From: Demequina phytophila
GTDB lineage: Bacteria; Actinomycetota; Actinomycetes; Actinomycetales; Demequinaceae
DNA: 64,000 bases
Direction: 5' to 3'
Assembly: GCF_000971135.1 (NCBI RefSeq)
Contig: NZ_BBLW01000001.1
Span: forward strand, 62,001-126,000
The first letter of the stretch is position 1; each line of letters begins with the position of its first letter. Below the pieces are notes generated by a model. That model searched no databases and had not been told where the DNA came from. It saw only the letters and a program-made list of their open reading frames with translations. This document shows positions 1 through 64,000 of this stretch, piece after piece. The translations under genes were made by a program, and so were the position numbers.

Positions 1-354
1 GTCGAGGATCCGCACGTCCACTCCGGCATGCCGCAGCAGCCACCACGCGCGCGCGGCGCCGAAGCCGTGGCCCGCGTCGTAGACCACCACGGCGTCGCCG
101 TCCTCGAGGCCCCACCGGCGCGCGGCCGCCTCGAGCGCGTCTCGCGGCGGCAGCGGGTGGCGGCCGCGCCTCGGGTCGCCGATGTCCGCGAGCTCGGTGT
201 CGAGGTCCACGTACACGGCGCCAGGGAGGTGCCCGGCGGCGTGGTCGGCGAGGCCGTTCGGCTGCGCGAGCGACCAGCGCACGTCGAGCAGTCGAGGTGG
301 GGCGGACGATGCGAGGGCCGCGTCCAGCTCGGATGCGGAGATCAGCACGGTCAT
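1..354 (-). CDS. Sulfurtransferase (rhodanese family), N-terminal part
   Basis: The visible 118 codons, cut by the window edge, form a rhodanese-type domain of the thiosulfate/3-mercaptopyruvate sulfurtransferase family, which moves sulfur from a donor to cyanide or a thiol acceptor in the cytoplasm. Family hallmarks are LLDVRWSL near the N-terminus, then HLPGAVYVDLDTELAD, and then VVVYDAGHGFGAARAWWLLR, with W in the DxRW segment. The start is ATG at 352-354, preceded by a strong GAGGAGG ribosome site. The catalytic cysteine lies in the missing C-terminal half, so the subtype cannot be fixed. The ORF contains one copy of the dispersed GGACGATGC word (304-312), read as Ala-Ser-Ser. It lies downstream of ileS on the same strand, 124 bases away, so an independent promoter is possible. 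Confidence 0.85.
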   Translation of the reverse strand, partial: MTVLISASELDAALASSAPPRLLDVRWSLAQPNGLADHAAGHLPGAVYVDLDTELADIGDPRRGRHPLPPRDALEAAARRWGLEDGDAVVVYDAGHGFGAARAWWLLRHAGVDVRILD

Positions 355-478
355 GGTTTCCTCCTCGGCGCGCTTCGCTCAGCACGGTATCGAATCCGAC
401 ACCCCGACGGATCGAGGCCGGAGCCTGCGATCGCCGGGGTGTCGCGCGCGAAACCGTGCGGAGCGAACTGGCGGACGG

Positions 479-3400
479 TCAGGCCTTGGCCACCCGGACG
501 GACTGGTCGCCCTCGGACACGTGAACCTCCACCGCGAGCACCTCGCCCGCGATGAGCTCCTGGTGGGTCGCGACGGCCTCCGCGCGCTCCGCCGGCACCG
601 TCAGCGTGAGCACGATCCTGTCGGACACGTTGAGACCCGCGGACTTGCGCTCGTCCTGGATGGCGCGGATGAGGTCGCGCGCGAAGCCCTCGGCCTCGAG
701 CTCGGGCGTGATATCGGTGTGCAGCAGCACGAACCCGCCGCTCGGCAGCACCGCCGCCGTGACGTCCGCGGACCCGATCACGGTCTCGAGCTCGTACTCG
801 CCCTCGACCAGAGCGATGCCTCCGGACACCACCTGACCCGACGCGTCCGACCAGTCGCCGGTCTTCGAGCCCTTGATGGCCGCCTGGACGTCCTTGCCGA
901 TGCGCGGGCCGGCCGCGCGGGCGTTGACGGTGAGGCGACGCTCGACGGGGTTCGCGTCGGTGAACGCGGACACGGTGACCAGCGACACGGCCTTGACGTT
1001 GAGCTCCGACGCGATGAGGCCCGCGTAGTCCTCCAGCGCCTCCGGAGCGGACACCGCCACCTCGAGCGCGGTGAGGGGCTGCCGCACGCGGATCTGACGT
1101 GCCTTGCGCAGCGCGTGCGCCGAGGACACCACCTCGCGCACCTGGTCCATCACCTCGCCCAGCGAGTCGTCGGCCCACGCGGCGGGCGCGACCGGGTAGT
1201 CGGTGAGGTGAACCGACCGCTCTCCGGTCAGGCCCCGGTAGATCTCCTCGGAGATCAGCGGCAGCAGCGGCGCCGCGAGACGCGTCAGGGTCACGAGCAC
1301 CGTGTACAGCGTGTCGAACGCGTCCTGGTCCTCGTCCCAGAAGCGGTCGCGCTGCGTGCGGACGTACCAGTTGGTGAGCAGGTCCATGTAGACGCGCAGC
1401 GACTCCGACGCGCCCGGCACGTCGAACGCCTCCATCTGCGCGGTGACCTCGGTCACCAGGTCCGCGGTCTTGGCCAGCACGTACCGGTCCATCACGGGCA
1501 GCGCGGCGACCCGTGCATCGTCCACCTCCACGCCCAGGACCCCCTCGCCCGACCGGGCGGCACCCGCGTAGAGCGTGAAGAAGTAGTACGTGGACCACAG
1601 CGGCAGCAGCACCTGGCGGACGCCCTCGCGGATGCCCTCCTCGGTGACGATGAGGTTGCCGCCGCGCAGGATCGGCGAGGACATGAGGAACCAGCGCATC
1701 GCGTCGGAGCCGTCGCGGTGGAACACCTCGTTGACGTCCGGGTAGTTGCGCAGCGACTTGGACATCTTGCGGCCGTCGGAGCCGAGCACGATGCCGTGCG
1801 ACACGCACGTCTTGAACGCCGGGCGGTCGAACAGCGCGGTCGCGAGGACGTGCATGACGTAGAACCAGCCGCGCGTCTGCCCGATGTACTCGACGATGAA
1901 GTCGGCCGGGTTGTGCCCGTCGAACCAGTCGCGGTTCTCGAACGGGTAGTGCACCTGCGCGAACGGCATCGAGCCCGAGTCGAACCACACGTCGAACACG
2001 TCGGGGATGCGGCGCATGGTCGCCTTGCCGGACGGGTCATCCGGGTGGGGCCGGGTGAGGTCGTCGATGAAGGGACGATGCAGGTTCGGCTCTCCCTTGT
2101 CGTCCAGCGGGACGCGGCCGAAGTCCCGCTCGAGCTCCTCGAGCGAGCCGTACACGTCGGTGCGCGGGAAGGCCGGGTCGTCAGAGACCCACACCGGGAT
2201 GGGCGTGCCGAAGTACCGGTTGCGCGAGATCGACCAGTCACGGGCGCCCTCGAGCCACTTGCCGAACTGGCCGTGCTTGATGTGCTCGGGCACCCACGTG
2301 ATGTCCTCGTTGAGCTCGACCATGCGGTCGCGGAACTGCGTCACGCCGATGAACCACGAGCCCACGGCGCGGTAGATCAAGGGGTTGCGGCAGCGCCAGC
2401 AGTGCGGGTAGCTGTGGTCGTACGTCTCGTGACGCAGGACGATGCCCGCCTCCTTGAGGTCCGCGATCACCTGCGGGTTCGCGTCGAAGACCTGCTGGCC
2501 CTCGTACTGCGGGAACTCCGACGTGAAGCGGCCCTTGGAGTCGATCGGGATGACGGGCTCGATGCCGGCCTCCTGGCAGGCGATCATGTCGTCCTCACCG
2601 AAGGCGGGCGCGAGGTGGACGATGCCGGTGCCGTCCTCGGTCGACACGTAGTCGGCCGTGAGGACCTGGTGGACGTTGTCGCGGTCCGCGTACGTGGAGA
2701 ACGGCGCCCGGTAGCGGCGGCCGGTGAGGTCGCGGCCCAGCACGGTGCCGACGATCTGGGCGTGCTCGGGAGCGGGGACCTCACCCTCGGGCGCGAGCGC
2801 GCCCAGCTCACGGGCGTACGCGCCCACGCGGGCCTTGGCGAGAACGATGCGCGAGCCCGCGAACGCGGACTCCGAGCCCGGCTCGACCACGGCGTACTCG
2901 ATCTCCGGGCCCACCGCGGCGGCGAGGTTGCTGGGCAGGGTCCACGGCGTGGTGGTCCACACGATGAGGCTCTCGCCCGACGGGCGGCCGAACTCGTCGA
3001 GCAGCGGGAACAGCACGGTGAGGGCGGGGTCCTGGCGCATCGCGTAGACGTCGTCGTCCATGCGCAGCTCGTGGTTGGACAGCGGGGTCTCGTCGCGCCA
3101 GCAGTACGGCAGCACGCGGAAGCCCTCGTACGCGAGGCCCTTGTCGTACAGCGACTTGAAGGCCCAGATGACGGACTCCATGAAGGTCACGTCGAGCGTC
3201 TTGTAGTCGTTCTCGAAGTCCACCCAGCGCGCCTGGCGGGTGACGTACTGCTCCCACTCCTTGGTGTACTTCAGCACCGACTGCTGGCACGCGTCGTTGA
3301 ACGCCGCGATGCCCATCTCCTCGATCTGCGACTTGTCGGTGATGCCGAGCACGCGCTCCGCCTCGAGCTCCGCGGGCAGGCCGTGCGTGTCCCAGCCGAA

Positions 3401-3706
3401 CCGACGCTCGACGCGCTTGCCGCGCATGGTCTCGAAGCGCGGCACCACGTCCTTGGCGTAGCCGGTGAGCAGGTGGCCGTAGTGCGGCAGGCCGTTGGCG
3501 AACGGCGGTCCGTCGTAGAACACGAACTCGTTGTTGCCGTCCTCGGTCTGCGCGGGACGGTTGTCGATCGACGCCTGGAACGTCTTGTCCGCCTCCCAGT
3601 ACGCGAGCACGTCCGTCTCGATGGACGGGAGGTGCGGCGACGGCGGCACCTCGGCGCGCGTGTCACGGTCGGGGGTGCGGTGAAGGGGATAGCGCGCGGC
3701 GGTCAT
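479..3706 (-). CDS. ileS: Isoleucine--tRNA ligase (eukaryotic-like type)
   Basis: This cytoplasmic class I aminoacyl-tRNA synthetase charges tRNA-Ile with isoleucine and edits valine. The 1075-residue protein has the HIGH signature as HYGH at about residues 75-78 and KMSKS at about 642-646. Between them lie the inserted editing domain ([16 protein letters not shown]) and [16 protein letters not shown]; a C-terminal anticodon domain follows. The sequence pattern is that of the eukaryotic-like IleRS branch common in actinobacteria, a branch known for low mupirocin sensitivity; resistance itself is inferred. The start [10 protein letters not shown] was chosen because AGAGGA lies just upstream and the reading frame before it belongs to the T-box leader. 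The gene is single, with expression governed by that leader. Confidence 0.97.
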
Positions 3707-3930
3707 GCGGTCCTCTGCGGTGGTCCAGTGTCTCGACTGCGAGGACGCCCCGCCCCGAGGGACGATGCGCGGTACCACCCCGCTTGCCGCTCACCCGGGT
3801 GGGTGGACGACCGCTCGTAGTCGCTGTGACGGGCTGCCCGTGCGGTTCTACTGGGGCCGAGGCCCGTTCTTCCGCAAGCTCACCGGTGATGGCCGGGTCG
3901 ACGCTGCTGCGAGGAAGTCTACCCGTGCGC
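3707..3930 (-). promoter_or_regulatory. T-box leader of ileS, isoleucine-specific
   Basis: Read on the minus strand, the leader contains the diagnostic T-box GGGTGGTACCGCG (3768-3780), which pairs with the uncharged tRNA acceptor end. Upstream is a specifier region GGCCATCACCGGTGAGCTT followed by CGGAAGAACGGG; the ATC isoleucine codon is at 3888-3890. This matches the compact T-boxes placed before actinobacterial ileS, which generally act on translation initiation rather than termination. The leader's 5' end is estimated, because no promoter was located with confidence. A copy of the dispersed word GGGACGATGC (as GCATCGTCCC on the transcript) directly follows the T-box, where T-box RNAs often carry a CGTCCC arm. 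Confidence 0.9.
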
Positions 3931-4059
3931 TCCCAGGACCGTCACCCCGCGGCAGCCAGTCGCCCACCGCAACCCGACCGCCCGACCTGCGCGGCGCATC
4001 GTCCCGTCGCAGACTGGAACGGAACCCGACGACGGCGCCGGGCGGAGAGGGAGCGGACC

Positions 4060-4395
4060 ATGCCCAAGTACGTGTTCATCTATCACGCACCCCCGATGCC
4101 GGCGGATGCCGAGCCACCCGCGCCCGAGCAGGTCCAGGAGATGATGGACGCCTGGTACGGCTGGGCGCGGAGCGTGGGAGACGGCCTGATCGACCTCGGC
4201 ACGCCGCTGTCCGGCGGCGTCCGCGTCACCCCCGACGGCGTCGCCATGTCGGACCTGCAGGTCGCCGGCTACTCGATCCTCGAGGCGGACAACCGGGACG
4301 CGGCGGTCGCGCTCGCGCAGTCGCATCCGCACCTCGGCATGGCCGACGGCTGCGTGATCGAGGTCCACGAGGCGGAGCCGCTCCCGGGCAGCTGA
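4060..4395 (+). CDS. YCII-family protein
   Basis: A 111-residue cytoplasmic protein of the YCII/DGPF-related family, a dimeric ferredoxin-like fold whose members mostly have unknown roles. The opening MPKYVFIYHAPPMP, the central GTPLSGG, and ILEADNRDAAVALAQSHPHL followed by VIEVHEAEPL fit the family. The start is ATG at 4060 with AGAGGGAG a few bases upstream. The gene lies divergently from ileS and upstream of two glyoxalase-fold genes read in the same direction. In many actinobacteria YCII proteins sit beside ECF sigma-70 genes; none is adjacent here, so the context gives no function. Confidence 0.8.
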   Translation: MPKYVFIYHAPPMPADAEPPAPEQVQEMMDAWYGWARSVGDGLIDLGTPLSGGVRVTPDGVAMSDLQVAGYSILEADNRDAAVALAQSHPHLGMADGCVIEVHEAEPLPGS

Positions 4396-4510
4396 CGCCG
4401 CCCGCCCCGCCGCCCAGCGAACACGCACGCCCGGGCGCACACTGAATGAAGTGCGGCGTTGCGCTGCGCGCCCGACGCCGCGCGTCCCCGCAGGCGCGCC
4501 GGAGGCCACC

Positions 4511-4885
4511 ATGCTCAAGGACAACGTCGCGACCGCGTGCTTCTCGACGGACTCGATCGCGAAGACCAAGGAGTTCTACGTCGACACGCTCGGCATCCCG
4601 CTCTTCATGGAGCAGGAGGACACCGTGGTGCTTCAGTTCGCCGACGGGACCCGTGCGCTCATCTATCTCAAGGAGGACCACGTCCCCGCCGCCCACACGG
4701 TGCTCGTGCTGTCGGGCAAGGACGTCGCCGCGGAGGTCGCGGACCTCAAGGCCAAGGGCGTCACGTTCGCCGACCTCCCGTACACGGACGAGGACGGGAT
4801 CGCGCGCGACGAGAACATGCCGCCGACTGCGTGGTTCCAGGACCCGGCCGGCAACTGGATCGCCGTCGGCGAGATGCCGGCCTGA
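4511..4885 (+). CDS. VOC (glyoxalase/bleomycin-resistance fold) protein, copy 1
   Basis: A 124-residue vicinal-oxygen-chelate protein. The pattern FSTDSIAKTKEFYVDTLGIPL at the N-terminus and TAWFQDPAGNWIAVGE at the C-terminus is typical of single-domain VOC proteins, which dimerise to bind a metal and act on or sequester small molecules. The start ATG at 4511 follows GGAGG by five bases; an upstream in-frame start lacks a ribosome site. The next gene, 18 bases downstream, encodes a clear paralogue with the same FSTDS and TDEDGIARD segments, so the pair looks like a tandem duplication. Substrate unknown. Confidence 0.85.
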   Translation: MLKDNVATACFSTDSIAKTKEFYVDTLGIPLFMEQEDTVVLQFADGTRALIYLKEDHVPAAHTVLVLSGKDVAAEVADLKAKGVTFADLPYTDEDGIARDENMPPTAWFQDPAGNWIAVGEMPA

Positions 4886-4903
4886 CCCCGCGAGGAGACG
4901 CAC

Positions 4904-5305
4904 ATGCTCAACCAAGGGACCGCCTTCGGTAGCTTCTCGACGGACTCGGTCGAGAAGGCGCGCGACTTCTACGGCAGCACGCTGGGCCTCGACGTGAGGT
5001 ACTACAACGACGAGGGCATGGGGCCCATGCTCCGCCTCATGCACCCCGGCGGCGGCACCACGCTCGTGTACGAGAAGGCGGACCACACGCCCGCCTCGCA
5101 CACGGTCCTCAACTTCGCGGTCGACGACTTCGAGTCCGCGGTCGAGCAGCTCAAGGGCAAGGGCATCACGTTCGAGAAGCTCGAATGGACCGACGAGGAC
5201 GGCATCGCGCGCGACCCCGAGGGCCGCATGCCCGCCACCGCGTGGTTCCGCGACCCGGCCGAGAACTGGATCTGCCTCATGGAGGCCGACGGCATCGACG
5301 AGTGA
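4904..5305 (+). CDS. VOC (glyoxalase fold) protein, copy 2
   Basis: A 133-residue VOC protein paralogous to the preceding gene: FSTDSVEKARDFYGSTLGLDV at the start, WTDEDGIARD in the middle and TAWFRDPAENWICLMEADG near the end. It keeps Glu in the C-terminal strand (CLMEADG), a frequent metal ligand in the family. The ribosome site GAGGAG precedes the ATG at 4904. The two genes are probably co-transcribed. A dispersed GGGACGATGCGCGG element (from 5316) fills part of the short gap between this gene and the DUF885 gene. No substrate can be deduced. Confidence 0.85.
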   Translation: MLNQGTAFGSFSTDSVEKARDFYGSTLGLDVRYYNDEGMGPMLRLMHPGGGTTLVYEKADHTPASHTVLNFAVDDFESAVEQLKGKGITFEKLEWTDEDGIARDPEGRMPATAWFRDPAENWICLMEADGIDE

Positions 5306-5342
5306 CGACGCACCAGGGACGATGCGCGGGTAGCGTGCTCGC

Positions 5343-6980
5343 ATGACCGACCTGACCGCGCTCGCCGACGAGTACTACGCCTACGCGATGTCCCTCAGCC
5401 CGCTCGACCTCATGTGGGACGGGCGGCTCGAGCATCTCGCGGAGTGGAACGACGTGTCCGTCGAGGGACGCGCCGCCGCGCACGAGCGGCTCATGGCGTT
5501 CGCGCGTGCCGCCGAGGCGATCGACGTGGGCGCCGACCTGCAGGCGCTCGCGCTGCGCGACTCGGTGGCGTCGCACGCCCGCTCCTCCGCGCTGCACCTC
5601 GGGTGGGAGCCCGAGCTGCTCCACCTCAACCCGACCATGGGCGCGTGGGAGAACGTGCTGTCCTTCATCGACGCGTTCCCCCTGCGCTCCGCGGAACACG
5701 GCGAGGACTACCTCACCAAGCTGCGCCACCTCCCCCGCTTCCTCGACGACCTCATGGACGTCGCCGAGGACGCCGCGGCGGAGGGCCGGGTCGCGCTCGA
5801 GCGGCACCTCCTCGACACGGCACGCTCGGCGGAGGGATACCTGCGCGACGCGCACGCGGGCGACGACCGCCTGCTCGCGCAGGCACCGCCGAGCGAGGTG
5901 GACGATGCGGCGGCGGCCGCGTGGGTCGCGGAGCGTGACCGCGTGGTCGCCGAGGTGGTCCACCCGGGCGTGGCCCGCTTCGCGGACAGGCTGCGGTCGC
6001 TCGCCGATCGCGGGCTGCCGGACTCCACACCGGGGCTGGTGCACCTCGCGGGCGGCGCCGCGGTGTACCGCGACCGCATGTGGTCGCACCTGCAGCTCGA
6101 CGTGACCCCTGAGGAGGTCCACCGGCTGGGGCTCGACACCGTGGCGCGGCTCGAGGACGAGTACCGGCAGATCGCGGGCCCGCTGCTCGGGACCACGGAC
6201 ATCACCGAGATCTACGCGCGCCTGCGCGACGACGAGTCGCTCCGGTACACGCGGGCCGAGGACGTCATCCGTGACGCGGAGGCGGCGCTGGCCCGTGCCG
6301 AGGAGGCCGCGCCGGCGTGGTTCGCGCGGCTCCCCCGGTCGCGGTGCGTGGGTCACGCGACGGACTTCGGAGCGATGGCGTACTACTCGGCGCCCGTGCC
6401 GGAGACGGGCAAGGAGGGCGACTTCTTCTTCAAGACCTCCGACCCGCACGCATGGGCGACCTACGAGCTCGAGGCGATCGCGTATCACGAGGCCGTTCCC
6501 GGCCATCACCTGCAGTGCGCGCTTCACGCGGAGGACGAGTCGCTTCACCGGGTCCAGCGCGAGTTCGGGTCCACCGCGTACGGCGAGGGCTGGGGCCTCT
6601 ACACCGAGCGCCTCGCCGACGAGATGGGCCTGTACACCTCGGACCTGTCCCGCGTGGGCATGCTGAGCGCGGACTCCCTGCGCGCGTGCCGCCTGGTGGT
6701 CGACACCGGCATCCACGCGGTCGGCTGGAGCCGCGATCAGGCGATCGATTACTGCCTCGCGCACTCGCCGCTGGACCGCCACCACGTCGAGCAGGAGGTC
6801 GACCGCTACATCGGGCTGCCGGGCCAGGCGCTCGCGTACATGGTCGGACGGCTCGAGATCCTCGCGATCCGTGCGGAGGCGGAGCGCCGGCCCGGCTTCG
6901 ACATCCGCGCGTTCCACGACGCGGTGCTCGGCTACGGGGCGGTGCCCCTCGCGACCCTGCGGCGGCTCGTGCTCGGGTGA
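5343..6980 (+). CDS. DUF885 family protein (putative metallopeptidase-like)
   Basis: A 545-residue protein of the DUF885 family, common in actinobacteria and thought to be related to zinc metallopeptidases. The central hallmark is EAIAYHEAVPGHHLQCALH at about residues 376-394, which places HE and a following HH as candidate metal ligands (H382, E383, H388, H389). GEGWGLYTERLADEMG follows and supplies another conserved Glu. No signal peptide is visible, so it is expected to be cytoplasmic. The start ATG at 5343 is the first codon of a long clean frame, and the dispersed word ends 18 bases upstream. It stands alone between the VOC pair and a lipoprotein gene. The enzymatic activity of the family is not established. 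Confidence 0.85.
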   Translation: MTDLTALADEYYAYAMSLSPLDLMWDGRLEHLAEWNDVSVEGRAAAHERLMAFARAAEAIDVGADLQALALRDSVASHARSSALHLGWEPELLHLNPTMGAWENVLSFIDAFPLRSAEHGEDYLTKLRHLPRFLDDLMDVAEDAAAEGRVALERHLLDTARSAEGYLRDAHAGDDRLLAQAPPSEVDDAAAAAWVAERDRVVAEVVHPGVARFADRLRSLADRGLPDSTPGLVHLAGGAAVYRDRMWSHLQLDVTPEEVHRLGLDTVARLEDEYRQIAGPLLGTTDITEIYARLRDDESLRYTRAEDVIRDAEAALARAEEAAPAWFARLPRSRCVGHATDFGAMAYYSAPVPETGKEGDFFFKTSDPHAWATYELEAIAYHEAVPGHHLQCALHAEDESLHRVQREFGSTAYGEGWGLYTERLADEMGLYTSDLSRVGMLSADSLRACRLVVDTGIHAVGWSRDQAIDYCLAHSPLDRHHVEQEVDRYIGLPGQALAYMVGRLEILAIRAEAERRPGFDIRAFHDAVLGYGAVPLATLRRLVLG

Positions 6981-7017
6981 CCCGAGCATCGTTCCCCTGG
7001 GCGGGCGGTACCCCCCG

Positions 7018-7076
7018 GGGTAGGCACATTGTTATGAGAGTGTCAATTTTTACAACCTGGTGAGGCGTGCCTACCC
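7018..7076. promoter_or_regulatory. Inverted repeat in an AT-rich promoter region before the lipoprotein gene
   Basis: The gap 6981-7086 contains an unusually AT-rich stretch (7028-7056) bracketed by perfect inverted arms GGGTAGGCAC (7018-7027) and GTGCCTACCC (7067-7076). The right arm region TGAGGCGTGCCTACCCTGG matches about 12 of 19 positions of the DtxR/IdeR iron-box consensus, which is suggestive only. The placement immediately before the coding start suggests an operator for the sugar-dehydrogenase-like lipoprotein. The regulator is unknown. Confidence 0.4.
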
Positions 7077-7086
7077 TGGTGCGGTT

Positions 7087-8256
7087 ATGTCGCTCCGCCC
7101 TCGCATCGCCGCGCTCGCCTGCCTGATCCCGCTCACGCTGTCCGCGTGCTCGTCCAGCTCGGACGGCGAGCCGACTCCCAGCGCGTCCCGGATCATCTCC
7201 GGCACCACGCCGACCGCGTCCGAGGCGCCCGCGGCACCGACCGAGATCGGCGGCGCGGCCACCGCGACCGTGACCGCGCAGGACGTGGTCGCGACCGGCC
7301 TCGACGCGCCGTGGGCGGTCGAGCCGATGGCGGACGGCTCGCTCCTGGTGACCGAGCGCGACACCGCCTCGATCAAGCGCGTGCGCGCGGGCGTAGCGAC
7401 CACCCTGAACGGACCCGGCGCGGAGGCGCTCCGCGGCATCGTGGCCAAGAAGGGCGAGGGCGGGCTGCTCGGCCTCGCGGTGCTGTCCGGCGACACCACC
7501 TACGTGTACGCGTACGTCACGCGCGCGAAGGACAACGCGGTGGTCCGCATGCAGCTCACGGGCGACCTGCTGGGCCAGCCCACCGCGATCGTGGAGGGCA
7601 TCCCGGCCGCGAAGAACCACGACGGCGGCCGCATCGAGTTCGGCCCCGACGGCTACCTGTACATCGCGACCGGCGACGCGTCGCAGCCGCAGACGGCGCG
7701 CGACACCGGTTCGCTCGCCGGCAAGATCCTGCGCGTGGTCGCCAAGGGCGGTCCGAAGGACGGGCGCGCCGCTCCGGAGAATCCGTGGGCCAACCGTGTG
7801 TGGTCGATCGGCCACCGCAACGTCGAGGGCCTCGCGTTCGTGGCGGACGGGCGCCTCTATGCGAGCGAGCTCGGCCAGGACGCGTGGGACGAGCTCAACC
7901 TGGTCGTGGGCGGCTGCGACTACGGCTGGCCGGACTCCGAGGGTGAGGACGGGCTCCCCCTCGATGGCGTGACCGGGCCGGTCGAGACGTGGTCCCCCGA
8001 CGACGCCTCGCCGTCGGGCCTCGCCGCGACCCACGAGGCGCTCTACATGGCGTCGCTCAAGGGCGAGCGCCTGTGGCGCATCCCGCTCACCGCTGACGGC
8101 ACCGGCGAGCCCGAGGTGATCCTCGACGGGGTCGGGCGCATCCGCGACGTCGCGGTCGGCATCGACGGCAACCTCTACGTCGCGACGAACAACACCGACG
8201 GGCGCGGCGAGCCGCGCGAGGGCGACGACCGGATCCTGCGGCTCACCGTCGAGTAG
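7087..8256 (+). CDS. Lipoprotein, PQQ-dependent sugar dehydrogenase (GDH-B-like beta-propeller)
   Basis: A 389-residue exported lipoprotein. The signal sequence MSLRPRIAALACLIPLTLSAC ends in the lipobox LSAC, followed by a Ser/Thr/Pro linker to about residue 60. The rest is a six-bladed soluble glucose dehydrogenase-type propeller: GLDAPWAVEPMADGSLLVTERD, GEGGLLGLAV, KNHDGGRIEFGPDGYLYIATGD, GKILRV and SIGHRNVEGLAF. These match the family that oxidises sugars with PQQ outside the membrane, including the conserved His in NHDGG and the HRN segment. The start at 7087 was preferred over one nine codons upstream because it gives a normal lipoprotein signal. No PQQ biosynthesis genes are in the window. 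An AT-rich palindromic promoter region precedes it. Confidence 0.88.
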   Translation: MSLRPRIAALACLIPLTLSACSSSSDGEPTPSASRIISGTTPTASEAPAAPTEIGGAATATVTAQDVVATGLDAPWAVEPMADGSLLVTERDTASIKRVRAGVATTLNGPGAEALRGIVAKKGEGGLLGLAVLSGDTTYVYAYVTRAKDNAVVRMQLTGDLLGQPTAIVEGIPAAKNHDGGRIEFGPDGYLYIATGDASQPQTARDTGSLAGKILRVVAKGGPKDGRAAPENPWANRVWSIGHRNVEGLAFVADGRLYASELGQDAWDELNLVVGGCDYGWPDSEGEDGLPLDGVTGPVETWSPDDASPSGLAATHEALYMASLKGERLWRIPLTADGTGEPEVILDGVGRIRDVAVGIDGNLYVATNNTDGRGEPREGDDRILRLTVE

Positions 8257-8444
8257 GGCGGAGCTCGCGTCGGTTGGCGGGCGCCGATGCCTGACATCCC
8301 ACCTCTGGCCTGCGACGGAGTGCCGGGTTTCGGCGCGAACGGGTCTGGCGTGACTCGGGTCGGCGCCGTGCTCCGAGCCCGTGGCACACCGGGTCCTGGC
8401 GAGGGTTCGCCTCGCACCACGCGGTGCTCGCATCGCACCCTGGG

Positions 8445-8600
8445 CGTTTTCATGCACATTGGGCACGGCGAAAGCTCCGCGCGCTCACGTGGGCCCTCGC
8501 ATCGCGTGCGATGTACGCGCGAAGTGCCTAGTACAAGTCCGTCACGATCGAGGATCGACCGCTCACGGCCCCACGCCCCTGCGCAACGTGCATGAAAACG
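8445..8600. repeat. Paired inverted repeat element, copy 1 (CGTTTTCATGCAC arms)
   Basis: Two inverted arms, CGTTTTCATGCAC (8445-8457) and its complement GTGCATGAAAACG (8588-8600), bracket 130 bases with no gene. The element sits in the 383-base gap between two convergent genes. A second copy of the same architecture lies at 33903-34047, also between convergent genes. Comparing all four arms gives a wider consensus near CGCTCGSCGTTTTCATGCAC. The paired, inverted, intergenic layout resembles REP/REPIN elements. Nothing else was recognised in 8257-8639. Confidence 0.7.
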
Positions 8601-8639
8601 CCGAGCGTGGAGACACGTGCGCGCCCCGCGCGACGCGGG

Positions 8640-9008
8640 TCAGATCGGGTCCGGCAGGAGCCCCGAGAAGTCGTGCCGGCCGTCGGAACCGAACGGCACC
8701 GGTGTGGCGCTGACGATCGCGTCTCGCGGGATCGGACCGTAGAGGTGCGGGAACGCGTCCCCCGCCTCCGGCACCTCCTCGAATTCGACGCGGGCACCCA
8801 CCTTGGCCGGGTCGATGCGCAGGATCACGACGTTGCGTCCCGCGTAGAAGGCGTCCGCGACGCCCTGGACCTGTCGGGCGAGGCTGAGATGGATGAAACC
8901 CTCGTCCTCGAGCGTGCGGCCGATGGTCGACTCCGTGTACGGCTCCGTTGCCGTCGGGTCCCATTGCTCGGCGAGGGCGAGGTGGTAGACGTGGGGGATC
9001 TCGAGCAT
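8640..9008 (-). CDS. DUF952 family protein
   Basis: A 122-residue cytoplasmic protein of the DUF952 family. Conserved features are IPHVYHLALAEQWD at the N-terminus, the central EDEGFIHLS, VILRIDPAKV, and the C-terminal FPHLYGPIPRDAIVSATPVP. The fold has been compared with ADP-ribosyl-transferase-like proteins, but its biochemical role is unknown. The ATG at 9008 has only a weak ribosome site, so the start is probable rather than certain. It is convergent with the sugar-dehydrogenase lipoprotein gene and separated from it by a paired inverted repeat. Confidence 0.85.
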   Translation of the reverse strand: MLEIPHVYHLALAEQWDPTATEPYTESTIGRTLEDEGFIHLSLARQVQGVADAFYAGRNVVILRIDPAKVGARVEFEEVPEAGDAFPHLYGPIPRDAIVSATPVPFGSDGRHDFSGLLPDPI

Positions 9009-9060
9009 GCCCCCAGCGTGGCACTGGTCGCACCCGGATGCTGGGCGGCGCTCGGCGAGT

Positions 9061-9921
9061 TCAGCCGAGCGGACCGTCCACCAGCACCGCGCGCGGGTGC
9101 AGCACCTCGAGCGCCACGCCCGGCGAGGTGGTCGCGATGGTCGTGTCGAACGGGCTCCAGGTCCCGCCGCCCGCGCGCCACTCCCCCGACCACGTGGTGG
9201 TCAGCGTGACCGTCGCCGCATCGAGAGAGCGCCCATACGCGTGCGTGACGGTGGCGTTCGGATACGGAGCTCCAGGGTCATCCGTGGTGGTCTCCTCGCC
9301 ATCGCCCCAGGTCCACGTGTAGTTCGCCGGCGTGGCGCGGATCTCGACTTCGGCTCCCAGGAGGATCGCGTTGTGGAAGCGCTGCGAGTCATCGGCGATG
9401 GCGATCGTGGGTACCGTCGCGTAGACGACGCCGGTGCCGGGCTGCAGGCTCATCTCGCTGGGCTCGGGTCGCAGCTCGGTCCACTCGCGCTCGATCAGCG
9501 CGAACAGGTCCTGTTCGTTCGGGCAGGTGTACCAGGTCGCCACCTGCCATCCGGTCCAGACGCCGTCGATGAGCTCGCGCCACCACGTCGGCAGGAGCGG
9601 CGTCATGCCGGCCTCGCACTCGGGCAGCTCTCCGGCCGCGAGGGGCGAGCAGTTCTCGTTGTCGGCGGTCTGTGGGGTTCTCCCGGCGCACGCGGGTGTG
9701 CGCAGCCACTCGATGGTGCGGCCGCTGGATGTCGAGGTCACTCCGCCGTTGCCCTCATCGACTTCTTCGAGCGCAGCGTTGACCTCGAATTCGCGCTCGC
9801 CCGCGCGAGCATCCAGATCTCCCAGTTCCTCCGGCATTTCGACGGTCAGCAACGCCGCGAACACGGCGGCGAATATAGCGGCCGTCATGAGTCTTCGCTC
9901 GCTACGCCACCGATCAACCAT
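9061..9921 (-). CDS. Secreted/anchored protein with a PKD-like C-terminal domain
   Basis: A 286-residue protein with an N-terminal basic patch and a hydrophobic stretch AAIFAAVFAALLTV (about residues 14-27), acting as a signal peptide or membrane anchor. The extracellular part has an acidic linker, Cys-containing segments (TPACAGRTP, ENCSPL, ELPECEAG, YTCPNEQ), and a C-terminal beta-rich region. That region contains YTWTWGDGEETTTDDPGAPYPNATVTHAYG, matching the WxxGDG..T..P.H.Y pattern of PKD domains, here interrupted and presented in parts. An alternative start at 9888 overlaps the upstream lipoprotein's stop as ATGA; 9921 keeps the positive N-region. Function unknown; probably acts at the cell surface with the preceding lipoprotein. 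Confidence 0.7.
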   Translation of the reverse strand: MVDRWRSERRLMTAAIFAAVFAALLTVEMPEELGDLDARAGEREFEVNAALEEVDEGNGGVTSTSSGRTIEWLRTPACAGRTPQTADNENCSPLAAGELPECEAGMTPLLPTWWRELIDGVWTGWQVATWYTCPNEQDLFALIEREWTELRPEPSEMSLQPGTGVVYATVPTIAIADDSQRFHNAILLGAEVEIRATPANYTWTWGDGEETTTDDPGAPYPNATVTHAYGRSLDAATVTLTTTWSGEWRAGGGTWSPFDTTIATTSPGVALEVLHPRAVLVDGPLG

Positions 9922-10517
9922 TGGTCGGCGACGAGCACTAGGCGAACGCCATATGTGACGCCACCGGGGCGGCCCACGCGAGTAGTGGTGCCGTCCGATT
10001 GAGTAACTTCGGCCTTGCTCAAGCGCGTTTCCAGTAGGACCGTCGCGGTGTCGTCACCAGTCATCGACCCTTGCGTCTGCCGATCCTCGACGACGATCTC
10101 GCCGCCTTCGTAGAGCCAACCTTCGTCCCGCACGCGCTCGGCGTTCTCGATCCCCTTCGCGCAGTACTCACACCCCTCGGCCGACAACGCCTCCCACACC
10201 CGCGTGTCCCCGGTCTGAAACATGGGCGCGTACTGCTCGAGGAAGAACGTCGCCGTCATCATCGCGCCGTACACGTCCGACCGCTCCGCGCCCTCGGGCA
10301 TCATCGCGAGCAGCTCATCATTCGTGAGCGCGGTCGCGGACGGAGACGGCGACGGCGACGCGGAAGGCGAGGGCGACTCAACGGCCACCACCGTCGGCGA
10401 CTCGGTCACGATGGGCTCGGCATCGGCCGTGCAGCCCGCGAGCGCGGCACACAGGCCGGCGGTCACAGCCGCCGCGAGCGCTCCGCGCGCCACCCGCCCC
10501 CCGTGGATGCCCCCCAT
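9885..10517 (-). CDS. Lipoprotein, DUF6318-like
   Basis: A 210-residue lipoprotein: signal GALAAAVTAGLCAALAGC with lipobox LAGC, then a Pro/Ser-rich linker (PSPSASPSPSPS), then a globular domain. The globular part has a CEYC pair (EGCEYCAKGIENA) and a C-terminal VTYGVRLVLVADQWLIGGV, resembling the actinobacterial DUF6318 domain, an NTF2-like fold predicted from other members. It overlaps the start region of the next gene (PKD-like protein), which suggests co-transcription and translational coupling. Probable surface protein; substrate or partner unknown. Confidence 0.75.
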   Translation of the reverse strand: MGGIHGGRVARGALAAAVTAGLCAALAGCTADAEPIVTESPTVVAVESPSPSASPSPSPSATALTNDELLAMMPEGAERSDVYGAMMTATFFLEQYAPMFQTGDTRVWEALSAEGCEYCAKGIENAERVRDEGWLYEGGEIVVEDRQTQGSMTGDDTATVLLETRLSKAEVTQSDGTTTRVGRPGGVTYGVRLVLVADQWLIGGVASEDS

Positions 10518-10619
10518 GAACCGAAGATAACGGACGAAACACCCTGGCAGAAGGGCTGGCGCGACGGCGGTGGAAAAGCGCCCGCATCGGCGGGCGCCGA
10601 GCCCCCGACCAGAATCGCC

Positions 10620-11096
10620 CTAGGAGGCCCGCCGCTTGCCGAGCCCGGGAAGGAACTTCCCGGTGCGCGCCGCGTACTCGGCATACCCGGGGTACGTGGA
10701 CACCAGGAACCGCTCCTCGACCCGGGTCTTCGCATCGAAGAATGCCGCGAGCACCACGCACAGCACCAGCGTCCACAGCTTCCCGGACCCCACGGCGAGG
10801 CCGAGCGCGACCACGACGATCGCCGCGTACATGGGGTGGCGGACGTATCCGTAGATCCCGCCCGCGGCGAGGCCCGCCCCGTTGGGCGTCGGCATCGGAG
10901 TGAGCGCGCGGCCCAGGTCCTTGCCGGACCAGAACATCCCCAGCAGGCCCAGCAGCACCAGCGTGCTCCCGAGCCACAGCGAGCCGTCGACGCCCGGCCC
11001 CGGCAGCAGCGCGGTCAGCCCGACGGCGAGGAACAGGAGCCCCTGCAGCCCGACGAGTGTGAGGCCCAGGAGGCGCCCGCGTGCAGGTGACGACAT
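10620..11096 (-). CDS. Isoprenylcysteine methyltransferase-like (ICMT/PEMT) membrane protein
   Basis: A 158-residue protein with four or five hydrophobic segments. It carries the family signature GIYGYVRHPMYAAIVV (about residues 78-93), followed by a C-terminal VEERFLVSTYPGYAEYAARTGKFLP; the RHP and the E..L...Y..Y pattern form the methyl-donor pocket in this class. Bacterial members methylate unknown hydrophobic substrates at the membrane. It is ten bases downstream of the acyltransferase gene on the same strand, so the patatin, acyltransferase and methyltransferase genes may form one lipid-related operon (inferred from spacing only). Confidence 0.82.
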   Translation of the reverse strand: MSSPARGRLLGLTLVGLQGLLFLAVGLTALLPGPGVDGSLWLGSTLVLLGLLGMFWSGKDLGRALTPMPTPNGAGLAAGGIYGYVRHPMYAAIVVVALGLAVGSGKLWTLVLCVVLAAFFDAKTRVEERFLVSTYPGYAEYAARTGKFLPGLGKRRAS

Positions 11097-11105
11097 CGTG
11101 CCAGG

Positions 11106-12278
11106 CTACCCGGCGCGTCGACGCGTCCCGGACGCCTCGCGCGCGACCGCCGCATCCGACACGGTCGGCTGGTGCGAGTCGATCCACGCGTCGACCGTCT
11201 CCCACCACGAGTACAGCCACTCCTCGCGCGCGTCACGATCGTCCGGCACGGCGGCATCCGTCGCGGTCCAGCCCTTGAGGACGATGCGCTTGTCGACGGG
11301 GAGCTCCCGCCACACGTCAGCGACGGTCGAGAGCCTCTCCAGGCCCGTGTGCCCCACGATGACCACGGCCGCGTCCGGCCGCGCCTCCATCGCGGCGAGC
11401 ACGCCGCCGGGATGCGGCGGCATCACGTGAGGCATCGCCTCGGCACGCGCGGCGAGGTCCGGGTGCCCCTGGTCCCGCAGCGCCTGGATGCGGCGTTCGC
11501 GCCGCTTAGGTGTCGCGTTCGCGCCCTCGGGGAAGATCAGCAGCGCGCCGTCGTCGCCCAGCTCGCCCGCGAGCGCCGCGATCGCCTCGGTCCCGCCTGG
11601 CGCCCCGACCGCACGGTGCCGGCGCGGGGTGAGGAACTGCGCCGGGATGCGATGCAGCAGGATGTCGATCGCCGGGTCCCACTGGAGCGTGTCCTTGAGC
11701 ACGATCGCGGGCGCCCGCCCGAACTCGTTGAGCAGCGCGTCGACGATGATGAACGAGTCCCCGGGACCCGCGTGCCGGCACACCACGATGAGCGGCCGTC
11801 CCGGCGCGATCGCGTCCAGGTCGGCGTCCTCGAGGTCGATCTCGAGCCTCAACGTCCACTTGACCTGGGAGAACAGGAGGCTCAGCATCGTCCGCGCAAG
11901 CGCGAGATGGTTCCGCCGCGACCGCTCCCCCATGACCCGCGTCCCGAACCCGTGCCACACCCACAGGCCGCCCAGCGCGAGCACGCACGCCGCGTCCCAC
12001 AGCAGGTAGAAGCCGGCGAGCCACACCACGCGCGTGAGCCGCAGCTTGCCCGGCAGCGCGAAGCTGACCACCGCCGCGACGAACACCAGGAACCACACCG
12101 CGATCGGCAGCCACACGAACGCCACCAGCACGATCGCGGGCGCAAGCACCACGCGTCGCACCCAGCGCGGCGGCAGCCGCCACCAGTGGGTGCGCCGGCG
12201 CGGCGCACCGCCGCCCGGGGGAGGACCGGACGAGGACGTGCCGGAGGACGATGCGCCGGTCGCCGGACCGCCGTTCAC
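11106..12278 (-). CDS. 1-acyl-glycerol-3-phosphate acyltransferase-like (PlsC) protein
   Basis: A 390-residue membrane acyltransferase. After a low-complexity Ser/Gly/Pro head, residues 30-110 hold several hydrophobic helices. The PlsC motifs follow: CRHAGPGDSFIIVD (H-x4-D) and LLIFPEGANATPKRR (the FPEG block). Such enzymes transfer an acyl chain to lysophosphatidate or similar acceptors. Translation starts at GTG 12276-12278, whose last bases overlap the stop of the patatin gene as GTGA, so the two are coupled. The Ser-rich head contains a dispersed GGACGATGC word (12246-12254), read as Ala-Ser-Ser. The acceptor is not known; the head is longer than usual for PlsC. Confidence 0.85.
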   Translation of the reverse strand: MNGGPATGASSSGTSSSGPPPGGGAPRRRTHWWRLPPRWVRRVVLAPAIVLVAFVWLPIAVWFLVFVAAVVSFALPGKLRLTRVVWLAGFYLLWDAACVLALGGLWVWHGFGTRVMGERSRRNHLALARTMLSLLFSQVKWTLRLEIDLEDADLDAIAPGRPLIVVCRHAGPGDSFIIVDALLNEFGRAPAIVLKDTLQWDPAIDILLHRIPAQFLTPRRHRAVGAPGGTEAIAALAGELGDDGALLIFPEGANATPKRRERRIQALRDQGHPDLAARAEAMPHVMPPHPGGVLAAMEARPDAAVVIVGHTGLERLSTVADVWRELPVDKRIVLKGWTATDAAVPDDRDAREEWLYSWWETVDAWIDSHQPTVSDAAVAREASGTRRRAG

Positions 12279-13105
12279 GCGCCTGTCCGGTGGCCGGCGA
12301 GGTAGTCGGCGGTCGCGGCCCGCGCGGCCTCGATGCGCGCATGGGTGCGGTCCAGACGCCGGTAGGCGCCCAGGCGTTCGTCGCCGGGCTGCTGCCCGCC
12401 GTACGGCAGCACGTGCAACTGGACGTGCGCCGGCACTGCGGCGCGTTCGCGCTGGAAGCGGTGGCGGCGGGAGATCTCGAACGCGATCCGGGCCACGTCC
12501 GCGGGCTTGCGGGGCGGGCCCAGCGGCTCCTCGATGCGCCCCACCTGCAGCACGTAGACGGTGGTCGCACCACGCGCGACCGCCTCCCCCACCGGGATCG
12601 AGTTGACGATCCCGCCGTCCACGAAGTGCTCGCCGTCGATCACCGTGGGCGGGAGCGCGGCCGGCACGGATGCGGAGGCCATCACCGCGTCCACCACCGA
12701 ACCCGTGTCGAACCAGTGCTCCGAGGCCCGCTCGATGGAGGCGGCGCACACGGCGAGCGGCACCGCGAGGTCCTCGAAGCGGGTGTCCGCACCGATCACG
12801 CCGGCCACCAGCCCGCGCAGCGCCTCCGGGTTGTTGAGGTGGGTCTTGTGCTTCGCGAGCCGCCGCAGCTGGCGGTACAGCGACTCGCCGTAGATGGCGC
12901 CCGCGGTGGGCGACGCCCACGTCTGCTCGAGCCGGTCGACGACGTCCAGGTGCGGGTCCTGCGCGACCGCGGCGCCGTTGATCGCACCGATCGACGTCCC
13001 CACCACCAGCTGCGGGGTGATGCCGGCCTCGAGGAGCGCACGCAGCATCCCCACCTCGGTGGCGCCCCGGACGCCCCCACCTCCGAGCACGAATGCGACG
13101 GTCAT
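12275..13105 (-). CDS. Patatin-like phospholipase
   Basis: A 276-residue serine acyl hydrolase of the patatin family. It shows the oxyanion loop GGGGVRGA (about residues 8-15), the nucleophile elbow GTSIG (about residues 41-45) and the catalytic Asp in FVDGGIVNSIP. The family cleaves acyl chains from phospholipids with a Ser-Asp dyad, usually in the cytoplasm or at the membrane. The end of the gene overlaps the start of a PlsC-type acyltransferase, a pairing that suggests phospholipid remodelling (inference). The gene is divergent from dipZ; only 81 bases separate the two starts, and the dipZ promoter lies in that gap. Confidence 0.92.
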   Translation of the reverse strand: MTVAFVLGGGGVRGATEVGMLRALLEAGITPQLVVGTSIGAINGAAVAQDPHLDVVDRLEQTWASPTAGAIYGESLYRQLRRLAKHKTHLNNPEALRGLVAGVIGADTRFEDLAVPLAVCAASIERASEHWFDTGSVVDAVMASASVPAALPPTVIDGEHFVDGGIVNSIPVGEAVARGATTVYVLQVGRIEEPLGPPRKPADVARIAFEISRRHRFQRERAAVPAHVQLHVLPYGGQQPGDERLGAYRRLDRTHARIEAARAATADYLAGHRTGA

Positions 13106-13152
13106 GTTCCCAGGTTAGGCGGCACATACCGCCCCGGGCGCGGCAGCGCGCC

Positions 13153-13180
13153 CCATCCCCGCGCATCGTCGCTCCGAACG
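13153..13180 (+). promoter_or_regulatory. SigK-type promoter of dipZ
   Basis: CCATCC (13153-13158), a 16-base spacer, and CGAACG (13175-13180) match the mycobacterial SigK consensus (-35 CCATCC, -10 CGAATA-like). The dipZ start codon is at 13187, about where transcription should begin, so the mRNA would be leaderless; consistent with this, no good ribosome site precedes it. The spacer includes GCATCGTC, a near-copy of the dispersed word. A matching element precedes the lipoprotein gene at 14901. Confidence 0.7.
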
Positions 13181-13186
13181 CCGGGC

Positions 13187-14887
13187 ATGATCACGCTCAT
13201 CGTCGTCGGACTGGTCTCCGGCATCATCACCGCCATCAGCCCGTGCGTGCTCCCGGTGCTGCCCGCGATCCTCAGCTCGTCGATCCAGGACGGCGCGACC
13301 AACCGGCGGCGGCCGCTGGTGGTGGTCGCCGGCCTGGTGACCAGCTTCGCGGTGTTCACCCTGCTGGGCGGCATCCTGCTGGCGAGCCTGGGCCTGCCCG
13401 ACGACCTGCTGCGCTGGACCGGGATCGTGGTGCTCGCCGTCGTGGGCCTCGGGCTGATGATCCCGCGCCTGGGCGAGCTGCTCCAGCGGCCGTTCGAGCG
13501 GGTCAGGCCGGCGAGGATGGACCGCGACGGGAACGGCTTCGTCATGGGGCTCGCGCTGGGCCTGGTGTTCGTGCCGTGCGCCGGGCCGATCCTCGCGTCC
13601 ATCACCGTGCTCGCCGCGACCAACGGCGTGAGCTGGGGGCTGGTGGCGCTGACGCTCGCGTTCAGCGCGGGCATCGCGATCCCGCTGCTGGTGTTCGGCT
13701 TCGCGGGGCAGGCGATCTTCGGGCGCATCAAGGCCGTCCGCGAGCGCCTGCAGCTGATCCGCGCGATCTCGGGCGGGGTCCTGCTCGCGACGGCCCTGGT
13801 GATCGCGACCAACGTCGCAGAGCCGCTGCAGCGCGCGGTGCCCGGCTTCCTCGCCGGCATCCAGAGCTCCATCGAGGACAACTCGTCGGTTCGCGACGAG
13901 CTCGACACGCTCGCGGGACGGCAGGGGGACGATGCCGCGGTCGCCTCGGGCGACCGCCTCACCTTCGACGAGTGCGCCGACGCCCCCGGCGAGCTCCACG
14001 ACTGCGGCCCGGCCCGCGACCTGCCCGGCATCCAGGCGTGGCTGCAGACCGACGGCGGGAAGGCGCTGTCGCTCGAGGAGCTGCGCGGCCACGTGGTGCT
14101 GATCGACTTCTGGACCTACAGCTGCATCAACTGCCAGCGCACCTTCCCCTACCTGACCGCGTGGGACGAGCGGTACCGCGACGACGGCCTCACGATCATC
14201 GGCGTCCACACGCCCGAGTTCGCGTTCGAGAAGGTCGAGGCGAACGTCGCGGACGCCGCGGAGCGGTACGGCATCGAGTACCCGATCGCGATCGACAACG
14301 ACTACGAGACGTGGCGCGAGTGGGACCAGCGCTTCTGGCCCGCGCACTACCTCATCGACCAGCAGGGCGAGGTCCGGCAGGTCCACTACGGCGAGGGCGC
14401 GTACGCGGAGACCGAGCAGCTGATCCAGCAGCTGCTCGACGCGCCGCCGCAGGCCGTGGTCGAGGCGGATCCCGGGAACCACACGTCGGGCCGGACGCCC
14501 GAGACGTACCTGGGCTACGGGCGTGGCTACGCGAAGGCCAACGGCGACTACCCGCGCGACGAGGCCCACGACTTCGGGACGGGTCCCGAGCCCTCCGCGG
14601 ACGGGGAGGTGTCGCTGTCGGGCACCTGGACCGTGGGTGACGAGGCCGCGAGCGCGGGTCCCGGCGCGGCGCTGACGATCCCGTTCTACGCGGCTGACGT
14701 GCACCTGGTGCTCGCGGGCTCCGGGACGGTCACCGTGACCCTCGAGGGCGATCCGGGCTACCGCGAGGTGGTCGAGGTGTCGGGGACGCCGGACCTCTAC
14801 GACCTCTACGCGGGCGAGCCGGTCTCCGACGTCATGCACCTCGAGCTGTCCGAGGGCGTGGAGGCGTACGCGTTCACCTTCGGGTGA
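13187..14887 (+). CDS. dipZ: Cytochrome c biogenesis/thioredoxin fusion protein DipZ
   Basis: A 566-residue membrane protein that passes reducing equivalents across the membrane. The N-terminal CcdA domain (about residues 1-230) has six or so helices with two Cys-Pro sites, SPCVLPVLPAIL (residues 18-29) and VPCAGPILASI. A Trx/TlpA-like extracellular domain follows, with YSCINCQRTFP (C313 and C316), HTPEFAFEKVEANV and RFWPAHYLID. The last ~100 residues form a beta-rich domain like that of mycobacterial DipZ. The gene is followed by a lipoprotein and by sigK-rskA, matching the mycobacterial neighbourhood of mpt83-dipZ-mpt70 and sigK-rskA, and carries a SigK-type promoter. The start was chosen from the CcdA N-terminus. 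Confidence 0.93.
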   Translation: MITLIVVGLVSGIITAISPCVLPVLPAILSSSIQDGATNRRRPLVVVAGLVTSFAVFTLLGGILLASLGLPDDLLRWTGIVVLAVVGLGLMIPRLGELLQRPFERVRPARMDRDGNGFVMGLALGLVFVPCAGPILASITVLAATNGVSWGLVALTLAFSAGIAIPLLVFGFAGQAIFGRIKAVRERLQLIRAISGGVLLATALVIATNVAEPLQRAVPGFLAGIQSSIEDNSSVRDELDTLAGRQGDDAAVASGDRLTFDECADAPGELHDCGPARDLPGIQAWLQTDGGKALSLEELRGHVVLIDFWTYSCINCQRTFPYLTAWDERYRDDGLTIIGVHTPEFAFEKVEANVADAAERYGIEYPIAIDNDYETWREWDQRFWPAHYLIDQQGEVRQVHYGEGAYAETEQLIQQLLDAPPQAVVEADPGNHTSGRTPETYLGYGRGYAKANGDYPRDEAHDFGTGPEPSADGEVSLSGTWTVGDEAASAGPGAALTIPFYAADVHLVLAGSGTVTVTLEGDPGYREVVEVSGTPDLYDLYAGEPVSDVMHLELSEGVEAYAFTFG

Positions 14888-14900
14888 GCGCGGTGCCCAC

Positions 14901-14928
14901 CCATCCGGCGCCCGCACCGCGCCGAACA
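14901..14928 (+). promoter_or_regulatory. SigK-type promoter of the Met-rich lipoprotein gene
   Basis: CCATCC at 14901-14906, a 16-base spacer, and CGAACA at 14923-14928 repeat the layout found before dipZ exactly, including spacer length. The start codon is at 14972, giving a leader of roughly 35-40 bases with an AGGGAGGA ribosome site. The match to the known SigK consensus, next to a sigK-rskA pair, supports autoregulated control of this transcript and, by read-through, of sigK itself. Confidence 0.7.
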
Positions 14929-14971
14929 CCAGCCGTCGGGCAACCCCAACCGCCCGGCACAGGGAGGAATC

Positions 14972-15253
14972 ATGTACCGAATGCGCACGCTCGCCGTTCC
15001 GGGTCTCATCCTGCTCGCCGGCACCGCGCTGGCGGCCTGCGGCGACACCGAGCCCGCCTCGACGTCCTCGGACGACACGATGATGGAGGAGTCCATGGAG
15101 CCCACGCCCATGGAGTCCGAGTCGATGATGTCCGACGACGAGATGATGGAGGACGAGGACGACTCGATGCACGACGACGAGATGATGAGCGAGTCCCCGT
15201 CGCCGGACACGATGATGTCGGAGGACGACGAGATGATGGAGGACGAGGGCTGA
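14972..15253 (+). CDS. Small Met/Asp/Glu-rich lipoprotein
   Basis: A 93-residue lipoprotein with signal MYRMRTLAVPGLILLAGTALAAC and lipobox LAAC (Cys at residue 23). The mature part is almost entirely Met, Asp, Glu and Ser in repeating units such as DDEMMEDEDD, DDEMMSES and SEDDEMMEDEG, with no aromatic residues and a single His. It is not a known family to me. Such composition suggests a disordered, methionine-rich metal binder or an oxidation sink on the outer face of the membrane (inference). It lies between dipZ and sigK, where mycobacteria have MPT70/MPT83, and has its own SigK-type promoter. The ribosome site AGGGAGGA is well placed. Confidence 0.85.
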   Translation: MYRMRTLAVPGLILLAGTALAACGDTEPASTSSDDTMMEESMEPTPMESESMMSDDEMMEDEDDSMHDDEMMSESPSPDTMMSEDDEMMEDEG

Positions 15254-15260
15254 TCCCCTC

Positions 15261-15920
15261 GTGACGGACGATGCGGAGGGCCAGGTGAGCGCGGAACGCC
15301 GGCTGGGCGCGGTGCCGGGGGGCGACCCCGACGGGCACCCCGAGACCCGGCGCGACGCCGACCCGCTCGGGGAGCTGCTGGTCCGCACGGGCCGGGGCGA
15401 CCAGGCCGCGTTCGAACAGGTCTACGACGCCCTGGCCGGACCGGTGCACGGCCTGGCCCTGCGCATCGTCCGCGATCCCCAGCTGGCGGAGGACGTCGCC
15501 CAGGAGGCGCTCGTCGAGGTGTGGCGGGTCGCGGCACGGTTCCGCCCGGAGCAGGGATCGGCGCGGTCGTTCGTGCTCACCATCGCCCACCGCCGCGCCG
15601 TGGACCGCGTCCGCTCCGAGCAGTCCCACGCGGACCGGCTCCTCACGCACGGCCCACGTCAGGCCACGACCACCACCGAGCAGGCCGACCATCCCGAGCA
15701 GGTGGTCGACGCGATCGACGCCCAGTGGCGCGCGGCGCGTGTCCGCAAGGGTCTCGCCGCGCTCACCCCGCTCCAGCGCGAGGCGCTCGAGCTCACCTAC
15801 TACAAGGGCTACACCAATCGGCAGCTCGCGGAGTCCCTCGGGATCCCGCTGGGCACCGCCAAGGCCCGGATCCGCGACGCGATGATCCGTCTCCGCGACA
15901 CCTGGGAGGGGACGCGATGA
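15261..15920 (+). CDS. sigK: ECF RNA polymerase sigma factor SigK
   Basis: A 219-residue sigma-70 family protein of the ECF type. Region 2 spans about residues 40-110 (AAFEQVYDALAGPVHGLALRIV, DVAQEALVEVW, SFVLTIAHRRAVDRVR) and region 4 about 160-215 (LTPLQREALELTYYKGYTNRQLAESLGIPLGTAK). The close pairing with a RskA-type antisigma and dipZ identifies it as SigK. It contains no cysteine, so the disulfide sensing proposed for the M. tuberculosis SigK cannot operate here. Translation starts at GTG, directly followed by a dispersed GGACGATGC word (15266-15274). It follows the lipoprotein gene by 7 bases and is probably transcribed from the upstream SigK-type promoter. Confidence 0.92.
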   Translation: MTDDAEGQVSAERRLGAVPGGDPDGHPETRRDADPLGELLVRTGRGDQAAFEQVYDALAGPVHGLALRIVRDPQLAEDVAQEALVEVWRVAARFRPEQGSARSFVLTIAHRRAVDRVRSEQSHADRLLTHGPRQATTTTEQADHPEQVVDAIDAQWRAARVRKGLAALTPLQREALELTYYKGYTNRQLAESLGIPLGTAKARIRDAMIRLRDTWEGTR

Positions 15921-16675
15921 ACGACAACGTGCACTCCCTCATCGGCGCCTACGCCGTCGACGCGGTCACGCCCGATGAGCGCACCGACTTCGAGTCGCAC
16001 CTCGCCGCCTGCGAGGACTGCACCGCCGAGCTCGCGGGCCTGCGCGAGGCGGCCGCCACGCTCGCCGCGGCAGAGTCCGTTGCTCCCCCGGCCGCGCTGC
16101 GCGCGCGGGTCCTCGACCAGATCGGCCGGACCGCGCAGCTCCCGCCGCCCACCGGGGACGATGCCCCGGTGGCGCCGCGCGCGGACGTCGCCCCCGCATC
16201 GTCCCGCCGCGAACGGCACGCCTGGCCCCGCCTGGCCGTCGCCGCGGCGGTGGCCGCGGTGCTCGCCGTGGGCGGGCTGGCGGGATCCGCGCTGCTGGGA
16301 CAGCGCGGCCAGACCGGCGAGGACCAGCTCGCGCTCGAGAAGGACGTGATGATGGTCACCAGCGCGCCGGATGCGCACGCGATGGACCTGGGGCTGGGCT
16401 CCGCTCACCTGGTGATGAGCGACAAGATGGGCTCCGTGGTCGCGATGGGCGAGGACTGCCCCGAGCCCACCGCCGGCATGGAGTACCAGCTGTGGGTGGT
16501 GATGGAGGACGGCTCCAAGCACGCCGGCCCCACGTTCGCGCCCGATTCCGACGGCACCTTCATGACCCTCATGGACATGGACATGGATGGCGTCGCGGCG
16601 TTCGCGGTGACGCAGGAGCCCATGGGCGGTTCGGAGCAGCCCACCACGGACGTGGTCGCGGAGGTGGGGCTGTAG
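15917..16675 (+). CDS. rskA: Anti-sigma-K factor RskA
   Basis: A 252-residue single-pass membrane protein overlapping sigK by ATGA, so made together with it. The cytoplasmic N-terminus has the zinc anti-sigma motif HLAACEDC (H-x3-C-x2-C, about residues 31-38) that clamps SigK. One helix, AVAAAVAAVLAVGGLAGSALL, crosses the membrane at about residue 112. The extracellular RskA domain follows, ending GVAAFAVTQEPMGGSEQPTT. Regulated proteolysis of RskA releases SigK in mycobacteria. The extracellular part is rich in Met and Asp (MTLMDMDMDGVA), echoing the neighbouring lipoprotein. The linker holds two oppositely oriented copies of the dispersed word (16156 and 16196). Confidence 0.92.
   Translation: MNDNVHSLIGAYAVDAVTPDERTDFESHLAACEDCTAELAGLREAAATLAAAESVAPPAALRARVLDQIGRTAQLPPPTGDDAPVAPRADVAPASSRRERHAWPRLAVAAAVAAVLAVGGLAGSALLGQRGQTGEDQLALEKDVMMVTSAPDAHAMDLGLGSAHLVMSDKMGSVVAMGEDCPEPTAGMEYQLWVVMEDGSKHAGPTFAPDSDGTFMTLMDMDMDGVAAFAVTQEPMGGSEQPTTDVVAEVGL
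16156..16204. repeat. Dispersed word GGACGATGC: inverted pair, with full list of copies
   Basis: Two copies face each other inside rskA. Exact copies in the window, by first base, are as follows. Plus orientation: 304, 3760, 5317, 5900, 12246, 13927, 15266, 16156, 19420, 25002, 26732, 28950, 30368, 34147, 36149, 38494, 48903, 56594. Minus orientation: 3996, 16196, 19218, 24542, 28087, 31560, 32754, 37120, 37893, 39792, 43943, 59428, 63313. Near-copies exist at 13162, 25236, 40263, 51310 and 59420. Twenty of the 31 extend to GGGACGATGC, and a few to GGGACGATGCGCGG. Fewer than one would be expected from base composition. Function unknown. Confidence 0.85.
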
Positions 16676-16679
16676 GGGT

Positions 16680-18374
16680 TCAGTCGTCGCCGTCGGGGTG
16701 CTCGGCGCGCAGCTGGAGGGAGATCTGCTCGGCGTCGAGGATCCGCATCGCGTCGCCGAGCGCCTCGGAGCCGTAGGTCCCCATGCCCCGCACCTCGAGG
16801 ATCCGCTCGCGCTGCGCCTCGATGATCGCGAGCCTCAGCTCGAGGAACTGGGCGCCGTGGCCGACCGTCTCCTCGTCCTCGGCGCGGGCGTGGACCACGG
16901 CGCGGCGCACGGCGTCGAGGACGTCCGGGGAATATTCGTCGCCGGCACGTGAGCGCAGCTCGCCGTCCGCGAGGTAGGTGTCCGCGACGCCGGCGAGGAG
17001 CGCGCGCAGTTCGGTGCGCTCGCGCTCGTCGTGCACCGACTCCCCCGCGATGCCCAGCCGCTGGGTGATCCACGGCAGCGTCGACCCCTGCGCCATGAGC
17101 GACCCGACCGCGACCACGAACGCGATGAGCACCAGCGTGGAGCGCAGCGGCGTGTCGGCGGGAAGCGACTGGGCGGCGGCGACGGTGATCGCGCCGCGCA
17201 TGCCCGCCCACACCAGGACGCCGCCCTCGCGCCAGCCGAGCGGCCGGTTCTCGAGGTAGTCGGCGTAGGCGGAGTGCTGCTCGACGCGGCGCGCGACCGC
17301 CTCGCGGCGCGCGGGATCGGGGTGCGTCTCCGCACGCTCCGCCATGCCCTCGACGCGGTCGTGGCGCGCGCGCACCCGGCGTGCGCGCCGCGCGGCGGTC
17401 ATCACCACCGGGGCGACGTACGCGATGCGGATCAGCAGCACCAGGCCCAGCGCCGCGAGCCCCAGGCCCAGCGCGAACCACACCGAGCCGTGCGTCTCCT
17501 GGACGTCCGTCACCAGGGTGGTCACCTCGAGGCCCAGCAGCAGGAAGACGACGCCCTCGAGCAGCAGCTCCGCGGTGCGCCAGTTCGCGCGCTCGGAGAT
17601 GCGGTCCGCGGGACGCAGGTACAGCGGCGCGCGATACCCGGTCACCAGGCCGGCGACCACGGCCGCGACCAGGCCGGACGCTCCCAGCAGCTCGGCGGGC
17701 ACCGCGGCGGCGAAGGGGGCGACGAAGGAGATGGCGGTGGAGTTCGCCGCGCCCGGCACCAGGCGGCGCAGGCGCACGCTCGCCTCGCCCATCACCAGGC
17801 CCACGATCACGGCGATCACCACCGCTGACGCGAAGTCCCACGTGGCCTCGCCGAGGGTCATGGTCGCGCCGGCCGCCGCGACGGCGGTGCGCATGGTGAC
17901 CAGCGCGGTCGCGTCGTTGAACATCGATTCGGCCTCGAGCACCGTCACGATCCGGGGCGAGACGCCCATCTTCCTGATGATCTGCACGGCGACCGCGTCG
18001 GTGGGGCTCACCACCGCGCCGAGCGCGACGCCCATCGCGAAGCCGATCCCGGGGATCACGGCGGAGAAGAACAGTCCCATGAGGAGCGCGCTTAGCAGCA
18101 CCAGCACGATCGACAGCCCGCTGATCGCCCGGAAGTCGCGCCGGAACTCCGTGGCGGGCAGCGCGACGGCGGCGGAGTACAGCAGCGGCGGGATGACGCC
18201 CAGCAGGATGAACTCGGACTCGATCTCGATCTCCGGCACGCCGGGGATGAAGCTCACACCCACGCCGAGCAGGACCAGCAGCAGCGGGGCCGCGACACCG
18301 ACGCGGGGCGCGATCGAATGGACCGCGACGATGGCGACGACGGCCACCACGCCGATGAGCAGCACCTGGTCCAT
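16680..18374 (-). CDS. Na+/H+ antiporter, CPA1 (NhaP/NhaA-eukaryote-like) family
   Basis: A 564-residue integral membrane protein with about a dozen hydrophobic segments in residues 1-420 and a cytoplasmic C-terminal tail rich in charged helices. CPA1 motifs include FILLGVIPPLLYSAA, GAVVSPTDAVAVQIIRKMG and EAESMFNDATALV, in which the Asp of the FNDA segment is the ion-binding residue, plus VWAGMRGAITVAAAQSLP late in the membrane domain. It exchanges sodium or potassium for protons for pH and salt homeostasis. The start ATG at 18374 follows GGGAGG. It is convergent with rskA, four bases away, and divergent from the hydrolase gene. Confidence 0.93.
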   Translation of the reverse strand: MDQVLLIGVVAVVAIVAVHSIAPRVGVAAPLLLVLLGVGVSFIPGVPEIEIESEFILLGVIPPLLYSAAVALPATEFRRDFRAISGLSIVLVLLSALLMGLFFSAVIPGIGFAMGVALGAVVSPTDAVAVQIIRKMGVSPRIVTVLEAESMFNDATALVTMRTAVAAAGATMTLGEATWDFASAVVIAVIVGLVMGEASVRLRRLVPGAANSTAISFVAPFAAAVPAELLGASGLVAAVVAGLVTGYRAPLYLRPADRISERANWRTAELLLEGVVFLLLGLEVTTLVTDVQETHGSVWFALGLGLAALGLVLLIRIAYVAPVVMTAARRARRVRARHDRVEGMAERAETHPDPARREAVARRVEQHSAYADYLENRPLGWREGGVLVWAGMRGAITVAAAQSLPADTPLRSTLVLIAFVVAVGSLMAQGSTLPWITQRLGIAGESVHDERERTELRALLAGVADTYLADGELRSRAGDEYSPDVLDAVRRAVVHARAEDEETVGHGAQFLELRLAIIEAQRERILEVRGMGTYGSEALGDAMRILDAEQISLQLRAEHPDGDD

Positions 18375-18496
18375 GCGCAACCTCCCTGGCATCCGGCCCG
18401 AGGCCGTGCCCCCAGCCAACCACCTGGAGGCGTCCGCGCGCGACAGGCCGGACCGGCTCGGGTCGCGCTCACGCCCTCCGGGCGAGAGACTGAGGC

Positions 18497-19090
18497 ATGG
18501 CCGAGATTCTCCTCTTCCACCACGCACTGGGGCTCACCGAAGGGCTCCTCGCCTTCGCCGAGCGCCTGCGCGCGGACGGCCACACGGTCCACTGCCCCGA
18601 CTGCTACGCGGGCACCACGTTCGACGACGTGGACGAGGGCGTGCGGTTCGCGCAGGGCATCGGGCACGATGCCCTGGAGGAGGCCGCGCACAGCGCGGCG
18701 AGGCGCCACCGCGGGGCGGACGTGGTGATCGGCTACTCGTTGGGGGCCATGCAGGCGCAGCTGCTGGCGCAGGACCGCCGCCGCTTCCGCGCATGCCTGC
18801 TGGTGGGCGGGGCGATGCCGCCGTCCGCGCTCGGCGGGGTGTGGCGGCACGAGGTCGCCCTGCAGATCCACGTGGCCGACCCCGACGAGTGGGTCGAGCC
18901 CGACGAGATCGACACGCTGCTCTATCACGCGCCCCACGCCCGGATCTTCCGTTACGCCGGCAAGGGCCACCTGTTCATGGACCCCTCCGCGATCGAGTAC
19001 GACGCGGACGCCGCGGACAAGTTCGAGGAGCGCACCACCGCGTGGCTCGCCGAGCTCGACGAGCACCAGCGCTCCCGCCAGCTGGCGTGA
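18497..19090 (+). CDS. Dienelactone hydrolase family protein
   Basis: A 197-residue alpha/beta hydrolase of the dienelactone hydrolase family. The opening LLFHHALGLTEG and the nucleophile elbow VVIGYSLGAMQAQ (about residues 76-88) are seen, followed by a catalytic-His segment YAGKGHLFMDPS. Classical members use Cys in GYC; this protein has Ser (GYSLG), as many actinobacterial relatives do, so the substrate may be an ester other than a dienelactone. The gene starts at ATG 18497 with GAGAGACTGAGG upstream. It stands alone between an antiporter and a DUF6226 gene. Confidence 0.85.
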   Translation: MAEILLFHHALGLTEGLLAFAERLRADGHTVHCPDCYAGTTFDDVDEGVRFAQGIGHDALEEAAHSAARRHRGADVVIGYSLGAMQAQLLAQDRRRFRACLLVGGAMPPSALGGVWRHEVALQIHVADPDEWVEPDEIDTLLYHAPHARIFRYAGKGHLFMDPSAIEYDADAADKFEERTTAWLAELDEHQRSRQLA

Positions 19091-19102
19091 CGCGGGCGCG
19101 GG

Positions 19103-19876
19103 CTACGCGCTGCGCAGCCTCCGCCTGATGCGCTCGAGCGCCGCCTCGATCGCGGCCTCGCGCTCCTGCCTGGTCCACAGGCGCAGGGGCTCGGCCTCGG
19201 CCTCCCAGGCGCCCTCCGCATCGTCCCGACGCGGCGGCCACGGCAGCCAGCGCTCGCCGTGTCGCTCGCGCTGGCTCTGCTTGAGCGCGTCGACGCGCTC
19301 CTTGTCGGCGGCGTGACGCGGCTCGCGGCTGTAGGTCGCGGCGGTGCCGCCGCCGATGGTGATCTCGATGCCCTCCGTCCAGGAGTAGCGCTCCTGGAAG
19401 CGCCCCTCCACCACGGACAGGACGATGCGCTCGAGCAGCTCCGCGCTGTCCTCGAGGGACTCGTCGCACGCGTCGCAGCCGCATGCAGGGGAACGGGCCT
19501 CGCCGGCGGCGCCCATCGCGACCACGATGGACGGGAACGTGGTCTCGGCGATGACGAGCGGCGCGCAGCCGTCGTGGCGCGGCAGCAGGGTCGCCGCGCG
19601 GGCGATGCGGACCTGGCCCTGCTCGGCGCTGCGCACGGTGTCCGGTGCGTCCTCGGGAAGGCCCTCGGTGTAGCGCACGTCCACGTCGTAGGTGCGCTCG
19701 AGGTGGTCGATCAGCGCGTCCGCGACCTCGATGAGCGGCGCGAACCGCTCGGGGTGGCGCGTGCGCGAGTAGGTGCGCTCGGGCGGCCCGTCGACGCCCC
19801 AGCGGTGGCCGTACGGGATCGCGTTGCCGTCGGGGTCGGTGAAGACCAGCTCCGGCAGCTCGGGCCTCTGATACAC
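19103..19876 (-). CDS. DUF6226 family protein
   Basis: A 257-residue protein with the DUF6226 pattern: YQRPELPELVFTDPDGNAIPYGHRW at the start, YSRTRHPERFAPLIEVADALIDHL, and a CGCDACDES cluster of three cysteines in the middle that could bind zinc, then GFQ-like strands (GRFQERYSW). The C-terminal part is rich in Arg and Glu and predicted helical. The family has no assigned function. It overlaps nothing and is convergent with the dienelactone hydrolase gene, 12 bases apart; ybaK lies 22 bases upstream on the same strand and could share a transcript. Two dispersed words are in this gene (19218, 19420), in opposite orientations. Confidence 0.8.
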   Translation of the reverse strand: MYQRPELPELVFTDPDGNAIPYGHRWGVDGPPERTYSRTRHPERFAPLIEVADALIDHLERTYDVDVRYTEGLPEDAPDTVRSAEQGQVRIARAATLLPRHDGCAPLVIAETTFPSIVVAMGAAGEARSPACGCDACDESLEDSAELLERIVLSVVEGRFQERYSWTEGIEITIGGGTAATYSREPRHAADKERVDALKQSQRERHGERWLPWPPRRDDAEGAWEAEAEPLRLWTRQEREAAIEAALERIRRRLRSA

Positions 19877-19898
19877 GTGCGCCAGAGTACCCGGCGGG

Positions 19899-20414
19899 TC
19901 AGCCGCGGGGCGTCAGCGGCTCGGTGACGTCCGCGATCCGGGCATCGAGTATCTCGACGAGCTGCTGCGTGTCGAGCGTCGCGGCGACGCCGTGCGCGCC
20001 CGCGCCGATCGACACGGGCCCCTCGCGGGACACGATGAGCGCGTCCGCGATCACCGGCCAGGGACGTCCCGACGCGGGGTCGGGGTGGGCGCCGAACGGC
20101 GTGATGGTGCCGCGCTCGTAGCCGGTGACGTCGCGGGCGACGTCCTTGTCGGGCATCGACAGGCGGTTGACGCCCAGCAGGGTGCGCAGCTTGGGCCAGC
20201 TGATCTCGCGGTCGCCGGGCACCAGGACGTAGAGGTACTCGCCCTCGGCGCGGCGCACCACCAGCGTCTTGAGGATCTGGCGCGGGTCGAGGCCGCGGGC
20301 CTCGGCGGCCTCCTCGAGCGAGCGGACCGGGCCGTGGACGGTCACCTGGTACTCGATGCCGGTGTCCGCGAGCGCGCGGATCGCGGGGGTGTCGGGGGTC
20401 TCGGGCGCTGTCAT
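19899..20414 (-). CDS. ybaK: Cys-tRNA(Pro)/aminoacyl-tRNA deacylase, YbaK family
   Basis: A 171-residue YbaK/ProX-type editing enzyme that hydrolyses mischarged tRNA in trans, acting in the cytoplasm. It has the DPRQILKTLVVRR segment with the conserved catalytic Lys, YLYVLVPGDREISWPKL, and the substrate-pocket GTITPFG. The start ATG at 20414 overlaps the preceding gene's stop by one base (TGATG), so translation is probably coupled to the GlcG-like gene. The chosen start MTAPETPD is the only one compatible with this coupling; upstream in-frame codons lie inside the other gene. Confidence 0.88.
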   Translation of the reverse strand: MTAPETPDTPAIRALADTGIEYQVTVHGPVRSLEEAAEARGLDPRQILKTLVVRRAEGEYLYVLVPGDREISWPKLRTLLGVNRLSMPDKDVARDVTGYERGTITPFGAHPDPASGRPWPVIADALIVSREGPVSIGAGAHGVAATLDTQQLVEILDARIADVTEPLTPRG

Positions 20415-20875
20415 CACTCCCCCAGGTACCGGGTGCCGGTGGCGTCGGGTCCGTGCGGGGAGACGAACGCGAGGCGTGCGATGCCGCGCACCGCGGCGAT
20501 GAACCACTCCGCGATCATCTCGTCGGCCTCGCCCTCGACGCCGGAGAACGCCGCGACCATGCCGTGGCGCACCACGCCGCCGGGATAGACGATGTCGCCC
20601 GCGGTGTAGAGGTGCGGCTGGTCCATCCGCACGCGGGAGGTGTCGAGCCCGGTGCGCTCGGCGACCTTCGCCTTGGCGACGGCATACCCGTAGGTCTTGT
20701 CCTCGGTGTCCCCGATCGACCCGGTCCACAGGATGGCGCCGGGACGGGCGGGGTCCATCACCACCAGGTCGCCCACGGCGTCACGGATCACTCCGGCCGC
20801 GGCGGCGCGCTCGACGGCGGGTGTGACGATCTCCCATGCCTGGGCGCAGATCTCGGGGGTCAGTCCGGTGAACAT
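20414..20875 (-). CDS. GlcG/HbpS-like heme-binding domain protein
   Basis: A 153-residue protein of the GlcG/HbpS type, whose members bind heme or small ligands. The family's features are the helical opening LTPEICAQAWEIVTPAVERAAAAG, the strand VVMDPA, KAKVAERTGLDTS, and a Gly-rich end GGVVRHGMVAAFSGVEGEADEMIAEWFIAAV. No signal peptide is seen, so it is probably cytoplasmic. It overlaps ybaK by one base. The usual heme ligand could not be assigned. The start ATG at 20875 is preceded by the GAAGGACTGCCG region, a moderate ribosome site. Confidence 0.75.
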   Translation of the reverse strand: MFTGLTPEICAQAWEIVTPAVERAAAAGVIRDAVGDLVVMDPARPGAILWTGSIGDTEDKTYGYAVAKAKVAERTGLDTSRVRMDQPHLYTAGDIVYPGGVVRHGMVAAFSGVEGEADEMIAEWFIAAVRGIARLAFVSPHGPDATGTRYLGE

Positions 20876-20939
20876 CGGCAGTCCTTCCTCGCGTGGTCTC
20901 ACGCTAGCGCCGATGCGGGCCTCGGATCCCCCGGCCGCC

Positions 20940-21347
20940 TCACCTGCCGAACTGCGCCTCGAAGGCGAGGGCGGAGGGGGCGTTCCAGGTGAGACCGGTG
21001 GGCACCTCGGGGTGCGGGGCGAAGAAGCCCTCCTCGAACTGGTCGCCGGCGACCACCGGAGCGCCGCCGATCGCGAAGGACGGCACCACGTCACCCACGT
21101 ACCACTGGGTGAAGGCCTCGACGCCCTGGTGGAACACGCCCACGGCGACCACCCAGTAGATGCCGAACGCGAGGGCCGCCACGAGCACCAGCTGGACGGC
21201 GACGTCGATCCACGCGATCCCGGTGGCCCCGACGGCGCGGGGCGACGCGACGGCGTTCGCGCGAGCGGAACGCGAGGGGCGCAGGACGCGCACCTCCCGC
21301 GTGATGCGCGGACCCCACGAGGCGACCGAAATGTGTGGAACTGTCAT
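20940..21347 (-). CDS. Hypothetical single-pass membrane protein
   Basis: A 135-residue protein, not recognised. The N-terminal 45 residues are basic and cytoplasmic by charge (ITREVRVLRPSRSARAN); one helix, VAVQLVLVAALAFGIYWVVAVGVF (about residues 50-73), follows; the rest is a short, probably external tail with FAIGGAPVVAGDQFEEGFFAPHPEVPTG. The start ATG at 21347 follows GTGGGGGTAA, a fair ribosome site. An AT-rich gap of about 230 bases separates it from the divergent acetyltransferase gene and should hold both promoters. No co-transcribed partner is apparent. Confidence 0.65.
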   Translation of the reverse strand: MTVPHISVASWGPRITREVRVLRPSRSARANAVASPRAVGATGIAWIDVAVQLVLVAALAFGIYWVVAVGVFHQGVEAFTQWYVGDVVPSFAIGGAPVVAGDQFEEGFFAPHPEVPTGLTWNAPSALAFEAQFGR

Positions 21348-21442
21348 GATTTACCCCCACGTCCATCTGACCTTGTCTGCCTGGTTCGCGCAACCGGAAA
21401 GCGGTGACGAATATTCCAACCACGGGTAAAGACGCGGAAAAC

Positions 21443-21460
21443 TGACCCGGCGTTGGGTCA
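21443..21460. promoter_or_regulatory. Short inverted repeat TGACCC-N6-GGGTCA in a divergent promoter region
   Basis: In the 234-base gap between the hypothetical membrane protein and the acetyltransferase gene, TGACCC (21443-21448) and GGGTCA (21455-21460) face each other. They lie about 120 bases before the acetyltransferase start. No sigma-factor consensus was confidently assigned here. This could be an operator; with arms of only six bases it may also be chance. Confidence 0.3.
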
Positions 21461-21581
21461 AGGATGGTTAAGGTCCGGTAACGATGCCGGGGCCGGCGGG
21501 TTTCGAGCCCCGGGCCCGGGGCGGCATGATGCAGGGGTGGACGCGTCCGACGGGCGCGCGCAGGCGACTGAGGGGGCGGCC

Positions 21582-22166
21582 GTGAGCGATCAGGACGAGC
21601 AGGTTCCGGTGATCCCGCTGCGCGAGGCACCCGGCGAGCGCGCCGCGTGGGGCCGCGGGCCGGCGTGGGTGATCGCGTGGATGCTGGTCGAGTGGCTGCT
21701 GGTCACCAACGCGCTCCAGCCGTCCTCGCGGATCCGCGTGGCCGCGCTGCGGGCGTTCGGCGCGCGGATCGGCGACGGCGTGATCTTCCGCCAGCGCACG
21801 CGCGTGAAGTTCCCGTGGAACCTCGAGATCGGCGAGGACTGCTGGATCGGCGAGGGGGTCTGGTTCCACAACCAGGACCGCGTGGTGATCGGCCACGACG
21901 TGGTGATCTCGCAGGAGAGCTTCATCACCACCGGCAGCCACGCGCACCGGCGCGACATGGCCCTCATCACCCGTCCCGTGGTGATCGAGCCGGGCGTGTG
22001 GGTGACGTCACGGTGCATCGTCACCGGCGGCGTCACGCTCGGGCGCTCGTGCCTGGTCTCCCCCGCCGCCGTGGTGATGAAGGACGTCCCCGCGGGACGC
22101 ATCGTCTCCGGGAACCCGGCGCAGGACGCCGGCGCGCGCTTCCAGCCGCAGCCCAGGCGCGGCTGA
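21582..22166 (+). CDS. Left-handed beta-helix acetyltransferase (WcaF-like)
   Basis: A 194-residue hexapeptide-repeat protein. Repeats [LIV]-G-x4 run through IGDGVIFRQRTRVKFPWNLEIGEDCWIGEGVWF and VVIGHDVVIS, VVIEPGVWVTSRCIVTGGVTLGRSCLVSPAAVVMKDVPAGRIVSGNP. The first 60 residues contain a hydrophobic segment (VIAWMLVEWLLVTNALQ). Such enzymes acetylate sugars or glycan precursors with acetyl-CoA; the WcaF group acts in colanic-acid-like polysaccharide synthesis. The start GTG at 21582 follows GAGGGGGC; longer frames upstream lack a ribosome site. No glycosyltransferases are nearby, so the acceptor is unknown. Confidence 0.82.
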   Translation: MSDQDEQVPVIPLREAPGERAAWGRGPAWVIAWMLVEWLLVTNALQPSSRIRVAALRAFGARIGDGVIFRQRTRVKFPWNLEIGEDCWIGEGVWFHNQDRVVIGHDVVISQESFITTGSHAHRRDMALITRPVVIEPGVWVTSRCIVTGGVTLGRSCLVSPAAVVMKDVPAGRIVSGNPAQDAGARFQPQPRRG

Positions 22167-22170
22167 GCCG

Positions 22171-23688
22171 CTAGCCCTCGGCGTCCTCGTCCAGCCAGTC
22201 GAGCGAGCGCGCCACCGCCTTCTTCCAGTTGCGGTAGAGGCGGTCCGCCTCCGCACGCGGCATGGTCGGGTGCCAGCGACGGTCCTCGTGCCAGTTGTCG
22301 CGCAGCTCGTCGAGGTCGCGCCAGTAGCCCACGGCGAGACCCGCGGCATAGGCGGCACCGAGCGCGGTGGTCTCCACCACCTCCGGCCGCACCACGTCCG
22401 CTCCCAGGATGTCGGCGAGGAACTGCATGAGGAGCTCGTTGGAGGTCATGCCGCCGTCGACGTTGAGGGCCGTCAGCGGGATGCCGGCGTCCGCCTCCCC
22501 CGCCTCGACCACGTCGCGCGTCTGATAGCCGCAGGCCTCGAGGACCGCGCGCGCCAGGTGCGCCTTGGTGACGTACTGGGTGAGGCCCAGCACCGCGCCG
22601 CGCGCGTCGGGACGCCAGTGCGGCGCGAAGAGCCCGGAGAACGCCGGGACGAAGTAGGCGCCGCCGTTGTCGGGCACGCTCGCGGCGAGCGGCTCGATCT
22701 CGCGGGCGTCCTTGATGGTGCCGAAGTTGTCCCGCAGCCACTGGACCAGCGCGCCGGTGATCGCGATCGACCCCTCGAGCGCGTACCGCGGCGCGTCGCC
22801 GCCCAGCTGGTACGCGACGGTCGTGATGAGGCCGTGGCTGCTCATGATCGCCTCGGTGCCGGTGTTGACCAGGAGGAACGTGCCGGTGCCGTAGGTGCCC
22901 TTGCTCTCGCCCTCGTGGAAGGCCGCCTGACCGAACGTGGCCGCCTGCTGGTCCCCCAGGATGCCCGCGATCGGGACCTCACGCAGCAGCGACCGCCCAC
23001 CCACGTGGCCGTAGACCTCGGAGGAGCTGCGGATCTCGGGCAGCAGCGCGCGTGGGATGGCGAAGGTCTCGAGCAGCTCCTCCGACCAGTCGAGCGTCGC
23101 GAGGTCCATGAGCAGCGTGCGGGACGCGTTGGTGACGTCGGTGACGTGGATGCCGCCGTGGATGCCGCCCGTGAGGTTCCACACGAGCCACGTGTCGGGT
23201 GTGCCGAACGCGAGCTCGCCGGCCTCGGCGGCGTCGCGGGCGCCGGGCACGTGGTCGAGCAGCCAGGCGATCTTGGTCGCGCTGAAGTAGGTCGCGAGCG
23301 GGAGCCCGGTGATGTCGCGGAAGCGGTCGATGCCGCCCTCGGCCGCGAGCGCGTCGATCTCATGCTGCGTGCGGGTGTCCTGCCACACGATGGCCGGGTG
23401 GATGGGCTCGCCGGTCGCGCGGTCCCAGATGATGACGGTCTCGCGCTGGTTGGTGATGCCGAGCGCCTCGATGTCGAGCCGCGTGATGTCGGCCTTCGCG
23501 AGCGCCTGGCCGATCACCAGGCGGGTGTTGTCCCAGATCTCCTTCGGGTCATGCTCGACCCAGCCGGCGCGCGGCAGGTGCTGGCGGTGCTCGAGCTGGG
23601 CCTGCGCCACGATCCGTCCGGGGTGGTCGAACACGATCGCGCGCGTGGAGGTGGTGCCCTGGTCGATCGCCATCACATAGCCAGCCAT
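22171..23688 (-). CDS. glpK: Glycerol kinase
   Basis: A 505-residue FGGY-family kinase that phosphorylates glycerol to glycerol-3-phosphate with ATP. It opens with [16 protein letters not shown] (phosphate-binding loop) and has [17 protein letters not shown], the substrate-specific segment [24 protein letters not shown] and [12 protein letters not shown], ending with the FGGY-C pattern [18 protein letters not shown]. The length equals the family norm. glpD lies 456 bases upstream on the same strand with a VOC gene in between in the opposite direction, so glpK and glpD are not a simple operon. No glpF permease is in the window. The start ATG at 23688 follows a weak GTGAGG site. Confidence 0.97.
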
Positions 23689-23806
23689 GGCCTCACGCTA
23701 GCCCCTCGCCCCGCCCGGCTACCTGCGCGATCCCGGTTGCGACCCACCCCGCCCGGGGCGAGACTCGTTGAGGTCGACACCCGACCCCCACCCCGGAGGG
23801 ACCGCC

Positions 23807-24178
23807 ATGGCGCACGGAGACATCACCCACATCGACATCCCGGTCAGCGACCTCGACGCCGCGAAGGCCTTCTACGGGACGCTGTTCGGCTGGCAGATCG
23901 CCGCCCCGCCCGGCTTCGAGGACTACCCGATGTGGCAGGCCCCGAACCAGGTCAGCGGCGGCGGGCTCGCGCCCCGCTCGGAGGACTTCAGCCAGCCGCG
24001 CTCGTACGTGGAGGTCGACTCGATCGACGCCACGATCGCGCTCGCGCTGGAGAACGGCGCCACGGTCCTCATGGCCAAGATGGAGATCACACCCACCAGC
24101 TGGTGGGCCGTCATCTCCGACCCGGACGGCAACTCGATCGGGCTCTACGAGGGCGTCACGGAGGTCGGCGAGGCCTGA
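23807..24178 (+). CDS. VOC family protein
   Basis: A 123-residue VOC protein of the CFP-30B-like subgroup, with DITHIDIPVSDLDAAKAFYGTLFGWQI at the N-terminus and WWAVISDPDGNSIGLYEG at the C-terminus; His in THIDIPV and Glu in GLYEG are the expected metal ligands. It is unlike the VOC pair at 4511-5305, so it is not part of that duplication. The start ATG follows GGAGGG. Its last 34 bases overlap the 3' end of glpD on the other strand, an unusual convergent overlap. Substrate unknown. Confidence 0.85.
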   Translation: MAHGDITHIDIPVSDLDAAKAFYGTLFGWQIAAPPGFEDYPMWQAPNQVSGGGLAPRSEDFSQPRSYVEVDSIDATIALALENGATVLMAKMEITPTSWWAVISDPDGNSIGLYEGVTEVGEA

Positions 24179-25935
24179 CCGGAACGCCCGGTCAGCGCGA
24201 CGTCGCCTGCCCTCGCCGCGCGCGCCTGCTCCAGCACCAGCTCCACCTCCGCGGCCCGCCGCTTGCGGCTCCACCCCAGCTCACGCCCCACCACCTTGGC
24301 GAGCTCCTCGAGCAGGGGCACCGTGACCTCGCCGCGGAACGTCAGCTGCGTGCGCCGCTGCACCAGGTCGGCGAGGCGCGCGACCCGCTCGGTGCGGGCG
24401 ATCCACTGGATCTCGGCGCGCGTGTAGCCGGGCGCGTGGCGCAGCGTGCGCGCCTCGTCGAACCACGCGAACGTCCGCGTCTCCAGCGCGGCGACCTCCG
24501 CCCCGCGCGTCCCGTACCTGTCGAGGAGCACCCCGGCCCGGGCATCGTCCCCGGGCATGTGCGCGGCGATCCATTCGGGGCGGTCGTCTGGGCGCGGGTA
24601 GTCGCGCCCGCCGCCCACCGGCACGCCGCGCGTGGACGTGCGGCGCGCGCGCCCGAGCAGCTCCAGCACCTGGTCCGCGATCTTCTCGCCGAGCGCGCGG
24701 TGCGTGGTCCACTTGCCGCCCACCAGGCTCACCAGCGGCACGCCGCCGGGCAGCTCCGAGGTGACCAGGCGGTAGTCGCGCGGGATCTCGCCGGGGCTCG
24801 CCGCGTCCGCGGCCGGGAGCGGCCTGATCCCGGCGAAGCGGTGCACGATCTGCTCGCGCGTGACCGGGATACCGGGGAACACGCGCGCGGCGAGGTCGAT
24901 GAAGTAGTCGATCTCCTCCGCGGTGCACACGGCGGGCTCGCGCGGGTCCGCGGGGATGTCGGACGTGCCGAGGATCACGCGACCGTGCTGCGGGTGGATG
25001 AGGACGATGCGCCCGTCCTCGTTCTCGAAGAAGATCTCGCGGCCCCGGCACGCCTCGTGCAGCGCGGGGTTGTCGACCACGATGTGGCTGCCCTTGGTGC
25101 CGCCCATGAACGCGGTCGCCTCGCCCAGCGCGGCGTTCGTGAGATCCGTCCACGGGCCGGACGCGTTGACCACCAGCCGCGGCCGGAGGGTCACGGTGTC
25201 GCCGGTGAGGACGTCCCGCACCTCCACGCCGGCAGACGATGCGCCGGTCGCCTCCACGTACGTCGCCAGGCGGGCGCCCGGATGGGTGGCGAGCGCGTCG
25301 AGGGCCATCTCGAGCGCGAGGCGCTCGGGGGCGCGCACGGCGGCGTCGTAGTACGTCGCGGTGCAGATGATCGACGGGTCGAGGTCGGGCAGGTCCTCGA
25401 GGGACTGCACGCGACCGGTGAAGCTGTGGCGAGGGACTCCGGTGCCGTCGGGGGCGAGGCCGGCGTGCGAGTACTCGTCGTAGAGGGTGAGGCCGGCCTT
25501 GATGAGGACGGCGCCGCGCGCGGCGTGACGGGACGAGCCGTGGCCGGTGAGGAAGCGACGCGGCGCGCTCCCCAGGCCCGACCAGACCTGGTGGATCGGG
25601 ATGGTGGTGGGCAGCGGCGTGACGCAATGGGGCGCGGTGGCGAGGAGGCCGTTGCGCTCGGCGACCGCCTCCTTGACCAGGCGGAACTCGCCGTTCTCGA
25701 GGTAGCGCAGGCCGCCGTGGATCATGCGGCTGCTCGCGGCCGAGGTCGCGGCGGCGATGTCGCCGCGGTCGATCAGGGTGACGTCGACGCCCTGCAGCGC
25801 GAGGTCGCGGAACGTCGCGACGCCGTTGATTCCGCCGCCGATGATGAGGACCGTGCAGTCGGGGCGCTCGCGCAGCGCGGCGACGGCCGGGCGCGCGTCC
25901 CGCCCCCCGGGGGTGGTGGTGCGTCGCGGGGTCAT
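24145..25935 (-). CDS. glpD: Glycerol-3-phosphate dehydrogenase (FAD)
   Basis: A 596-residue flavoprotein that oxidises glycerol-3-phosphate to dihydroxyacetone phosphate and passes electrons to quinone at the inner membrane face. It has the dinucleotide loop VLIIGGGINGVATFRDLALQG, the FAD-ribose DRGDIAAATSAASSRMIHGGLRYLE, VVNASGPWTD and VSLVGGKWTTHRALGEKIAD, and the C-terminal DAO_C helical domain. A start at 25935 (MTPRRTTTPGG) was chosen; an in-frame GTG at 25986 would add 17 poorly conserved residues. Neither has a clear ribosome site. The last residues overlap the convergent VOC gene. Two dispersed words are in this gene (24542, 25002). Confidence 0.93.
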   Translation of the reverse strand: MTPRRTTTPGGRDARPAVAALRERPDCTVLIIGGGINGVATFRDLALQGVDVTLIDRGDIAAATSAASSRMIHGGLRYLENGEFRLVKEAVAERNGLLATAPHCVTPLPTTIPIHQVWSGLGSAPRRFLTGHGSSRHAARGAVLIKAGLTLYDEYSHAGLAPDGTGVPRHSFTGRVQSLEDLPDLDPSIICTATYYDAAVRAPERLALEMALDALATHPGARLATYVEATGASSAGVEVRDVLTGDTVTLRPRLVVNASGPWTDLTNAALGEATAFMGGTKGSHIVVDNPALHEACRGREIFFENEDGRIVLIHPQHGRVILGTSDIPADPREPAVCTAEEIDYFIDLAARVFPGIPVTREQIVHRFAGIRPLPAADAASPGEIPRDYRLVTSELPGGVPLVSLVGGKWTTHRALGEKIADQVLELLGRARRTSTRGVPVGGGRDYPRPDDRPEWIAAHMPGDDARAGVLLDRYGTRGAEVAALETRTFAWFDEARTLRHAPGYTRAEIQWIARTERVARLADLVQRRTQLTFRGEVTVPLLEELAKVVGRELGWSRKRRAAEVELVLEQARAARAGDVALTGRSGQASPTSVTPS

Positions 25936-25980
25936 GAGGACATCGTGCGTGGAAGTCGCAGACCAGCGCAATCCCTGGTT

Positions 25981-25995
25981 CCGCACGCCGTGCGG
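25981..25995. promoter_or_regulatory. Perfect 15-base palindrome upstream of glpD
   Basis: CCGCACG-C-CGTGCGG at 25981-25995 lies 45 bases before the chosen glpD start, in the short gap to the small membrane-protein gene at 26042. A perfect seven-base arm on each side of a single central base, in promoter position, fits a repressor operator such as a GlpR-like site, though no regulator gene is nearby. If the longer glpD start (25986) were real, the palindrome would overlap its beginning. Confidence 0.4.
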
Positions 25996-26041
25996 GGTCC
26001 TGATTGTCGCTTTCCGCAGGTGCGCGACCCCTGCGGGGAGC

Positions 26042-26251
26042 TCAGCGACGCTTGGTGCGCTCGTCGTGCTTCGCGCGCGCCGCGCCCACCACCCACAGGG
26101 GCAGGATCACGCCGAGCGCGAGCAGGAACGGCGGGAAGCCGAGGCTCGCGTGCGGGAGGTCGCGGAACAGCCACGAGAACCACCCGACCACCGCGATCGC
26201 GAGGATCGCGTATCCGTTGACCGCCGCAACCGTGGCACGCCCGTGATTCAT
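26042..26251 (-). CDS. Small two-helix membrane protein
   Basis: A 69-residue protein, not recognised, with two helices: VAAVNGYAILAIAVVGWFSWLF and SLGFPPFLLALGVILPLWVVGAA. The tail, ARAKHDERTKRR, is basic and cytoplasmic by charge. The start ATG at 26251 has a good ribosome site GGGGGAG. A palindrome, reading GCCCCCACAAGTGGTGGC towards this gene, lies 57 bases before the start and recurs, in the same orientation, before the two other small membrane-protein genes at 27835 and 28325. It is divergent from the CoA-binding protein gene. Confidence 0.75.
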   Translation of the reverse strand: MNHGRATVAAVNGYAILAIAVVGWFSWLFRDLPHASLGFPPFLLALGVILPLWVVGAARAKHDERTKRR

Positions 26252-26308
26252 CGCCAGCTCCCCCGTGGATTCACCCACCACCCTTCCGCGCCGGCCGGCC
26301 GCGTCCAA

Positions 26309-26326
26309 GCCACCACTTGTGGGGGC
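26309..26326 (-). promoter_or_regulatory. Imperfect palindrome, family copy 1 (before gene 26042-26251)
   Basis: Read towards the small membrane gene it is GCCCCCACAAGTGGTGGC, with stems GCCCCCAC/GTGGTGGC and one mismatch around a two-base loop. It shares 17 of 18 bases with 28386-28403 and the same core as 27781-27800. It lies 79 bases upstream of the divergent CoA-binding protein gene start. The consistent position and orientation suggest an operator for the small membrane-protein genes; a hairpin in RNA or a repeat element are alternatives. Confidence 0.55.
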
Positions 26327-26405
26327 AGCGCTGCGGTTGCCGCGGCCCGTGAGCCGCGTGACCATGGAAGGAAGGTCCCCACCCCAACCCCCCAGGGAGC
26401 GGATC

Positions 26406-26882
26406 ATGACTGCCATCAAGGACGCTGCAGAGGCCTTCCTCGCGCACAAGCGCATCGCCGTGACCGGGGTGTCGCGCACGCCGGGCACCCACGGCTCGAA
26501 CAACGTCTACCAGCGACTTCGCGAACGCGGCTACGAGGCCTTCGCCATCAACCCGAACGCCGAGACCATCGAGGACGCGCCGGCGTACCCGTCGCTCGCC
26601 GCCGTCCCGGGCGGCGTGGAGGCCGTGGTGATCGGGACACGGCCCGACCGCGCGCTCGACACCATGAAGGAGGCCTACGAGCTGGGCATCAAGGACGTCT
26701 GGATGCACCGCGGTCCCGGGCAGGGCAGCGTGGACGATGCGGCGGCCGCCTGGGGCCGCGAGCACGGCATGGCGGTGATCGACGGGGGATGCCCCTGCAT
26801 GTTCGGCCCCACGGCCGACGGCGGCCACAAGTTCATGTGCTCGTTCATGAAGCTCACGGGCAACGTGCCGCGCCAGGTGTGA
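26406..26882 (+). CDS. CoA-binding (YccU-like) protein
   Basis: A 158-residue protein of the CoA_binding family, a Rossmann fold. It has KRIAVTGVSRTPGTHGSNNVYQRLRERGYEAFAINPNAETIEDAPAYPSLAAVPG, then VVIGTRPDRALDTMKEAYELGIKDVWMHRGPG, and a Cys-containing tail GGCPCMFGP. Family members bind CoA or a similar nucleotide and have unknown roles. The start ATG follows AGGGAGCGGATC. Its stop overlaps the start of the hydrolase gene as GTGTGA, so the two form an operon. A dispersed word (26732) is read as Asp-Asp-Ala. Confidence 0.85.
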   Translation: MTAIKDAAEAFLAHKRIAVTGVSRTPGTHGSNNVYQRLRERGYEAFAINPNAETIEDAPAYPSLAAVPGGVEAVVIGTRPDRALDTMKEAYELGIKDVWMHRGPGQGSVDDAAAAWGREHGMAVIDGGCPCMFGPTADGGHKFMCSFMKLTGNVPRQV

Positions 26883-27757
26883 GCGAGGTCGAGGATCCCG
26901 GACGCTGGCGCTCGATCGACGTCGGCGGGACCGGTCTCGACGTGTGGGAGGCGGGCGTCGCGGCACCCGGCGCTGCGCCGCCCGGAGCTCCGGCGTCCGG
27001 CGAGGACCCCGTGGTCGTGGTCGGCACCGCCCTCACCGCGGACGAGCTCCTCCCCGTCGCCCGGCGGCTCGCCGCGGAACCCGGCCGGCGCATCGTCGCG
27101 TATCGACGACGCGGGTACGGCTCCGGCGGGACCACGACGGGCGCGGGGTCGATCCGGCTCGACGCGGCCGACCTGGTCGCGCTGCTCGACGCGCTCGGGA
27201 TCGCGCGAGCGACTCTCATCGGCGTCTCGTACTCGGCGGCGGTGGTGCTGCAGGCCGCGGCGGACCGCCCCGACAGGGCCGCGCGCGTCGCGGCGATCGA
27301 GCCTCCGCCCATCCAGGCCCGCTCCGCGGCGGCGTTCCGGGTGGCGTGCACGCGGCTCGCCGGCGAGTTCGACGCGCTCGGCGGACGGCGGACCGCGGAC
27401 CGGTTCCTGTCGCGGCTCATGGACCCGCACTGGCGGCTCGACCTCGAGCGGCTGCTGCCGGGCTCGGTCGCGCAGGTCGAGGAGGACGCGTCGACGTTCT
27501 TCCTCGCGGACATCCCCGCGCTGCTCGCGTGGGAGTACAGCGCGCGGGACGCGGCACGGGTGACGGCCCCCGTGCTGCTGGTGAGCGGCACCGCCAGCGC
27601 GCACTGGTTCGCGGACGAGATCGAGGCCATCCGCGGCTGGTTCCGGAACGTCGCCCACGTGAGCGTCGCCAACGCGGACCACTCGATGGCGCTCACGCAC
27701 CCCGACACCATCGCGCAGATCCTCGAGATGTTCCTGAACGAGCCCGTCTCGGACTGA
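26879..27757 (+). CDS. Alpha/beta hydrolase
   Basis: A 292-residue alpha/beta-fold hydrolase. The core contains VVVVGTALTADELLPVARRLA, RIVAYRRRGYGSGGTT, the nucleophile elbow LIGVSYSAAVVLQAAADRP (Ser in GVSYS), VLLVSGTASAHWF with an acid-bearing strand, and a catalytic His in NADHSMALTHP. The GxSxS elbow differs slightly from GxSxG. The start GTG at 26879 overlaps the CoA-binding protein's stop; frames extending further upstream lie inside that gene. Together the two genes may handle a CoA thioester or an ester, but the evidence is only their coupling. Confidence 0.82.
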   Translation: MSEVEDPGRWRSIDVGGTGLDVWEAGVAAPGAAPPGAPASGEDPVVVVGTALTADELLPVARRLAAEPGRRIVAYRRRGYGSGGTTTGAGSIRLDAADLVALLDALGIARATLIGVSYSAAVVLQAAADRPDRAARVAAIEPPPIQARSAAAFRVACTRLAGEFDALGGRRTADRFLSRLMDPHWRLDLERLLPGSVAQVEEDASTFFLADIPALLAWEYSARDAARVTAPVLLVSGTASAHWFADEIEAIRGWFRNVAHVSVANADHSMALTHPDTIAQILEMFLNEPVSD

Positions 27758-27780
27758 ACATCCCTGCTATCGATCGCAGG

Positions 27781-27800
27781 TGCCCCCATAAGTGGGGGCA
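27781..27800 (+). promoter_or_regulatory. Perfect palindrome, family copy 2 (before gene 27835-28119)
   Basis: TGCCCCCATAAGTGGGGGCA has eight-base arms around TAAG. It lies 23 bases after the hydrolase stop and 34 bases before the next small membrane-protein gene. Without a following T run, it could still serve as a terminator for the hydrolase gene, but the related copies at 26309 and 28386 occur in divergent promoter gaps, which argues for an operator or a shared RNA hairpin. Confidence 0.55.
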
Positions 27801-27834
27801 TGTGCACCGCGTGCCGCTTCACTAGGTTCGGAGC

Positions 27835-28119
27835 ATGCAGGCGCTGAAGGACGACGTCACCCTGGACCTCGGCGACGAGGACGCGTGGATGTGGATCTGG
27901 TTCGCCGGGTGGACCGTCGCCGCCGGAGTGATCGCCGGAAGCCTGTACCCCGACGCGACGGGCGCGTTCGGCTGGCAGGCCTTCTTCATCGGCGCCGTGA
28001 TCGGCGCGTTCTCGACCATCCCCGCGATGGTGATCTTCCGCCTGCTCGCCCGCGCGCTGGTGAGCCTGGGGCTGCTGGCGCCCCGCGCATCGTCCGCCGG
28101 GGACGTCCAGGTCGACTGA
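27835..28119 (+). CDS. Small two-helix membrane protein
   Basis: A 94-residue protein, not recognised. The N-terminus is acidic (LKDDVTLDLGDEDAW), followed by WIWFAGWTVAAGVIAGSLY and WQAFFIGAVIGAFSTIPAMVIFRLLARALV, two hydrophobic segments. The tail ends PRASSAGDVQVD, where Ala-Ser-Ser is encoded by the dispersed word (28087-28095). The palindrome at 27781-27800 lies just upstream. No strong ribosome site is visible before ATG 27835, so a start a few codons away cannot be excluded. It is convergent with the gene at 28131, 11 bases apart. Confidence 0.65.
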   Translation: MQALKDDVTLDLGDEDAWMWIWFAGWTVAAGVIAGSLYPDATGAFGWQAFFIGAVIGAFSTIPAMVIFRLLARALVSLGLLAPRASSAGDVQVD

Positions 28120-28130
28120 CGCCCGCCCGC

Positions 28131-28325
28131 TCAGGCGAGGCGGCGGGGACCGCGACCGCGCGGGCCGCGAGCCATCACGACGGCGACGGCGGGGATCCCT
28201 GCCGCCCCGAGCGCGACGAGGACCACGGACGGTCCGCTGAGGAAGAACGCGCCGGCCGCCGCGGCGAGGATGGTGACCGCGAAGAGAGCGATGACGGCGA
28301 GCACGCCGCGAAGCACTTCGAACAT
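28131..28325 (-). CDS. Small two-helix membrane protein
   Basis: A 64-residue protein with two closely spaced helices, LRGVLAVIALFAVTILAAAAGAFFL and PSVVLVALGAAGIPAVAVVMA, and a basic tail (RGPRGRGPRRLA). Not recognised. The start ATG follows CAGGAG. The palindrome copy at 28386 lies 60 bases upstream, in the same orientation as at the other two small membrane genes. It is divergent from sbcD; the 142-base gap holds both promoters. Confidence 0.7.
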   Translation of the reverse strand: MFEVLRGVLAVIALFAVTILAAAAGAFFLSGPSVVLVALGAAGIPAVAVVMARGPRGRGPRRLA

Positions 28326-28385
28326 GACGACTCCTGAGGGGGGAGGAACTTCCCCCACGGTCGCCCCGCGCGCCCCGACCGGCAA

Positions 28386-28403
28386 GCCACCATTTGTGGG
28401 GGC
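28386..28403 (-). promoter_or_regulatory. Imperfect palindrome, family copy 3 (before gene 28131-28325)
   Basis: Towards the small membrane gene it reads GCCCCCACAAATGGTGGC, differing from copy 1 in one base; the flanking AAGC is shared as well. It lies 64 bases before the divergent sbcD start, so it could in principle serve either gene. It is recorded with the membrane gene because all three copies share orientation relative to such genes. Confidence 0.55.
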
Positions 28404-28467
28404 GGCTCCCCGCCGCCGGCGCGGGCCGCCGCGCGCCGCTGTCGGACCCCGCCGCTAGTCTCCAGGC

Positions 28468-29661
28468 ATGCGCCTGCTGCACACCTCCGACTGGCACATC
28501 GGACGGACGTTCCACGGCCACTCGACCGACGACCACCTCGCCCAGGTCCTGGCCGCGCTCGCCGCCGCCGTCGCGGAGAACGCTGTGGACGTGGTGGTGG
28601 TCGCCGGGGACGTCTTCGACTCCTCCACCCCCAAGGGCGAGGCGTTCACCCTGCTCAACGGCGCCGTCGCCGCGATCCGCGCGGCCGGCGCGACGGTGGT
28701 GCTCACGTCCGGCAACCACGACGGTCCCGCGCGCCTGGGCCACATGGCGCGGTTCGCGGCGTTCGGCGGCGTGCACGTGCTCGCGGATCTGGGCGCGCTC
28801 GCCACACCCGTGGCGGTCCCGGACTCCCACGGCGAGGTGCTGGTCTACGGCATCCCCTACCCGCACCCCGAGTTCCTCCGCGCCGCGTTCCCCGGCTTCA
28901 CCGGCACCACGCAGGAGGCCGCCCACGCCTTCGCGATGGACCTGATCAGGGACGATGCCCTGGCTCGGGGCGGCGCCGAGGCTCGCTTCGTCGTGGCAGC
29001 CCACACGTTCGTGTCGGGCGAGGCGGGCGGGGTCGCCTCCACGGTCGAGGACGGGGGGCGCGCCGAGGAGCGCGACATCACCCGCGGCGGGCTGGACATC
29101 GTGCCGCCGTCGGCGTTCGACGGGGCCGCGTATGTGGCGCTCGGGCACATCCACTCGCGGGTCACGCTGTCCCCCTCCGTCAGGTACTCGGGCGCGCCGC
29201 TGCGGTTCTCGTTCGGGGAGATCTCGAGCGGGAAGGGCGCCTGGCTGGTCGACATCGGCGACGCGGGGACGGCACCGGAGGTGACGTGGCTCGAGCTCCC
29301 CACGCCCCGCGCGGTGGTGCGGCTCGTGGGCACGCTCGAGGAGCTGCTGGCGGACGGTGCCCACCCCGAGGCCGTCGACGCCTGGGTGGACGTCATCCTC
29401 ACCGACGACCTCCGCCCCCGCGACGCCATGCGCCGCATCCAGGAACGCTATCCGCACGCCGTCACGCTCACGCACCGGCCCGCGAACGTCGCCGACCACG
29501 GCGCCGCCACATACGCGGAGCGCACGCGTGGAAAGTCGGACACCGAGCTCATCGCGTCGTTCCTGGAGTTCACCCGCAACGGTCACGGCGTGAGCGAGGC
29601 CGAGGACCAGCTCATCGCGGAGGCGCTCGGCGCGCTCGACGCGACGGAGGCGACGCGATGA
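28468..29661 (+). CDS. sbcD: Nuclease SbcCD subunit D
   Basis: A 397-residue Mre11-type phosphoesterase, the nuclease part of SbcCD, which cuts DNA hairpins and processes double-strand breaks. Metal-binding motifs are in order: LLHTSDWHIGR (D and H), VVVVAGDVFDSS, LTSGNHD, FVVAAHTF and YVALGHIHSR. The length is normal. The gene starts with ATG; a ribosome site is not obvious. It overlaps sbcC by ATGA, the usual arrangement. A dispersed word (28950) encodes Asp-Asp-Ala in IRDDALA. Confidence 0.96.
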   Translation: MRLLHTSDWHIGRTFHGHSTDDHLAQVLAALAAAVAENAVDVVVVAGDVFDSSTPKGEAFTLLNGAVAAIRAAGATVVLTSGNHDGPARLGHMARFAAFGGVHVLADLGALATPVAVPDSHGEVLVYGIPYPHPEFLRAAFPGFTGTTQEAAHAFAMDLIRDDALARGGAEARFVVAAHTFVSGEAGGVASTVEDGGRAEERDITRGGLDIVPPSAFDGAAYVALGHIHSRVTLSPSVRYSGAPLRFSFGEISSGKGAWLVDIGDAGTAPEVTWLELPTPRAVVRLVGTLEELLADGAHPEAVDAWVDVILTDDLRPRDAMRRIQERYPHAVTLTHRPANVADHGAATYAERTRGKSDTELIASFLEFTRNGHGVSEAEDQLIAEALGALDATEATR

Positions 29662-32609
29662 GGGCGATCAGCCTCACCCTCGAGGGCTTCGGGCCGTACC
29701 TCGCGCGCCAGGAGGTCGACTTCACGGCCTTCGACGCCGACCGGCTGTTCGTCATCACGGGCAAGACGGGCGCCGGCAAGTCCACCATCCTCGACGCGAT
29801 CACGTTCGCGCTCTACGGCGACGTCCCCCGCTACGACGGCACCAGGTCCACCGCGCGAAGCCACTTCTGCACGCCCGCGGACCCCACCGAGGTGACGCTC
29901 GTGTTCGAGGTCGGGACCGCGCGGTACCGCGTCACCCGGTCGCCCGAGTTCGAGCGGCCGGCGAAGCGCGGCGGCGGCACCACCACCGAGAAGCCCGCCG
30001 CGAAGCTGTGGCGCTGGGACGGCGGCGACTGGGAGCCCCTCGCGATGGCGCCCCGCGAGGTGGGCCACGAGGTCGGCGCCATCATGCAGCTGACCTCCGA
30101 CCAGTTCCTCCAGGTGATCCTCCTGGCACAGGGCCGGTTCGCGGAGTTCCTCCAGTCGGGGACGGACTCGCGGCTCAAGCTGCTGAGGTCTCTGTTCGGC
30201 ACGCAGCGCTTCGAGGACCTCACCGCGTCCCTCCGCGACCTCGCGCGGCGCCGGTTCCGCGCCATCGAGGCGGCCGACGCCGAGCTCGAGGTCATCGCCG
30301 GCAACGCCGCGACGGTCGCGGGGATCGAGCCGCCGTCCGGCGACCGCGACGCCTGGCTGGCGACGGTGGACGATGCGCTGGTCGCCGCCGCTGCCGAGCT
30401 CGCCGAGGCATCGGCGAAGGCGGGCACCGCGGCGGGTGCCGCACGCGAGGCGCTTGCGGAGGCGCGTCGGGTGGAGGCGGAGCGCGCGCGGCTCGCCACC
30501 GCGCGGGCTCGGGTGGCCGAGCTCGAGGCGGGGTCCGCGGCTCACGCCGAGTCCGTCGCGCGGCGCGACCTCGCGCGACGCGCGGTCCCGGTGGCGGGGC
30601 CGCTCGCCTCTGCTGCGCGCTCCGCCACGGCGCTTGCCGCTGCAGGTGAGTCGCGGGACGCGGCCTTGGCCCACACCCCCGCCCTCGCCACCCTCACCCT
30701 CGCCGGCCTGCGGGCGCGCGCCGCCGAGCTGGCCACCGAGCGCGGGTCGCTGACCGCGGCGCTCGAGGCCGAGGTGTCCCTGCCCGAGCTTGAGTCCGCG
30801 GCCGTCGCTGCGCGCTCCGCGCTCGACGCTGCCGTTGCCGCCCGCGATGCGGGCCAGGCGGCGCTCGACGCGCTGCCCGAGCGCGAGCGGGAGTTGAGGG
30901 AACGGCGTGAGCCGCTCGCCGCGGCGGCCGCCCGCACCGAGGATCTCGAGGCCGCGGTCGTGCGCGCCGAGAGTGTCGTCGCCGCACACACGCGCTTGGC
31001 GTCGCTCGAGACCGCGCTCGAGACCGCCGCACTGCGCGAGGCGGAGGCTTCAGGCGTACGCGCCGCCGCGGTGCGCGCGCACGACTCCCTGGTGCAGCGG
31101 CGGCTCCGCTCGCAGGCCGCGCACCTCGCCACGAAGCTGGTCGACGGGGAGCCCTGCGCGGTGTGCGGAGCGACTTCCCACCCCGCGCCCGCGACCCCGA
31201 CCGACGAGCACGTCACCGACGAGGAGGTCGACGCCGCCGACGCCGCCGCCAAGTCCGCCTCCGCCGCGTTCGAGCGCGCGCAGGTGGTCGCCTCTGACGC
31301 ACGCACCGCCGCCCAGGTGGCCCGAAGCGAGGCCGGCGACGGCACCCCCGAAGAGGCGGGCGAGGCGCTCGAAGCCGCGCGCACCGCGGCCGCGGCCGCG
31401 ACGGCAGCCACCTCCGAGCTCGCCGCGATCGACGCGGAGCTTGCCGCACTCGACGGCGAGGCCGTGTCGTTGCGGGAGTCGCTCGCCGCGCGGGCGACCG
31501 CGCTGGAGACCGCCCAGTCCACCGCGACGCAGGCGGACGCGGCTCTTGAGGCGGCCCGCGCATCGTCCCTCGTGGGGCGAGGCTCGCACGACTCCGTCGC
31601 CGAGCGCGCCGCGGCGCTGGACGCCGAACGTGTCGCCGTCGACGTGCTCGCACGCGCCACCGAGGCGGTCGAGGAGGCGCGGCGCGCGGATGCCGACGCG
31701 CGCGACGCGGTCGCGAAAGCGCTGGCAGAGGCGGAGTTCGATGACGCAGACTCGGCGATCGCCGCCGCGCTTCCCGCGGCCGAGCTCGCCGCGCTCGAGG
31801 CGCGCATCACCGGCTACGAGGCGGACCTCGCGGGTGCGCGCGCGGTGGTGGCGGAGCTCGCCGCCGCCGACCTCCCCGAGGAGTCCGCGGACCTGACGGC
31901 ACTCGAGGCGTCGTCCACCGAGGCGGAGGGCGCCGCGAAGGAGGCCGCCCGCGCGCATGCGGACGCGGCGAGCCGCGCGACGCAGTTCGCGGCGCTGGCG
32001 GGGCGCTATCGCGAGAAGGCGTCTTCGACGGTGGAGGCGCGCGACCGGCACGCCGTGGTCGAGACCCTCGCCGCGACGCTCGAGGGCAACCCGCCCAACG
32101 AGCGCCGGATGCGCCTGGAGTCGTTCGTGCTGGCGGCGCGGCTCGAGGAGATCGTGGCGGCGGCGAACGCGCGGCTGGGCGTGATGTCGAACGGCCAGTA
32201 CCTGCTGGAGTACGACGACTCCGCGCAGTACCGCAACAAGCAGACCGGGCTCGAGCTGCGCGTCGCGGACGCGCACACAGGGATATCGAGGTCGACGCGG
32301 TCACTCTCAGGCGGCGAGACCTTCCTCGCGTCGCTCGCGCTCGCCCTCGGGCTGGCGGAGACGGTGACCGCCGCGGCGGGCGGGATCCAGCTCGACACGA
32401 TCTTCATCGACGAGGGCTTCGGCTCGCTCGACGGCGACACCCTCGAGATCGCGATGTCGACGCTCGACGACCTCCGCGACTCCGGCCGCACCGTGGGCCT
32501 CATCTCCCATGTGGAGACCATGAAGGAGGCGATCCCCGCGAAGCTCGAGGTCACCAAGGCGGCCGACGGCTCGAGCCGCGTCGCGGTGCGGGTGGGGTCG
32601 GAGTCCTAG
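29658..32609 (+). CDS. sbcC: Nuclease SbcCD subunit C (SMC-like ATPase)
   Basis: A 983-residue SMC/Rad50-type ATPase partnering SbcD. Walker A is TGKTGAGKST (residues 34-43). Two long Ala/Glu/Arg-rich coiled-coil halves flank a zinc hook, CAVC (C500 and C503, ECAVCG-like context GEPCAVCGATSHP). The signature SLSGGETFLASLALALGL and Walker B DTIFIDEGFGSLD follow at the C-terminus. Start and coupling are by the ATGA overlap with sbcD. Its final TAG shares a CTAG palindrome with the stop codon of the convergent GNAT-like gene. It contains two dispersed words (30368, 31560) in opposite orientations. Confidence 0.96.
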   Translation: MRAISLTLEGFGPYLARQEVDFTAFDADRLFVITGKTGAGKSTILDAITFALYGDVPRYDGTRSTARSHFCTPADPTEVTLVFEVGTARYRVTRSPEFERPAKRGGGTTTEKPAAKLWRWDGGDWEPLAMAPREVGHEVGAIMQLTSDQFLQVILLAQGRFAEFLQSGTDSRLKLLRSLFGTQRFEDLTASLRDLARRRFRAIEAADAELEVIAGNAATVAGIEPPSGDRDAWLATVDDALVAAAAELAEASAKAGTAAGAAREALAEARRVEAERARLATARARVAELEAGSAAHAESVARRDLARRAVPVAGPLASAARSATALAAAGESRDAALAHTPALATLTLAGLRARAAELATERGSLTAALEAEVSLPELESAAVAARSALDAAVAARDAGQAALDALPERERELRERREPLAAAAARTEDLEAAVVRAESVVAAHTRLASLETALETAALREAEASGVRAAAVRAHDSLVQRRLRSQAAHLATKLVDGEPCAVCGATSHPAPATPTDEHVTDEEVDAADAAAKSASAAFERAQVVASDARTAAQVARSEAGDGTPEEAGEALEAARTAAAAATAATSELAAIDAELAALDGEAVSLRESLAARATALETAQSTATQADAALEAARASSLVGRGSHDSVAERAAALDAERVAVDVLARATEAVEEARRADADARDAVAKALAEAEFDDADSAIAAALPAAELAALEARITGYEADLAGARAVVAELAAADLPEESADLTALEASSTEAEGAAKEAARAHADAASRATQFAALAGRYREKASSTVEARDRHAVVETLAATLEGNPPNERRMRLESFVLAARLEEIVAAANARLGVMSNGQYLLEYDDSAQYRNKQTGLELRVADAHTGISRSTRSLSGGETFLASLALALGLAETVTAAAGGIQLDTIFIDEGFGSLDGDTLEIAMSTLDDLRDSGRTVGLISHVETMKEAIPAKLEVTKAADGSSRVAVRVGSES

Positions 32610-33082
32610 ATCTCGCCGAACGGGTACCGCACGGTCGCGAACGGCCAGTCGCGGTCGAGCCACGCGGGCACGAAGGCGTGGACCGCGTCCGCGAGCCCGG
32701 CGGGCGCGTCGGCGACCACCCACCAGGAGACGTCTGCGGCGGGCCGTTCCAGCGCATCGTCCCCCGCCTCGACCGGGTCGAGGTAGATGCAGCCCAGCAG
32801 GCGGTCCTCGTCGGTGGGCAGGATCGCGTAGTTGAAGGATTCGTGGGTGAGCATCTCGCGGGCGTGGCGGGCGAGGTCCTCGCGGTCGGCCTCGACGCTC
32901 ATGTCGACGGGCGGCCAGCCCCACTCCTCGCCGTACTTCGCCCAGAGCATCGCCTGGTTGCCCATGACCGCGGGCATGTCGATGTCGAGGTCGTCGGCGC
33001 TGATGGGGCGGACGTGGACGTCCGCGGTCACCGCTTCACGCAGCGGGTGGACGTAGTCGGCGGGCAGCCAGGACGCGGTCAT
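32606..33082 (-). CDS. GNAT-like N-acetyltransferase
   Basis: A 158-residue protein with the GNAT-type N-terminus VHVRPISADDLDIDMPAVMGNQA, a long loop, then ESFNYAILPTDEDRLLGCIYLDPVEA (strands 2-4) and VSWWVVADAPAGLADAVHAFVPAWL. The usual acetyl-CoA R/Q-x-x-G-x-G/A loop is degenerate, so activity is uncertain. The start ATG at 33082 has a good GAGGAGACCGC site. The stop TAG overlaps the sbcC stop on the other strand by four bases. Substrate unknown. Confidence 0.75.
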   Translation of the reverse strand: MTASWLPADYVHPLREAVTADVHVRPISADDLDIDMPAVMGNQAMLWAKYGEEWGWPPVDMSVEADREDLARHAREMLTHESFNYAILPTDEDRLLGCIYLDPVEAGDDALERPAADVSWWVVADAPAGLADAVHAFVPAWLDRDWPFATVRYPFGEI

Positions 33083-33187
33083 GCGGTCTCCTCGGGTCGA
33101 CCGTCAGCATGGCCGCGGCGACCGCGCCAGTCAATCGGTGCCGTCCCGGCGCGAACCTGCGAGACTCGAGATGACGAGGGAGTCAGC

Positions 33188-33745
33188 GTGGACAGGCATC
33201 TCTTCAGCGATGAGTCGAAGGTCGACGGGTTCCGTTTCGCGGGCGCCGTGATCGACGGCGACGACCTGCACCGCGTGCGCCGCGAGGTACTCGACTGGCG
33301 GGTGGGCGAGTCGCGCCGCTGGCACACGTCGAAGGAGCGGCCCGAGGCGCGCGAGCGAGCGCTGCGGAGGCTGATCCGGCTGGCGGGGCCGGTCGAGATC
33401 GTGATCGTCGAGCACGCGAAGACCCACCCCGAGTTCCTCGCACGCGAGGCGTGCGTGGACGCGCTCGCGCGGTGGGCATCGGACGCCGGCGTGACGCGAT
33501 GGGTGCTCGAGCAGGACGGCCCCGTGCAGTTCCGCGACCGCCAGACCATCGCGATGCTCATGCACACCGGCCAGATCCGCCGCATGACGTACCGGCACGA
33601 GGCGCCCCTCGCGGAACCGCTGCTGTGGATCGCGGACTTCGCCGCATGGCTGTGGACCAAGGGCGGCGACTACCGCGCGGCGATCGAGCCGCTGGTGGTG
33701 CACCACGAGGTGGTGGTCGAGCCGGACATCGCGCACGCGGCCTGA
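33188..33745 (+). CDS. DUF3800-like protein (putative RNase H-fold)
   Basis: A 185-residue protein. Its N-terminus, RHLFSDESKVDGFRFAGAVI, has the Asp-Glu-Ser opening, followed by RRWHTSKERPEA (H and K) and a late LLWIADFAAWLW with Asp. This is the arrangement seen in DUF3800 proteins, which have a ribonuclease H-like fold with acidic residues in the active site; their substrates are unknown and many are linked with mobile or defence genes. The start GTG follows GAGGGAG. It stands alone and is convergent, across a repeat element, with the NikM-like gene. Confidence 0.65.
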   Translation: MDRHLFSDESKVDGFRFAGAVIDGDDLHRVRREVLDWRVGESRRWHTSKERPEARERALRRLIRLAGPVEIVIVEHAKTHPEFLAREACVDALARWASDAGVTRWVLEQDGPVQFRDRQTIAMLMHTGQIRRMTYRHEAPLAEPLLWIADFAAWLWTKGGDYRAAIEPLVVHHEVVVEPDIAHAA

Positions 33746-33902
33746 GCCCGCGCGCCGCTGCCCGGACAGCGTGAAGCCCGGCTGGCCAACCATCCGGGAG
33801 GCTGCCGGGCTCACTGCGCCGGGCTACTGCCCTTTGCTACTTTCATTGTCTCACTGCGACCGTTACGCCGGGGAGTCGAGCGATCTGTGCGCACACGCTC
33901 GC

Positions 33903-34047
33903 CGTTTTCATGCACTTTCGCGGCCCGATACACCGCCGCCAGCGCGTCGAGTTGGCGCATGCGGTGGATTGGCGCCCCTAGACGGGGTCCAGCGACCCCT
34001 GAGCACGCCTCGAGCACGACAAAGCCGCGTGAGAGTGCATGAAAACG
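33903..34047. repeat. Paired inverted repeat element, copy 2 (CGTTTTCATGCAC arms)
   Basis: CGTTTTCATGCAC (33903-33915) and its complement (34035-34047) bracket 119 bases. The element occupies most of the 346-base gap between two convergent genes, as does copy 1 at 8445-8600. The interior sequences of the two copies are not obviously alike, so only the arms and layout are conserved. An inverted-repeat hairpin GCCCGGC... at 33777-33823 is also present upstream of it and may act as a terminator for the DUF3800-like gene. Confidence 0.7.
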
Positions 34048-34091
34048 GCGAGCGGGGCGCGGCGACCCTCGCCGCTCCGGTAGGGCGCGGC

Positions 34092-34730
34092 TCAGGGTTG
34101 GTCGATGACGGTGCTTTCGCGTGGGACGGCGACGGCGCGCGAGGCGGGACGATGCGCGGCCCACCCGAGCGCGACGGCCAGCACAGCGGTGGTCACCGCC
34201 GCTTCGAGTGCTGCCCACGCGAGGTAGTGCGGCAGCGCCTCGGCCGGTGAGCCGACGCCGTAGAACCCGACCAGCACCAGGGCGGACGCGACCACGGACG
34301 CGAACGCCGCGAGCCCGGCCCCGGGCACCGCCCACCGCTTCCCGAGGCGCGCGACGCCCTGGTACACCGCCCAGCCGACCAGCACCCCGACCACGGCCAT
34401 CACCATCACGTTGACGCCGAGCGCGGCGGCCCCGCCGTCCCCGAACGCCAGCGCCTCGAGCGCGAGCACGCCCGTCATGGTCACCACGGCAAGCCACGGT
34501 CCCAGCGCGACGGCGAGCAACGTCCCGCCGACCGCGTGACCCGTGAGCCCGGCACCGAGCGGCACGTCGAGCAGGTGAGCGATCAGCACTCCCCCGGCGC
34601 CCGCGAGCGCGAGCCCGAGGCGCGGCCGCGAGCGCCGCAGCGCGACCCCCGCGTAGGCGACGGCGCCCACGGCGGCCGCGCCCGACACCACCAGCGCGCC
34701 GGGGTTCAGCACCCCATCCTGGATGTGCAT
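34092..34730 (-). CDS. CbiM/NikM-like ECF transporter substrate-binding permease
   Basis: A 212-residue membrane protein with about six hydrophobic segments. It begins MHIQDGVLNPGALVV, matching the metal-binding N-terminus MHI.DG.L of CbiM/NikM, in which the N-terminal amine, His2 and later residues hold Ni or Co. LDVPLGAGLTGHAVGGTLLAVALGPWLAV and LGVNVMVMAVVGVLVGW also fit. The ATPase and partner subunits are not in the window. It sits 12 bases downstream of the hydrogenase-operon DUF6390 gene, so nickel uptake for the NiFe enzyme is the likely role (inference from context). Confidence 0.82.
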   Translation of the reverse strand: MHIQDGVLNPGALVVSGAAAVGAVAYAGVALRRSRPRLGLALAGAGGVLIAHLLDVPLGAGLTGHAVGGTLLAVALGPWLAVVTMTGVLALEALAFGDGGAAALGVNVMVMAVVGVLVGWAVYQGVARLGKRWAVPGAGLAAFASVVASALVLVGFYGVGSPAEALPHYLAWAALEAAVTTAVLAVALGWAAHRPASRAVAVPRESTVIDQP

Positions 34731-34742
34731 GACGGTCTCCTC

Positions 34743-35555
34743 TCAGGAGAGCACCGCGGCAGGTGCGGAGTACGTGCAGGCGTTGACGGCCGCGAGCTCC
34801 TGCGCGGTGGCCTGGCGTAGCCGCGCGAGCCGCGTGGACCCGATCCAGTCGCACACCCAGTCCCAGTGCAACGTGACGAAGTCGCCCGGTCGGACCTCCG
34901 GCGCGAGCGACAGCCCGTCGCGCCGCAGCCGCACGGTCTCCGCGGTGGGCGGTGCGAGCGAGAGCATGTGCCCGTCCCACTGGAGGTGGCGGCTCTCCAC
35001 CACCGCGTGGTCGCCCTCGACCACGAGCACCTGGGCGCCGCGGATGCGGCACTTGTCGAGCACCGTGAGCGGGCCGTCGACGTGGCCGTGGCGCAGCAGC
35101 CCCACCCACGGGTAGACGGCGAACACGTGGAAGTTGTGGTGCGGGGTCCCGCCGTTGGCGACGGCGGCGACCAGTCGCTCGAACTCGAGCCGGGTGAGGC
35201 GCGGCCGGAACCGCTCCTCCAGCGACCGGGCGAACGCAGCGCCGCCGCAATGGTCGAGCACGGGCCCGCCGAGCCAGTACGCCTCCACCACCACGGGGTC
35301 GAGCGGCGCGCGGCCCAGGCACTCGCCGATCAGCTCGAGGTACGGCCACGCGCCCTCGAAGGCGCGCGCCACCTCCTCGAGTCCGGGTCCGGACGCGCCG
35401 GCGCTCACTCTCTCGAGGAGCTCGCCGGCGCGGTCCGGACCGCAGTAGCCCAGGTCGTTGGGTGGGAACGCATAGCGTCCGAAGATGAGCGCTCCGGCCT
35501 CGGGCGGCAGGGCCTCGGGGTGCGCGGACGGGAGACGGTGAACGGTGTCGGTCAT
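34743..35555 (-). CDS. DUF6390 family protein (hydrogenase-associated)
   Basis: A 270-residue cytoplasmic protein of the DUF6390 type. It has FGRYAFPPNDLGYCGPDRAGELLE at the N-terminus, GPVLDHCGGAAFARSLEERF, PHHNFHVFAVYPWVGLLRHG and ILDKCRIRGAQVLVVEGDHAVVESR (positions approximate). The family occurs next to group 3b NiFe hydrogenase genes but its function is unknown; a role in maturation or assembly is inferred from the neighbourhood. The gene is coupled to the EamA gene by an ATGA overlap and precedes the NikM-like gene. Confidence 0.75.
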   Translation of the reverse strand: MTDTVHRLPSAHPEALPPEAGALIFGRYAFPPNDLGYCGPDRAGELLERVSAGASGPGLEEVARAFEGAWPYLELIGECLGRAPLDPVVVEAYWLGGPVLDHCGGAAFARSLEERFRPRLTRLEFERLVAAVANGGTPHHNFHVFAVYPWVGLLRHGHVDGPLTVLDKCRIRGAQVLVVEGDHAVVESRHLQWDGHMLSLAPPTAETVRLRRDGLSLAPEVRPGDFVTLHWDWVCDWIGSTRLARLRQATAQELAAVNACTYSAPAAVLS

Positions 35556-36463
35556 GTGACGGCCCTCCCGGGCAGTCGGGGGGCGAGCCACACGAGCGCG
35601 CCGCCCAGGGCGAGGATGAGCAGCCAGGGCGCCCGCGCCGCGAGGGGTGCGGCGTCGATCGCTCCGGCGAGGATGGCGGTCACCAGCGCACCGAGCACCA
35701 GCACCGCGGTGACGTCGACCGCTTGAGCGCGGGCGAGCGCCTGATGCCACGTGAGCACGTAGCCGGCGAGCAGCACTCCGGTGAGCGCCACCCACGCCCA
35801 CTGGTCGGCGGTGCTCGGGATCACGCTCCCGAGCCTCCCCGTCACGGCGGACCAGACGAGCAGCGCGACGGAACCGCCGACCATGCGGGTGAGGGACAGC
35901 GTCCACGGCGTGAGATCGCTGAGGAGCCGCTTGGATACGACCACCTCGACGGCCCACAGGAGGGTCGCCCCGGCGATCAGGAGGGTGCCGGGGTCCGCGA
36001 CCAGCGCGACGTCGCCCGCGAGCCCCCACTGGGCGATCATCAGCAGCGCGATCGCGCCCAGGTGCCACCACGTGAGCCGCTCCTTCAACGCGACCACGGC
36101 GATGAGCGCGACCCACACCACCAGCGTCTTGTGCAGGAACGCCGCTTGGGACGATGCAGTGGTCGCCAGGCCCTGGAAGAACAGCACGAACGGCACGGCG
36201 CCGCCCAGCACGGCGACGCACAGGAGGCCCCACCGGTGGCCGGGGCGGGTGGGCCGCGTGAACGCGACCGACCCTGCCCCGGCAGACCGGCGTGCGACCA
36301 CGAACACGAGCGCGATCACGCACGCCGCGGCGGCGTTCTTCGCGGTCGTGTACGCGGTGGCGTCGCCGTACGCGGCGACGCCGAAGCCGTTGACGTAGAC
36401 GGCCACGCCGGAGATCAGCGCGGTCACGCCGGCGAGCGCGATGCCCCGGGAGCGGGTGGTCAT
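35552..36463 (-). CDS. EamA/DMT-family transporter
   Basis: A 303-residue membrane protein with ten predicted helices arranged as two EamA repeats; recognisable segments are VPFVLFFQGLATTASSQAAFLHKTLVVWVALIAVVALKERLTWWHLGAIALLMIAQW and the second-repeat LWAVEVVVSKRLLSDLTPWTLSLTRM. Members export amino acids or metabolites or import small solutes. Its gene is locked by ATGA overlaps between hypC and the DUF6390 gene, so it belongs to the hydrogenase operon; an exporter there is unexpected and its solute cannot be guessed. The start ATG at 36463 is set by the overlap. A dispersed word (36149) encodes Ala-Ser-Ser. Confidence 0.87.
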   Translation of the reverse strand: MTTRSRGIALAGVTALISGVAVYVNGFGVAAYGDATAYTTAKNAAAACVIALVFVVARRSAGAGSVAFTRPTRPGHRWGLLCVAVLGGAVPFVLFFQGLATTASSQAAFLHKTLVVWVALIAVVALKERLTWWHLGAIALLMIAQWGLAGDVALVADPGTLLIAGATLLWAVEVVVSKRLLSDLTPWTLSLTRMVGGSVALLVWSAVTGRLGSVIPSTADQWAWVALTGVLLAGYVLTWHQALARAQAVDVTAVLVLGALVTAILAGAIDAAPLAARAPWLLILALGGALVWLAPRLPGRAVT

Positions 36464-36690
36464 GTCGGCTGCCCTCCCGTCGATTCGCGGATGCGGAGCG
36501 CCTCGCGCGCCTCGGACTCGGTGAGCCGCTCGAGCGCGAAGCCCGACTGGACCACCACCCAGTCGCCCACGGTGATGTCGTCGTCGGAGACGGTCATCTC
36601 CAGCACCAGCTGTCGCTTGCCGTGGTCCTCCACGACGGCGCGGCCGTCCTTGTGGACCTCGACAACCTGGGCGATGGTTCCTAGGCACAT
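36460..36690 (-). CDS. hypC: Hydrogenase maturation chaperone HypC
   Basis: A 76-residue HypC/HybG-family protein. It starts MCLGTIAQVVEV, with the essential Cys2 after processing, followed by the beta-barrel VVEDHGKRQLVLEMTV and VGDWVVVQSGFALERLTESEA. It delivers the Fe(CN)2CO centre from HypD to the large subunit. The start overlaps the end of the protease gene by ten bases, and the stop overlaps the EamA start as ATGA. hypA, B, D, E and F are not in the window, so they must be elsewhere in the genome. Confidence 0.92.
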   Translation of the reverse strand: MCLGTIAQVVEVHKDGRAVVEDHGKRQLVLEMTVSDDDITVGDWVVVQSGFALERLTESEAREALRIRESTGGQPT

Positions 36691-37178
36691 GACTGGACTT
36701 CCTCTCTCAGCGCGATGAGCTCGGCCGCCGCGGTGGCCACCGCGGCGTCGAGACCCTCCTGGATCTCCGGGGACATCGGGCCGAAGTCGAAGGTCCTGGC
36801 CTCGACCCCGACCACGGTCACGTGCGTGGGCAGCGTGCCCAGCGTGCGGGCGAGCTCGACGGCGCCGGCCAGCCCGAAGGCATGGCTTCCGCCGCGGCCC
36901 GCGGCCGCGAACGCGCTGGTGGGGAGCGGCTCGCCGCTGTCGCCCACCTCGCGGATGTGCAGCGTGCCCGGCGGGCGTCCGGACATCACCGCGTCGATCA
37001 CCAGCGCCGCGCCGTGGCCCTCCCACAGCTGCACCAGCTGGGTCGGGTCCTCGCGGGTGAGCACGTCGACGCCGTCCAGGCCGAAGTCCGCGAGACGCTC
37101 GGCGACGGCGGCGCCCACCGCATCGTCCCCCCGGTCGGGGCTGCCCAGCCCGACCACCAGCACCCTGTCGCCGCTCAT
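36681..37178 (-). CDS. Hydrogenase maturation protease
   Basis: A 165-residue endopeptidase of the HybD/HyaD type that removes the C-terminal tail of the NiFe large subunit after nickel insertion. It opens with VLVVGLGSPDRGDDAVGAAVAERL (the conserved Gly-Asp-Asp nickel-sensing loop; Asp is a metal ligand in HybD) and has ALVIDAVMSGRPPGTLHIREV and SHAFGLAGAVELARTLG (conserved His). It starts at ATG 37178, overlapping the alpha-subunit stop as ATGA. The Asp-Asp-Ala of the opening loop is encoded by a dispersed word (37120), in a functionally constrained place. Confidence 0.9.
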   Translation of the reverse strand: MSGDRVLVVGLGSPDRGDDAVGAAVAERLADFGLDGVDVLTREDPTQLVQLWEGHGAALVIDAVMSGRPPGTLHIREVGDSGEPLPTSAFAAAGRGGSHAFGLAGAVELARTLGTLPTHVTVVGVEARTFDFGPMSPEIQEGLDAAVATAAAELIALREEVQSCA

Positions 37179-38479
37179 GATCGCTTCACCCGCAGGTCGA
37201 GGAAGTGGGTGGCGCAGGAGATGCAGGGGTCGTAGTTGCGGATGGCCTCCTCGCAGCGATGGGTGAGCATGTGGTCGTCGAGGTCGGTCCACTGCTCGGC
37301 GGCCTTGCGGAGGTCTGCCTCGATGGAGGCCTGGTTCTGGGAGGTGGGCGGGACGATCTGGGCGTCGGTGATGATGCCGTCCGCGTCGATGACGTAGCGA
37401 TGCCAGATGAGCCCGCGTGGCGCCTCGGACGCGCCGATGCCCTCCCCAGGCCGGGGCGCCACGGGCACGGACGGCGCGTGGCCCTCGTGCCACCCGTCGA
37501 TGATGCGCAGCGCCTCCTCGAAGGCGTACGCGAGCTCGACGGTGCGGACGATGATCGACTTGAACGGGTTGCGGCACGTCTCCGTGAGGCCCGCGCGGAG
37601 GGCCGCCTCCTGGGTGGTGGGGCTGAGCTGGTCGAAGTTGAGGGTGTAGCGCGCGAGGGGGCCCACGAAGTAGGGGCCGCCGTCGAAGCGCGCGTGGAGC
37701 GCGTTCGAGTGGGCGACGTGGAACTCCTCGATGTGGCGGGGCAGCTCGGCGATCGGGAAGCGCATGCCGTTGGTCGCGACCACCTCGGCGCCCCGCTCGA
37801 GCGGGTAGCGGTCGCCGCGCAGCGCGACGTACGTGTAGTCCTGCTCGAAGTCCGGGAAGTCGAAGCCGGCGACCAGGTCGACGGCGGCCAGCGCATCGTC
37901 CCTTCCGCGCTCGAGGGCGGGGCGGAGCGCCGCCAGCTCGGCGACCGTGGGCATCCGGTAGAAGCCGCCCACCTTGACGTTGACCGGGTGGATGGCGCGT
38001 CCGCCGACGGCGGTCATGAGGTCGTTGCCGGCCTTCTTGAGGCGCAGCGCCATCTGGACCACGTCGGGGAGGTCCTTGGCCATCTCGAGGACGGATTCGT
38101 AGCCGAGGAAGTCGGGCGCGTGGAGCATGAAGATGTGGAGGGCGTGGGACTCGATCCACTCGCCGCAGTACAGCAGGCGGCGCATCTCCTGGATCTCGGG
38201 CGTGGTGGTGACCCCGCAGATGGTCTCCATCGCCTCGGTGGACGCGGACTGGTACGCGACCGGGCAGATGCCGCAGATACGTGCGGTGATGTCGGGAGGC
38301 TCGGTGAACTTGCGGCCGCGCAGGAAGCCCTCGTAGAAGCGGGGCGGCTCGAAGATGTTGAGGTGGACGGTCTCGACCTTCCCGTCCTTGAACTCGATGT
38401 GCATGCCACCCTCGCCCTCGACGCGCGCGAGCATGCCGACGTGCATCACCTGCCCGCCGTCCTTGAGCTGGTGGGTCAT
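37175..38479 (-). CDS. NiFe hydrogenase large subunit, group 3b (sulfhydrogenase alpha)
   Basis: A 434-residue catalytic subunit. Four cysteines in the L1 motif [11 protein letters not shown] and the L2 motif DPCISCATH bind the NiFe(CN)2CO centre. After the final His the protein ends in a nine-residue tail, FLDLRVKRS, the piece expected to be removed by the adjacent protease. The sequence type is the bidirectional NADP-linked cytosolic group 3b (hyhL in mycobacteria). ATGA overlaps tie it to the delta subunit upstream and the protease downstream. A dispersed word (37893) encodes Asp-Asp-Ala. Confidence 0.94.
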
Positions 38480-39279
38480 GGCGCGCCTCCGGGGGACGAT
38501 GCGGCGGCCACCTTGTCCCCCGCCGCCGCGAATTCTGGGGCGCCGGCGTTGAAGGTGCGGTAGACGCGGACGATGTCGGCGTTGGACATGCCGAGCTGCG
38601 CGAGCTGGCGGGTCATGGCCTCGGTGTTCGGGGAGTCCTGGGGGCCGAAGCAGCCGTAGCAGCCGCGGCCGTACGACGGGCAGAGGGCGCCGCATCCGGC
38701 CTGCGTGACGGGGCCGAGGCAGGGGGTGCCGGTGGCGACGGGGACGCAGACGTTGCCCTTGAGCTTGCACTCGACGCACACCGAGTACGTGGGGATGCGG
38801 GGCTTGCGGCCGTTGAGGAAGGCGGCGAGGACCTCGACCAGCTGGGTCTTGTCGACGGGGCAGCCGCGGAGCTCGTAGTCGACGTCGACGTGGCTCGCGA
38901 TCGGCGTGGAGGTGTCGAGCGTCTTGAGGTACTCGGGGTGGGCGTAGACGATCGACCGGAACTCGTCGACGTCGGCCCAGTTGCGGAGCGCCTGGATGCC
39001 GCCGGCGGTCGCGCAGGCGCCGATGGTGACGAGCGTGCCCGACTGGGCGCGGATCTCGTGGATCCGCTTCACGTCCTCGGGGGTGGTGATCGAGCCCTCG
39101 ACCAGGGAGAGCTCGTAGGGGCCCTCGACGATCGCGCGGGTGGCCTCGGGGAAGTACGCGATGTGGATGTTCTCGGCGATCTGGAGGAGCTCGTCCTCGC
39201 AGTTGAGGATGCTCAGCTGGCAGCCGTCGCAGGACGCGAACTTCCACACCGCGAGCTTGGGGCGCTTCTGGGGTTCCAT
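38476..39279 (-). CDS. NiFe hydrogenase small subunit, group 3b (sulfhydrogenase delta)
   Basis: A 267-residue iron-sulfur subunit that carries electrons from the large subunit. Cluster ligands are visible: [11 protein letters not shown] near residues 16-26, [19 protein letters not shown], then [12 protein letters not shown] and a later cysteine-rich run [18 protein letters not shown], together enough for three [4Fe-4S] clusters. No twin-arginine signal is present, consistent with a cytoplasmic enzyme. It follows the gamma subunit by one base and overlaps the alpha subunit by ATGA. A dispersed word (38494) encodes Ala-Ser-Ser near the C-terminus. Confidence 0.93.
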
Positions 39280-39280
39280 G

Positions 39281-40198
39281 TCAGAGCTCCCTCACGTTCA
39301 TGAGCGGCTCGAGTTGGCTGTACGGCAGGACGGGGCCGTCGACGCAGACGAACAGCTCGCGCAGCTGGCAGTGGCCGCACAGGCCGACGCCGCACTTCAT
39401 GCTGCGCTCCATCGAGAGGCGGATCTTGTCCTTCGCGACGCCGCGGGAGGCGAGGGAGTTGGCCGCGGACCGCATCATCACCTCGGGCCCGCACACGAAG
39501 GCGAACCCATTGCGGGGGTCGAAGCCGGCGCGTGCCACCAGTTCCGTCACGAACCCGACCTTGCCCTTGTAGCCGTACGGCGCGTTGTCGACGGTCATCT
39601 GCACGTTGACGTCGTTAAGGTCCGCCCACCGGTGCATCTCGTGGCCGTAGAGGATGTCATCGGGGGTGCGCGAACCGTAGAGGAGCAGCACCTTGCCGTA
39701 CGCGTCGCGGTTGCCGAGCACGTCGAGGATCGCAGGGCGCAGCGGGGCCAGCCCGATGCCGCCGGTGACGAAGACGACGTCGTGGCCGGTCGCATCGTCC
39801 ACCGCCCACGAGGTCCCGAAGGGGCCGCGGACGCCGATCTCGGTGCCGGGCGCGGCCTCGACGAGGGCGCGGGTGACGGCGCCGACATTGCGGATGGTGT
39901 GCTCGAGCGGGGCGGGGTGCGAGGGGTCGCCGCTGATGGAGATGGGGACCTCGCCGACGCCGAACGCGTGGAGCATGGTGAACTGCCCGGCCTTGAAGTC
40001 CAGCGGGGGCTCGCAGTCCGCGGGGTCGAGCAGGAGCGTGAAGGTGTCGCGGGTGTCCTGGCGGACGCGGGTGACGACGTAGCGGCGCGGGACCATGGGG
40101 TCGACGTCGAGCAGGGCCATGGGCGCGGAGGCCGCGGTCGAGCCTGGCGCGACCGTCGCGTCGGGGGCGGCCGGCTCGGGAATGCGGATGTCGTCCAT
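39281..40198 (-). CDS. Hydrogenase FAD/NAD(P)-binding subunit (sulfhydrogenase gamma)
   Basis: A 305-residue diaphorase-like subunit of the cytosolic hydrogenase. It has the FAD-binding barrel [22 protein letters not shown], a nucleotide-binding domain [18 protein letters not shown] and [15 protein letters not shown], and a C-terminal [2Fe-2S] loop [23 protein letters not shown]. It links NAD(P)H to the hydrogenase. The N-terminus MDDIRIPEP is almost the same as that of the beta subunit (MDDIRILEP), and the 5' leaders are alike too. A DosR-like box lies 47 bases before the start. It begins the hydrogenase operon. Confidence 0.92.
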
Positions 40199-40244
40199 GA
40201 CATGCCTCCTCTAGCGACGCTAGGCCGCTGAGAGGAAGGCGCGA

Positions 40245-40257
40245 GGGACCTTGGTCC
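40245..40257 (-). promoter_or_regulatory. DosR-like box of the hydrogenase gamma-delta-alpha operon
   Basis: GGGACCTTGGTCC fits the DosR/DevR pattern (GGGAC-N4-GTCC). Its nearest end is 47 bases before the gamma-subunit start; read on the minus strand, a -10-like TAGCGT lies between box and start. The same box, with the same 47-base spacing, precedes the beta-subunit gene at 45149. M. smegmatis regulates its group 3b hydrogenase through DosR under hypoxia, which supports the call. No dosR-like response regulator is in the window. Confidence 0.7.
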
Positions 40258-40367
40258 GGGTGACGATGCGCGGGTACCGCAACCGCCCTGCTTCCAGGCG
40301 CCTTGGCCGTCGAGCGGCTGGGATAACGGCGTCCTAGGATGGCTTCACAACCTGCGGGAGGGCATGG

Positions 40368-41621
40368 ATGGAGACGAGCGCGCGCCCCCGAGCGCTCTCG
40401 GAATCGGACGACGACGCACGTGGTGACGCGCTCGCCGTCGCCCCGCGCAGCGCGCGCGAACGCATGCAGCGCACCACATACTTCGCCACCGGCGTCGCGA
40501 CCGCGCTCTTCGTGATCCTGCTCGCAAACGGCCCCAACGGCTTCCTCGCGCAGATGGACCAGCTCCGGGCGCCGTTCGGCGCGTTCAGCGTGCTGGTGGG
40601 CGCCGCGATGCCGGCGAGCTACGCGATCCTGGCGTGGTTCGCGCCCATGCGGGTGCTGCGCACCCTGGTGACCGCCGGCGCGCTCGGCTTCGTGCTCGCG
40701 CAGCTCCTGTGGGTGCCGATGATGACCGGCGACGCACTCGCCGACGGCGCCGCGCCGTGGCTGCAGGGCTACGGCGCGATCCACGCGACGCTGCTCGCGG
40801 TGGCGTGGAACCGCCCGCCGGTGTGGCTGTTCGCGGTCGCGCAGGGTCCGCTGGTGGCGATCGTCGAGTACCTCGCGAGCGGCGGCGACCTCGAGCAGTC
40901 GTTGCTCGACGGCATCGGCGCCCTGGTGACGTCGCTCATCCTCACCGGCGCGGGTGCGGGTGTGGTCACCGCGGCCGCTCGCCAGGACCAAGAGGCGGAA
41001 CGCGCCCGCGCGGAGGCCGCCCGCGAGGCCGCCGAGCGCACCGGCGAACGCGAGCAGGCCCGCATCAACGCCGTGGTGCACGACGAGATCATCTCCGTCC
41101 TCCTCGCCGCCGTCCGCCAGCCGGTCAACGAGACCGTGCCGGAACGAGCTCAGCGCGCGCTCGGCTACGTCGCCGCGATCCGCGGCGCACGCACGGGCGA
41201 CGCGGCGTATCCCCCGACGCAGGTGGTCGCGGCCCTCCGCGCCACGGCGAGCGCGATCAGCGACGACATCATCGTGCAGGCGACGGTGACCGCGACGGAG
41301 GAGGTCCCCGCGCCCGCGGTGACCGCGCTCGCGGAGGCCGCGGGCGAGGCGATGCGCAACAGCGTGATCCACGCGGGCGAGCCGGGCGAACGCGTTTCTC
41401 GCGTGCTTACCGTCACCGTCGCGGACGGGGACGTGCGCGTGACTGTGCGCGACGACGGCCGCGGGTTCGTGCCGAAGTCCGTGTCGGCGCGGCGGCTCGG
41501 GCTGCAGGTGAGCATCCGCGGGCGCATGGAGGCGCTCGCCGGGGGCGGCTCGCGGATCTCGTCGAAGCCGGGCAGGGGCACCACGGTCGAGCTGTGGTGG
41601 CGGGCGGAGGACGCCCGATGA
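40368..41621 (+). CDS. Membrane sensor histidine kinase (orphan)
   Basis: A 417-residue protein. Six or so hydrophobic segments run to about residue 200 (TTYFATGVATALFVILLANG, GAFSVLVGAAMPASYAILAWF and others), then a coiled-coil linker (RQDQEAERARAEAAREAAERTGEREQ). The dimerisation helix contains INAVVHDEIISVLLAA, with H as candidate phospho-acceptor. The HATPase domain has EAAGEAMRNSVIHAG (N box), VRDDGRGFVPKSV (G1) and GGSRISSKPGRGTTVELWW (G2). It is coupled by ATGA to the next gene. No response regulator is adjacent, so its output is unknown. Start by first good ATG. Confidence 0.8.
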   Translation: METSARPRALSESDDDARGDALAVAPRSARERMQRTTYFATGVATALFVILLANGPNGFLAQMDQLRAPFGAFSVLVGAAMPASYAILAWFAPMRVLRTLVTAGALGFVLAQLLWVPMMTGDALADGAAPWLQGYGAIHATLLAVAWNRPPVWLFAVAQGPLVAIVEYLASGGDLEQSLLDGIGALVTSLILTGAGAGVVTAAARQDQEAERARAEAAREAAERTGEREQARINAVVHDEIISVLLAAVRQPVNETVPERAQRALGYVAAIRGARTGDAAYPPTQVVAALRATASAISDDIIVQATVTATEEVPAPAVTALAEAAGEAMRNSVIHAGEPGERVSRVLTVTVADGDVRVTVRDDGRGFVPKSVSARRLGLQVSIRGRMEALAGGGSRISSKPGRGTTVELWWRAEDAR

Positions 41622-42649
41622 TCGCGGAGGAGACCCTTCCGGAGGGGCGCGGCACCGACATCAGCCGGCTGCTCGGGCTGCGCTCGCGCGGCGCGCAGCT
41701 GATCCTCGCGGTCTACGTGGTCTCGAACGTCATGTTCGTGGCGAGCACGGCCGATCTTCTCGACCACGTGTGGGCGTCCTACGTCGCGGTGGCGCTGGTG
41801 ACGGTCGGAGGGTTCGTGGTGACCCGGCCGCACCCGGACCCGTTCGCGCACAACCTGACCTTCGTGACGCTCGGGATCGTCGTGGCGTCGTCCGCGTTGG
41901 TCCTCTATGCGCTGCCCGACGAGGGCGACTTGGGGCGGTCGACCTGGTACCTGGGCGCCAACACGTGGCTGCTGTGGTTCCTCATCCTTCGCCGGCGGAT
42001 CCTGCTGGCGTGGACCGGAGGCCTGGCCATGCTGGTGGAGACGATGGTCTGGGCGGAGCTGTCGGGGCGGGGCGTGGTCTCCGGGTTGCTGCTGGCGAGC
42101 CCGCAGGTGCTGCTGCTGCTCATCGCAACGCTGTTCGGAAGCGCGCTCCGCCGCGCGACGTGGCGCATCAACGCGCTGGCTCGCAGGTCCGTGGAGGCCG
42201 CGGCCGCCGCGAGCGCCGTCGAGGCCGCGCGTCGCGTGCAGGACGAGCGCGCGGACGAGCTGGGCGAGATCGTGGGGCCCGTGCTCACCGTGATCGCGTC
42301 GGGACAGCCGCTCACCGACGAGATGCGCGAGGAGATCATCCGCGTCGAGGCGCAGTTGCGCGACTCGGTGCGCGGACACGGGTTGTCGCTGCCGCCGATC
42401 GTGGCCGCCGCGACGCGGGCGCGCTCGCGCGGGGTCAACGTCACGCTGCTGGACGACCTGGGGGTGCCGCTGTCCTCCGCCGAGACCGAGGCCGTGGTGG
42501 GCGCGGTGGCGGGCGCGCTCGACGGGGCTTCTGATGGCACCGTGACGGTGCGGCTGCTGCCGGCGGGGCGCGAGGAGCTGCTCACGATCGTGTCGCAGGA
42601 CGCGCTCGACATCAGGCGGGTCGCGCTGCCCCGGGGGGTTGCGGCGTAG
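41618..42649 (+). CDS. Membrane protein paired with the sensor kinase, kinase-like domain degenerate
   Basis: A 343-residue protein coupled to the kinase gene by an ATGA overlap. Its first 160 residues contain about six helices (LILAVYVVSNVMFVASTA, LTFVTLGIVVASSALVLYAL, VSGLLLASPQVLLLLIATLFGSALR), followed by a coiled-coil (ARRSVEAAAAASAVEAARRVQDERADELGEIV). The tail has the general layout of a kinase catalytic domain (EEIIRVEAQLRDSVRG ... VTVRLLPAGREELLTIV) but no recognisable N or G boxes. It may be a non-catalytic partner, forming a heterodimer with the upstream kinase (inference). A classical family name cannot be given. Confidence 0.65.
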   Translation: MIAEETLPEGRGTDISRLLGLRSRGAQLILAVYVVSNVMFVASTADLLDHVWASYVAVALVTVGGFVVTRPHPDPFAHNLTFVTLGIVVASSALVLYALPDEGDLGRSTWYLGANTWLLWFLILRRRILLAWTGGLAMLVETMVWAELSGRGVVSGLLLASPQVLLLLIATLFGSALRRATWRINALARRSVEAAAAASAVEAARRVQDERADELGEIVGPVLTVIASGQPLTDEMREEIIRVEAQLRDSVRGHGLSLPPIVAAATRARSRGVNVTLLDDLGVPLSSAETEAVVGAVAGALDGASDGTVTVRLLPAGREELLTIVSQDALDIRRVALPRGVAA

Positions 42650-42681
42650 GTGCGACCGCGACTGCCGGCGCGAACCCCTGC

Positions 42682-43803
42682 TCAGCCCTCCGGTGCCTCC
42701 ACGCCGTCGCGCTTGCCACGCCTGAGCGCGCCGGACAGCGAGCCCTTCGCGCCGCTTGCGAACGATCCGAGGGACTTCGCCGCACCGCCCGCAGCGGCGC
42801 CCACCGCTTTCGCAGCATCGCCCGTGGCCGCTCCCACGGCCGTGGAAGCACCCTTGAGGGCGGTGAGGGCACGCGCCTCGTCGGGCACGCCGTCGCCGTC
42901 GAGGTCGACACTGCGGAATACGTCCGTGGCGTCGTACAGCTTGCTCCAGGCGCCTTCGCCCAGTTCCTTCGCGGAGTCGGCGGCCGCGCGCATCGCGAGG
43001 ACGGCTCGCGAAGGCTCGGGCTCATCAGAGCCATCGCTGTACGTGAGTTCGAGCCACTCGGGCCAGGTGTCCGCCGGCGCGGAGAAGCCTTCGCGACAGC
43101 CCTTCACCACGGAGTTGCCGAAGAAGAGGCTCGTCGCGCCGCCTGCGACGGCGCCGACCAGCGGCAGCGGGATCGCCTTCGACCCGATCTTCACGGCCGC
43201 CTTCGAGCCCTCCTTGACGAAGAACTCGCGCGCCAGGACCATGGCCACAGGCACGAGCGCCGAGTCGGGCAGCTGCTGGGCCAGGAGATCGCCCCACTTG
43301 GGGTTGGCACCGGCGGCGACCTTACCGGCGGCGTCGCGCGCGCCGGCGATGGTCGCGCCAGCGGGCAGGGCCGAGAGCACGATGCCCGTGACCGGGCTGT
43401 TGCGCTTCTCCCCGAGCAGCGCACCGAGGACCACGGCCTTCGCGCGCTGCGGGTCGTCGATCGGAATCGCGCGGAGTTCGGCGGTGCACAGCGCGAACAA
43501 GGCGGTCGTCTCGTAGAAGAACACCAGGTCCGCGACGCCGAGCCCGACGGCGATGCCGATGCCGACGGCGGGAATGGTCGAGGTGGCGCCGGCCGCGGCG
43601 CTCGCCGTGGTGATAGTCGCGAGGTACTGAGACTCGATCTTCTTCATCACCTCTGCGGGCGATGCAGACGGGTCTTTGCGACGGATCTCCTTGATGAAGG
43701 CGATCACCGCGGGCCGCTGAACGGCGATCGCCTTGAACACGCGGTCCTGGAAGTCCCCTGGCAGCGCGAGTGCAGTGGTTGGCGCGGTCGTGGTGTCGCT
43801 CAT
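42682..43803 (-). CDS. Hypothetical membrane protein with an EF-hand-like loop
   Basis: A 373-residue protein, not recognised. Residues 60-105 hold two Ala/Gly-rich hydrophobic segments (TASAAAGATSTIPAVGIGIAVGLGVADLVFFYETTAL split across helices); others occur at SPVTGIVLSALPAGATIAG and LPLVGAVAGGATSLFF. Late in the protein DLDGDGVPDEA matches the DxDGDGxxD calcium-binding loop of EF-hands and dockerins. The tail is an Ala/Gly/Ser repeat (AVGAATGDAAKAVGAAAGGAAKSLGSF) ending basic. The start ATG follows AGGGGCACCC. It separates the two parts of the hydrogenase locus. Confidence 0.6.
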   Translation of the reverse strand: MSDTTTAPTTALALPGDFQDRVFKAIAVQRPAVIAFIKEIRRKDPSASPAEVMKKIESQYLATITTASAAAGATSTIPAVGIGIAVGLGVADLVFFYETTALFALCTAELRAIPIDDPQRAKAVVLGALLGEKRNSPVTGIVLSALPAGATIAGARDAAGKVAAGANPKWGDLLAQQLPDSALVPVAMVLAREFFVKEGSKAAVKIGSKAIPLPLVGAVAGGATSLFFGNSVVKGCREGFSAPADTWPEWLELTYSDGSDEPEPSRAVLAMRAAADSAKELGEGAWSKLYDATDVFRSVDLDGDGVPDEARALTALKGASTAVGAATGDAAKAVGAAAGGAAKSLGSFASGAKGSLSGALRRGKRDGVEAPEG

Positions 43804-43956
43804 GGGTGCCCCTCAGTCACGGTGAGTCGTCGTCGCGCGCGCCCGGCGACCCTGCAGGACGGCGCGTCGGTTCACCGTACCGGCGCGCACCGACACCGCC
43901 CGCCCATATGGGTCCCGGCGTGGCGCATCTCACGCACCGCGCGCATCGTCCCTTCC

Positions 43957-45102
43957 TTAGGACGATCCGGCGGTGGCCATGCGGCCGAGCGCGGCGGCCT
44001 CCTCGGTGATGTCGATGCCGACGGGGCACCAGGCGATGCAGCGGCCGCAGCCGACGCAGCCGAGCATGCCGAACTGGTCCTCCCAGCTGGAGAGCTTGTG
44101 GGTGATCCATTGGCGGTAGCGGGCCTTGACGTCGCCGCGGAGGGGCCCGCCGTGGATGTAGCTGAAGTTCTCGGAGAAACAGGAGTCCCAGACGCGGTGG
44201 CGCTCGGCGTTGTCGCCGGCGAGGTCGCTGGTGTCCTGGATGGTGGTGCAGAAGCAGGTGGGGCACACGAGGGTGCAGTTGGTGCAGGCGAGGCATCTGC
44301 TCGCCACGTCGTCCCATCGCGGGGACTCCGCGGAGGCCTGGAGGACGTCGTGGATGGTGTCGGTGTTGATGCTTCTTGCCTGTCGTGCTGCTGCGGCCTC
44401 GGTGACCGCGATGGCGTCCTGTTGTGCCTCGGGGCCGGCCGGAGTGGTGTCGATGGAGTCGGCCACCTCCCTGCCGCGGTCGGTGCCGACCTCGAGGACG
44501 AAGAGGTGTTCGGGCTCCATCACTTCCGTGAGGAGGAGGTCGTAGGCGGGCTCTCCTGTCTGAGGATTCGTGGCGGCCGGGCGCGGACCGGTGCCCATCG
44601 AAGCGCAGAAGCAGGTGGCGGCGGGCTCCACGCAGGCGACCGCGACCGTGAAGGTGCCGTCGCGGCGGGCGACGTAGTGGGCGTCGTGGAAGGGCCGGTC
44701 GGCGAGGACGGCGTCGTGGATCTGGACGGCGCGGAGGTCGCAGCTTCTTACGCCGAGGAGCGCTACTGGCTGGTTCTCCGGAGTGTCGCGCTCGACGCTG
44801 AAGTGGCCCTCTTCTCGACGGCCGCGCCAGACGACCTCCTCGGCCGGGAAGAACACCGGCTTGGTGGACTGGGCGGGGTCGGCGAAGCCGAAGTAGGCGT
44901 CGTCGTCGCGTTGTCGCGTGCGGTACCTGCCGGGTTCCTGCTCGTCGCCGATGCCTTGCGGGAGGTCGGAAGCCGAGGAGAGGTCGCCCGTGACGATCGC
45001 GTCGCCCCGCGGGGTCGGCCCGACGACGCGGTAGCCGCGACGGCGCAACTCGGCGATGAGAGCGTCGAGTCCCTGGGGCTCGAGGATCCGGATGTCGTCC
45101 AT
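43957..45102 (-). CDS. Hydrogenase iron-sulfur subunit, group 3b (sulfhydrogenase beta)
   Basis: A 381-residue ferredoxin-like subunit, homologous to HydB of Pyrococcus sulfhydrogenase, that connects the NAD(P)-binding gamma subunit to the small subunit. Two [4Fe-4S] binding motifs appear late: [14 protein letters not shown] (about residues 275-290) and [14 protein letters not shown] (about 350-365); other Cys pairs, [11 protein letters not shown] and [10 protein letters not shown], lie in the middle. Its N-terminus copies that of gamma (MDDIRI). In mycobacteria it is the first gene of the same operon; here it is a separate transcript, about 3.7 kb from gamma, with its own DosR-like box. Confidence 0.9.
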
Positions 45103-45148
45103 GACACGCCTCCTCTTGCGACGGTAGGCGTGTTTGTACGCGGCGCGA

Positions 45149-45161
45149 GGGACCTTGGTCC
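45149..45161 (-). promoter_or_regulatory. DosR-like box of the hydrogenase beta-subunit gene
   Basis: GGGACCTTGGTCC, identical to the box at 40245, with the same 47-base spacing to the start codon and a -10-like TACCGT in the interval on the minus strand. The surrounding leaders are alike beyond the box (GCGCGAGGGACCTTGGTCCG in both, and AGGAGGC-GTGTC/ATGTC ribosome regions). It supports hypoxia or redox control of both hydrogenase transcripts by one regulator. Confidence 0.7.
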
Positions 45162-45470
45162 GGGGACACCTTGCTGCTACCTAGCCCGCTGCACGGGCGC
45201 CAGATCGCCAGGTTGAAGCGAGCAGCCCGAGCCTAGGCGACCGGGGGAGCGTCTTCAACTATTCGCAGTGTCAGGCGAAACCGAATGGTCGACTGGCCCG
45301 TGTTCCGCGCAATCACGCACTACCTGGGCGCAGATGTCAAGCTATCGCCCAGGGATCATTGCCGTGACCGAGCCTCCATTTCGAAAGGCGATGTGGGCGG
45401 TACCGGAATCCGCGATGGGCCTCGAGCGGTCATCGCGGCATGGGCCCCGATCGTTGGCGTCCATAGCGAT
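45162..45470. other. Gap at the hydrogenase/defence-island border, no gene recognised
   Basis: The 309 bases show no credible coding sequence (short open frames on the plus strand lack ribosome sites and family features), no tRNA and no direct repeat that could mark an attachment site. Base composition becomes visibly less G+C-rich from here. It should contain the left end of the island and a terminator for darG. Confidence 0.5.
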
Positions 45471-46589
45471 CTAGTCTCCGGCGCGCGCCTCAACAAGGCG
45501 TGAAGCTCGTTCATCGACGACGATGCGGCTCCATCTCTGCGTGCACAACAGCAGCGTGGCATCTGCGATCTCGTAGTCGGAAAAGCGGCCCGGTTTCCAC
45601 TCCTCGACCTTGCTCGCAACGGCCGAGAACGTTGGCGGTTGACCACCAGACCGCTCGGCTTCCGCCGCCACAAAATGCACCGTGGCGGCCACCTCGGCAC
45701 TGCGTAGATTCATGCGATGCATCAGATCGACGGTACGCATCACTTGTTCGCGGAAGGGCTCCAGCTCATGCCTCACGCTCTCGACCGCATCACGGTAGGT
45801 CGGACCAACCAGGACCTCAAACATCTTCCCCGTTTGGGACTCAATCGCGAGGCCGTTGTTCTGCAGTTGGGCGATGCGACGCTTGAGTTCACCACTAAAA
45901 GGACCGTAGGAACCGGCTTCAAAATGGAGACCGGTCTCAATCCCTGCTTGCGTGGCGAAGTAGACCAACTTCTGGAAGAACACCCGCCCGACTGGCCAAT
46001 GTAGGGGCGTGCGCTGGAGGCGGTCCAAGACGGCAACCACCGCAATCCACTCCGCGGGAACCTTCCTCTTACGCTCTAGACGAGCATCATCAAACAAGGC
46101 ATCGACCCCACTCTCAGCAGCAATCCCCGCCGGGACATAGAGTTCGACAGGTATGTCCATACGCGAGAGGTAGCGCACTAAAGTTGGCCCGACGACGTCC
46201 CACTCAAGTTGCCCATTGCCGCAACCGAGGGGTGGCACGGCGATCGACGAAACGCCCCAATCCTTGTAATGCGCCAGCAAGTACTCGAGTCCGGCGACGA
46301 TGTCGTCTAGTTTCGAAACCGACCGCCAATGCGCCTTTGTCGGGAAATTGACTATCTTGCGCTGACCGACCCCATAGACGTAGGGCTCCCCGAGCAGCAC
46401 TTCGTTTCGCTCGCAACGTCGCCTGTAGTCGTCGTACATTGCCGGGTAGCGCTGCTTGAACGCCAACGCAATACCCTTGCCCATGACACCAACTGTGTTG
46501 ACGGTGTTCACCAAGGTCTGGGAAGTCGATAGGAGCAAGTCGCCCGACCGAAGTACCACGTTGCTCGAGCTAGTCATCGAAGTAGACAC
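45471..46589 (-). CDS. darG: DarG: DNA ADP-ribosyl glycohydrolase (antitoxin), macrodomain
   Basis: A 372-residue antitoxin that removes ADP-ribose from DNA. The macrodomain (residues 1-155) has TLVNTVNTVGVMGKGIALAFKQRYP, with the conserved asparagines and the Gly-Lys-Gly of DarG, and SSIAVPPLGCGNGQLEWDVVGP. The C-terminal part (FQKLVYFATQAGIETG and YGPFSGELKRRIAQLQ) is a second, helical domain like that of DarG proteins; it may bind DarT. The gene overlaps the darT stop by 20 bases. Codon use is less G+C-rich than neighbours. Antitoxin first or second order varies; here toxin precedes antitoxin. Confidence 0.88.
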   Translation of the reverse strand: MSTSMTSSSNVVLRSGDLLLSTSQTLVNTVNTVGVMGKGIALAFKQRYPAMYDDYRRRCERNEVLLGEPYVYGVGQRKIVNFPTKAHWRSVSKLDDIVAGLEYLLAHYKDWGVSSIAVPPLGCGNGQLEWDVVGPTLVRYLSRMDIPVELYVPAGIAAESGVDALFDDARLERKRKVPAEWIAVVAVLDRLQRTPLHWPVGRVFFQKLVYFATQAGIETGLHFEAGSYGPFSGELKRRIAQLQNNGLAIESQTGKMFEVLVGPTYRDAVESVRHELEPFREQVMRTVDLMHRMNLRSAEVAATVHFVAAEAERSGGQPPTFSAVASKVEEWKPGRFSDYEIADATLLLCTQRWSRIVVDERASRLVEARAGD

Positions 46590-47208
46590 GGCGATTCACC
46601 TCCACAATCAAGTCTCCCGCAACTGTCTGACACCGCGCCAGGTCGAACCTGTTCCGGACGTACGCTCCGGTGATGTACGTCGCGGGCACGACGTCAGGAA
46701 CGAGAACCTCCGCTTGCCGCTGACGCTTGCGCTCACACTTCTCCCAGTAGTCATCGGAGTTCCAAGAGTGGGCGTACACCCGATCCGGATCGAGCAGATC
46801 CAAGCCAGATCCCGCTGGCTCGAACTTGGTGGCGGCGTTGGCAGCGTTGCCGTCCGTCACGACGACCCCTGGCAGGTCGAGAACTTGAGCCGATACGCGA
46901 AGGACGATCGGGTGTTGATCCCGGATCGCGAACATCATCGCATTCCGCGCATCGAAGTAAAGGTTTACATACTCGTGAAGGGGACGCCCCGGCGGGACGG
47001 CCTTCGTTGCGCGAAGTCGCTGGACGTCTTCGTTCGCCACAGACAGATGCGGAATCGCACCGCTACGCGCATGACTCAAGATCCCAACCTCGAGGATCGA
47101 CGTGATGTTGTCTACGGGGACCATGTAGTGCAACTCCGTGACGCGCGATCGCTCCAAGCCTTGACCTCTCTTGCTACTCGCCGAATAGTACCGGGTGCTC
47201 GCTTCCAT
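46570..47208 (-). CDS. darT: DarT: ssDNA thymidine ADP-ribosyltransferase (toxin)
   Basis: A 212-residue DUF4433 toxin that attaches ADP-ribose to thymidine in single-stranded DNA, halting phage or host replication. The family pattern runs LHYMVPVDNITSILEVGILSH (NAD-binding start), VNLYFDARNAMMFAIRD (conserved Arg), and AEVLVPDVVPATYITGAYV, in which Glu is the catalytic residue. The first 20 codons (MEASTRYYSASSKRGQGLE) are not conserved; translation may begin nearer VTELHYM. It is coupled to darG by overlap. In other bacteria DarTG blocks phages, so the pair is placed in the defence island. Confidence 0.88.
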   Translation of the reverse strand: MEASTRYYSASSKRGQGLERSRVTELHYMVPVDNITSILEVGILSHARSGAIPHLSVANEDVQRLRATKAVPPGRPLHEYVNLYFDARNAMMFAIRDQHPIVLRVSAQVLDLPGVVVTDGNAANAATKFEPAGSGLDLLDPDRVYAHSWNSDDYWEKCERKRQRQAEVLVPDVVPATYITGAYVRNRFDLARCQTVAGDLIVEVNRRVYFDD

Positions 47209-47373
47209 GCACCTACGGCTGAGGGAAATGGCTATCCGAGCATCGGTGCTCGCCGAAGCCCGACCGACACCACCGCGCGGCAGACGCCCTGAGTCTTGAT
47301 TTGCGCCAGGATGGTGGTCTGCGCGTATCCGATGCGCGATCCCGTCCCGAGCTACACGCAGGAGTGCCTACCC

Positions 47374-49323
47374 GTGGTCAATCACGTCTCGTTCATCTGG
47401 AACATCGCCGAGTCTCTGCGGGGCCCGTTCAAGCCCTCCGAGTACGGCTCAGTCGTGCTGCCGTTCACGGTGCTGCGTCGTCTCGACGCGGTCCTCGCCG
47501 AGACCAAGGCCGCGGTCCTCGAGACCGCCCCGACCGTGACCGCCTTGCCGGAGGTGCTGCAGCACATGAAGCTCACCGAAGCGTCGGGCCACGAGTTCTA
47601 CAACACGTCGCCGTTCGACTTCGCCAAGCTCGTCGCCGACCCGAATGATCTGCGTCAGAACATCGCCGCCTACGTCGCAGGCTTCTCTCCGAACGTTCGG
47701 GATATCTTCGACCGCTTCGAGTTTGACAAGACGCTGAACAAGCTCGCTGAGAAGAACAAGCTCTTCGCAGTCGTGGAGAAGTTCGCCCAGGCCGACTTCC
47801 ACCCCAACACCGTCTCGAACATTCAGATGGGCCTCGTGTTCGAGGAGCTGATCCGGTGGGCGAACGAGCGCTCCAACGAGACCGCCGGCGACCACTACAC
47901 CCCCCGCGAGGTCATCTCGCTGATGGTGCAGCTGCTGTTCGCCACCGACGACGACGCCCTGTCCAAGCCCGGCGTCGTGCGCAGCATTTATGACCCCACC
48001 GCCGGCACCGGCGGCATGCTCTCCGTCGCCGACGAACGCCTGCGGGCAATGAACCCCGACATCCAGCTGTCGCTGTACGGCCAGGACTACAACGACGCCT
48101 CCTACGCGATCTGCAAGGCCGACATGGTCATCAAGGGCCAGGACGTCGACAACATCCGCCTCGGCGACACCCTCACCGAGGACCACTTCGAAGACAAGAA
48201 GTTCGACTACGCCCTGTCCAACCCGCCCTTCGGCGTCGACTGGAAGGACCAGCGCGACTTCGTCGACGACGAGCACAAGCGACTCGGGTTCGTGGGCCGC
48301 TTCGGCCCGGGCACCCCCGCAGTGTCCGACGGCGCGATGCTGTTCCTGCTCCACCTCGTGTCCAAGATGCGCAAGGTCGAGGACGGCGGCTCCCGCGTGG
48401 CCATCGTCCTCAACGGCAGCCCGCTGTTCTCCGGCGGTGCGGGCGGAGGCGAGTCCAACATCCGCAAGTACCTGCTCGACAACGACCTCGTCGAGGCGAT
48501 CATCGGACTGCCGAAGGACATGTTCTACAACACCGGCATCTCCACCTACATCTGGATCCTCACCAACCGCAAGACCGACGAGCGGCGCGGCAAGATCCAG
48601 CTCATCGACGCCCGCGAGCTCTACGTCAAGCTCCGCAAGGGGCTCGGGAGCAAGCGCAACGAACTCTCCGCCGACAACGTCGCCGATATCGTCAAGCTCT
48701 ACGCCGAGTTCGAGGACACCGAGCAGTCCAAGATCTTCACCAACGAGGACTTCCTCTACCGCACCATCACCGTCGAGCGCCCCCTCAAGCTCCGCTGGCA
48801 GGCCACGCCAGAGGGCATCGACGCCGTCTTCAACGGGAAGCCCCTGGCCAAGGTCAGCCAGGACGAGGCGGCAGCCTTGCGGGCGGCGCTTGCATCGCTC
48901 GGGGACGATGCGGTGTTCACCAACCGTGACACCTTCCACAAGGCCGTCAAGACCGCCGCCGCTCGGCAGGGTCTCAAGCTAGCCGCACCTATCCTCAAGG
49001 CAGTCACCGCCGCCCTCGGCGAGCAGGACGACACCGCCGACGTCTGCACCGACACCAAGGGCAACCCCGAACCCGACAGCAGTCTGCGCGACACCGAGAA
49101 CGTCCCCTGGACCGAGAACTTCGACGACTACCTCACCCGTGAAGTCCTGCCCTACGCGCCGGAAGCCTGGATCGACCCGTCGAAGACCAAGGAGGGTGCG
49201 GAGATCCCCTTCACCCGCCACTTCTACAAGTACATCCCGCCCCGACCCCTCGACGAGATCGACAACGACCTCGAGCGAGTCATGGCCGACCTCCGCGAGA
49301 TGCTTGATGAGGTCGAAGGATGA
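47374..49323 (+). CDS. hsdM: Type I restriction enzyme, methyltransferase subunit
   Basis: A 649-residue adenine-N6 methyltransferase of the type I class. After the HsdM N-terminal helical domain (NHVSFIWNIAESLRGPFKPSEYGSVVLPFTVLRRLD), the SAM site reads SIYDPTAGTGGMLSVAD, and the catalytic motif IV is NPPFGVDW. Additional segments GQDYNDASYAICKADMVIKGQD and FYNTGISTYIWILTNRK fit. The GTG at 47374 with CAGGAG nine bases before it was chosen; upstream in-frame codons give no homologous residues. It overlaps hsdS by ATGA. Contains one dispersed word (48903), one of only three in the island. Confidence 0.94.
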   Translation: MVNHVSFIWNIAESLRGPFKPSEYGSVVLPFTVLRRLDAVLAETKAAVLETAPTVTALPEVLQHMKLTEASGHEFYNTSPFDFAKLVADPNDLRQNIAAYVAGFSPNVRDIFDRFEFDKTLNKLAEKNKLFAVVEKFAQADFHPNTVSNIQMGLVFEELIRWANERSNETAGDHYTPREVISLMVQLLFATDDDALSKPGVVRSIYDPTAGTGGMLSVADERLRAMNPDIQLSLYGQDYNDASYAICKADMVIKGQDVDNIRLGDTLTEDHFEDKKFDYALSNPPFGVDWKDQRDFVDDEHKRLGFVGRFGPGTPAVSDGAMLFLLHLVSKMRKVEDGGSRVAIVLNGSPLFSGGAGGGESNIRKYLLDNDLVEAIIGLPKDMFYNTGISTYIWILTNRKTDERRGKIQLIDARELYVKLRKGLGSKRNELSADNVADIVKLYAEFEDTEQSKIFTNEDFLYRTITVERPLKLRWQATPEGIDAVFNGKPLAKVSQDEAAALRAALASLGDDAVFTNRDTFHKAVKTAAARQGLKLAAPILKAVTAALGEQDDTADVCTDTKGNPEPDSSLRDTENVPWTENFDDYLTREVLPYAPEAWIDPSKTKEGAEIPFTRHFYKYIPPRPLDEIDNDLERVMADLREMLDEVEG

Positions 49324-50564
49324 CGCGTTTCGGAGCGCTCGTCGAGCGAGTGGACCTGAAGCGGCCGGGTGCTGATCTCCCGCTACTTTCGGTGTCGCAA
49401 ACGCGCGGCGTCCTTCGAAGGAGCGAGCTAACGGACACCCCGGCGCGTGCGGAGTCGCTGGATCACTACAAGACCTGCCAGGAGGGCGACATCGTCTTCA
49501 ACAAGATGAGCGTGCGTGCAGGTGCAATGGGCGTGGCCAGCGAGCCCGGGTACATCACCTACCACTACGAGGTGATGCGGCCGCGACACGGGGTGGACCC
49601 GCGATTCGTCGTGTACCTGATGAAGTCCGAGTGGTTTACATCCGAGATGGTCCGACGCGAGCGTGGCATCGCTGCCGGCGACGACAGCGGATCCGTCCGC
49701 ACGACGGAGGTTCCGTTCAAGGTCCTCAAGACCATCGATGTCCCGGTGCCGTCAGCCGACGGTCAGGTCGCGATCGCGGACTTCCTGGACCGGGAGACCG
49801 CACAGATCGACGCCTTCATCGCGAAGAACGAAGAACTCGTCACCCTCCTCACCGAACGCCGTGCGACTGTTGTCGACACACGCGTCTTCGGCTTGCGCGA
49901 CGGTGACGCTGCGGAGCGTGTAATTCCAGAGTTCGTCAGCCAGAGCGCAGCAATCCGCGACTTCATTGCCCGAATGCCTTCCACTTGGTCAGTAGGACGC
50001 TTCAAGGCGCTCACGAAGCGGTTGGACACGCGGAACGCCAACTCGGCAGCCGCCATGAAGTCGCTCACCGTTTCAGGTGAAGTAGTGCCCCGCAGCTCAA
50101 AACAGAATCCGGACGAATCCAGCATTCCTCGATACCTGCTGGTCTCACCGGGCGACTTGGTCGTCAACCCGATGTGGCTCGTCGGCGGGTCAATCGGCGT
50201 CTCGAACGCGCACGGAGCTGTGAGCCCGGACTACCGCGTGTTCCGCCTTCGTCCAGCGATTCACGACCGCTATCTCCACCACGCAATGAGGTCTCGGCCC
50301 TATCGTCGCCAGTACGAGCTGTTCACACGCGCCGAAACCACATTCGATCGCCGCGTCAGCCAATCCGACCTCGATCGGTTGCCGATTCCGCTACCCGATA
50401 TCGACGAACAAGTTGAGATCGCCCGTGCAATTGATTCTGAATTGGCGCACATCGACAAGACGATCGAGGTTGCACGCACGTCCGTGGACTTGGCTCGTGA
50501 GCGGCGTGCGGCGCTGATCTCGGCGGCGGTGACCGGCAAGATCTCGGTGGGGGTGGACGCATGA
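49320..50564 (+). CDS. hsdS: Type I restriction enzyme, specificity subunit
   Basis: A 414-residue DNA-recognition subunit that selects the target of HsdM/HsdR. It has two target-recognition domains: the first around SQTRGVLRRSELTDTP to VPFKVLKTIDVPVPSADGQ, the second from FVSQSAAIRDFIARMPSTW to RVSQSDLDRLPIPLPDIDEQ, each followed by a conserved helix (AIADFLDRETAQIDAFIAKNEELVTLLTERRATVV; IARAIDSELAHIDKTIEVARTSVDLARERRAALI). The first half is shorter than usual. Single copy, with no inverted partial hsdS nearby, so no sign of phase-variable shuffling. ATGA overlaps join it to hsdM and hsdR. Confidence 0.92.
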   Translation: MTRFGALVERVDLKRPGADLPLLSVSQTRGVLRRSELTDTPARAESLDHYKTCQEGDIVFNKMSVRAGAMGVASEPGYITYHYEVMRPRHGVDPRFVVYLMKSEWFTSEMVRRERGIAAGDDSGSVRTTEVPFKVLKTIDVPVPSADGQVAIADFLDRETAQIDAFIAKNEELVTLLTERRATVVDTRVFGLRDGDAAERVIPEFVSQSAAIRDFIARMPSTWSVGRFKALTKRLDTRNANSAAAMKSLTVSGEVVPRSSKQNPDESSIPRYLLVSPGDLVVNPMWLVGGSIGVSNAHGAVSPDYRVFRLRPAIHDRYLHHAMRSRPYRRQYELFTRAETTFDRRVSQSDLDRLPIPLPDIDEQVEIARAIDSELAHIDKTIEVARTSVDLARERRAALISAAVTGKISVGVDA

Positions 50565-53500
50565 GTGGTGTGGCGGGGGCTCATCTGGAGTCGGTGCTCG
50601 AGGAAGAGATCTGCCAGCACCTTGAGGCGAAGGGGTGGTTGTACTCGCCGACGGATGCAGGCTACGACCAGGCGCTGGCACTGTTCCCGGAGGACGTGCT
50701 CGGGTGGATTGCGGACACGCAGCCGGACGAGTATGCGAAGGTCGTCCGCCCGACGGACAGCCCAACCCAGCGGAGCGCGGCCGAGGGCGTGCTCCTCCAG
50801 AATCTGGCGAAGAGGCTGGACAACGATCCGTTCAAGAACGGCGGCACTCTCGAGATCCTCCGTGGCGGCTTCTCATTCGTGCCGCCGACGGGCGGTGCCG
50901 TGAAGGTGCGGATGGCGCAGTTCCGTCCGGCGACGTCGAACAACCCCGACACGCTCGCCGCCTACGGCAAGATGCGTCTGAGGGTGATGCGGCAGGTTCA
51001 CTACTCGGCGAAGAACCCCTACAAAGCGCTGGACCTCGTGCTGTTCGTCAACGGCCTGCCGGTGGCAACGGTCGAGTTGAAGACCGACTTCACGCAGAAG
51101 ATCGCCAACGCGACGAAGCAATACCAGTTCGATCGCAACCCCGCGGGCGAGCCGCTGTTCGCGTACGGAAAGCGTGCGCTGGTGCACTTCGCGGTCTCGA
51201 ACTCCGAGGTCGCCATGACGACCAAGCTCGCTGGGGCCAAGACGCGGTTCCTGCCGTTTAACCAGGGCGATGACGAGGGCAAGGGCAACCCGCTCAACCC
51301 TGCCGGCAGCGCATCGTCGTACTTCTGGGAGCAGATCCTGGAGCGCGACACGTGGTTGAAGATCGTGGGCTCGTTCATGCACACCCAGGTCGACACCGAG
51401 GTCGACCATGACACTGGCAAGAAGACCCGCGTCGAGAAGATCCTGTTCCCGCGTTACCACCAGTGGCGTGCCGTCACCCGCCTCATCGACGACGCCCGCA
51501 CCCAGGGTTCCGGCCAGCGGTACCTGATCCAGCACTCGGCCGGGTCGGGCAAGACCAACTCGATCTCCTGGCTGGCCCACCAGCTGTCCCAGCTCCACGA
51601 CGCCGACAACGGCAAGGTGTTCGACACCGTCGTCGTGGTGACGGACCGCACGGTTTTGGACAAGCAGCTGCAGGACGCGATCGCGCAGTTCGAGCGTCAT
51701 GCGGGGGTGGTGAAGTCCATCACCCGTGCCGACGAGCACTCCAAGTCTGCCGGGCTCGCGGCCGCGCTGACCGGGGGCAAGCAGATCGTCATTGTCACGA
51801 TCCAGACCTTCGAGGCGCTGATCAAGCTCCTCGACACCGCGCCTGAGCTCAAGGGCAAGCGCTTCGCGGTCATCGCCGACGAGGCCCACTCCTCCCAGAC
51901 GGGCTCCACCGCCGGGGCCTTGACGAAGGTGTTGTCGCCAGACGAACTCGCCGCCGTCGCGGAAGGAGCCGAGGTCGACTCCGAGGCGTACCTGCAGTGG
52001 GCGATGTCCGTCACCGCCCACGCGCCAAACATCTCCTACTTCGCGTTCACCGCCACGCCGAAGGCAAAGACCCTCGAACTGTTCGGCCGGGTCCCTGAAG
52101 GCGGCACGCTGCCGGAGCCGTTCGATCTGTACTCGATGCAGCAGGCGATCGAAGAGGGCTTCATCCTCGACGTGCTGAACAACTACACGCCCTACAAGGT
52201 GGCGTGGTCACTCCAGCACGGCGGTGCGGACTACGACAGCGCGGGCGAGGTCGACGAGTCCACAGCCGTCAAGGCCCTCGTGCAGTACGTGCGCCTGCAC
52301 CCGACGAACATCTCGCAGAAGGCGAAGATCGTCGTCGACCACTTCCGCACCTTCGTGGCGACCGAGCTCGACGGCAAGGCCAAGGCGATGGTCGTCACCG
52401 CCTCCCGGAAGGAGGCGGTGAGGTGGAAGAAGTACCTCGACAAGTACGTCGCCGAGAGCCACATCCAGGGCGTGCAGGCTCTGGTGGCGTTCTCCGGCAC
52501 CGTCGACGACCCCGAAGACGTCGGCGAAGGCCTCACGGAGAAGACCCAGAACCCCGACCTGTGGACCTCGGACCTGGCCGAGGCGTTCAAGCCCTCGACC
52601 TACAACGTGATGATCGTTGCGGAGAAGTTCCAGACCGGCTTCGACCAGCCGCGCCTGGTCGCGATGTACGTCGACAAGAAGCTCGGCGGCGTCCAGGCTG
52701 TCCAGACCCTGTCGCGCCTGAACCGCACGCATCCAGGTAAGGACAAGACGTTCGTCCTCGACTTCGTCAACGAGCCCCAGGACGTGCTCGACGCGTTCCT
52801 GCCGTACTACCGCAAGGCAACCCTGACGGCGACGACGGACGCGAACCTCATCTACGACATCAAGTCCAAGCTCGACAATGCCGGCATCTATGACATGAGC
52901 GAGGTCGAGCAAGCATTCGACGCCGCCCTGACCGGAGGCCCGAACACCAACAGCGCCATCACAGCGGCGACTGCGCCCGCGGTGAGTCGCTTCCGTGCGC
53001 GTTGGGATGAGGCGTTCGTGGCCGAGGACAAGGCCGCGCAGGACGAGCTCAAGCTCTTCAAGTCCGATGCCGGCGCATTCGTGAAGTTCTACGACTTCAT
53101 CTCCCAAGCCCGCAACCTCGAGGACACTGACCTGCCGCGCCTGCACTACTTCCTGCGCCGCATCCTGCCGCAGCTGTCGACCGCGACCTACGAGGAGCCG
53201 GTCGACGTGTCCCAGGTCAAGCTCTCGGGGCTCTCGATCACGAAGGGCGAAGCGGTCAGGCTCACCCTCGAGCAGGGGCCTGGGCTGGACCCGATCATGG
53301 CGATCGGCTCCGGCGCGGTCAACGAGAAGCACCGCAGCGCCCTCGAGGAGATCATCGCCAAGCTCAACGAACGCTTCGGCGACAAGTACGGTCCCGGCGT
53401 CGTCGACGGCACCATCGGCTCCATCGTCGTGCGCCTCGCCCACGACGAGAAGCTCGCCCACCAAGCCGAGGTCAACACCGCACACCAGTTCGCCGAGTCA

Positions 53501-53662
53501 CCTGCACTGCCGAACGCCTTCGCCCAGGCGATCATGGGCGTCCGCGACGACACACCTCAGCTTGTCGATGACATCTTCAGCAACAAGGACCTGTTCGACC
53601 TGCTCAGCAACGCTCTGCCGGCGATGCTCTACGAGCACCTGCGCGGGGAGAGCAGCGAGTAA
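50561..53662 (+). CDS. hsdR: Type I restriction enzyme, restriction/translocation subunit
   Basis: A 1033-residue motor and endonuclease. The N-terminal nuclease domain (PD-(D/E)xK-type) contains LDLVLFVNGLPVATVELKTDF; the helicase has Walker A HSAGSGKTNSISWLA (about residue 328), DEAH box ADEAHSSQTG, FAFTATPKAKTLELFGR, and LQTLSRLNRTHPGKDKTFVLDFVN. The length is normal. It follows hsdS with an ATGA overlap, so the three form one operon. Its stop at 53662 is 67 bases before the GIY-YIG gene. Confidence 0.94.
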   Translation: MSGVAGAHLESVLEEEICQHLEAKGWLYSPTDAGYDQALALFPEDVLGWIADTQPDEYAKVVRPTDSPTQRSAAEGVLLQNLAKRLDNDPFKNGGTLEILRGGFSFVPPTGGAVKVRMAQFRPATSNNPDTLAAYGKMRLRVMRQVHYSAKNPYKALDLVLFVNGLPVATVELKTDFTQKIANATKQYQFDRNPAGEPLFAYGKRALVHFAVSNSEVAMTTKLAGAKTRFLPFNQGDDEGKGNPLNPAGSASSYFWEQILERDTWLKIVGSFMHTQVDTEVDHDTGKKTRVEKILFPRYHQWRAVTRLIDDARTQGSGQRYLIQHSAGSGKTNSISWLAHQLSQLHDADNGKVFDTVVVVTDRTVLDKQLQDAIAQFERHAGVVKSITRADEHSKSAGLAAALTGGKQIVIVTIQTFEALIKLLDTAPELKGKRFAVIADEAHSSQTGSTAGALTKVLSPDELAAVAEGAEVDSEAYLQWAMSVTAHAPNISYFAFTATPKAKTLELFGRVPEGGTLPEPFDLYSMQQAIEEGFILDVLNNYTPYKVAWSLQHGGADYDSAGEVDESTAVKALVQYVRLHPTNISQKAKIVVDHFRTFVATELDGKAKAMVVTASRKEAVRWKKYLDKYVAESHIQGVQALVAFSGTVDDPEDVGEGLTEKTQNPDLWTSDLAEAFKPSTYNVMIVAEKFQTGFDQPRLVAMYVDKKLGGVQAVQTLSRLNRTHPGKDKTFVLDFVNEPQDVLDAFLPYYRKATLTATTDANLIYDIKSKLDNAGIYDMSEVEQAFDAALTGGPNTNSAITAATAPAVSRFRARWDEAFVAEDKAAQDELKLFKSDAGAFVKFYDFISQARNLEDTDLPRLHYFLRRILPQLSTATYEEPVDVSQVKLSGLSITKGEAVRLTLEQGPGLDPIMAIGSGAVNEKHRSALEEIIAKLNERFGDKYGPGVVDGTIGSIVVRLAHDEKLAHQAEVNTAHQFAESPALPNAFAQAIMGVRDDTPQLVDDIFSNKDLFDLLSNALPAMLYEHLRGESSE

Positions 53663-53729
53663 TGGCACCGCAGTTGGGCGCGTTCTATGCCAGGACTCGG
53701 ACGGCGCGCCGCAAAGGAGGGGGGGTCAC

Positions 53730-54518
53730 ATGACCGACGCAATGGCGGCACCCAGTGGGGAACTCGGCGGACAGTCCGTTGCCGACGAGATCCGTGACCG
53801 ACTCAGGGATGACTCGACACGCCTTGGCGACGTCTATCGCCTGGTCGAACAAGGGCTAGAGCCCACGGAAGTGGCCCAGCGCCTCAGCGTTCCGACCGCC
53901 GGCTTCGTCTATTCGTACCGGCTCATGGCCGAGACGTTGATTTCGGGCATTGCACCCAACGGGCCAGTGCTCGCGGGCCAGTTCGCCGGGCGTGTACGCA
54001 AGTGGCTTCGTGAGGGCATTTGGAGTGTCGACGCGCGCGCTCACCTCGAATCCACTTTGGAAAGGCTTGAGGCCGTCGCGGAGCGCAGCGACATCCGGGA
54101 GGAAGAGTCGCGCCAGGCTTCAGAAAGTACCGCCCGGGGCGAGGAGTCTGGCATTCCCGGTGTTTACGTCTACACATATCCCCATTACCTCCGCCATCCA
54201 TACGAACCGTCGTCCGGCAGGACTCTGCTGAAGGTGGGCCAGAGTGGCCGAGATGCCGCAAACCGAGCCGTCAGTCAGGTTCGCGGCACCTTCGTTCCAG
54301 AAGACCCATGGCTCCTACGCATCTACACGTGCGAGAACGTGCAAGAACTCGAAAGAAGTATGCACAGCGCGATCGACGCCGCGGATCACGACAGATCGCC
54401 CGGTAGACGAGCGGGGCGCGAGTGGTTCGTCACGTCGACGAAGTTCCTCGACGTCATTGCGAATCTCGCTGGGGCGTCGGTCGCATTCGTCAACGACTTC
54501 GATGTCCTCGCAGACTGA
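53730..54518 (+). CDS. GIY-YIG-type (T5orf172-like) nuclease protein with N-terminal helical region
   Basis: A 262-residue protein. The C-terminal third has GVYVYTYPHYLR, RTLLKVGQSGRDAANRAVSQVRG, LLRIYTCENVQELERSMHSAIDA and AGREWFVTS. These are the elements of the T5orf172/MUG113 branch of the GIY-YIG nuclease superfamily (Tyr-Val-Tyr, Arg, Glu). The N-terminal ~150 residues, including an alpha-helical DIRDRLRDD-rich part, are not recognised. It follows hsdR by 67 bases on the same strand with a strong AAGGAGG site, so it may be an accessory to the restriction system. Lower G+C codon use than the chromosome. Confidence 0.72.
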   Translation: MTDAMAAPSGELGGQSVADEIRDRLRDDSTRLGDVYRLVEQGLEPTEVAQRLSVPTAGFVYSYRLMAETLISGIAPNGPVLAGQFAGRVRKWLREGIWSVDARAHLESTLERLEAVAERSDIREEESRQASESTARGEESGIPGVYVYTYPHYLRHPYEPSSGRTLLKVGQSGRDAANRAVSQVRGTFVPEDPWLLRIYTCENVQELERSMHSAIDAADHDRSPGRRAGREWFVTSTKFLDVIANLAGASVAFVNDFDVLAD

Positions 54519-54641
54519 CCGAACTGCAGATCTCGCGGACGGAGCGCCCTCGCGCCTCTCGACGGCTCGCGGGCGTGCGCGGGCAGGACGCGCTGGAGAA
54601 CGTTGCGGGCCGTGCATGATGACCCAGGTAGGTTCGTATCC

Positions 54642-55013
54642 GTGGCATCTGATTGGGACGATTTCATCCTCGACTTTGTAGACGCCCTTGGTCGCGAAGA
54701 GTTCACGACCCGCGACTTTCGGCGCAACCTCGGTGTATTTATGGAACGTTTCCCCGACAACACCACCCCCGAAGAAAGCATCCGACGGCGCCTTCAACAC
54801 CTTCGCGACCGCGGAATGATCGAGTTTGTCGATAACAAGGGCACCTACCGACGGGTCCGCGCGGACGGAGCCGCCGGAGCCATGGGAGTTCACGCTCCCA
54901 CCGCGGAGCCACGCAGGAGGTCCGTAGGGCGATCCTCAACGCGCGCGGACGCAGTGTGTCCCCAGTGCTTCACAACCCTCGCCGCAAACGGCGCCTGCGG
55001 CAACTGCGACTAG
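54642..55013 (+). CDS. Small winged-helix protein with C-terminal zinc ribbon
   Basis: A 123-residue protein. The first ~70 residues, FILDFVDALGREEFTTRDFRRNLGVFMERFP and EESIRRRLQHLRDRGMIEFVDNKGTYRR, resemble the winged-helix (modified DNA-sensing) domain at the C-terminus of Dam-replacing/DpnI-type enzymes. The tail ends CPQCFTTLAANGACGNCD, a four-Cys zinc ribbon. A separate nuclease domain is missing. The GTG at 54642 follows AGGTAGG; longer frames begin without a ribosome site. It sits between the restriction and helicase modules; it may be a regulator or a DNA-binding part of either (inference). Confidence 0.65.
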   Translation: MASDWDDFILDFVDALGREEFTTRDFRRNLGVFMERFPDNTTPEESIRRRLQHLRDRGMIEFVDNKGTYRRVRADGAAGAMGVHAPTAEPRRRSVGRSSTRADAVCPQCFTTLAANGACGNCD

Positions 55014-55146
55014 AGACTCTGTGTAGCGCGCGCATCCAGATCGGGAACGATAGCCGCGGATCGGCGCGCATCTTCTGAATAGTCCGAGGGCTGATCTGCG
55101 CGCGGCCGTCGGACGTCACAGGAGGGCGGCGGACGCTCTGAGAGTC

Positions 55147-58100
55147 TTATCCGACACGCGGCGGGCTGAGGTCGATCCGCATCCACTCGCTTGCCTGGCC
55201 AAGCGCCTGGATCAGCTCGTCCTGGCGGGGCTGGCCGAGCAGCTGCCGGTACGCGACGACGGTGCGCAACAGCCTCCGATAGTGCTGGAGCTCGCGACTC
55301 AGCGGGAGTGCCGGTACGTAGCGCTCGATCTTCGCTCCACCCTCGGGCGCGAAGACCCAGAACGGCACCACCTCGGAGTCCTCGCCTGAGCGCGAGGCGA
55401 CGGCTGCTGCGAACACATCGGCCCAGGGATCGTCGCTGCCGTCGAGCCCATGGCGCCCGAACTCGCGCGCGACGTTCTTGCGCACGGCGTGGCCCTTGTA
55501 TCGGTGGACCCGCCCCTCGCGCTGCTCGAGGTCGACGGGGTTGCCCGGCAGGTTCCAGTGCACGATCGCGTGGGAGTAGGTATGGAAGTCCAGGCCCTCC
55601 TGCCCCACCGAGGTCGACGCGAGCACGAACGGCCGGAACGGCGAGTTGTAGGCAACTCGCACCGTGCCCTCGCGCATCAGCGCACTGTCGCTTGACTGCA
55701 AGCGCCCGTACCTTGCGGCGAAGTGGCTCGACATGCGTTGAGGTTCCGCGACCACGCGACCGTCCTCGACGCGCACATCCTCGACCACGTTCGTCGCGGT
55801 GCGGATCGCGAGGGCCTCATGCATGACCTCCGCGATGGTGCCCGCTCGGTCGAGCGGCTCAACGTCCTGGAGCCCCTCGGACTCGACCAGCACATGGGCG
55901 TACTCGTCCAGCACCGACTGGAGGCAGCCATCGAGCCCATGGCGCGCCACCTCGCGCCAGTACGCCTCGCCACCTTCCGAACGCAGCAACGCGACGATCT
56001 CCGGCTTGTTGAACATCGACCTGAGCCCTTGCGCCACCGTGAACGCCGCGTTGCGCAAGGTCGGCTCTGCCCGGACGGCGTCGCCTCCGCACACGCGCCC
56101 GAGCGCACGCAGCGCGACCACTGCCGGCCCGCCCAGGGCGAGCTCCGTGAGGATCTCGGCCAGGTCGTGCGGCCACGCTCCGAGCCCGAGCGCTTCAGCA
56201 TCGGAGCTGGTACGAATCGCGTCAATACCGGACAGCACGTCCAGGTGCGCGTCGATCCGCCCGCTGCCCCCGTCCGCCTCGTCCTCGGCCTGGCCCTTGA
56301 GCGTGCGCACGAAGTCCCCAGCACGCGCGTCGAGCTCGCGATCAAGGAGAGTCGGCGCGACCCAGTACCACCGTGCGTCCGTCGCACCGCCGTCGACCGC
56401 GTACGCGCGCACGGTATCCAGACGCGCCTCGATGCGGGCCCGCACGATGCCGATGACCTCGTCACGGTCCATCGGCATCGTTCCGGCCGCACGGGCGATC
56501 GCGAGCGGATCGCCCACCTCCGCTAGCGCCGGCGAGGGAAACAGGAGCGCGAAGGTCGTCCCCGAGGCCCGGAACTGCAGCGGTGGCGTGGGGGGACGAT
56601 GCGCGTCGTAGTCGCGGGTGGCACCCCCGTTGGCCTCGACCGTGCGCCGCTCGGCTTCGTAGCTCGTCATCACGGCGACGGCCTTCGGCACCACAGCCCA
56701 TGCGGAGAACACGAGGCGCTTGGTGAACTCGGTCAGGGCGGGATCGGAATAGGCGCCGCGCGGGTTGTAGTACGGCATCGACGGCGGGAGCCAGGCCAGC
56801 TGCCACGCTCCCCTGTCGAGCACATCTGAGAAGAGCCCGCGTAGCTTCGCGTTCCCGGGGTCTACCCCGCGGTACTTCACCACGTCCTGCCACTCGAGGA
56901 GCCCGCCGGCATCGGCGAGAATCTCGGCGAGGTGCGGATCCTCCCTGTCGACGGCCGCCTCGAAGTGCTGACGCACCTGGTAGGAGTTGCGTTCCATCAG
57001 GTTGAGCGGGTACGGCGTGCTCCGCCAGTACTCGAACACGTCATGCCTGTCGAGGGCGCGGGCGACCCTGTCGAAGGTCACCCAGGCGTCCACGTCTCCC
57101 GCGCCGAGCGCGAGGCCCGGCAGGTCACGATGCTGCAGCATGCCGTCGCGATCGGGCGTCGAAGACAACCGCTCCGTGCGTGCCATCACGCGCCTCAGCT
57201 CGGCCTCGACACGGTCGCGCGCACCCACGGCGTCCGGTGCGGCGCCCGCGAGCGCGGTGTCGCGCATCGTCCTGAGATCGCGGCGTACCCGCGAGGCGGC
57301 GTCGTCGCCCGCAAGGAACGCGACCGTGCGGTTGAAGTCTGCGAAATGGTCGTCGCCGGCTGGCTCATCGGGAAGCGTGTACATCTTGAAGGGCGTCGCG
57401 GACAGCAGCAGCACGCGAGCGCTCACGTGGTCGAACACCTCGCGCGCTAGATCGGCGCCATAGCCGTCGCCATCAAGGACGTCCTTGAACCGCTGGAACT
57501 CGTCGAGGATGACGAGATCCGGCTCGAGGTGCTCGACTCCGGCCTTCGCGACAAGGTGTCGCAGGGCTCCGACCAGGTGGTCGCGCTTCCAGCGCAGATG
57601 TTGCGGCGGCCACCCCCGCAGGTGCGTGAATTCGAGCACGCACTCCTCGAGCTCGTCCCTCAACGGCGCGCCCTGAGGCCCAACGGCGCGAGCCACCTCC
57701 TCGTGGAACGAGTCGACCAACCGTTGGTCGAGGGTCGAGGTGTCGAACCACCCGAGCTGCGCCTCGTAGCGGTCGCGCCTCACTCCGCCTCGGAAGAACT
57801 TCACCCACGCTGCCTTGCGCGCGATGTCCCGGCCCCACCGCTCCGCGAGCATCCAGTGGAGCAGCACACGCTCTCGCACCGCTCCCCCGGTGCTGCCCAC
57901 TGCGAACGACGTGCCCGGCGTGAACGACACGAAGTTGATCTTCTGTCCCCGCAGCTCGCGGATCACGGAAGGCAGGAGCGTGAGCCGATCGGCGTGCCGC
58001 ATCTCGGCACCGCCCACCACGTTGAGGCGACTGAGGTTCTGCCGGGCGACCTGGGAGTTCGAGCAGATGTAGACGATGTCGATCCGCTCCTCCTTGTCCC

Positions 58101-58290
58101 AGAGGTAGTCCACCGTCTTCGCGATGACGCCCTTCGCGACCATGGTCTTGCCCAGCCCGACTTCGTCGGCCACCAGGAAGCGCTTGGTCCAGTCGTCGTC
58201 TGTCCAGAGTCGACGGAACGCGTAGTCGACGGTGTCGCGTTGGAAGTCCTTGAGGCTCGCGAGGATCTTCTCCTGGTCGGGCTTCGTCAT
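55147..58290 (-). CDS. Large SF2 helicase (SNF2/DEAD-like), third gene of a defence-type operon
   Basis: A 1047-residue ATP-dependent DNA translocase or helicase. The N-terminal half has Walker A VADEVGLGKTMVAKG (residues 40-54), LVILDEFQRFKDVL (a DEFQ variant of the DEAH box, about residue 262) and VLLLSATPFKMYTLP. The C-terminal half has STSVGQEGLDFHTYSHAIVHWNLPGNPVDLEQREGRVHRYKGH, helicase motifs V and VI. A long insert between the lobes has no named domain. It is coupled by ATGA to the PLD gene. It has the helicase-plus-PLD pairing of known defence systems such as DISARM but no DrmB (DUF1998). Anti-phage activity is inferred. Confidence 0.85.
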   Translation of the reverse strand: MTKPDQEKILASLKDFQRDTVDYAFRRLWTDDDWTKRFLVADEVGLGKTMVAKGVIAKTVDYLWDKEERIDIVYICSNSQVARQNLSRLNVVGGAEMRHADRLTLLPSVIRELRGQKINFVSFTPGTSFAVGSTGGAVRERVLLHWMLAERWGRDIARKAAWVKFFRGGVRRDRYEAQLGWFDTSTLDQRLVDSFHEEVARAVGPQGAPLRDELEECVLEFTHLRGWPPQHLRWKRDHLVGALRHLVAKAGVEHLEPDLVILDEFQRFKDVLDGDGYGADLAREVFDHVSARVLLLSATPFKMYTLPDEPAGDDHFADFNRTVAFLAGDDAASRVRRDLRTMRDTALAGAAPDAVGARDRVEAELRRVMARTERLSSTPDRDGMLQHRDLPGLALGAGDVDAWVTFDRVARALDRHDVFEYWRSTPYPLNLMERNSYQVRQHFEAAVDREDPHLAEILADAGGLLEWQDVVKYRGVDPGNAKLRGLFSDVLDRGAWQLAWLPPSMPYYNPRGAYSDPALTEFTKRLVFSAWAVVPKAVAVMTSYEAERRTVEANGGATRDYDAHRPPTPPLQFRASGTTFALLFPSPALAEVGDPLAIARAAGTMPMDRDEVIGIVRARIEARLDTVRAYAVDGGATDARWYWVAPTLLDRELDARAGDFVRTLKGQAEDEADGGSGRIDAHLDVLSGIDAIRTSSDAEALGLGAWPHDLAEILTELALGGPAVVALRALGRVCGGDAVRAEPTLRNAAFTVAQGLRSMFNKPEIVALLRSEGGEAYWREVARHGLDGCLQSVLDEYAHVLVESEGLQDVEPLDRAGTIAEVMHEALAIRTATNVVEDVRVEDGRVVAEPQRMSSHFAARYGRLQSSDSALMREGTVRVAYNSPFRPFVLASTSVGQEGLDFHTYSHAIVHWNLPGNPVDLEQREGRVHRYKGHAVRKNVAREFGRHGLDGSDDPWADVFAAAVASRSGEDSEVVPFWVFAPEGGAKIERYVPALPLSRELQHYRRLLRTVVAYRQLLGQPRQDELIQALGQASEWMRIDLSPPRVG

Positions 58291-60110
58291 GAGCGTCGCT
58301 CCTGGTGAACCGCCCACACGACCGCCCAGAGCTCCTCGAATCCCTCGGGCAGGCCCGGCCCGCGGTCCATCTGTTGGATCTCCTCAACGGCGCTTGCGAT
58401 GCGCGCCAGCGCTCCCTCGTCGCGTCCCGTCGCCCTCACCATGGGCTCGAACAATGCGATGTCGAGGTTCTCGCCGGCAGGCGCGTCGCCCCACCGGCTC
58501 TCACCGCCTGCGCCAGCGAGATCGGCGAGCAGCGCATCGTACGCAGGGTCACCCAGCAAGAACACGAGGTAGCGGAGCACGTCCTGCGGCGTGCGCAGCA
58601 CCGAACCCATCGCCTCCCTGCGCCGGTCGCCGACGTCGCCTGTCAACTCGGCCTTCACGACGCATCGTCGCGTGACGCGAGCGTCGCCCTCACCCGCGGA
58701 CGTCTCGACCGCGATGAACGGGGTGACGTTCGCTCTCGCGAGGCGCCAGGTCATATCCGCCGCCATGCCAGCGGCGTGGGCATCTCGCCCGAGCGAGATC
58801 GGCCACACGCGCGTCTCGCCGACCACGGGCTCCGGCCAGCGCATGCGGACCGCGAGGTCGACGGTGTCGCCGTCTGTGGTGGGGACCGTTGCCGTGATGC
58901 CGCGCTCGGCAACAGCGCGCTGGAACGCCTCGATCGCGTACGTCACAGCGATGCTCGGGTCGTCGATCCCGTCGGCGTCCGCAATGTCGACGGCCTCGAG
59001 CATGCGGGTCAATCCAGGGGCGTCGACCGTGCCGTCAAGGACGGACTTCACGCCGCAGTCACGCGTACGGCCAGTGAGCACGACATCGAACTCGACGTTG
59101 CGGCCCCATCGACTGCTGGTGAGGTTCGCACTTCCGGTCACCACCATCGAGCGCGAACCCTTGAGGTCCAGCACATACGTCTTGGCGTGCACGCCCTCGT
59201 GGGTACCGACCAATTCGGAGACCGCTCGCGCTGCCTCCCCGATGTCCTCGCCGGGATCCGCCTCGGCGATGCGCTGCAGGACGTTGGCGTGCCAGCCATC
59301 GAGGGCGCGCGATCCCATGAGCTCCAGCGTCTCCTGGCGCGACACGAGGGTCCTCTCGCGAGAGATGCTTGCCAGCGCGTCGAGGCCACCCCGGGTGAGG
59401 AACGGGCTGATGGCGAGGAGACGATGCGCATCGTCCGGGAACGGCCAGACGTCTCGACCGTCGAGTCCGATGGGCACCATGGCGCCCCCATCAAAGCCCG
59501 ATGGCGGCGCGAAGGCGACGCTCGCCAGGCTTGCGCTGAGCTCTGCGATGTCCTGCATGCGAGCCGGGCCGAGCGGTCGCAGGGCGAGACCCGGCAGCGA
59601 GCCGACGAACTCTGCGAGAGGAAGAGCCGCGATGGCACCGGCCGGGTCCTCGTCGAGCACGAGGGCGGTGTCCCACGACCGGTCCTGCGTGAGGTTGCGA
59701 CTGAGGACCACTGCGCGATGCCGGAGTCCGCCGCACTCCTCACGGAACCGCAGGGCCCACACCTTGGGGTGGAAGATCGCGCCATCCGTAGGGGCCACGA
59801 CCTCGACCACGCTGTCCTCGACGAAGGTTACAAGCGAGCGGTAGGCCGGAGGGACGTCGATTCCCCCGGCCTGGCAGAACACCGTGGTGCGGTCCGCATG
59901 CCTGCGGACGGCCTCGAGGAGCGCGATCGGGTCGGTCGCGTCGCCGTTCGCGTCGGCCGTACGCTCCTGCATCGCGAACGAGAGCGGCGCCATCAGCAGC
60001 GACGTGAGGTTGAGCGAGTAGGTGGTGCCGACGGCGATGTCCAGCGCGAAGCCCGCCGGAGGTCGCAACGCGTCGGTGAGGAGGACGCGGGTCTCGGGTG
60101 CGAGCGTCAT
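58287..60110 (-). CDS. Phospholipase-D-like (HKD) nuclease protein
   Basis: A 607-residue cytoplasmic protein with two HxK segments: IFHPKVWALRFREECG (about residue 113) and VHAKTYVLDLKGSRSMVVTGSANLTSSRWG (about residue 306), the latter including the GSxN of PLD nucleases. PLD-type proteins of this sort cut nucleic acid without a metal. It begins at ATG 60110, overlapping the DUF6361-like gene by ATGA, and ends overlapping the helicase gene the same way, so all three are made in fixed proportion. The C-terminal 250 residues are not assigned to a family. A dispersed word (59428) lies near the middle. Confidence 0.82.
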   Translation of the reverse strand: MTLAPETRVLLTDALRPPAGFALDIAVGTTYSLNLTSLLMAPLSFAMQERTADANGDATDPIALLEAVRRHADRTTVFCQAGGIDVPPAYRSLVTFVEDSVVEVVAPTDGAIFHPKVWALRFREECGGLRHRAVVLSRNLTQDRSWDTALVLDEDPAGAIAALPLAEFVGSLPGLALRPLGPARMQDIAELSASLASVAFAPPSGFDGGAMVPIGLDGRDVWPFPDDAHRLLAISPFLTRGGLDALASISRERTLVSRQETLELMGSRALDGWHANVLQRIAEADPGEDIGEAARAVSELVGTHEGVHAKTYVLDLKGSRSMVVTGSANLTSSRWGRNVEFDVVLTGRTRDCGVKSVLDGTVDAPGLTRMLEAVDIADADGIDDPSIAVTYAIEAFQRAVAERGITATVPTTDGDTVDLAVRMRWPEPVVGETRVWPISLGRDAHAAGMAADMTWRLARANVTPFIAVETSAGEGDARVTRRCVVKAELTGDVGDRRREAMGSVLRTPQDVLRYLVFLLGDPAYDALLADLAGAGGESRWGDAPAGENLDIALFEPMVRATGRDEGALARIASAVEEIQQMDRGPGLPEGFEELWAVVWAVHQERRS

Positions 60111-61321
60111 GCGGCGTCCCGGGCGTCGTAGAGGTCTCCCAGATGCGAGCGAGTGATGTCCCAGCGATACGCGAGCCGACCGAGACCGCTCGATCCCGAC
60201 CACCGGTCCAGGGCCGACTGATTGTGGAGGCGCGCTCGGCCTCCCTTGATCTGACGCTCGCGATTGGACACGAGACGTGCCGCTTCCGGACTGGTCACCA
60301 GGTCATCGTCGGCTTCGACCACCGTGAGCCATTCGTCGACGAACGTCCGGGTCATCGACCGCAGTCGCGGGTTGCGCTCGGCGATGGTCGCCCAGAACGC
60401 CGCCCGGTCCCATTCGCGGGCCGCCTGCGCGGGCGCCTCCTCACGCTGCCATGAGACCAATGCGGCCTCGTGCCTGTCGCGTGCGTCATCCCGTCCGGAC
60501 TTCCGCGCGAGCGCGACGTTGTAGACGAGTGCGGCACCGTGCATGACGAGGCTGAAACGCCGGGCGTGGTCGACCAATGCGCGATTCGCGGGGTCGAGCG
60601 CGTCGAGGTTCGCGATCTCCCAGGGCGCTGTTGCTGCGGTGTCGCCAAGTCCCGACCCGAGATTCTCGGGACGGTTGCGGACCAGCCACGCGAGCAGCGA
60701 GCCGTGCGTGGATGTCGCGATGCGTGTCGAGAGGTACTCCTCGTCCTCGGGCGTGAGCACGAAGGTCACCTTCGCCATGAGATCTTCGGGCGCAGAGTGA
60801 AGGTTCGCGTCGATACCCGACGAGGGAAGCAGCTCGCGAGCCTCAGGGTCGTCGGCGGCCGCGGTGCGGCGCGCAAGGCTGCGAAAGTCGCTCTGCTTCC
60901 TGAAGAACCCTTGCGCCGAGCCGGCATCGACGATCCCCCACCGCCCGAGCACGGACCAGTAGGCGACGCTCGGCAGGCGCTTGAGCTGTCGTCCTGCGAC
61001 GTTGCCCATCACCCCTTCGACCTCGCCGCCCTGTGTCAGGCTGCCGATGAGCCGGAACTCGAGCTCGCGGAACTCGGCGGCCATGTAGTCGGGCGTGCGC
61101 TTCGCGGCGGCGCGCCGCATGAGCCACGGCAGGAACAGCACGTACCGGAGGCGCGTATGAAGGGTTGACGTGCCAGGGAACATGGCATCCGCAAGCGTGT
61201 CGCGTATGGAACCGATACCGAGCTCGTCGATGGTGCCCTGCTCGCGGAACAGCTCCACGATCTCGATCATCCTGCGGCGTTGCGCGTCGTCGTTGTCGAG
61301 CCAGCCGAAGCTTGAGGTCAT
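60107..61321 (-). CDS. DUF6361-like protein, first gene of the helicase/PLD operon
   Basis: A 404-residue protein of the DUF6361 type, with conserved SSFGWLDNDDAQRRRMIEIVELFREQGTIDELGIGSIRDTLADAMFPGTS, RLRYVLFLPWLM and ELEFRLIGSL in the first 110 residues. No enzyme motif is visible. The start ATG at 61321 was chosen as the beginning of the conserved segment; frames upstream lack conservation. It leads the operon of DUF6361-like protein, PLD nuclease and helicase; the family occurs with the same partners elsewhere, to my recollection, but its role is unknown. Confidence 0.72.
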   Translation of the reverse strand: MTSSFGWLDNDDAQRRRMIEIVELFREQGTIDELGIGSIRDTLADAMFPGTSTLHTRLRYVLFLPWLMRRAAAKRTPDYMAAEFRELEFRLIGSLTQGGEVEGVMGNVAGRQLKRLPSVAYWSVLGRWGIVDAGSAQGFFRKQSDFRSLARRTAAADDPEARELLPSSGIDANLHSAPEDLMAKVTFVLTPEDEEYLSTRIATSTHGSLLAWLVRNRPENLGSGLGDTAATAPWEIANLDALDPANRALVDHARRFSLVMHGAALVYNVALARKSGRDDARDRHEAALVSWQREEAPAQAAREWDRAAFWATIAERNPRLRSMTRTFVDEWLTVVEADDDLVTSPEAARLVSNRERQIKGGRARLHNQSALDRWSGSSGLGRLAYRWDITRSHLGDLYDARDAA

Positions 61322-61418
61322 GCCACGATTCTGGCCGCGCACGCACCAAACAGGGCCGCGCCACGAGCAGGCGCGCGACATCCGGAGCTCCGTCAGAGGC
61401 AGCCGCTACGGTCAGTAC

Positions 61419-62147
61419 ATGCCAGATCACCAGGACGCGACGGAGCACCCGGGGCCGACCTACCTTGGCTTGGACGCGTGCAAGACCGGGTGGGTCGTCG
61501 CCGTGATCGACGACTCTGGCTGGGTCGACGCCTTCGTCGCGCCCGCCATCGCCACCGCGGAGTCGCACGGCGTGGCCGCGTTCGGCGCCGGGCATCTGGT
61601 CGTCGACATCCCCATCGGCATCCCAGACGCCGGGCCGCGGTCGGCGGATCAAATCGCGCGACGCTTCATCTCCCCGCGCGGCTCGAGCGCCTTCCCCACC
61701 CCGGTCCGACCGGCGCTCATCGCACCGACCTACGAGGCGGCCCGCGTTGCGTCGCTTGCCGCGTTCGGCAAGAGCCTTTCCAAGCAGGCGTACGCGATCG
61801 CGGACCGGATCCTGGACGTGGACGGCCACGTCGCAAGCGCCACCATCCCGATTCTCGAGCGCCATCCCGAGGTGAGCTTCCGCGCGATGGCGGGCGAAGG
61901 CATTGTCTACCCCAAGAAGGCCTTCGCGGGAGCCTCGCTGCGGCTGGCGCTGCTTGCAGCCGAGGGTATCGACGTCCCTGTCGGGATCGAACGCTCGCTG
62001 CCCGGGGCGGCTTGGGACGACGTGCTTGACGCCGCTGCCATGGCGTGGACCGCGCGGCGCGTGGCGCGCGGCGAGGCCGACCGTTTCCCCGCGGAGATCG
62101 ATTCCGAGCGCTTCAGCGACGGCATCGATTCGGCGATCTGGCTCTAG
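61419..62147 (+). CDS. DUF429 family protein (RNase H-like fold predicted)
   Basis: A 242-residue DUF429 protein. Conserved segments are YLGLDACKTGWVVAVID (Asp near the N-terminus), HLVVDIPIGIPDAGPRSADQIARRFISPRGSSAFPTP and AYAIADRILDVD, then ILERHPEVSFRAMAG (Glu, His) and WDDVLDAAAMAWTARRVARG (Asp-Asp-Ala-Ala), with acidic residues that would form an RNase H-like active site. Function unknown. The gene is divergent from the DUF6361-like gene, with a 97-base gap for both promoters. Whether it belongs to the defence island or to the flanking chromosome is uncertain. Confidence 0.85.
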   Translation: MPDHQDATEHPGPTYLGLDACKTGWVVAVIDDSGWVDAFVAPAIATAESHGVAAFGAGHLVVDIPIGIPDAGPRSADQIARRFISPRGSSAFPTPVRPALIAPTYEAARVASLAAFGKSLSKQAYAIADRILDVDGHVASATIPILERHPEVSFRAMAGEGIVYPKKAFAGASLRLALLAAEGIDVPVGIERSLPGAAWDDVLDAAAMAWTARRVARGEADRFPAEIDSERFSDGIDSAIWL

Positions 62148-62150
62148 GCG

Positions 62151-62489
62151 ATGGCACACAAACGCAACGCAGGCGCACGCGACACGCGTCCTGTGGCTAC
62201 CGACCTCAATACGCGTGTGTGGCCCTACCCGAAATCGTCACCGCAGTTGCTGACGCCTAGCGCACAGCGGTTCGCGGCGTGGCTTCGGTGGTGCTGGACG
62301 AGTGTCCTGGTGTGCGGCTGCACGTTCATCGTCGCCGCGTTAGGGCTCCTGGCGGTTCCAGCCAGCTCGCTCGTCGCGGCCGCGGCGGCCGGTGCGGCCC
62401 TCGCATGGGGCCTTAGCGTCTTCGCAACGGCCCTCACGGTCTCGTGGGCACCACGGCCTACCATCGAACTCGTGGAGACACTGTCGTGA
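62151..62489 (+). CDS. Hypothetical membrane protein (two helices)
   Basis: A 112-residue protein with a basic N-terminus and two hydrophobic segments, WTSVLVCGCTFIVAALGLLAVPASSLVAAAAAG and ALAWGLSVFATALTVSW, not recognised. It begins three bases after the DUF429 stop, without a clear ribosome site, and ends overlapping the next gene as GTGA, which suggests translation is coupled along the three genes. No function can be given. Confidence 0.6.
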   Translation: MAHKRNAGARDTRPVATDLNTRVWPYPKSSPQLLTPSAQRFAAWLRWCWTSVLVCGCTFIVAALGLLAVPASSLVAAAAAGAALAWGLSVFATALTVSWAPRPTIELVETLS

Positions 62490-63046
62490 CCACTGCGATC
62501 GTCGCCGGCGTCTTCGCGACCGCCGTCGCAACAGTGGTCACCGCGATCTGGCAACTTCGGGGCCTGCGGCATGCACGCGCAGCATTCGAAGCCCGCAAGC
62601 GCGAGGTCGGCATACAAGCCCCGCTTGAGTTCGACCTTCTCAGGACCCACGAGTTCATCCTCGCCGCCACAAGTCCGTCGCTCAGGGGCTTCCCATCGAC
62701 CGCCGAGTACGGTGACCGCACCGTCCTTCAACAGGATGCGTATCGCGCCAAGCTCCGTTCGCTAGCCGAGGATTCACACTTCCGCGAGTCGACAGCCAGC
62801 ACGACGTTGACGGTGATGGCGGGCGTCGCATCGCTCCCCGTGATCAACGCCACCAAGGCCTTGTGGGAGGCGCGGCGCCACCATGACGCGTTCCTCGCAG
62901 CCGAGGGAACATGGCTCGCCTGGCTGTTGGTGCTCGCCGTGCTCGTCGTGGGACCGGGCGTGGTGCGCATCGGCGAGGAAGCGCGGCGCAGTCGGATCCA
63001 TCAGCTCCTCGCGGCTTACGAGAACAGCGACGGGTCGCGTTCCTAA
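62486..63046 (+). CDS. Hypothetical protein with terminal membrane helices
   Basis: A 186-residue protein with an N-terminal helix TTAIVAGVFATAVATVVTAIWQL and a second C-terminal one, WLAWLLVLAVLVVGPGVVRIG, bracketing an Arg/Glu-rich soluble centre (RKREVGIQAPLEFDLLRTHEFILAA). Not recognised. It starts with GTG at 62486, overlapping the preceding gene's stop (GTGA), and has GGAG upstream. It may act as a partner of the preceding small membrane protein. Confidence 0.62.
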   Translation: MTTAIVAGVFATAVATVVTAIWQLRGLRHARAAFEARKREVGIQAPLEFDLLRTHEFILAATSPSLRGFPSTAEYGDRTVLQQDAYRAKLRSLAEDSHFRESTASTTLTVMAGVASLPVINATKALWEARRHHDAFLAAEGTWLAWLLVLAVLVVGPGVVRIGEEARRSRIHQLLAAYENSDGSRS

Positions 63047-63444
63047 CGACCGACGGACGAGAAGGACTCGCGTGGACCCGCCGGCGGGCTATTTTGCAGG
63101 GGCTCGGCCGAACGCACATCAGAGTGAAGCCTGGTCTGCGAGCCTCGCGCAGGGAACTTCGCCCACGACTCCTCTCCGCTCCGAGAGCCCACCCTGTTGT
63201 GCGCCAGCAAGACAGCACTGTGCGCGCACGCCACCGCGGCACGGCGTCCGCCGTAGCGGTGAGACGTCCCGCTGACGCCGTGCACAGCGTCAGCGCCACC
63301 CACTGAACCCCTGCATCGTCCCGTGACACCCGCTGCCGGAATACCCACCCCGGTACCCGCGTTGACGCCACCCGGCACCGCACGGGCTCCTCGCGCACAA
63401 TTCGAGAAGACGCCCACGCCCCACTCCCACAAGGAAGGCCCCTC
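63047..63444. other. Gap without a recognised gene
   Basis: The 398 bases carry no coding frame that I can support. One dispersed word (63313-63321) lies here. A TTGACG at 63362 and a CACAAT at 63396 are 28 bases apart, too far for a standard promoter. The promoter of the oxidoreductase gene must lie in the second half, with AAGGAAGG as its ribosome site. Confidence 0.5.
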
Positions 63445-64000
63445 ATGAAGGCACTGATTCACCACGCGTTCGGCAACCCGGCCGAGGTCCTCACCGTCGA
63501 GGACGTTCCCACCCCCGAGCCCGGCCCGGGCGAGGCGCGCGTCCGCCTCATCGTCTCCCCGATCCACAACCACGACCTGTGGACCGTGACCGGCAACTAC
63601 GGCTTCAAGCCCGAGATGCCCGCCCGCTCCGGCACGGAGGCCGTCGGCATTGTCGAGGCCGTCGGCGAGGGCGTCGAGATCCTCCAGCCCGGTACGCGGG
63701 TCGCGACGGGCGGCACGTTCGGCGTGTGGGCGGAGCAGTTCGTCGCCAAGGCCGCCGCGCTCATCCCCGTGCCGGACGGCATCCCCGACGACGTCGCCGC
63801 GCAGCTGGTCGCCATGCCCTTCTCCGGGATCAGCCTGCTCGACTCGCTCGACCTCGCCGAGGGCGACTGGATGATCCAGAACGCCGCCAACGGCGCCGTC
63901 GGCCGCCTGGTCGCGCAGCTGGCCGCCGCCCGCGGCATCAACGTGGTCGGCCTGGTCCGCCGCACCGACGGCATCGGCGAGCTCGCCGCCCAGGGCATCG
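63445..64000 (+). CDS. Zinc-type alcohol dehydrogenase/quinone oxidoreductase (MDR), N-terminal part
   Basis: The first 185 residues, cut by the window edge, of a medium-chain dehydrogenase/reductase: MKALIHHAFGNPAEVL, VPTPEPGPGEARVRLIVSPIHNHDLWTVTGNYG, GTEAVGIVEAVGEGVEIL, and the NAD(P)-binding start WMIQNAANGAVGRLVAQLAAARG. The quinone-oxidoreductase pattern (NAANGAVGRLV in place of a zinc-ADH GxGxxG, and no zinc Cys-His set in the visible part) suggests NADPH-dependent reduction of quinones or enones. The start ATG follows AAGGAAGG. Substrate and full length cannot be determined. Confidence 0.85.
   Translation, partial: MKALIHHAFGNPAEVLTVEDVPTPEPGPGEARVRLIVSPIHNHDLWTVTGNYGFKPEMPARSGTEAVGIVEAVGEGVEILQPGTRVATGGTFGVWAEQFVAKAAALIPVPDGIPDDVAAQLVAMPFSGISLLDSLDLAEGDWMIQNAANGAVGRLVAQLAAARGINVVGLVRRTDGIGELAAQGI

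Follow-up and report, generated by a model that had tools for sequence, protein, structure and literature searches.

A predicted Azaca operon within a chromosomal hotspot for defence genes in Demequina phytophila

Background

An Azaca system is defined by the presence of all three of its genes, zacA, zacB and zacC, and phage protection by another member of the system was reportedly observed by Millman et al. in 2022. Excerpts of published work attribute the system to Millman et al. 2022 and list a PLD-like domain for it (PMC10952713), place ZacC among the SF1 and SF2 defence helicases (PMC12278908), and describe Azaca as a system enriched in Actinobacteria (PMC10482375). A find of Azaca is a find of a known system, yet the mechanism is listed as unknown in the excerpts of PMC10482375 and PMC12926258, and no paper on the mechanism was found among the titles and abstract openings of the literature searched. 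Hachiman is described, in an excerpt of PMC12278908, as a system in which a helicase sensor is combined with a nuclease effector.

Identity and layout of the locus

The stretch of DNA analysed here, referred to as the window, comprises 64,000 nucleotides of the Demequina phytophila genome. Judged from its sequence, the locus at 55147-61321 of the window (Table 1) is almost certainly a complete Azaca operon encoding ZacA, ZacB and ZacC, an already named defence system. Profile searches of the three proteins against PADLOC-DB 2.0.0, Pfam and NCBIfam yielded PADLOC matches of 426.7 bits for ZacA (E of 3.2e-128, profile positions 1-393 of 396), 551.6 bits for ZacB (6.5e-166, positions 2-585 of 586) and 1138.4 bits for ZacC (E=0, positions 4-1016 of 1019), and because these matches are full-length at E of 1e-128 or lower they are not due to chance. 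ZacA also matches Pfam DUF6361 at 208 bits (cut-off 25). Each gene begins with an ATG and, by ORF reading, neighbouring genes share 4 nt at each of the two junctions; the three genes are adjacent and on one strand, which is the arrangement expected of Azaca. The initial annotation of this DNA had described three overlapping genes on the same strand that encode a DUF6361-like protein, a PLD protein and an SF2 helicase, and both its coordinates and these assignments are borne out by the Pfam and PADLOC matches and by the gene layout. The Azaca proteins of the window share 61-80% identity with their three nearest relatives and 23-45% with the other members compared.

Table 1. Features of the Azaca locus and its surroundings (positions are those of the window).
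Feature	Coordinates	Strand	Evidence
DarG antitoxin	45471-46589	-	PADLOC DarG 295 bits, Pfam Macro 59 bits
DarT toxin	46570-47208	-	PADLOC DarT 131 bits
hsdM, type I restriction operon	47296-49323	+	PADLOC and Pfam
hsdS, type I restriction operon	49320-50564	+	PADLOC and Pfam
hsdR, type I restriction operon	50561-53662	+	PADLOC and Pfam
zacC, large SF2/SNF2-like helicase, 1047 aa	55147-58290	-	PADLOC ZacC; motifs and insert
zacB, PLD-like protein, 607 aa	58287-60110	-	PADLOC ZacB; invariant half-site residues
zacA, DUF6361 protein, 404 aa	60107-61321	-	PADLOC ZacA and Pfam DUF6361
Presumed promoter region, 97 nt, 5′ of zacA and of the divergent DUF429 gene	61322-61418		Sequence reading
DUF429 gene, RNase H-like family, at the margin of the defence slot, not counted as part of Azaca	61419-62147	+	Pfam 150 bits

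Conserved motifs of ZacC and ZacB

ZacC matches Pfam Helicase_C with 30 bits and DEAD with 26.5 bits (cut-off 26), and its motifs comprise a Walker A GLGK at residues 45-48, DEFQ at 263-266, SAT (motif III) at 297-299 and a set of C-terminal motifs at approximately 880-940. When 14 ZacC sequences are aligned, GLGK, DEFQ, SAT and the C-terminal QREGR are invariant in all of them. The DEFQ box had been regarded as a variant; it is indeed present but not odd, as its invariance in 14/14 sequences makes it the normal motif II of the family. The two helicase halves are separated by a long insert, correctly noted in the initial annotation, that is 581 residues long in the window copy and is a feature of the family, with 552-601 residues in 14/14 members. 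No Pfam model matches the window protein between motif III and the C-terminal motifs at E up to 0.1, and the residues of the insert that are invariant among the 14 aligned sequences include R371, E373, W500, K524 and W778. By sequence, the nearest solved relative of ZacC is RapA (2.9e-5), the match covering approximately 44 residues of motif.

By analogy with other PLD enzymes, the two half-sites of the ZacB chain would build one active site. The first half-site of ZacB, H114-P-K116...R138-N139, has no Pfam match, and the second, H308-x-K310...G326-S-x-N329...E340, contains the HxK that is covered by a weak match to Pfam PLDc_2 (26 bits, just below the cut-off of 27). The elements F-H-P-K...R-N...W-D and H-x-K...G-S-x-N...E are kept in an alignment of 14 ZacB sequences, and the two HxK segments reported earlier for the nuclease are invariant (14/14); the catalytic motifs of both the helicase and the PLD protein are thus intact in all 14 aligned sequences. 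The nearest solved relative of ZacB by sequence, a 'putative helicase' (7clg, 9.5e-7), aligns with the second half-site, as does the restriction endonuclease 2c1l at chance level (E 0.5). AlphaFold2 models of ZacA and ZacB were each built from two sequences, that of the window and that of locus L002. Since these models are too poor to read (mean pLDDT of 33 for ZacB and 44 for ZacA), it is from the motifs that ZacB is predicted to be a pseudodimer.

Gene order and distribution

Other genomes were searched for the three-gene set, as proposed in the initial annotation, and in all of the other complete loci examined (12/12) the order zacA-zacB-zacC and the single strand are kept. These loci comprise seven from actinobacteria (L002, L070, L072, L073, L075, L076 and L078), four plasmid records opened from a total of 46, and one phage-labelled scaffold; the last five (L082-L086) are a haloarchaeal plasmid, three alphaproteobacterial plasmids and the scaffold. 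With script-chosen starts, zacA and zacB overlap by 4 nt in four and by 8 nt in two of the eight other readable actinobacterial loci, and a 4-nt overlap of zacB with zacC is seen in 4/7. In the Halomarina plasmid copy an HNH endonuclease gene precedes zacA. On the conjugative plasmid of Bradyrhizobium sp. 195 (L083 535-16065), genes for a PD-(D/E)XK nuclease and a UvrD helicase are found just 5′ of zacA (14 nt), and SbcCD-like genes follow zacC on the opposite strand.

Among 396 Actinomycetota genomes ZacC was found at 911-1155 bits in five, and the other matches listed reach at most 81.1 bits. At E up to 0.001 the ZacC model matches 126 of the 396 genomes, the low-scoring matches among those listed being helicase motifs or fragments; because the model also matches 6/14 control genomes at this threshold, only full-length scores are counted. 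ZacA is present in 8/396 Actinomycetota genomes and in none of the 14 control genomes; six of the copies are long, with 329 or more of the 396 profile positions, and two are fragments, which span 124 profile positions in L080 (4567-5698, genome G204) and 76 in L081 (7550-7774, G133). No full ZacB or ZacC was seen near either fragment in the 20 kb read, and the two fragments are probably decayed Azaca copies. In G144 zacA and zacB are present and run to the contig end; in G206 zacA and zacC each lie at the end of a short contig of their own, and zacB was not seen.

Within the family of the window ZacC exceeds 1000 bits in 6/47 genomes searched, in one of which it is interrupted by a contig end. 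The family belongs to a phylum for which an excerpt of PMC10482375 gives Azaca enrichment. The ZacC of Demequina pelophila (G413), from the genus of the window, is 80% identical to that of the window. Among 72,556 plasmid records, 46 hold a relative of ZacC at E of 1e-30 or lower, and in 42 of these the match covers at least 80% of the query; 19 of the 46 are Cronobacter records, which were listed only. Profile scans with ZacA, ZacB and ZacC revealed no relative among viral contigs, and a ZacA search of 50,697 phage records returned one unannotated scaffold, which carries all three zac genes. This is MT835621.1 (L085 10001-16251), a phage-labelled faecal scaffold with a divergent zacA-zacB-zacC set of 23-31% identity.

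The defence slot and the DUF429 gene

Azaca sits in a chromosomal hotspot of defence genes, a slot whose defence cargo is exchangeable, as one relative that has both flanks (G405) shows. The island at 45.4-61.4 kb of the window contains DarTG, type I restriction, a T5orf172 ORF and Azaca. DarTG and the type I operon had been named as neighbours in the initial annotation, which holds, with DarTG at a distance of 8 to 10 kb from Azaca and the type I operon in between. Behind hsdR, at 53562-55013 (+), are the T5orf172 ORF, which we take to be of the GIY-YIG type, and a 136-aa ORF that matches the end of the PADLOC mREase_II model with 34 bits. In G405 approximately 7.3 kb separate the left flank (window 42835-45165) from the DUF429 gene on the right, and the genes in between are different ones, which encode a PDC-S48 protein that has an exonuclease domain (444 bits), a helicase of the Schlafen type and a DUF262 (GmrSD N-terminal) protein. 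Beyond DUF429, too, the window and G405 have their flank in common.

According to an excerpt of PMC3985635, DUF429 is RNase H-like and its genomic context is conserved in close relatives. Within the family of the window DUF429 is near zacA in four of the five Azaca genomes readable at that place (in the sixth, G431, a contig end interrupts the locus, and it is left out of the count), at 97 nt or approximately 0.1 kb in G000, G404 and G436 and at approximately 1 kb in G416; the genome of G413 carries Azaca but gave no match to DUF429. In L080 the ZacA fragment directly follows a DUF429 gene. Among the family genomes that lack Azaca and have DUF429, 7/9 have a GmrSD, DUF262 or McrBC gene within approximately 0.8 kb of it. 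This sample holds nine of 12 such genomes (G419, G439 and G440 being left out) and one copy per genome, though G401 and G429 carry two, with surrounding ORFs picked by script or by length. In G427 the surroundings contain only a type I methylase approximately 2.4 kb away and an ORF that weakly matches DzbB, and in G407 nothing was recognised near DUF429.

A general role of DUF429 as an Azaca accessory was considered and rejected, as the gene is absent from the stretches of the four annotated plasmid Azaca loci and showed no restriction link in the wider class. In that class 29 of 72 DUF429 matches were taken with one frame per side, and among the Pfam families found in at least two of these 58 frames (25 of 108 families listed) there was no restriction family, and two generic AAA families occurred in two frames each. 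DUF429 was found in 11 plasmid records, of which 10 were opened and nine are annotated, with DUF262 nearby in 2/9. The edge of a hotspot explains the proximity of DUF429 and zacA better than an accessory role does, and a local link between DUF429 and restriction genes within the family of the window is compatible with these counts.

Proposed mechanism and alternatives

Taken as a whole, the best explanation, and a probable one, is an Azaca operon in a hotspot with a ZacB nuclease that is gated by ZacC; for the translocase and gated-nuclease mechanism as such, which is read from sequence, the chances are about even. Here, ZacC would use ATP to move along DNA as an SNF2-like translocase and survey it, and its insert together with ZacA, an adaptor or sensor, would restrain the PLD-type nuclease ZacB and set the timing of its release. 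The two HxK half-sites of ZacB would fold into one active site that cuts DNA, and phage DNA would be destroyed, or all cell DNA if the release is unspecific. The analysis shows the identity of the operon, its gene set and order, the conserved catalytic motifs and the hotspot setting; complex formation, the DNA substrate and the roles given to ZacA and the insert are what we infer. More speculatively, the ZacC insert, from haloarchaeon to actinobacteria, might be a new module for sensing or docking through which ZacA is coupled to a PLD nuclease with two half-sites, and Azaca would in that case recognise foreign DNA without a methylation mark; this is offered tentatively. Candidate residues from the alignment are H114, K116, N139, H308, K310 and N329 of ZacB and K48, D263 and E264 of ZacC, along with the insert.

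Abortive infection overlaps with this explanation and differs in what is destroyed: ZacC would sense broken or replicating DNA and free ZacB to cut all cell DNA, as in Hachiman, which serves as a precedent (PMC12278908, in excerpt). This is a real possibility, if not the favoured one. In its favour, it is unlikely that a methylase partner marks self-DNA as a general rule, because there is no methyltransferase in the operon and no annotated methylase in three of four annotated plasmid neighbourhoods (for the stretch seen, the PLSDB gene table being incomplete); against it, the Bradyrhizobium elkanii neighbourhood does have methylases beside Azaca and a type I methylase is nearby in the window. 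Sequence alone does not distinguish direct degradation from abortive release.

It is improbable that ZacB is instead a membrane-acting phospholipase switched on by ZacC as a DNA sensor. PLD enzymes may also act on lipids, ZacB belongs to the PLD superfamily, and three of four plasmid records carry the annotation 'phospholipase D family protein'; however, what ZacB matches in defence libraries and among solved structures (DrmC, mREase_IV, 7clg), weakly and on the second half-site in every case, are PLD proteins from defence or restriction systems, which speaks against this reading.

Comparison with known systems

The initial annotation had proposed an antiviral module, most probably undescribed or poorly described, and had named a match to a characterised system as contrary evidence. 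Such a match was found: the observation is confirmed and the claim of novelty is wrong, because all three genes match PADLOC Azaca end to end. Antiviral module is apt by family and as a three-gene unit, and poorly described is apt for the mechanism only, as listed in the excerpt of PMC10482375, since the system itself is named. That no NCBIfam model is matched above its cut-off by any of the three proteins, and that the word DUF6361 occurs in no paper of the literature searched, leaves an undescribed system with next to no likelihood when all three proteins are Azaca in PADLOC and the name is in print.

DISARM, or a DISARM-like system with a missing drmB, resembles the locus in that an SNF2-like helicase is paired with a PLD protein, and in PADLOC ZacC matches DrmD and DrmA models and ZacB matches DrmC models. 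These matches reach at most 39 bits and cover approximately 40-90 residues of motifs that helicases or PLD proteins have in common, whereas the Azaca models give 1138 bits for ZacC and 552 bits for ZacB, and NCBIfam DrmD (49.5 of 610 bits) and DrmC (20.7 of 133 bits) remain far under their cut-offs. DISARM calls for drmB and for drmA/drmC or drmD at family score, which the operon and the neighbouring ORFs scanned do not supply: the operon has no methylase, and no DrmB was found among the PADLOC matches listed for 11 neighbouring ORFs (best 25 families for HsdM and HsdS), in agreement with the earlier remark that drmB is absent. With motif-level matches on one side and full-length Azaca matches on the other, the DISARM-like reading was rejected as having virtually no probability.

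Other systems share parts with the locus. PDC-M27, a PADLOC candidate system, is matched by ZacC (PDC-M27C, 63 bits) and ZacB (PDC-M27B, 18 bits), but only in part and over common motifs. The C-terminal helicase motifs of ZacC resemble DpdE of Dpd (50 bits) and BrxHI of BREX (35 bits), yet neither model is matched over its length and no other Dpd or BREX protein is present in the operon. Hachiman (HamAB) is likewise a nuclease-helicase pair and, from the excerpt seen, a possible model for sensing, but it consists of two proteins, HamA and HamB, whereas Azaca has three. HamA is, to our knowledge, not a PLD protein. From Azaca the locus of the window differs in nothing of substance: it has the same three full-length proteins, order, strand and motifs, and the three-gene module is Azaca in place of a falsely claimed novelty.
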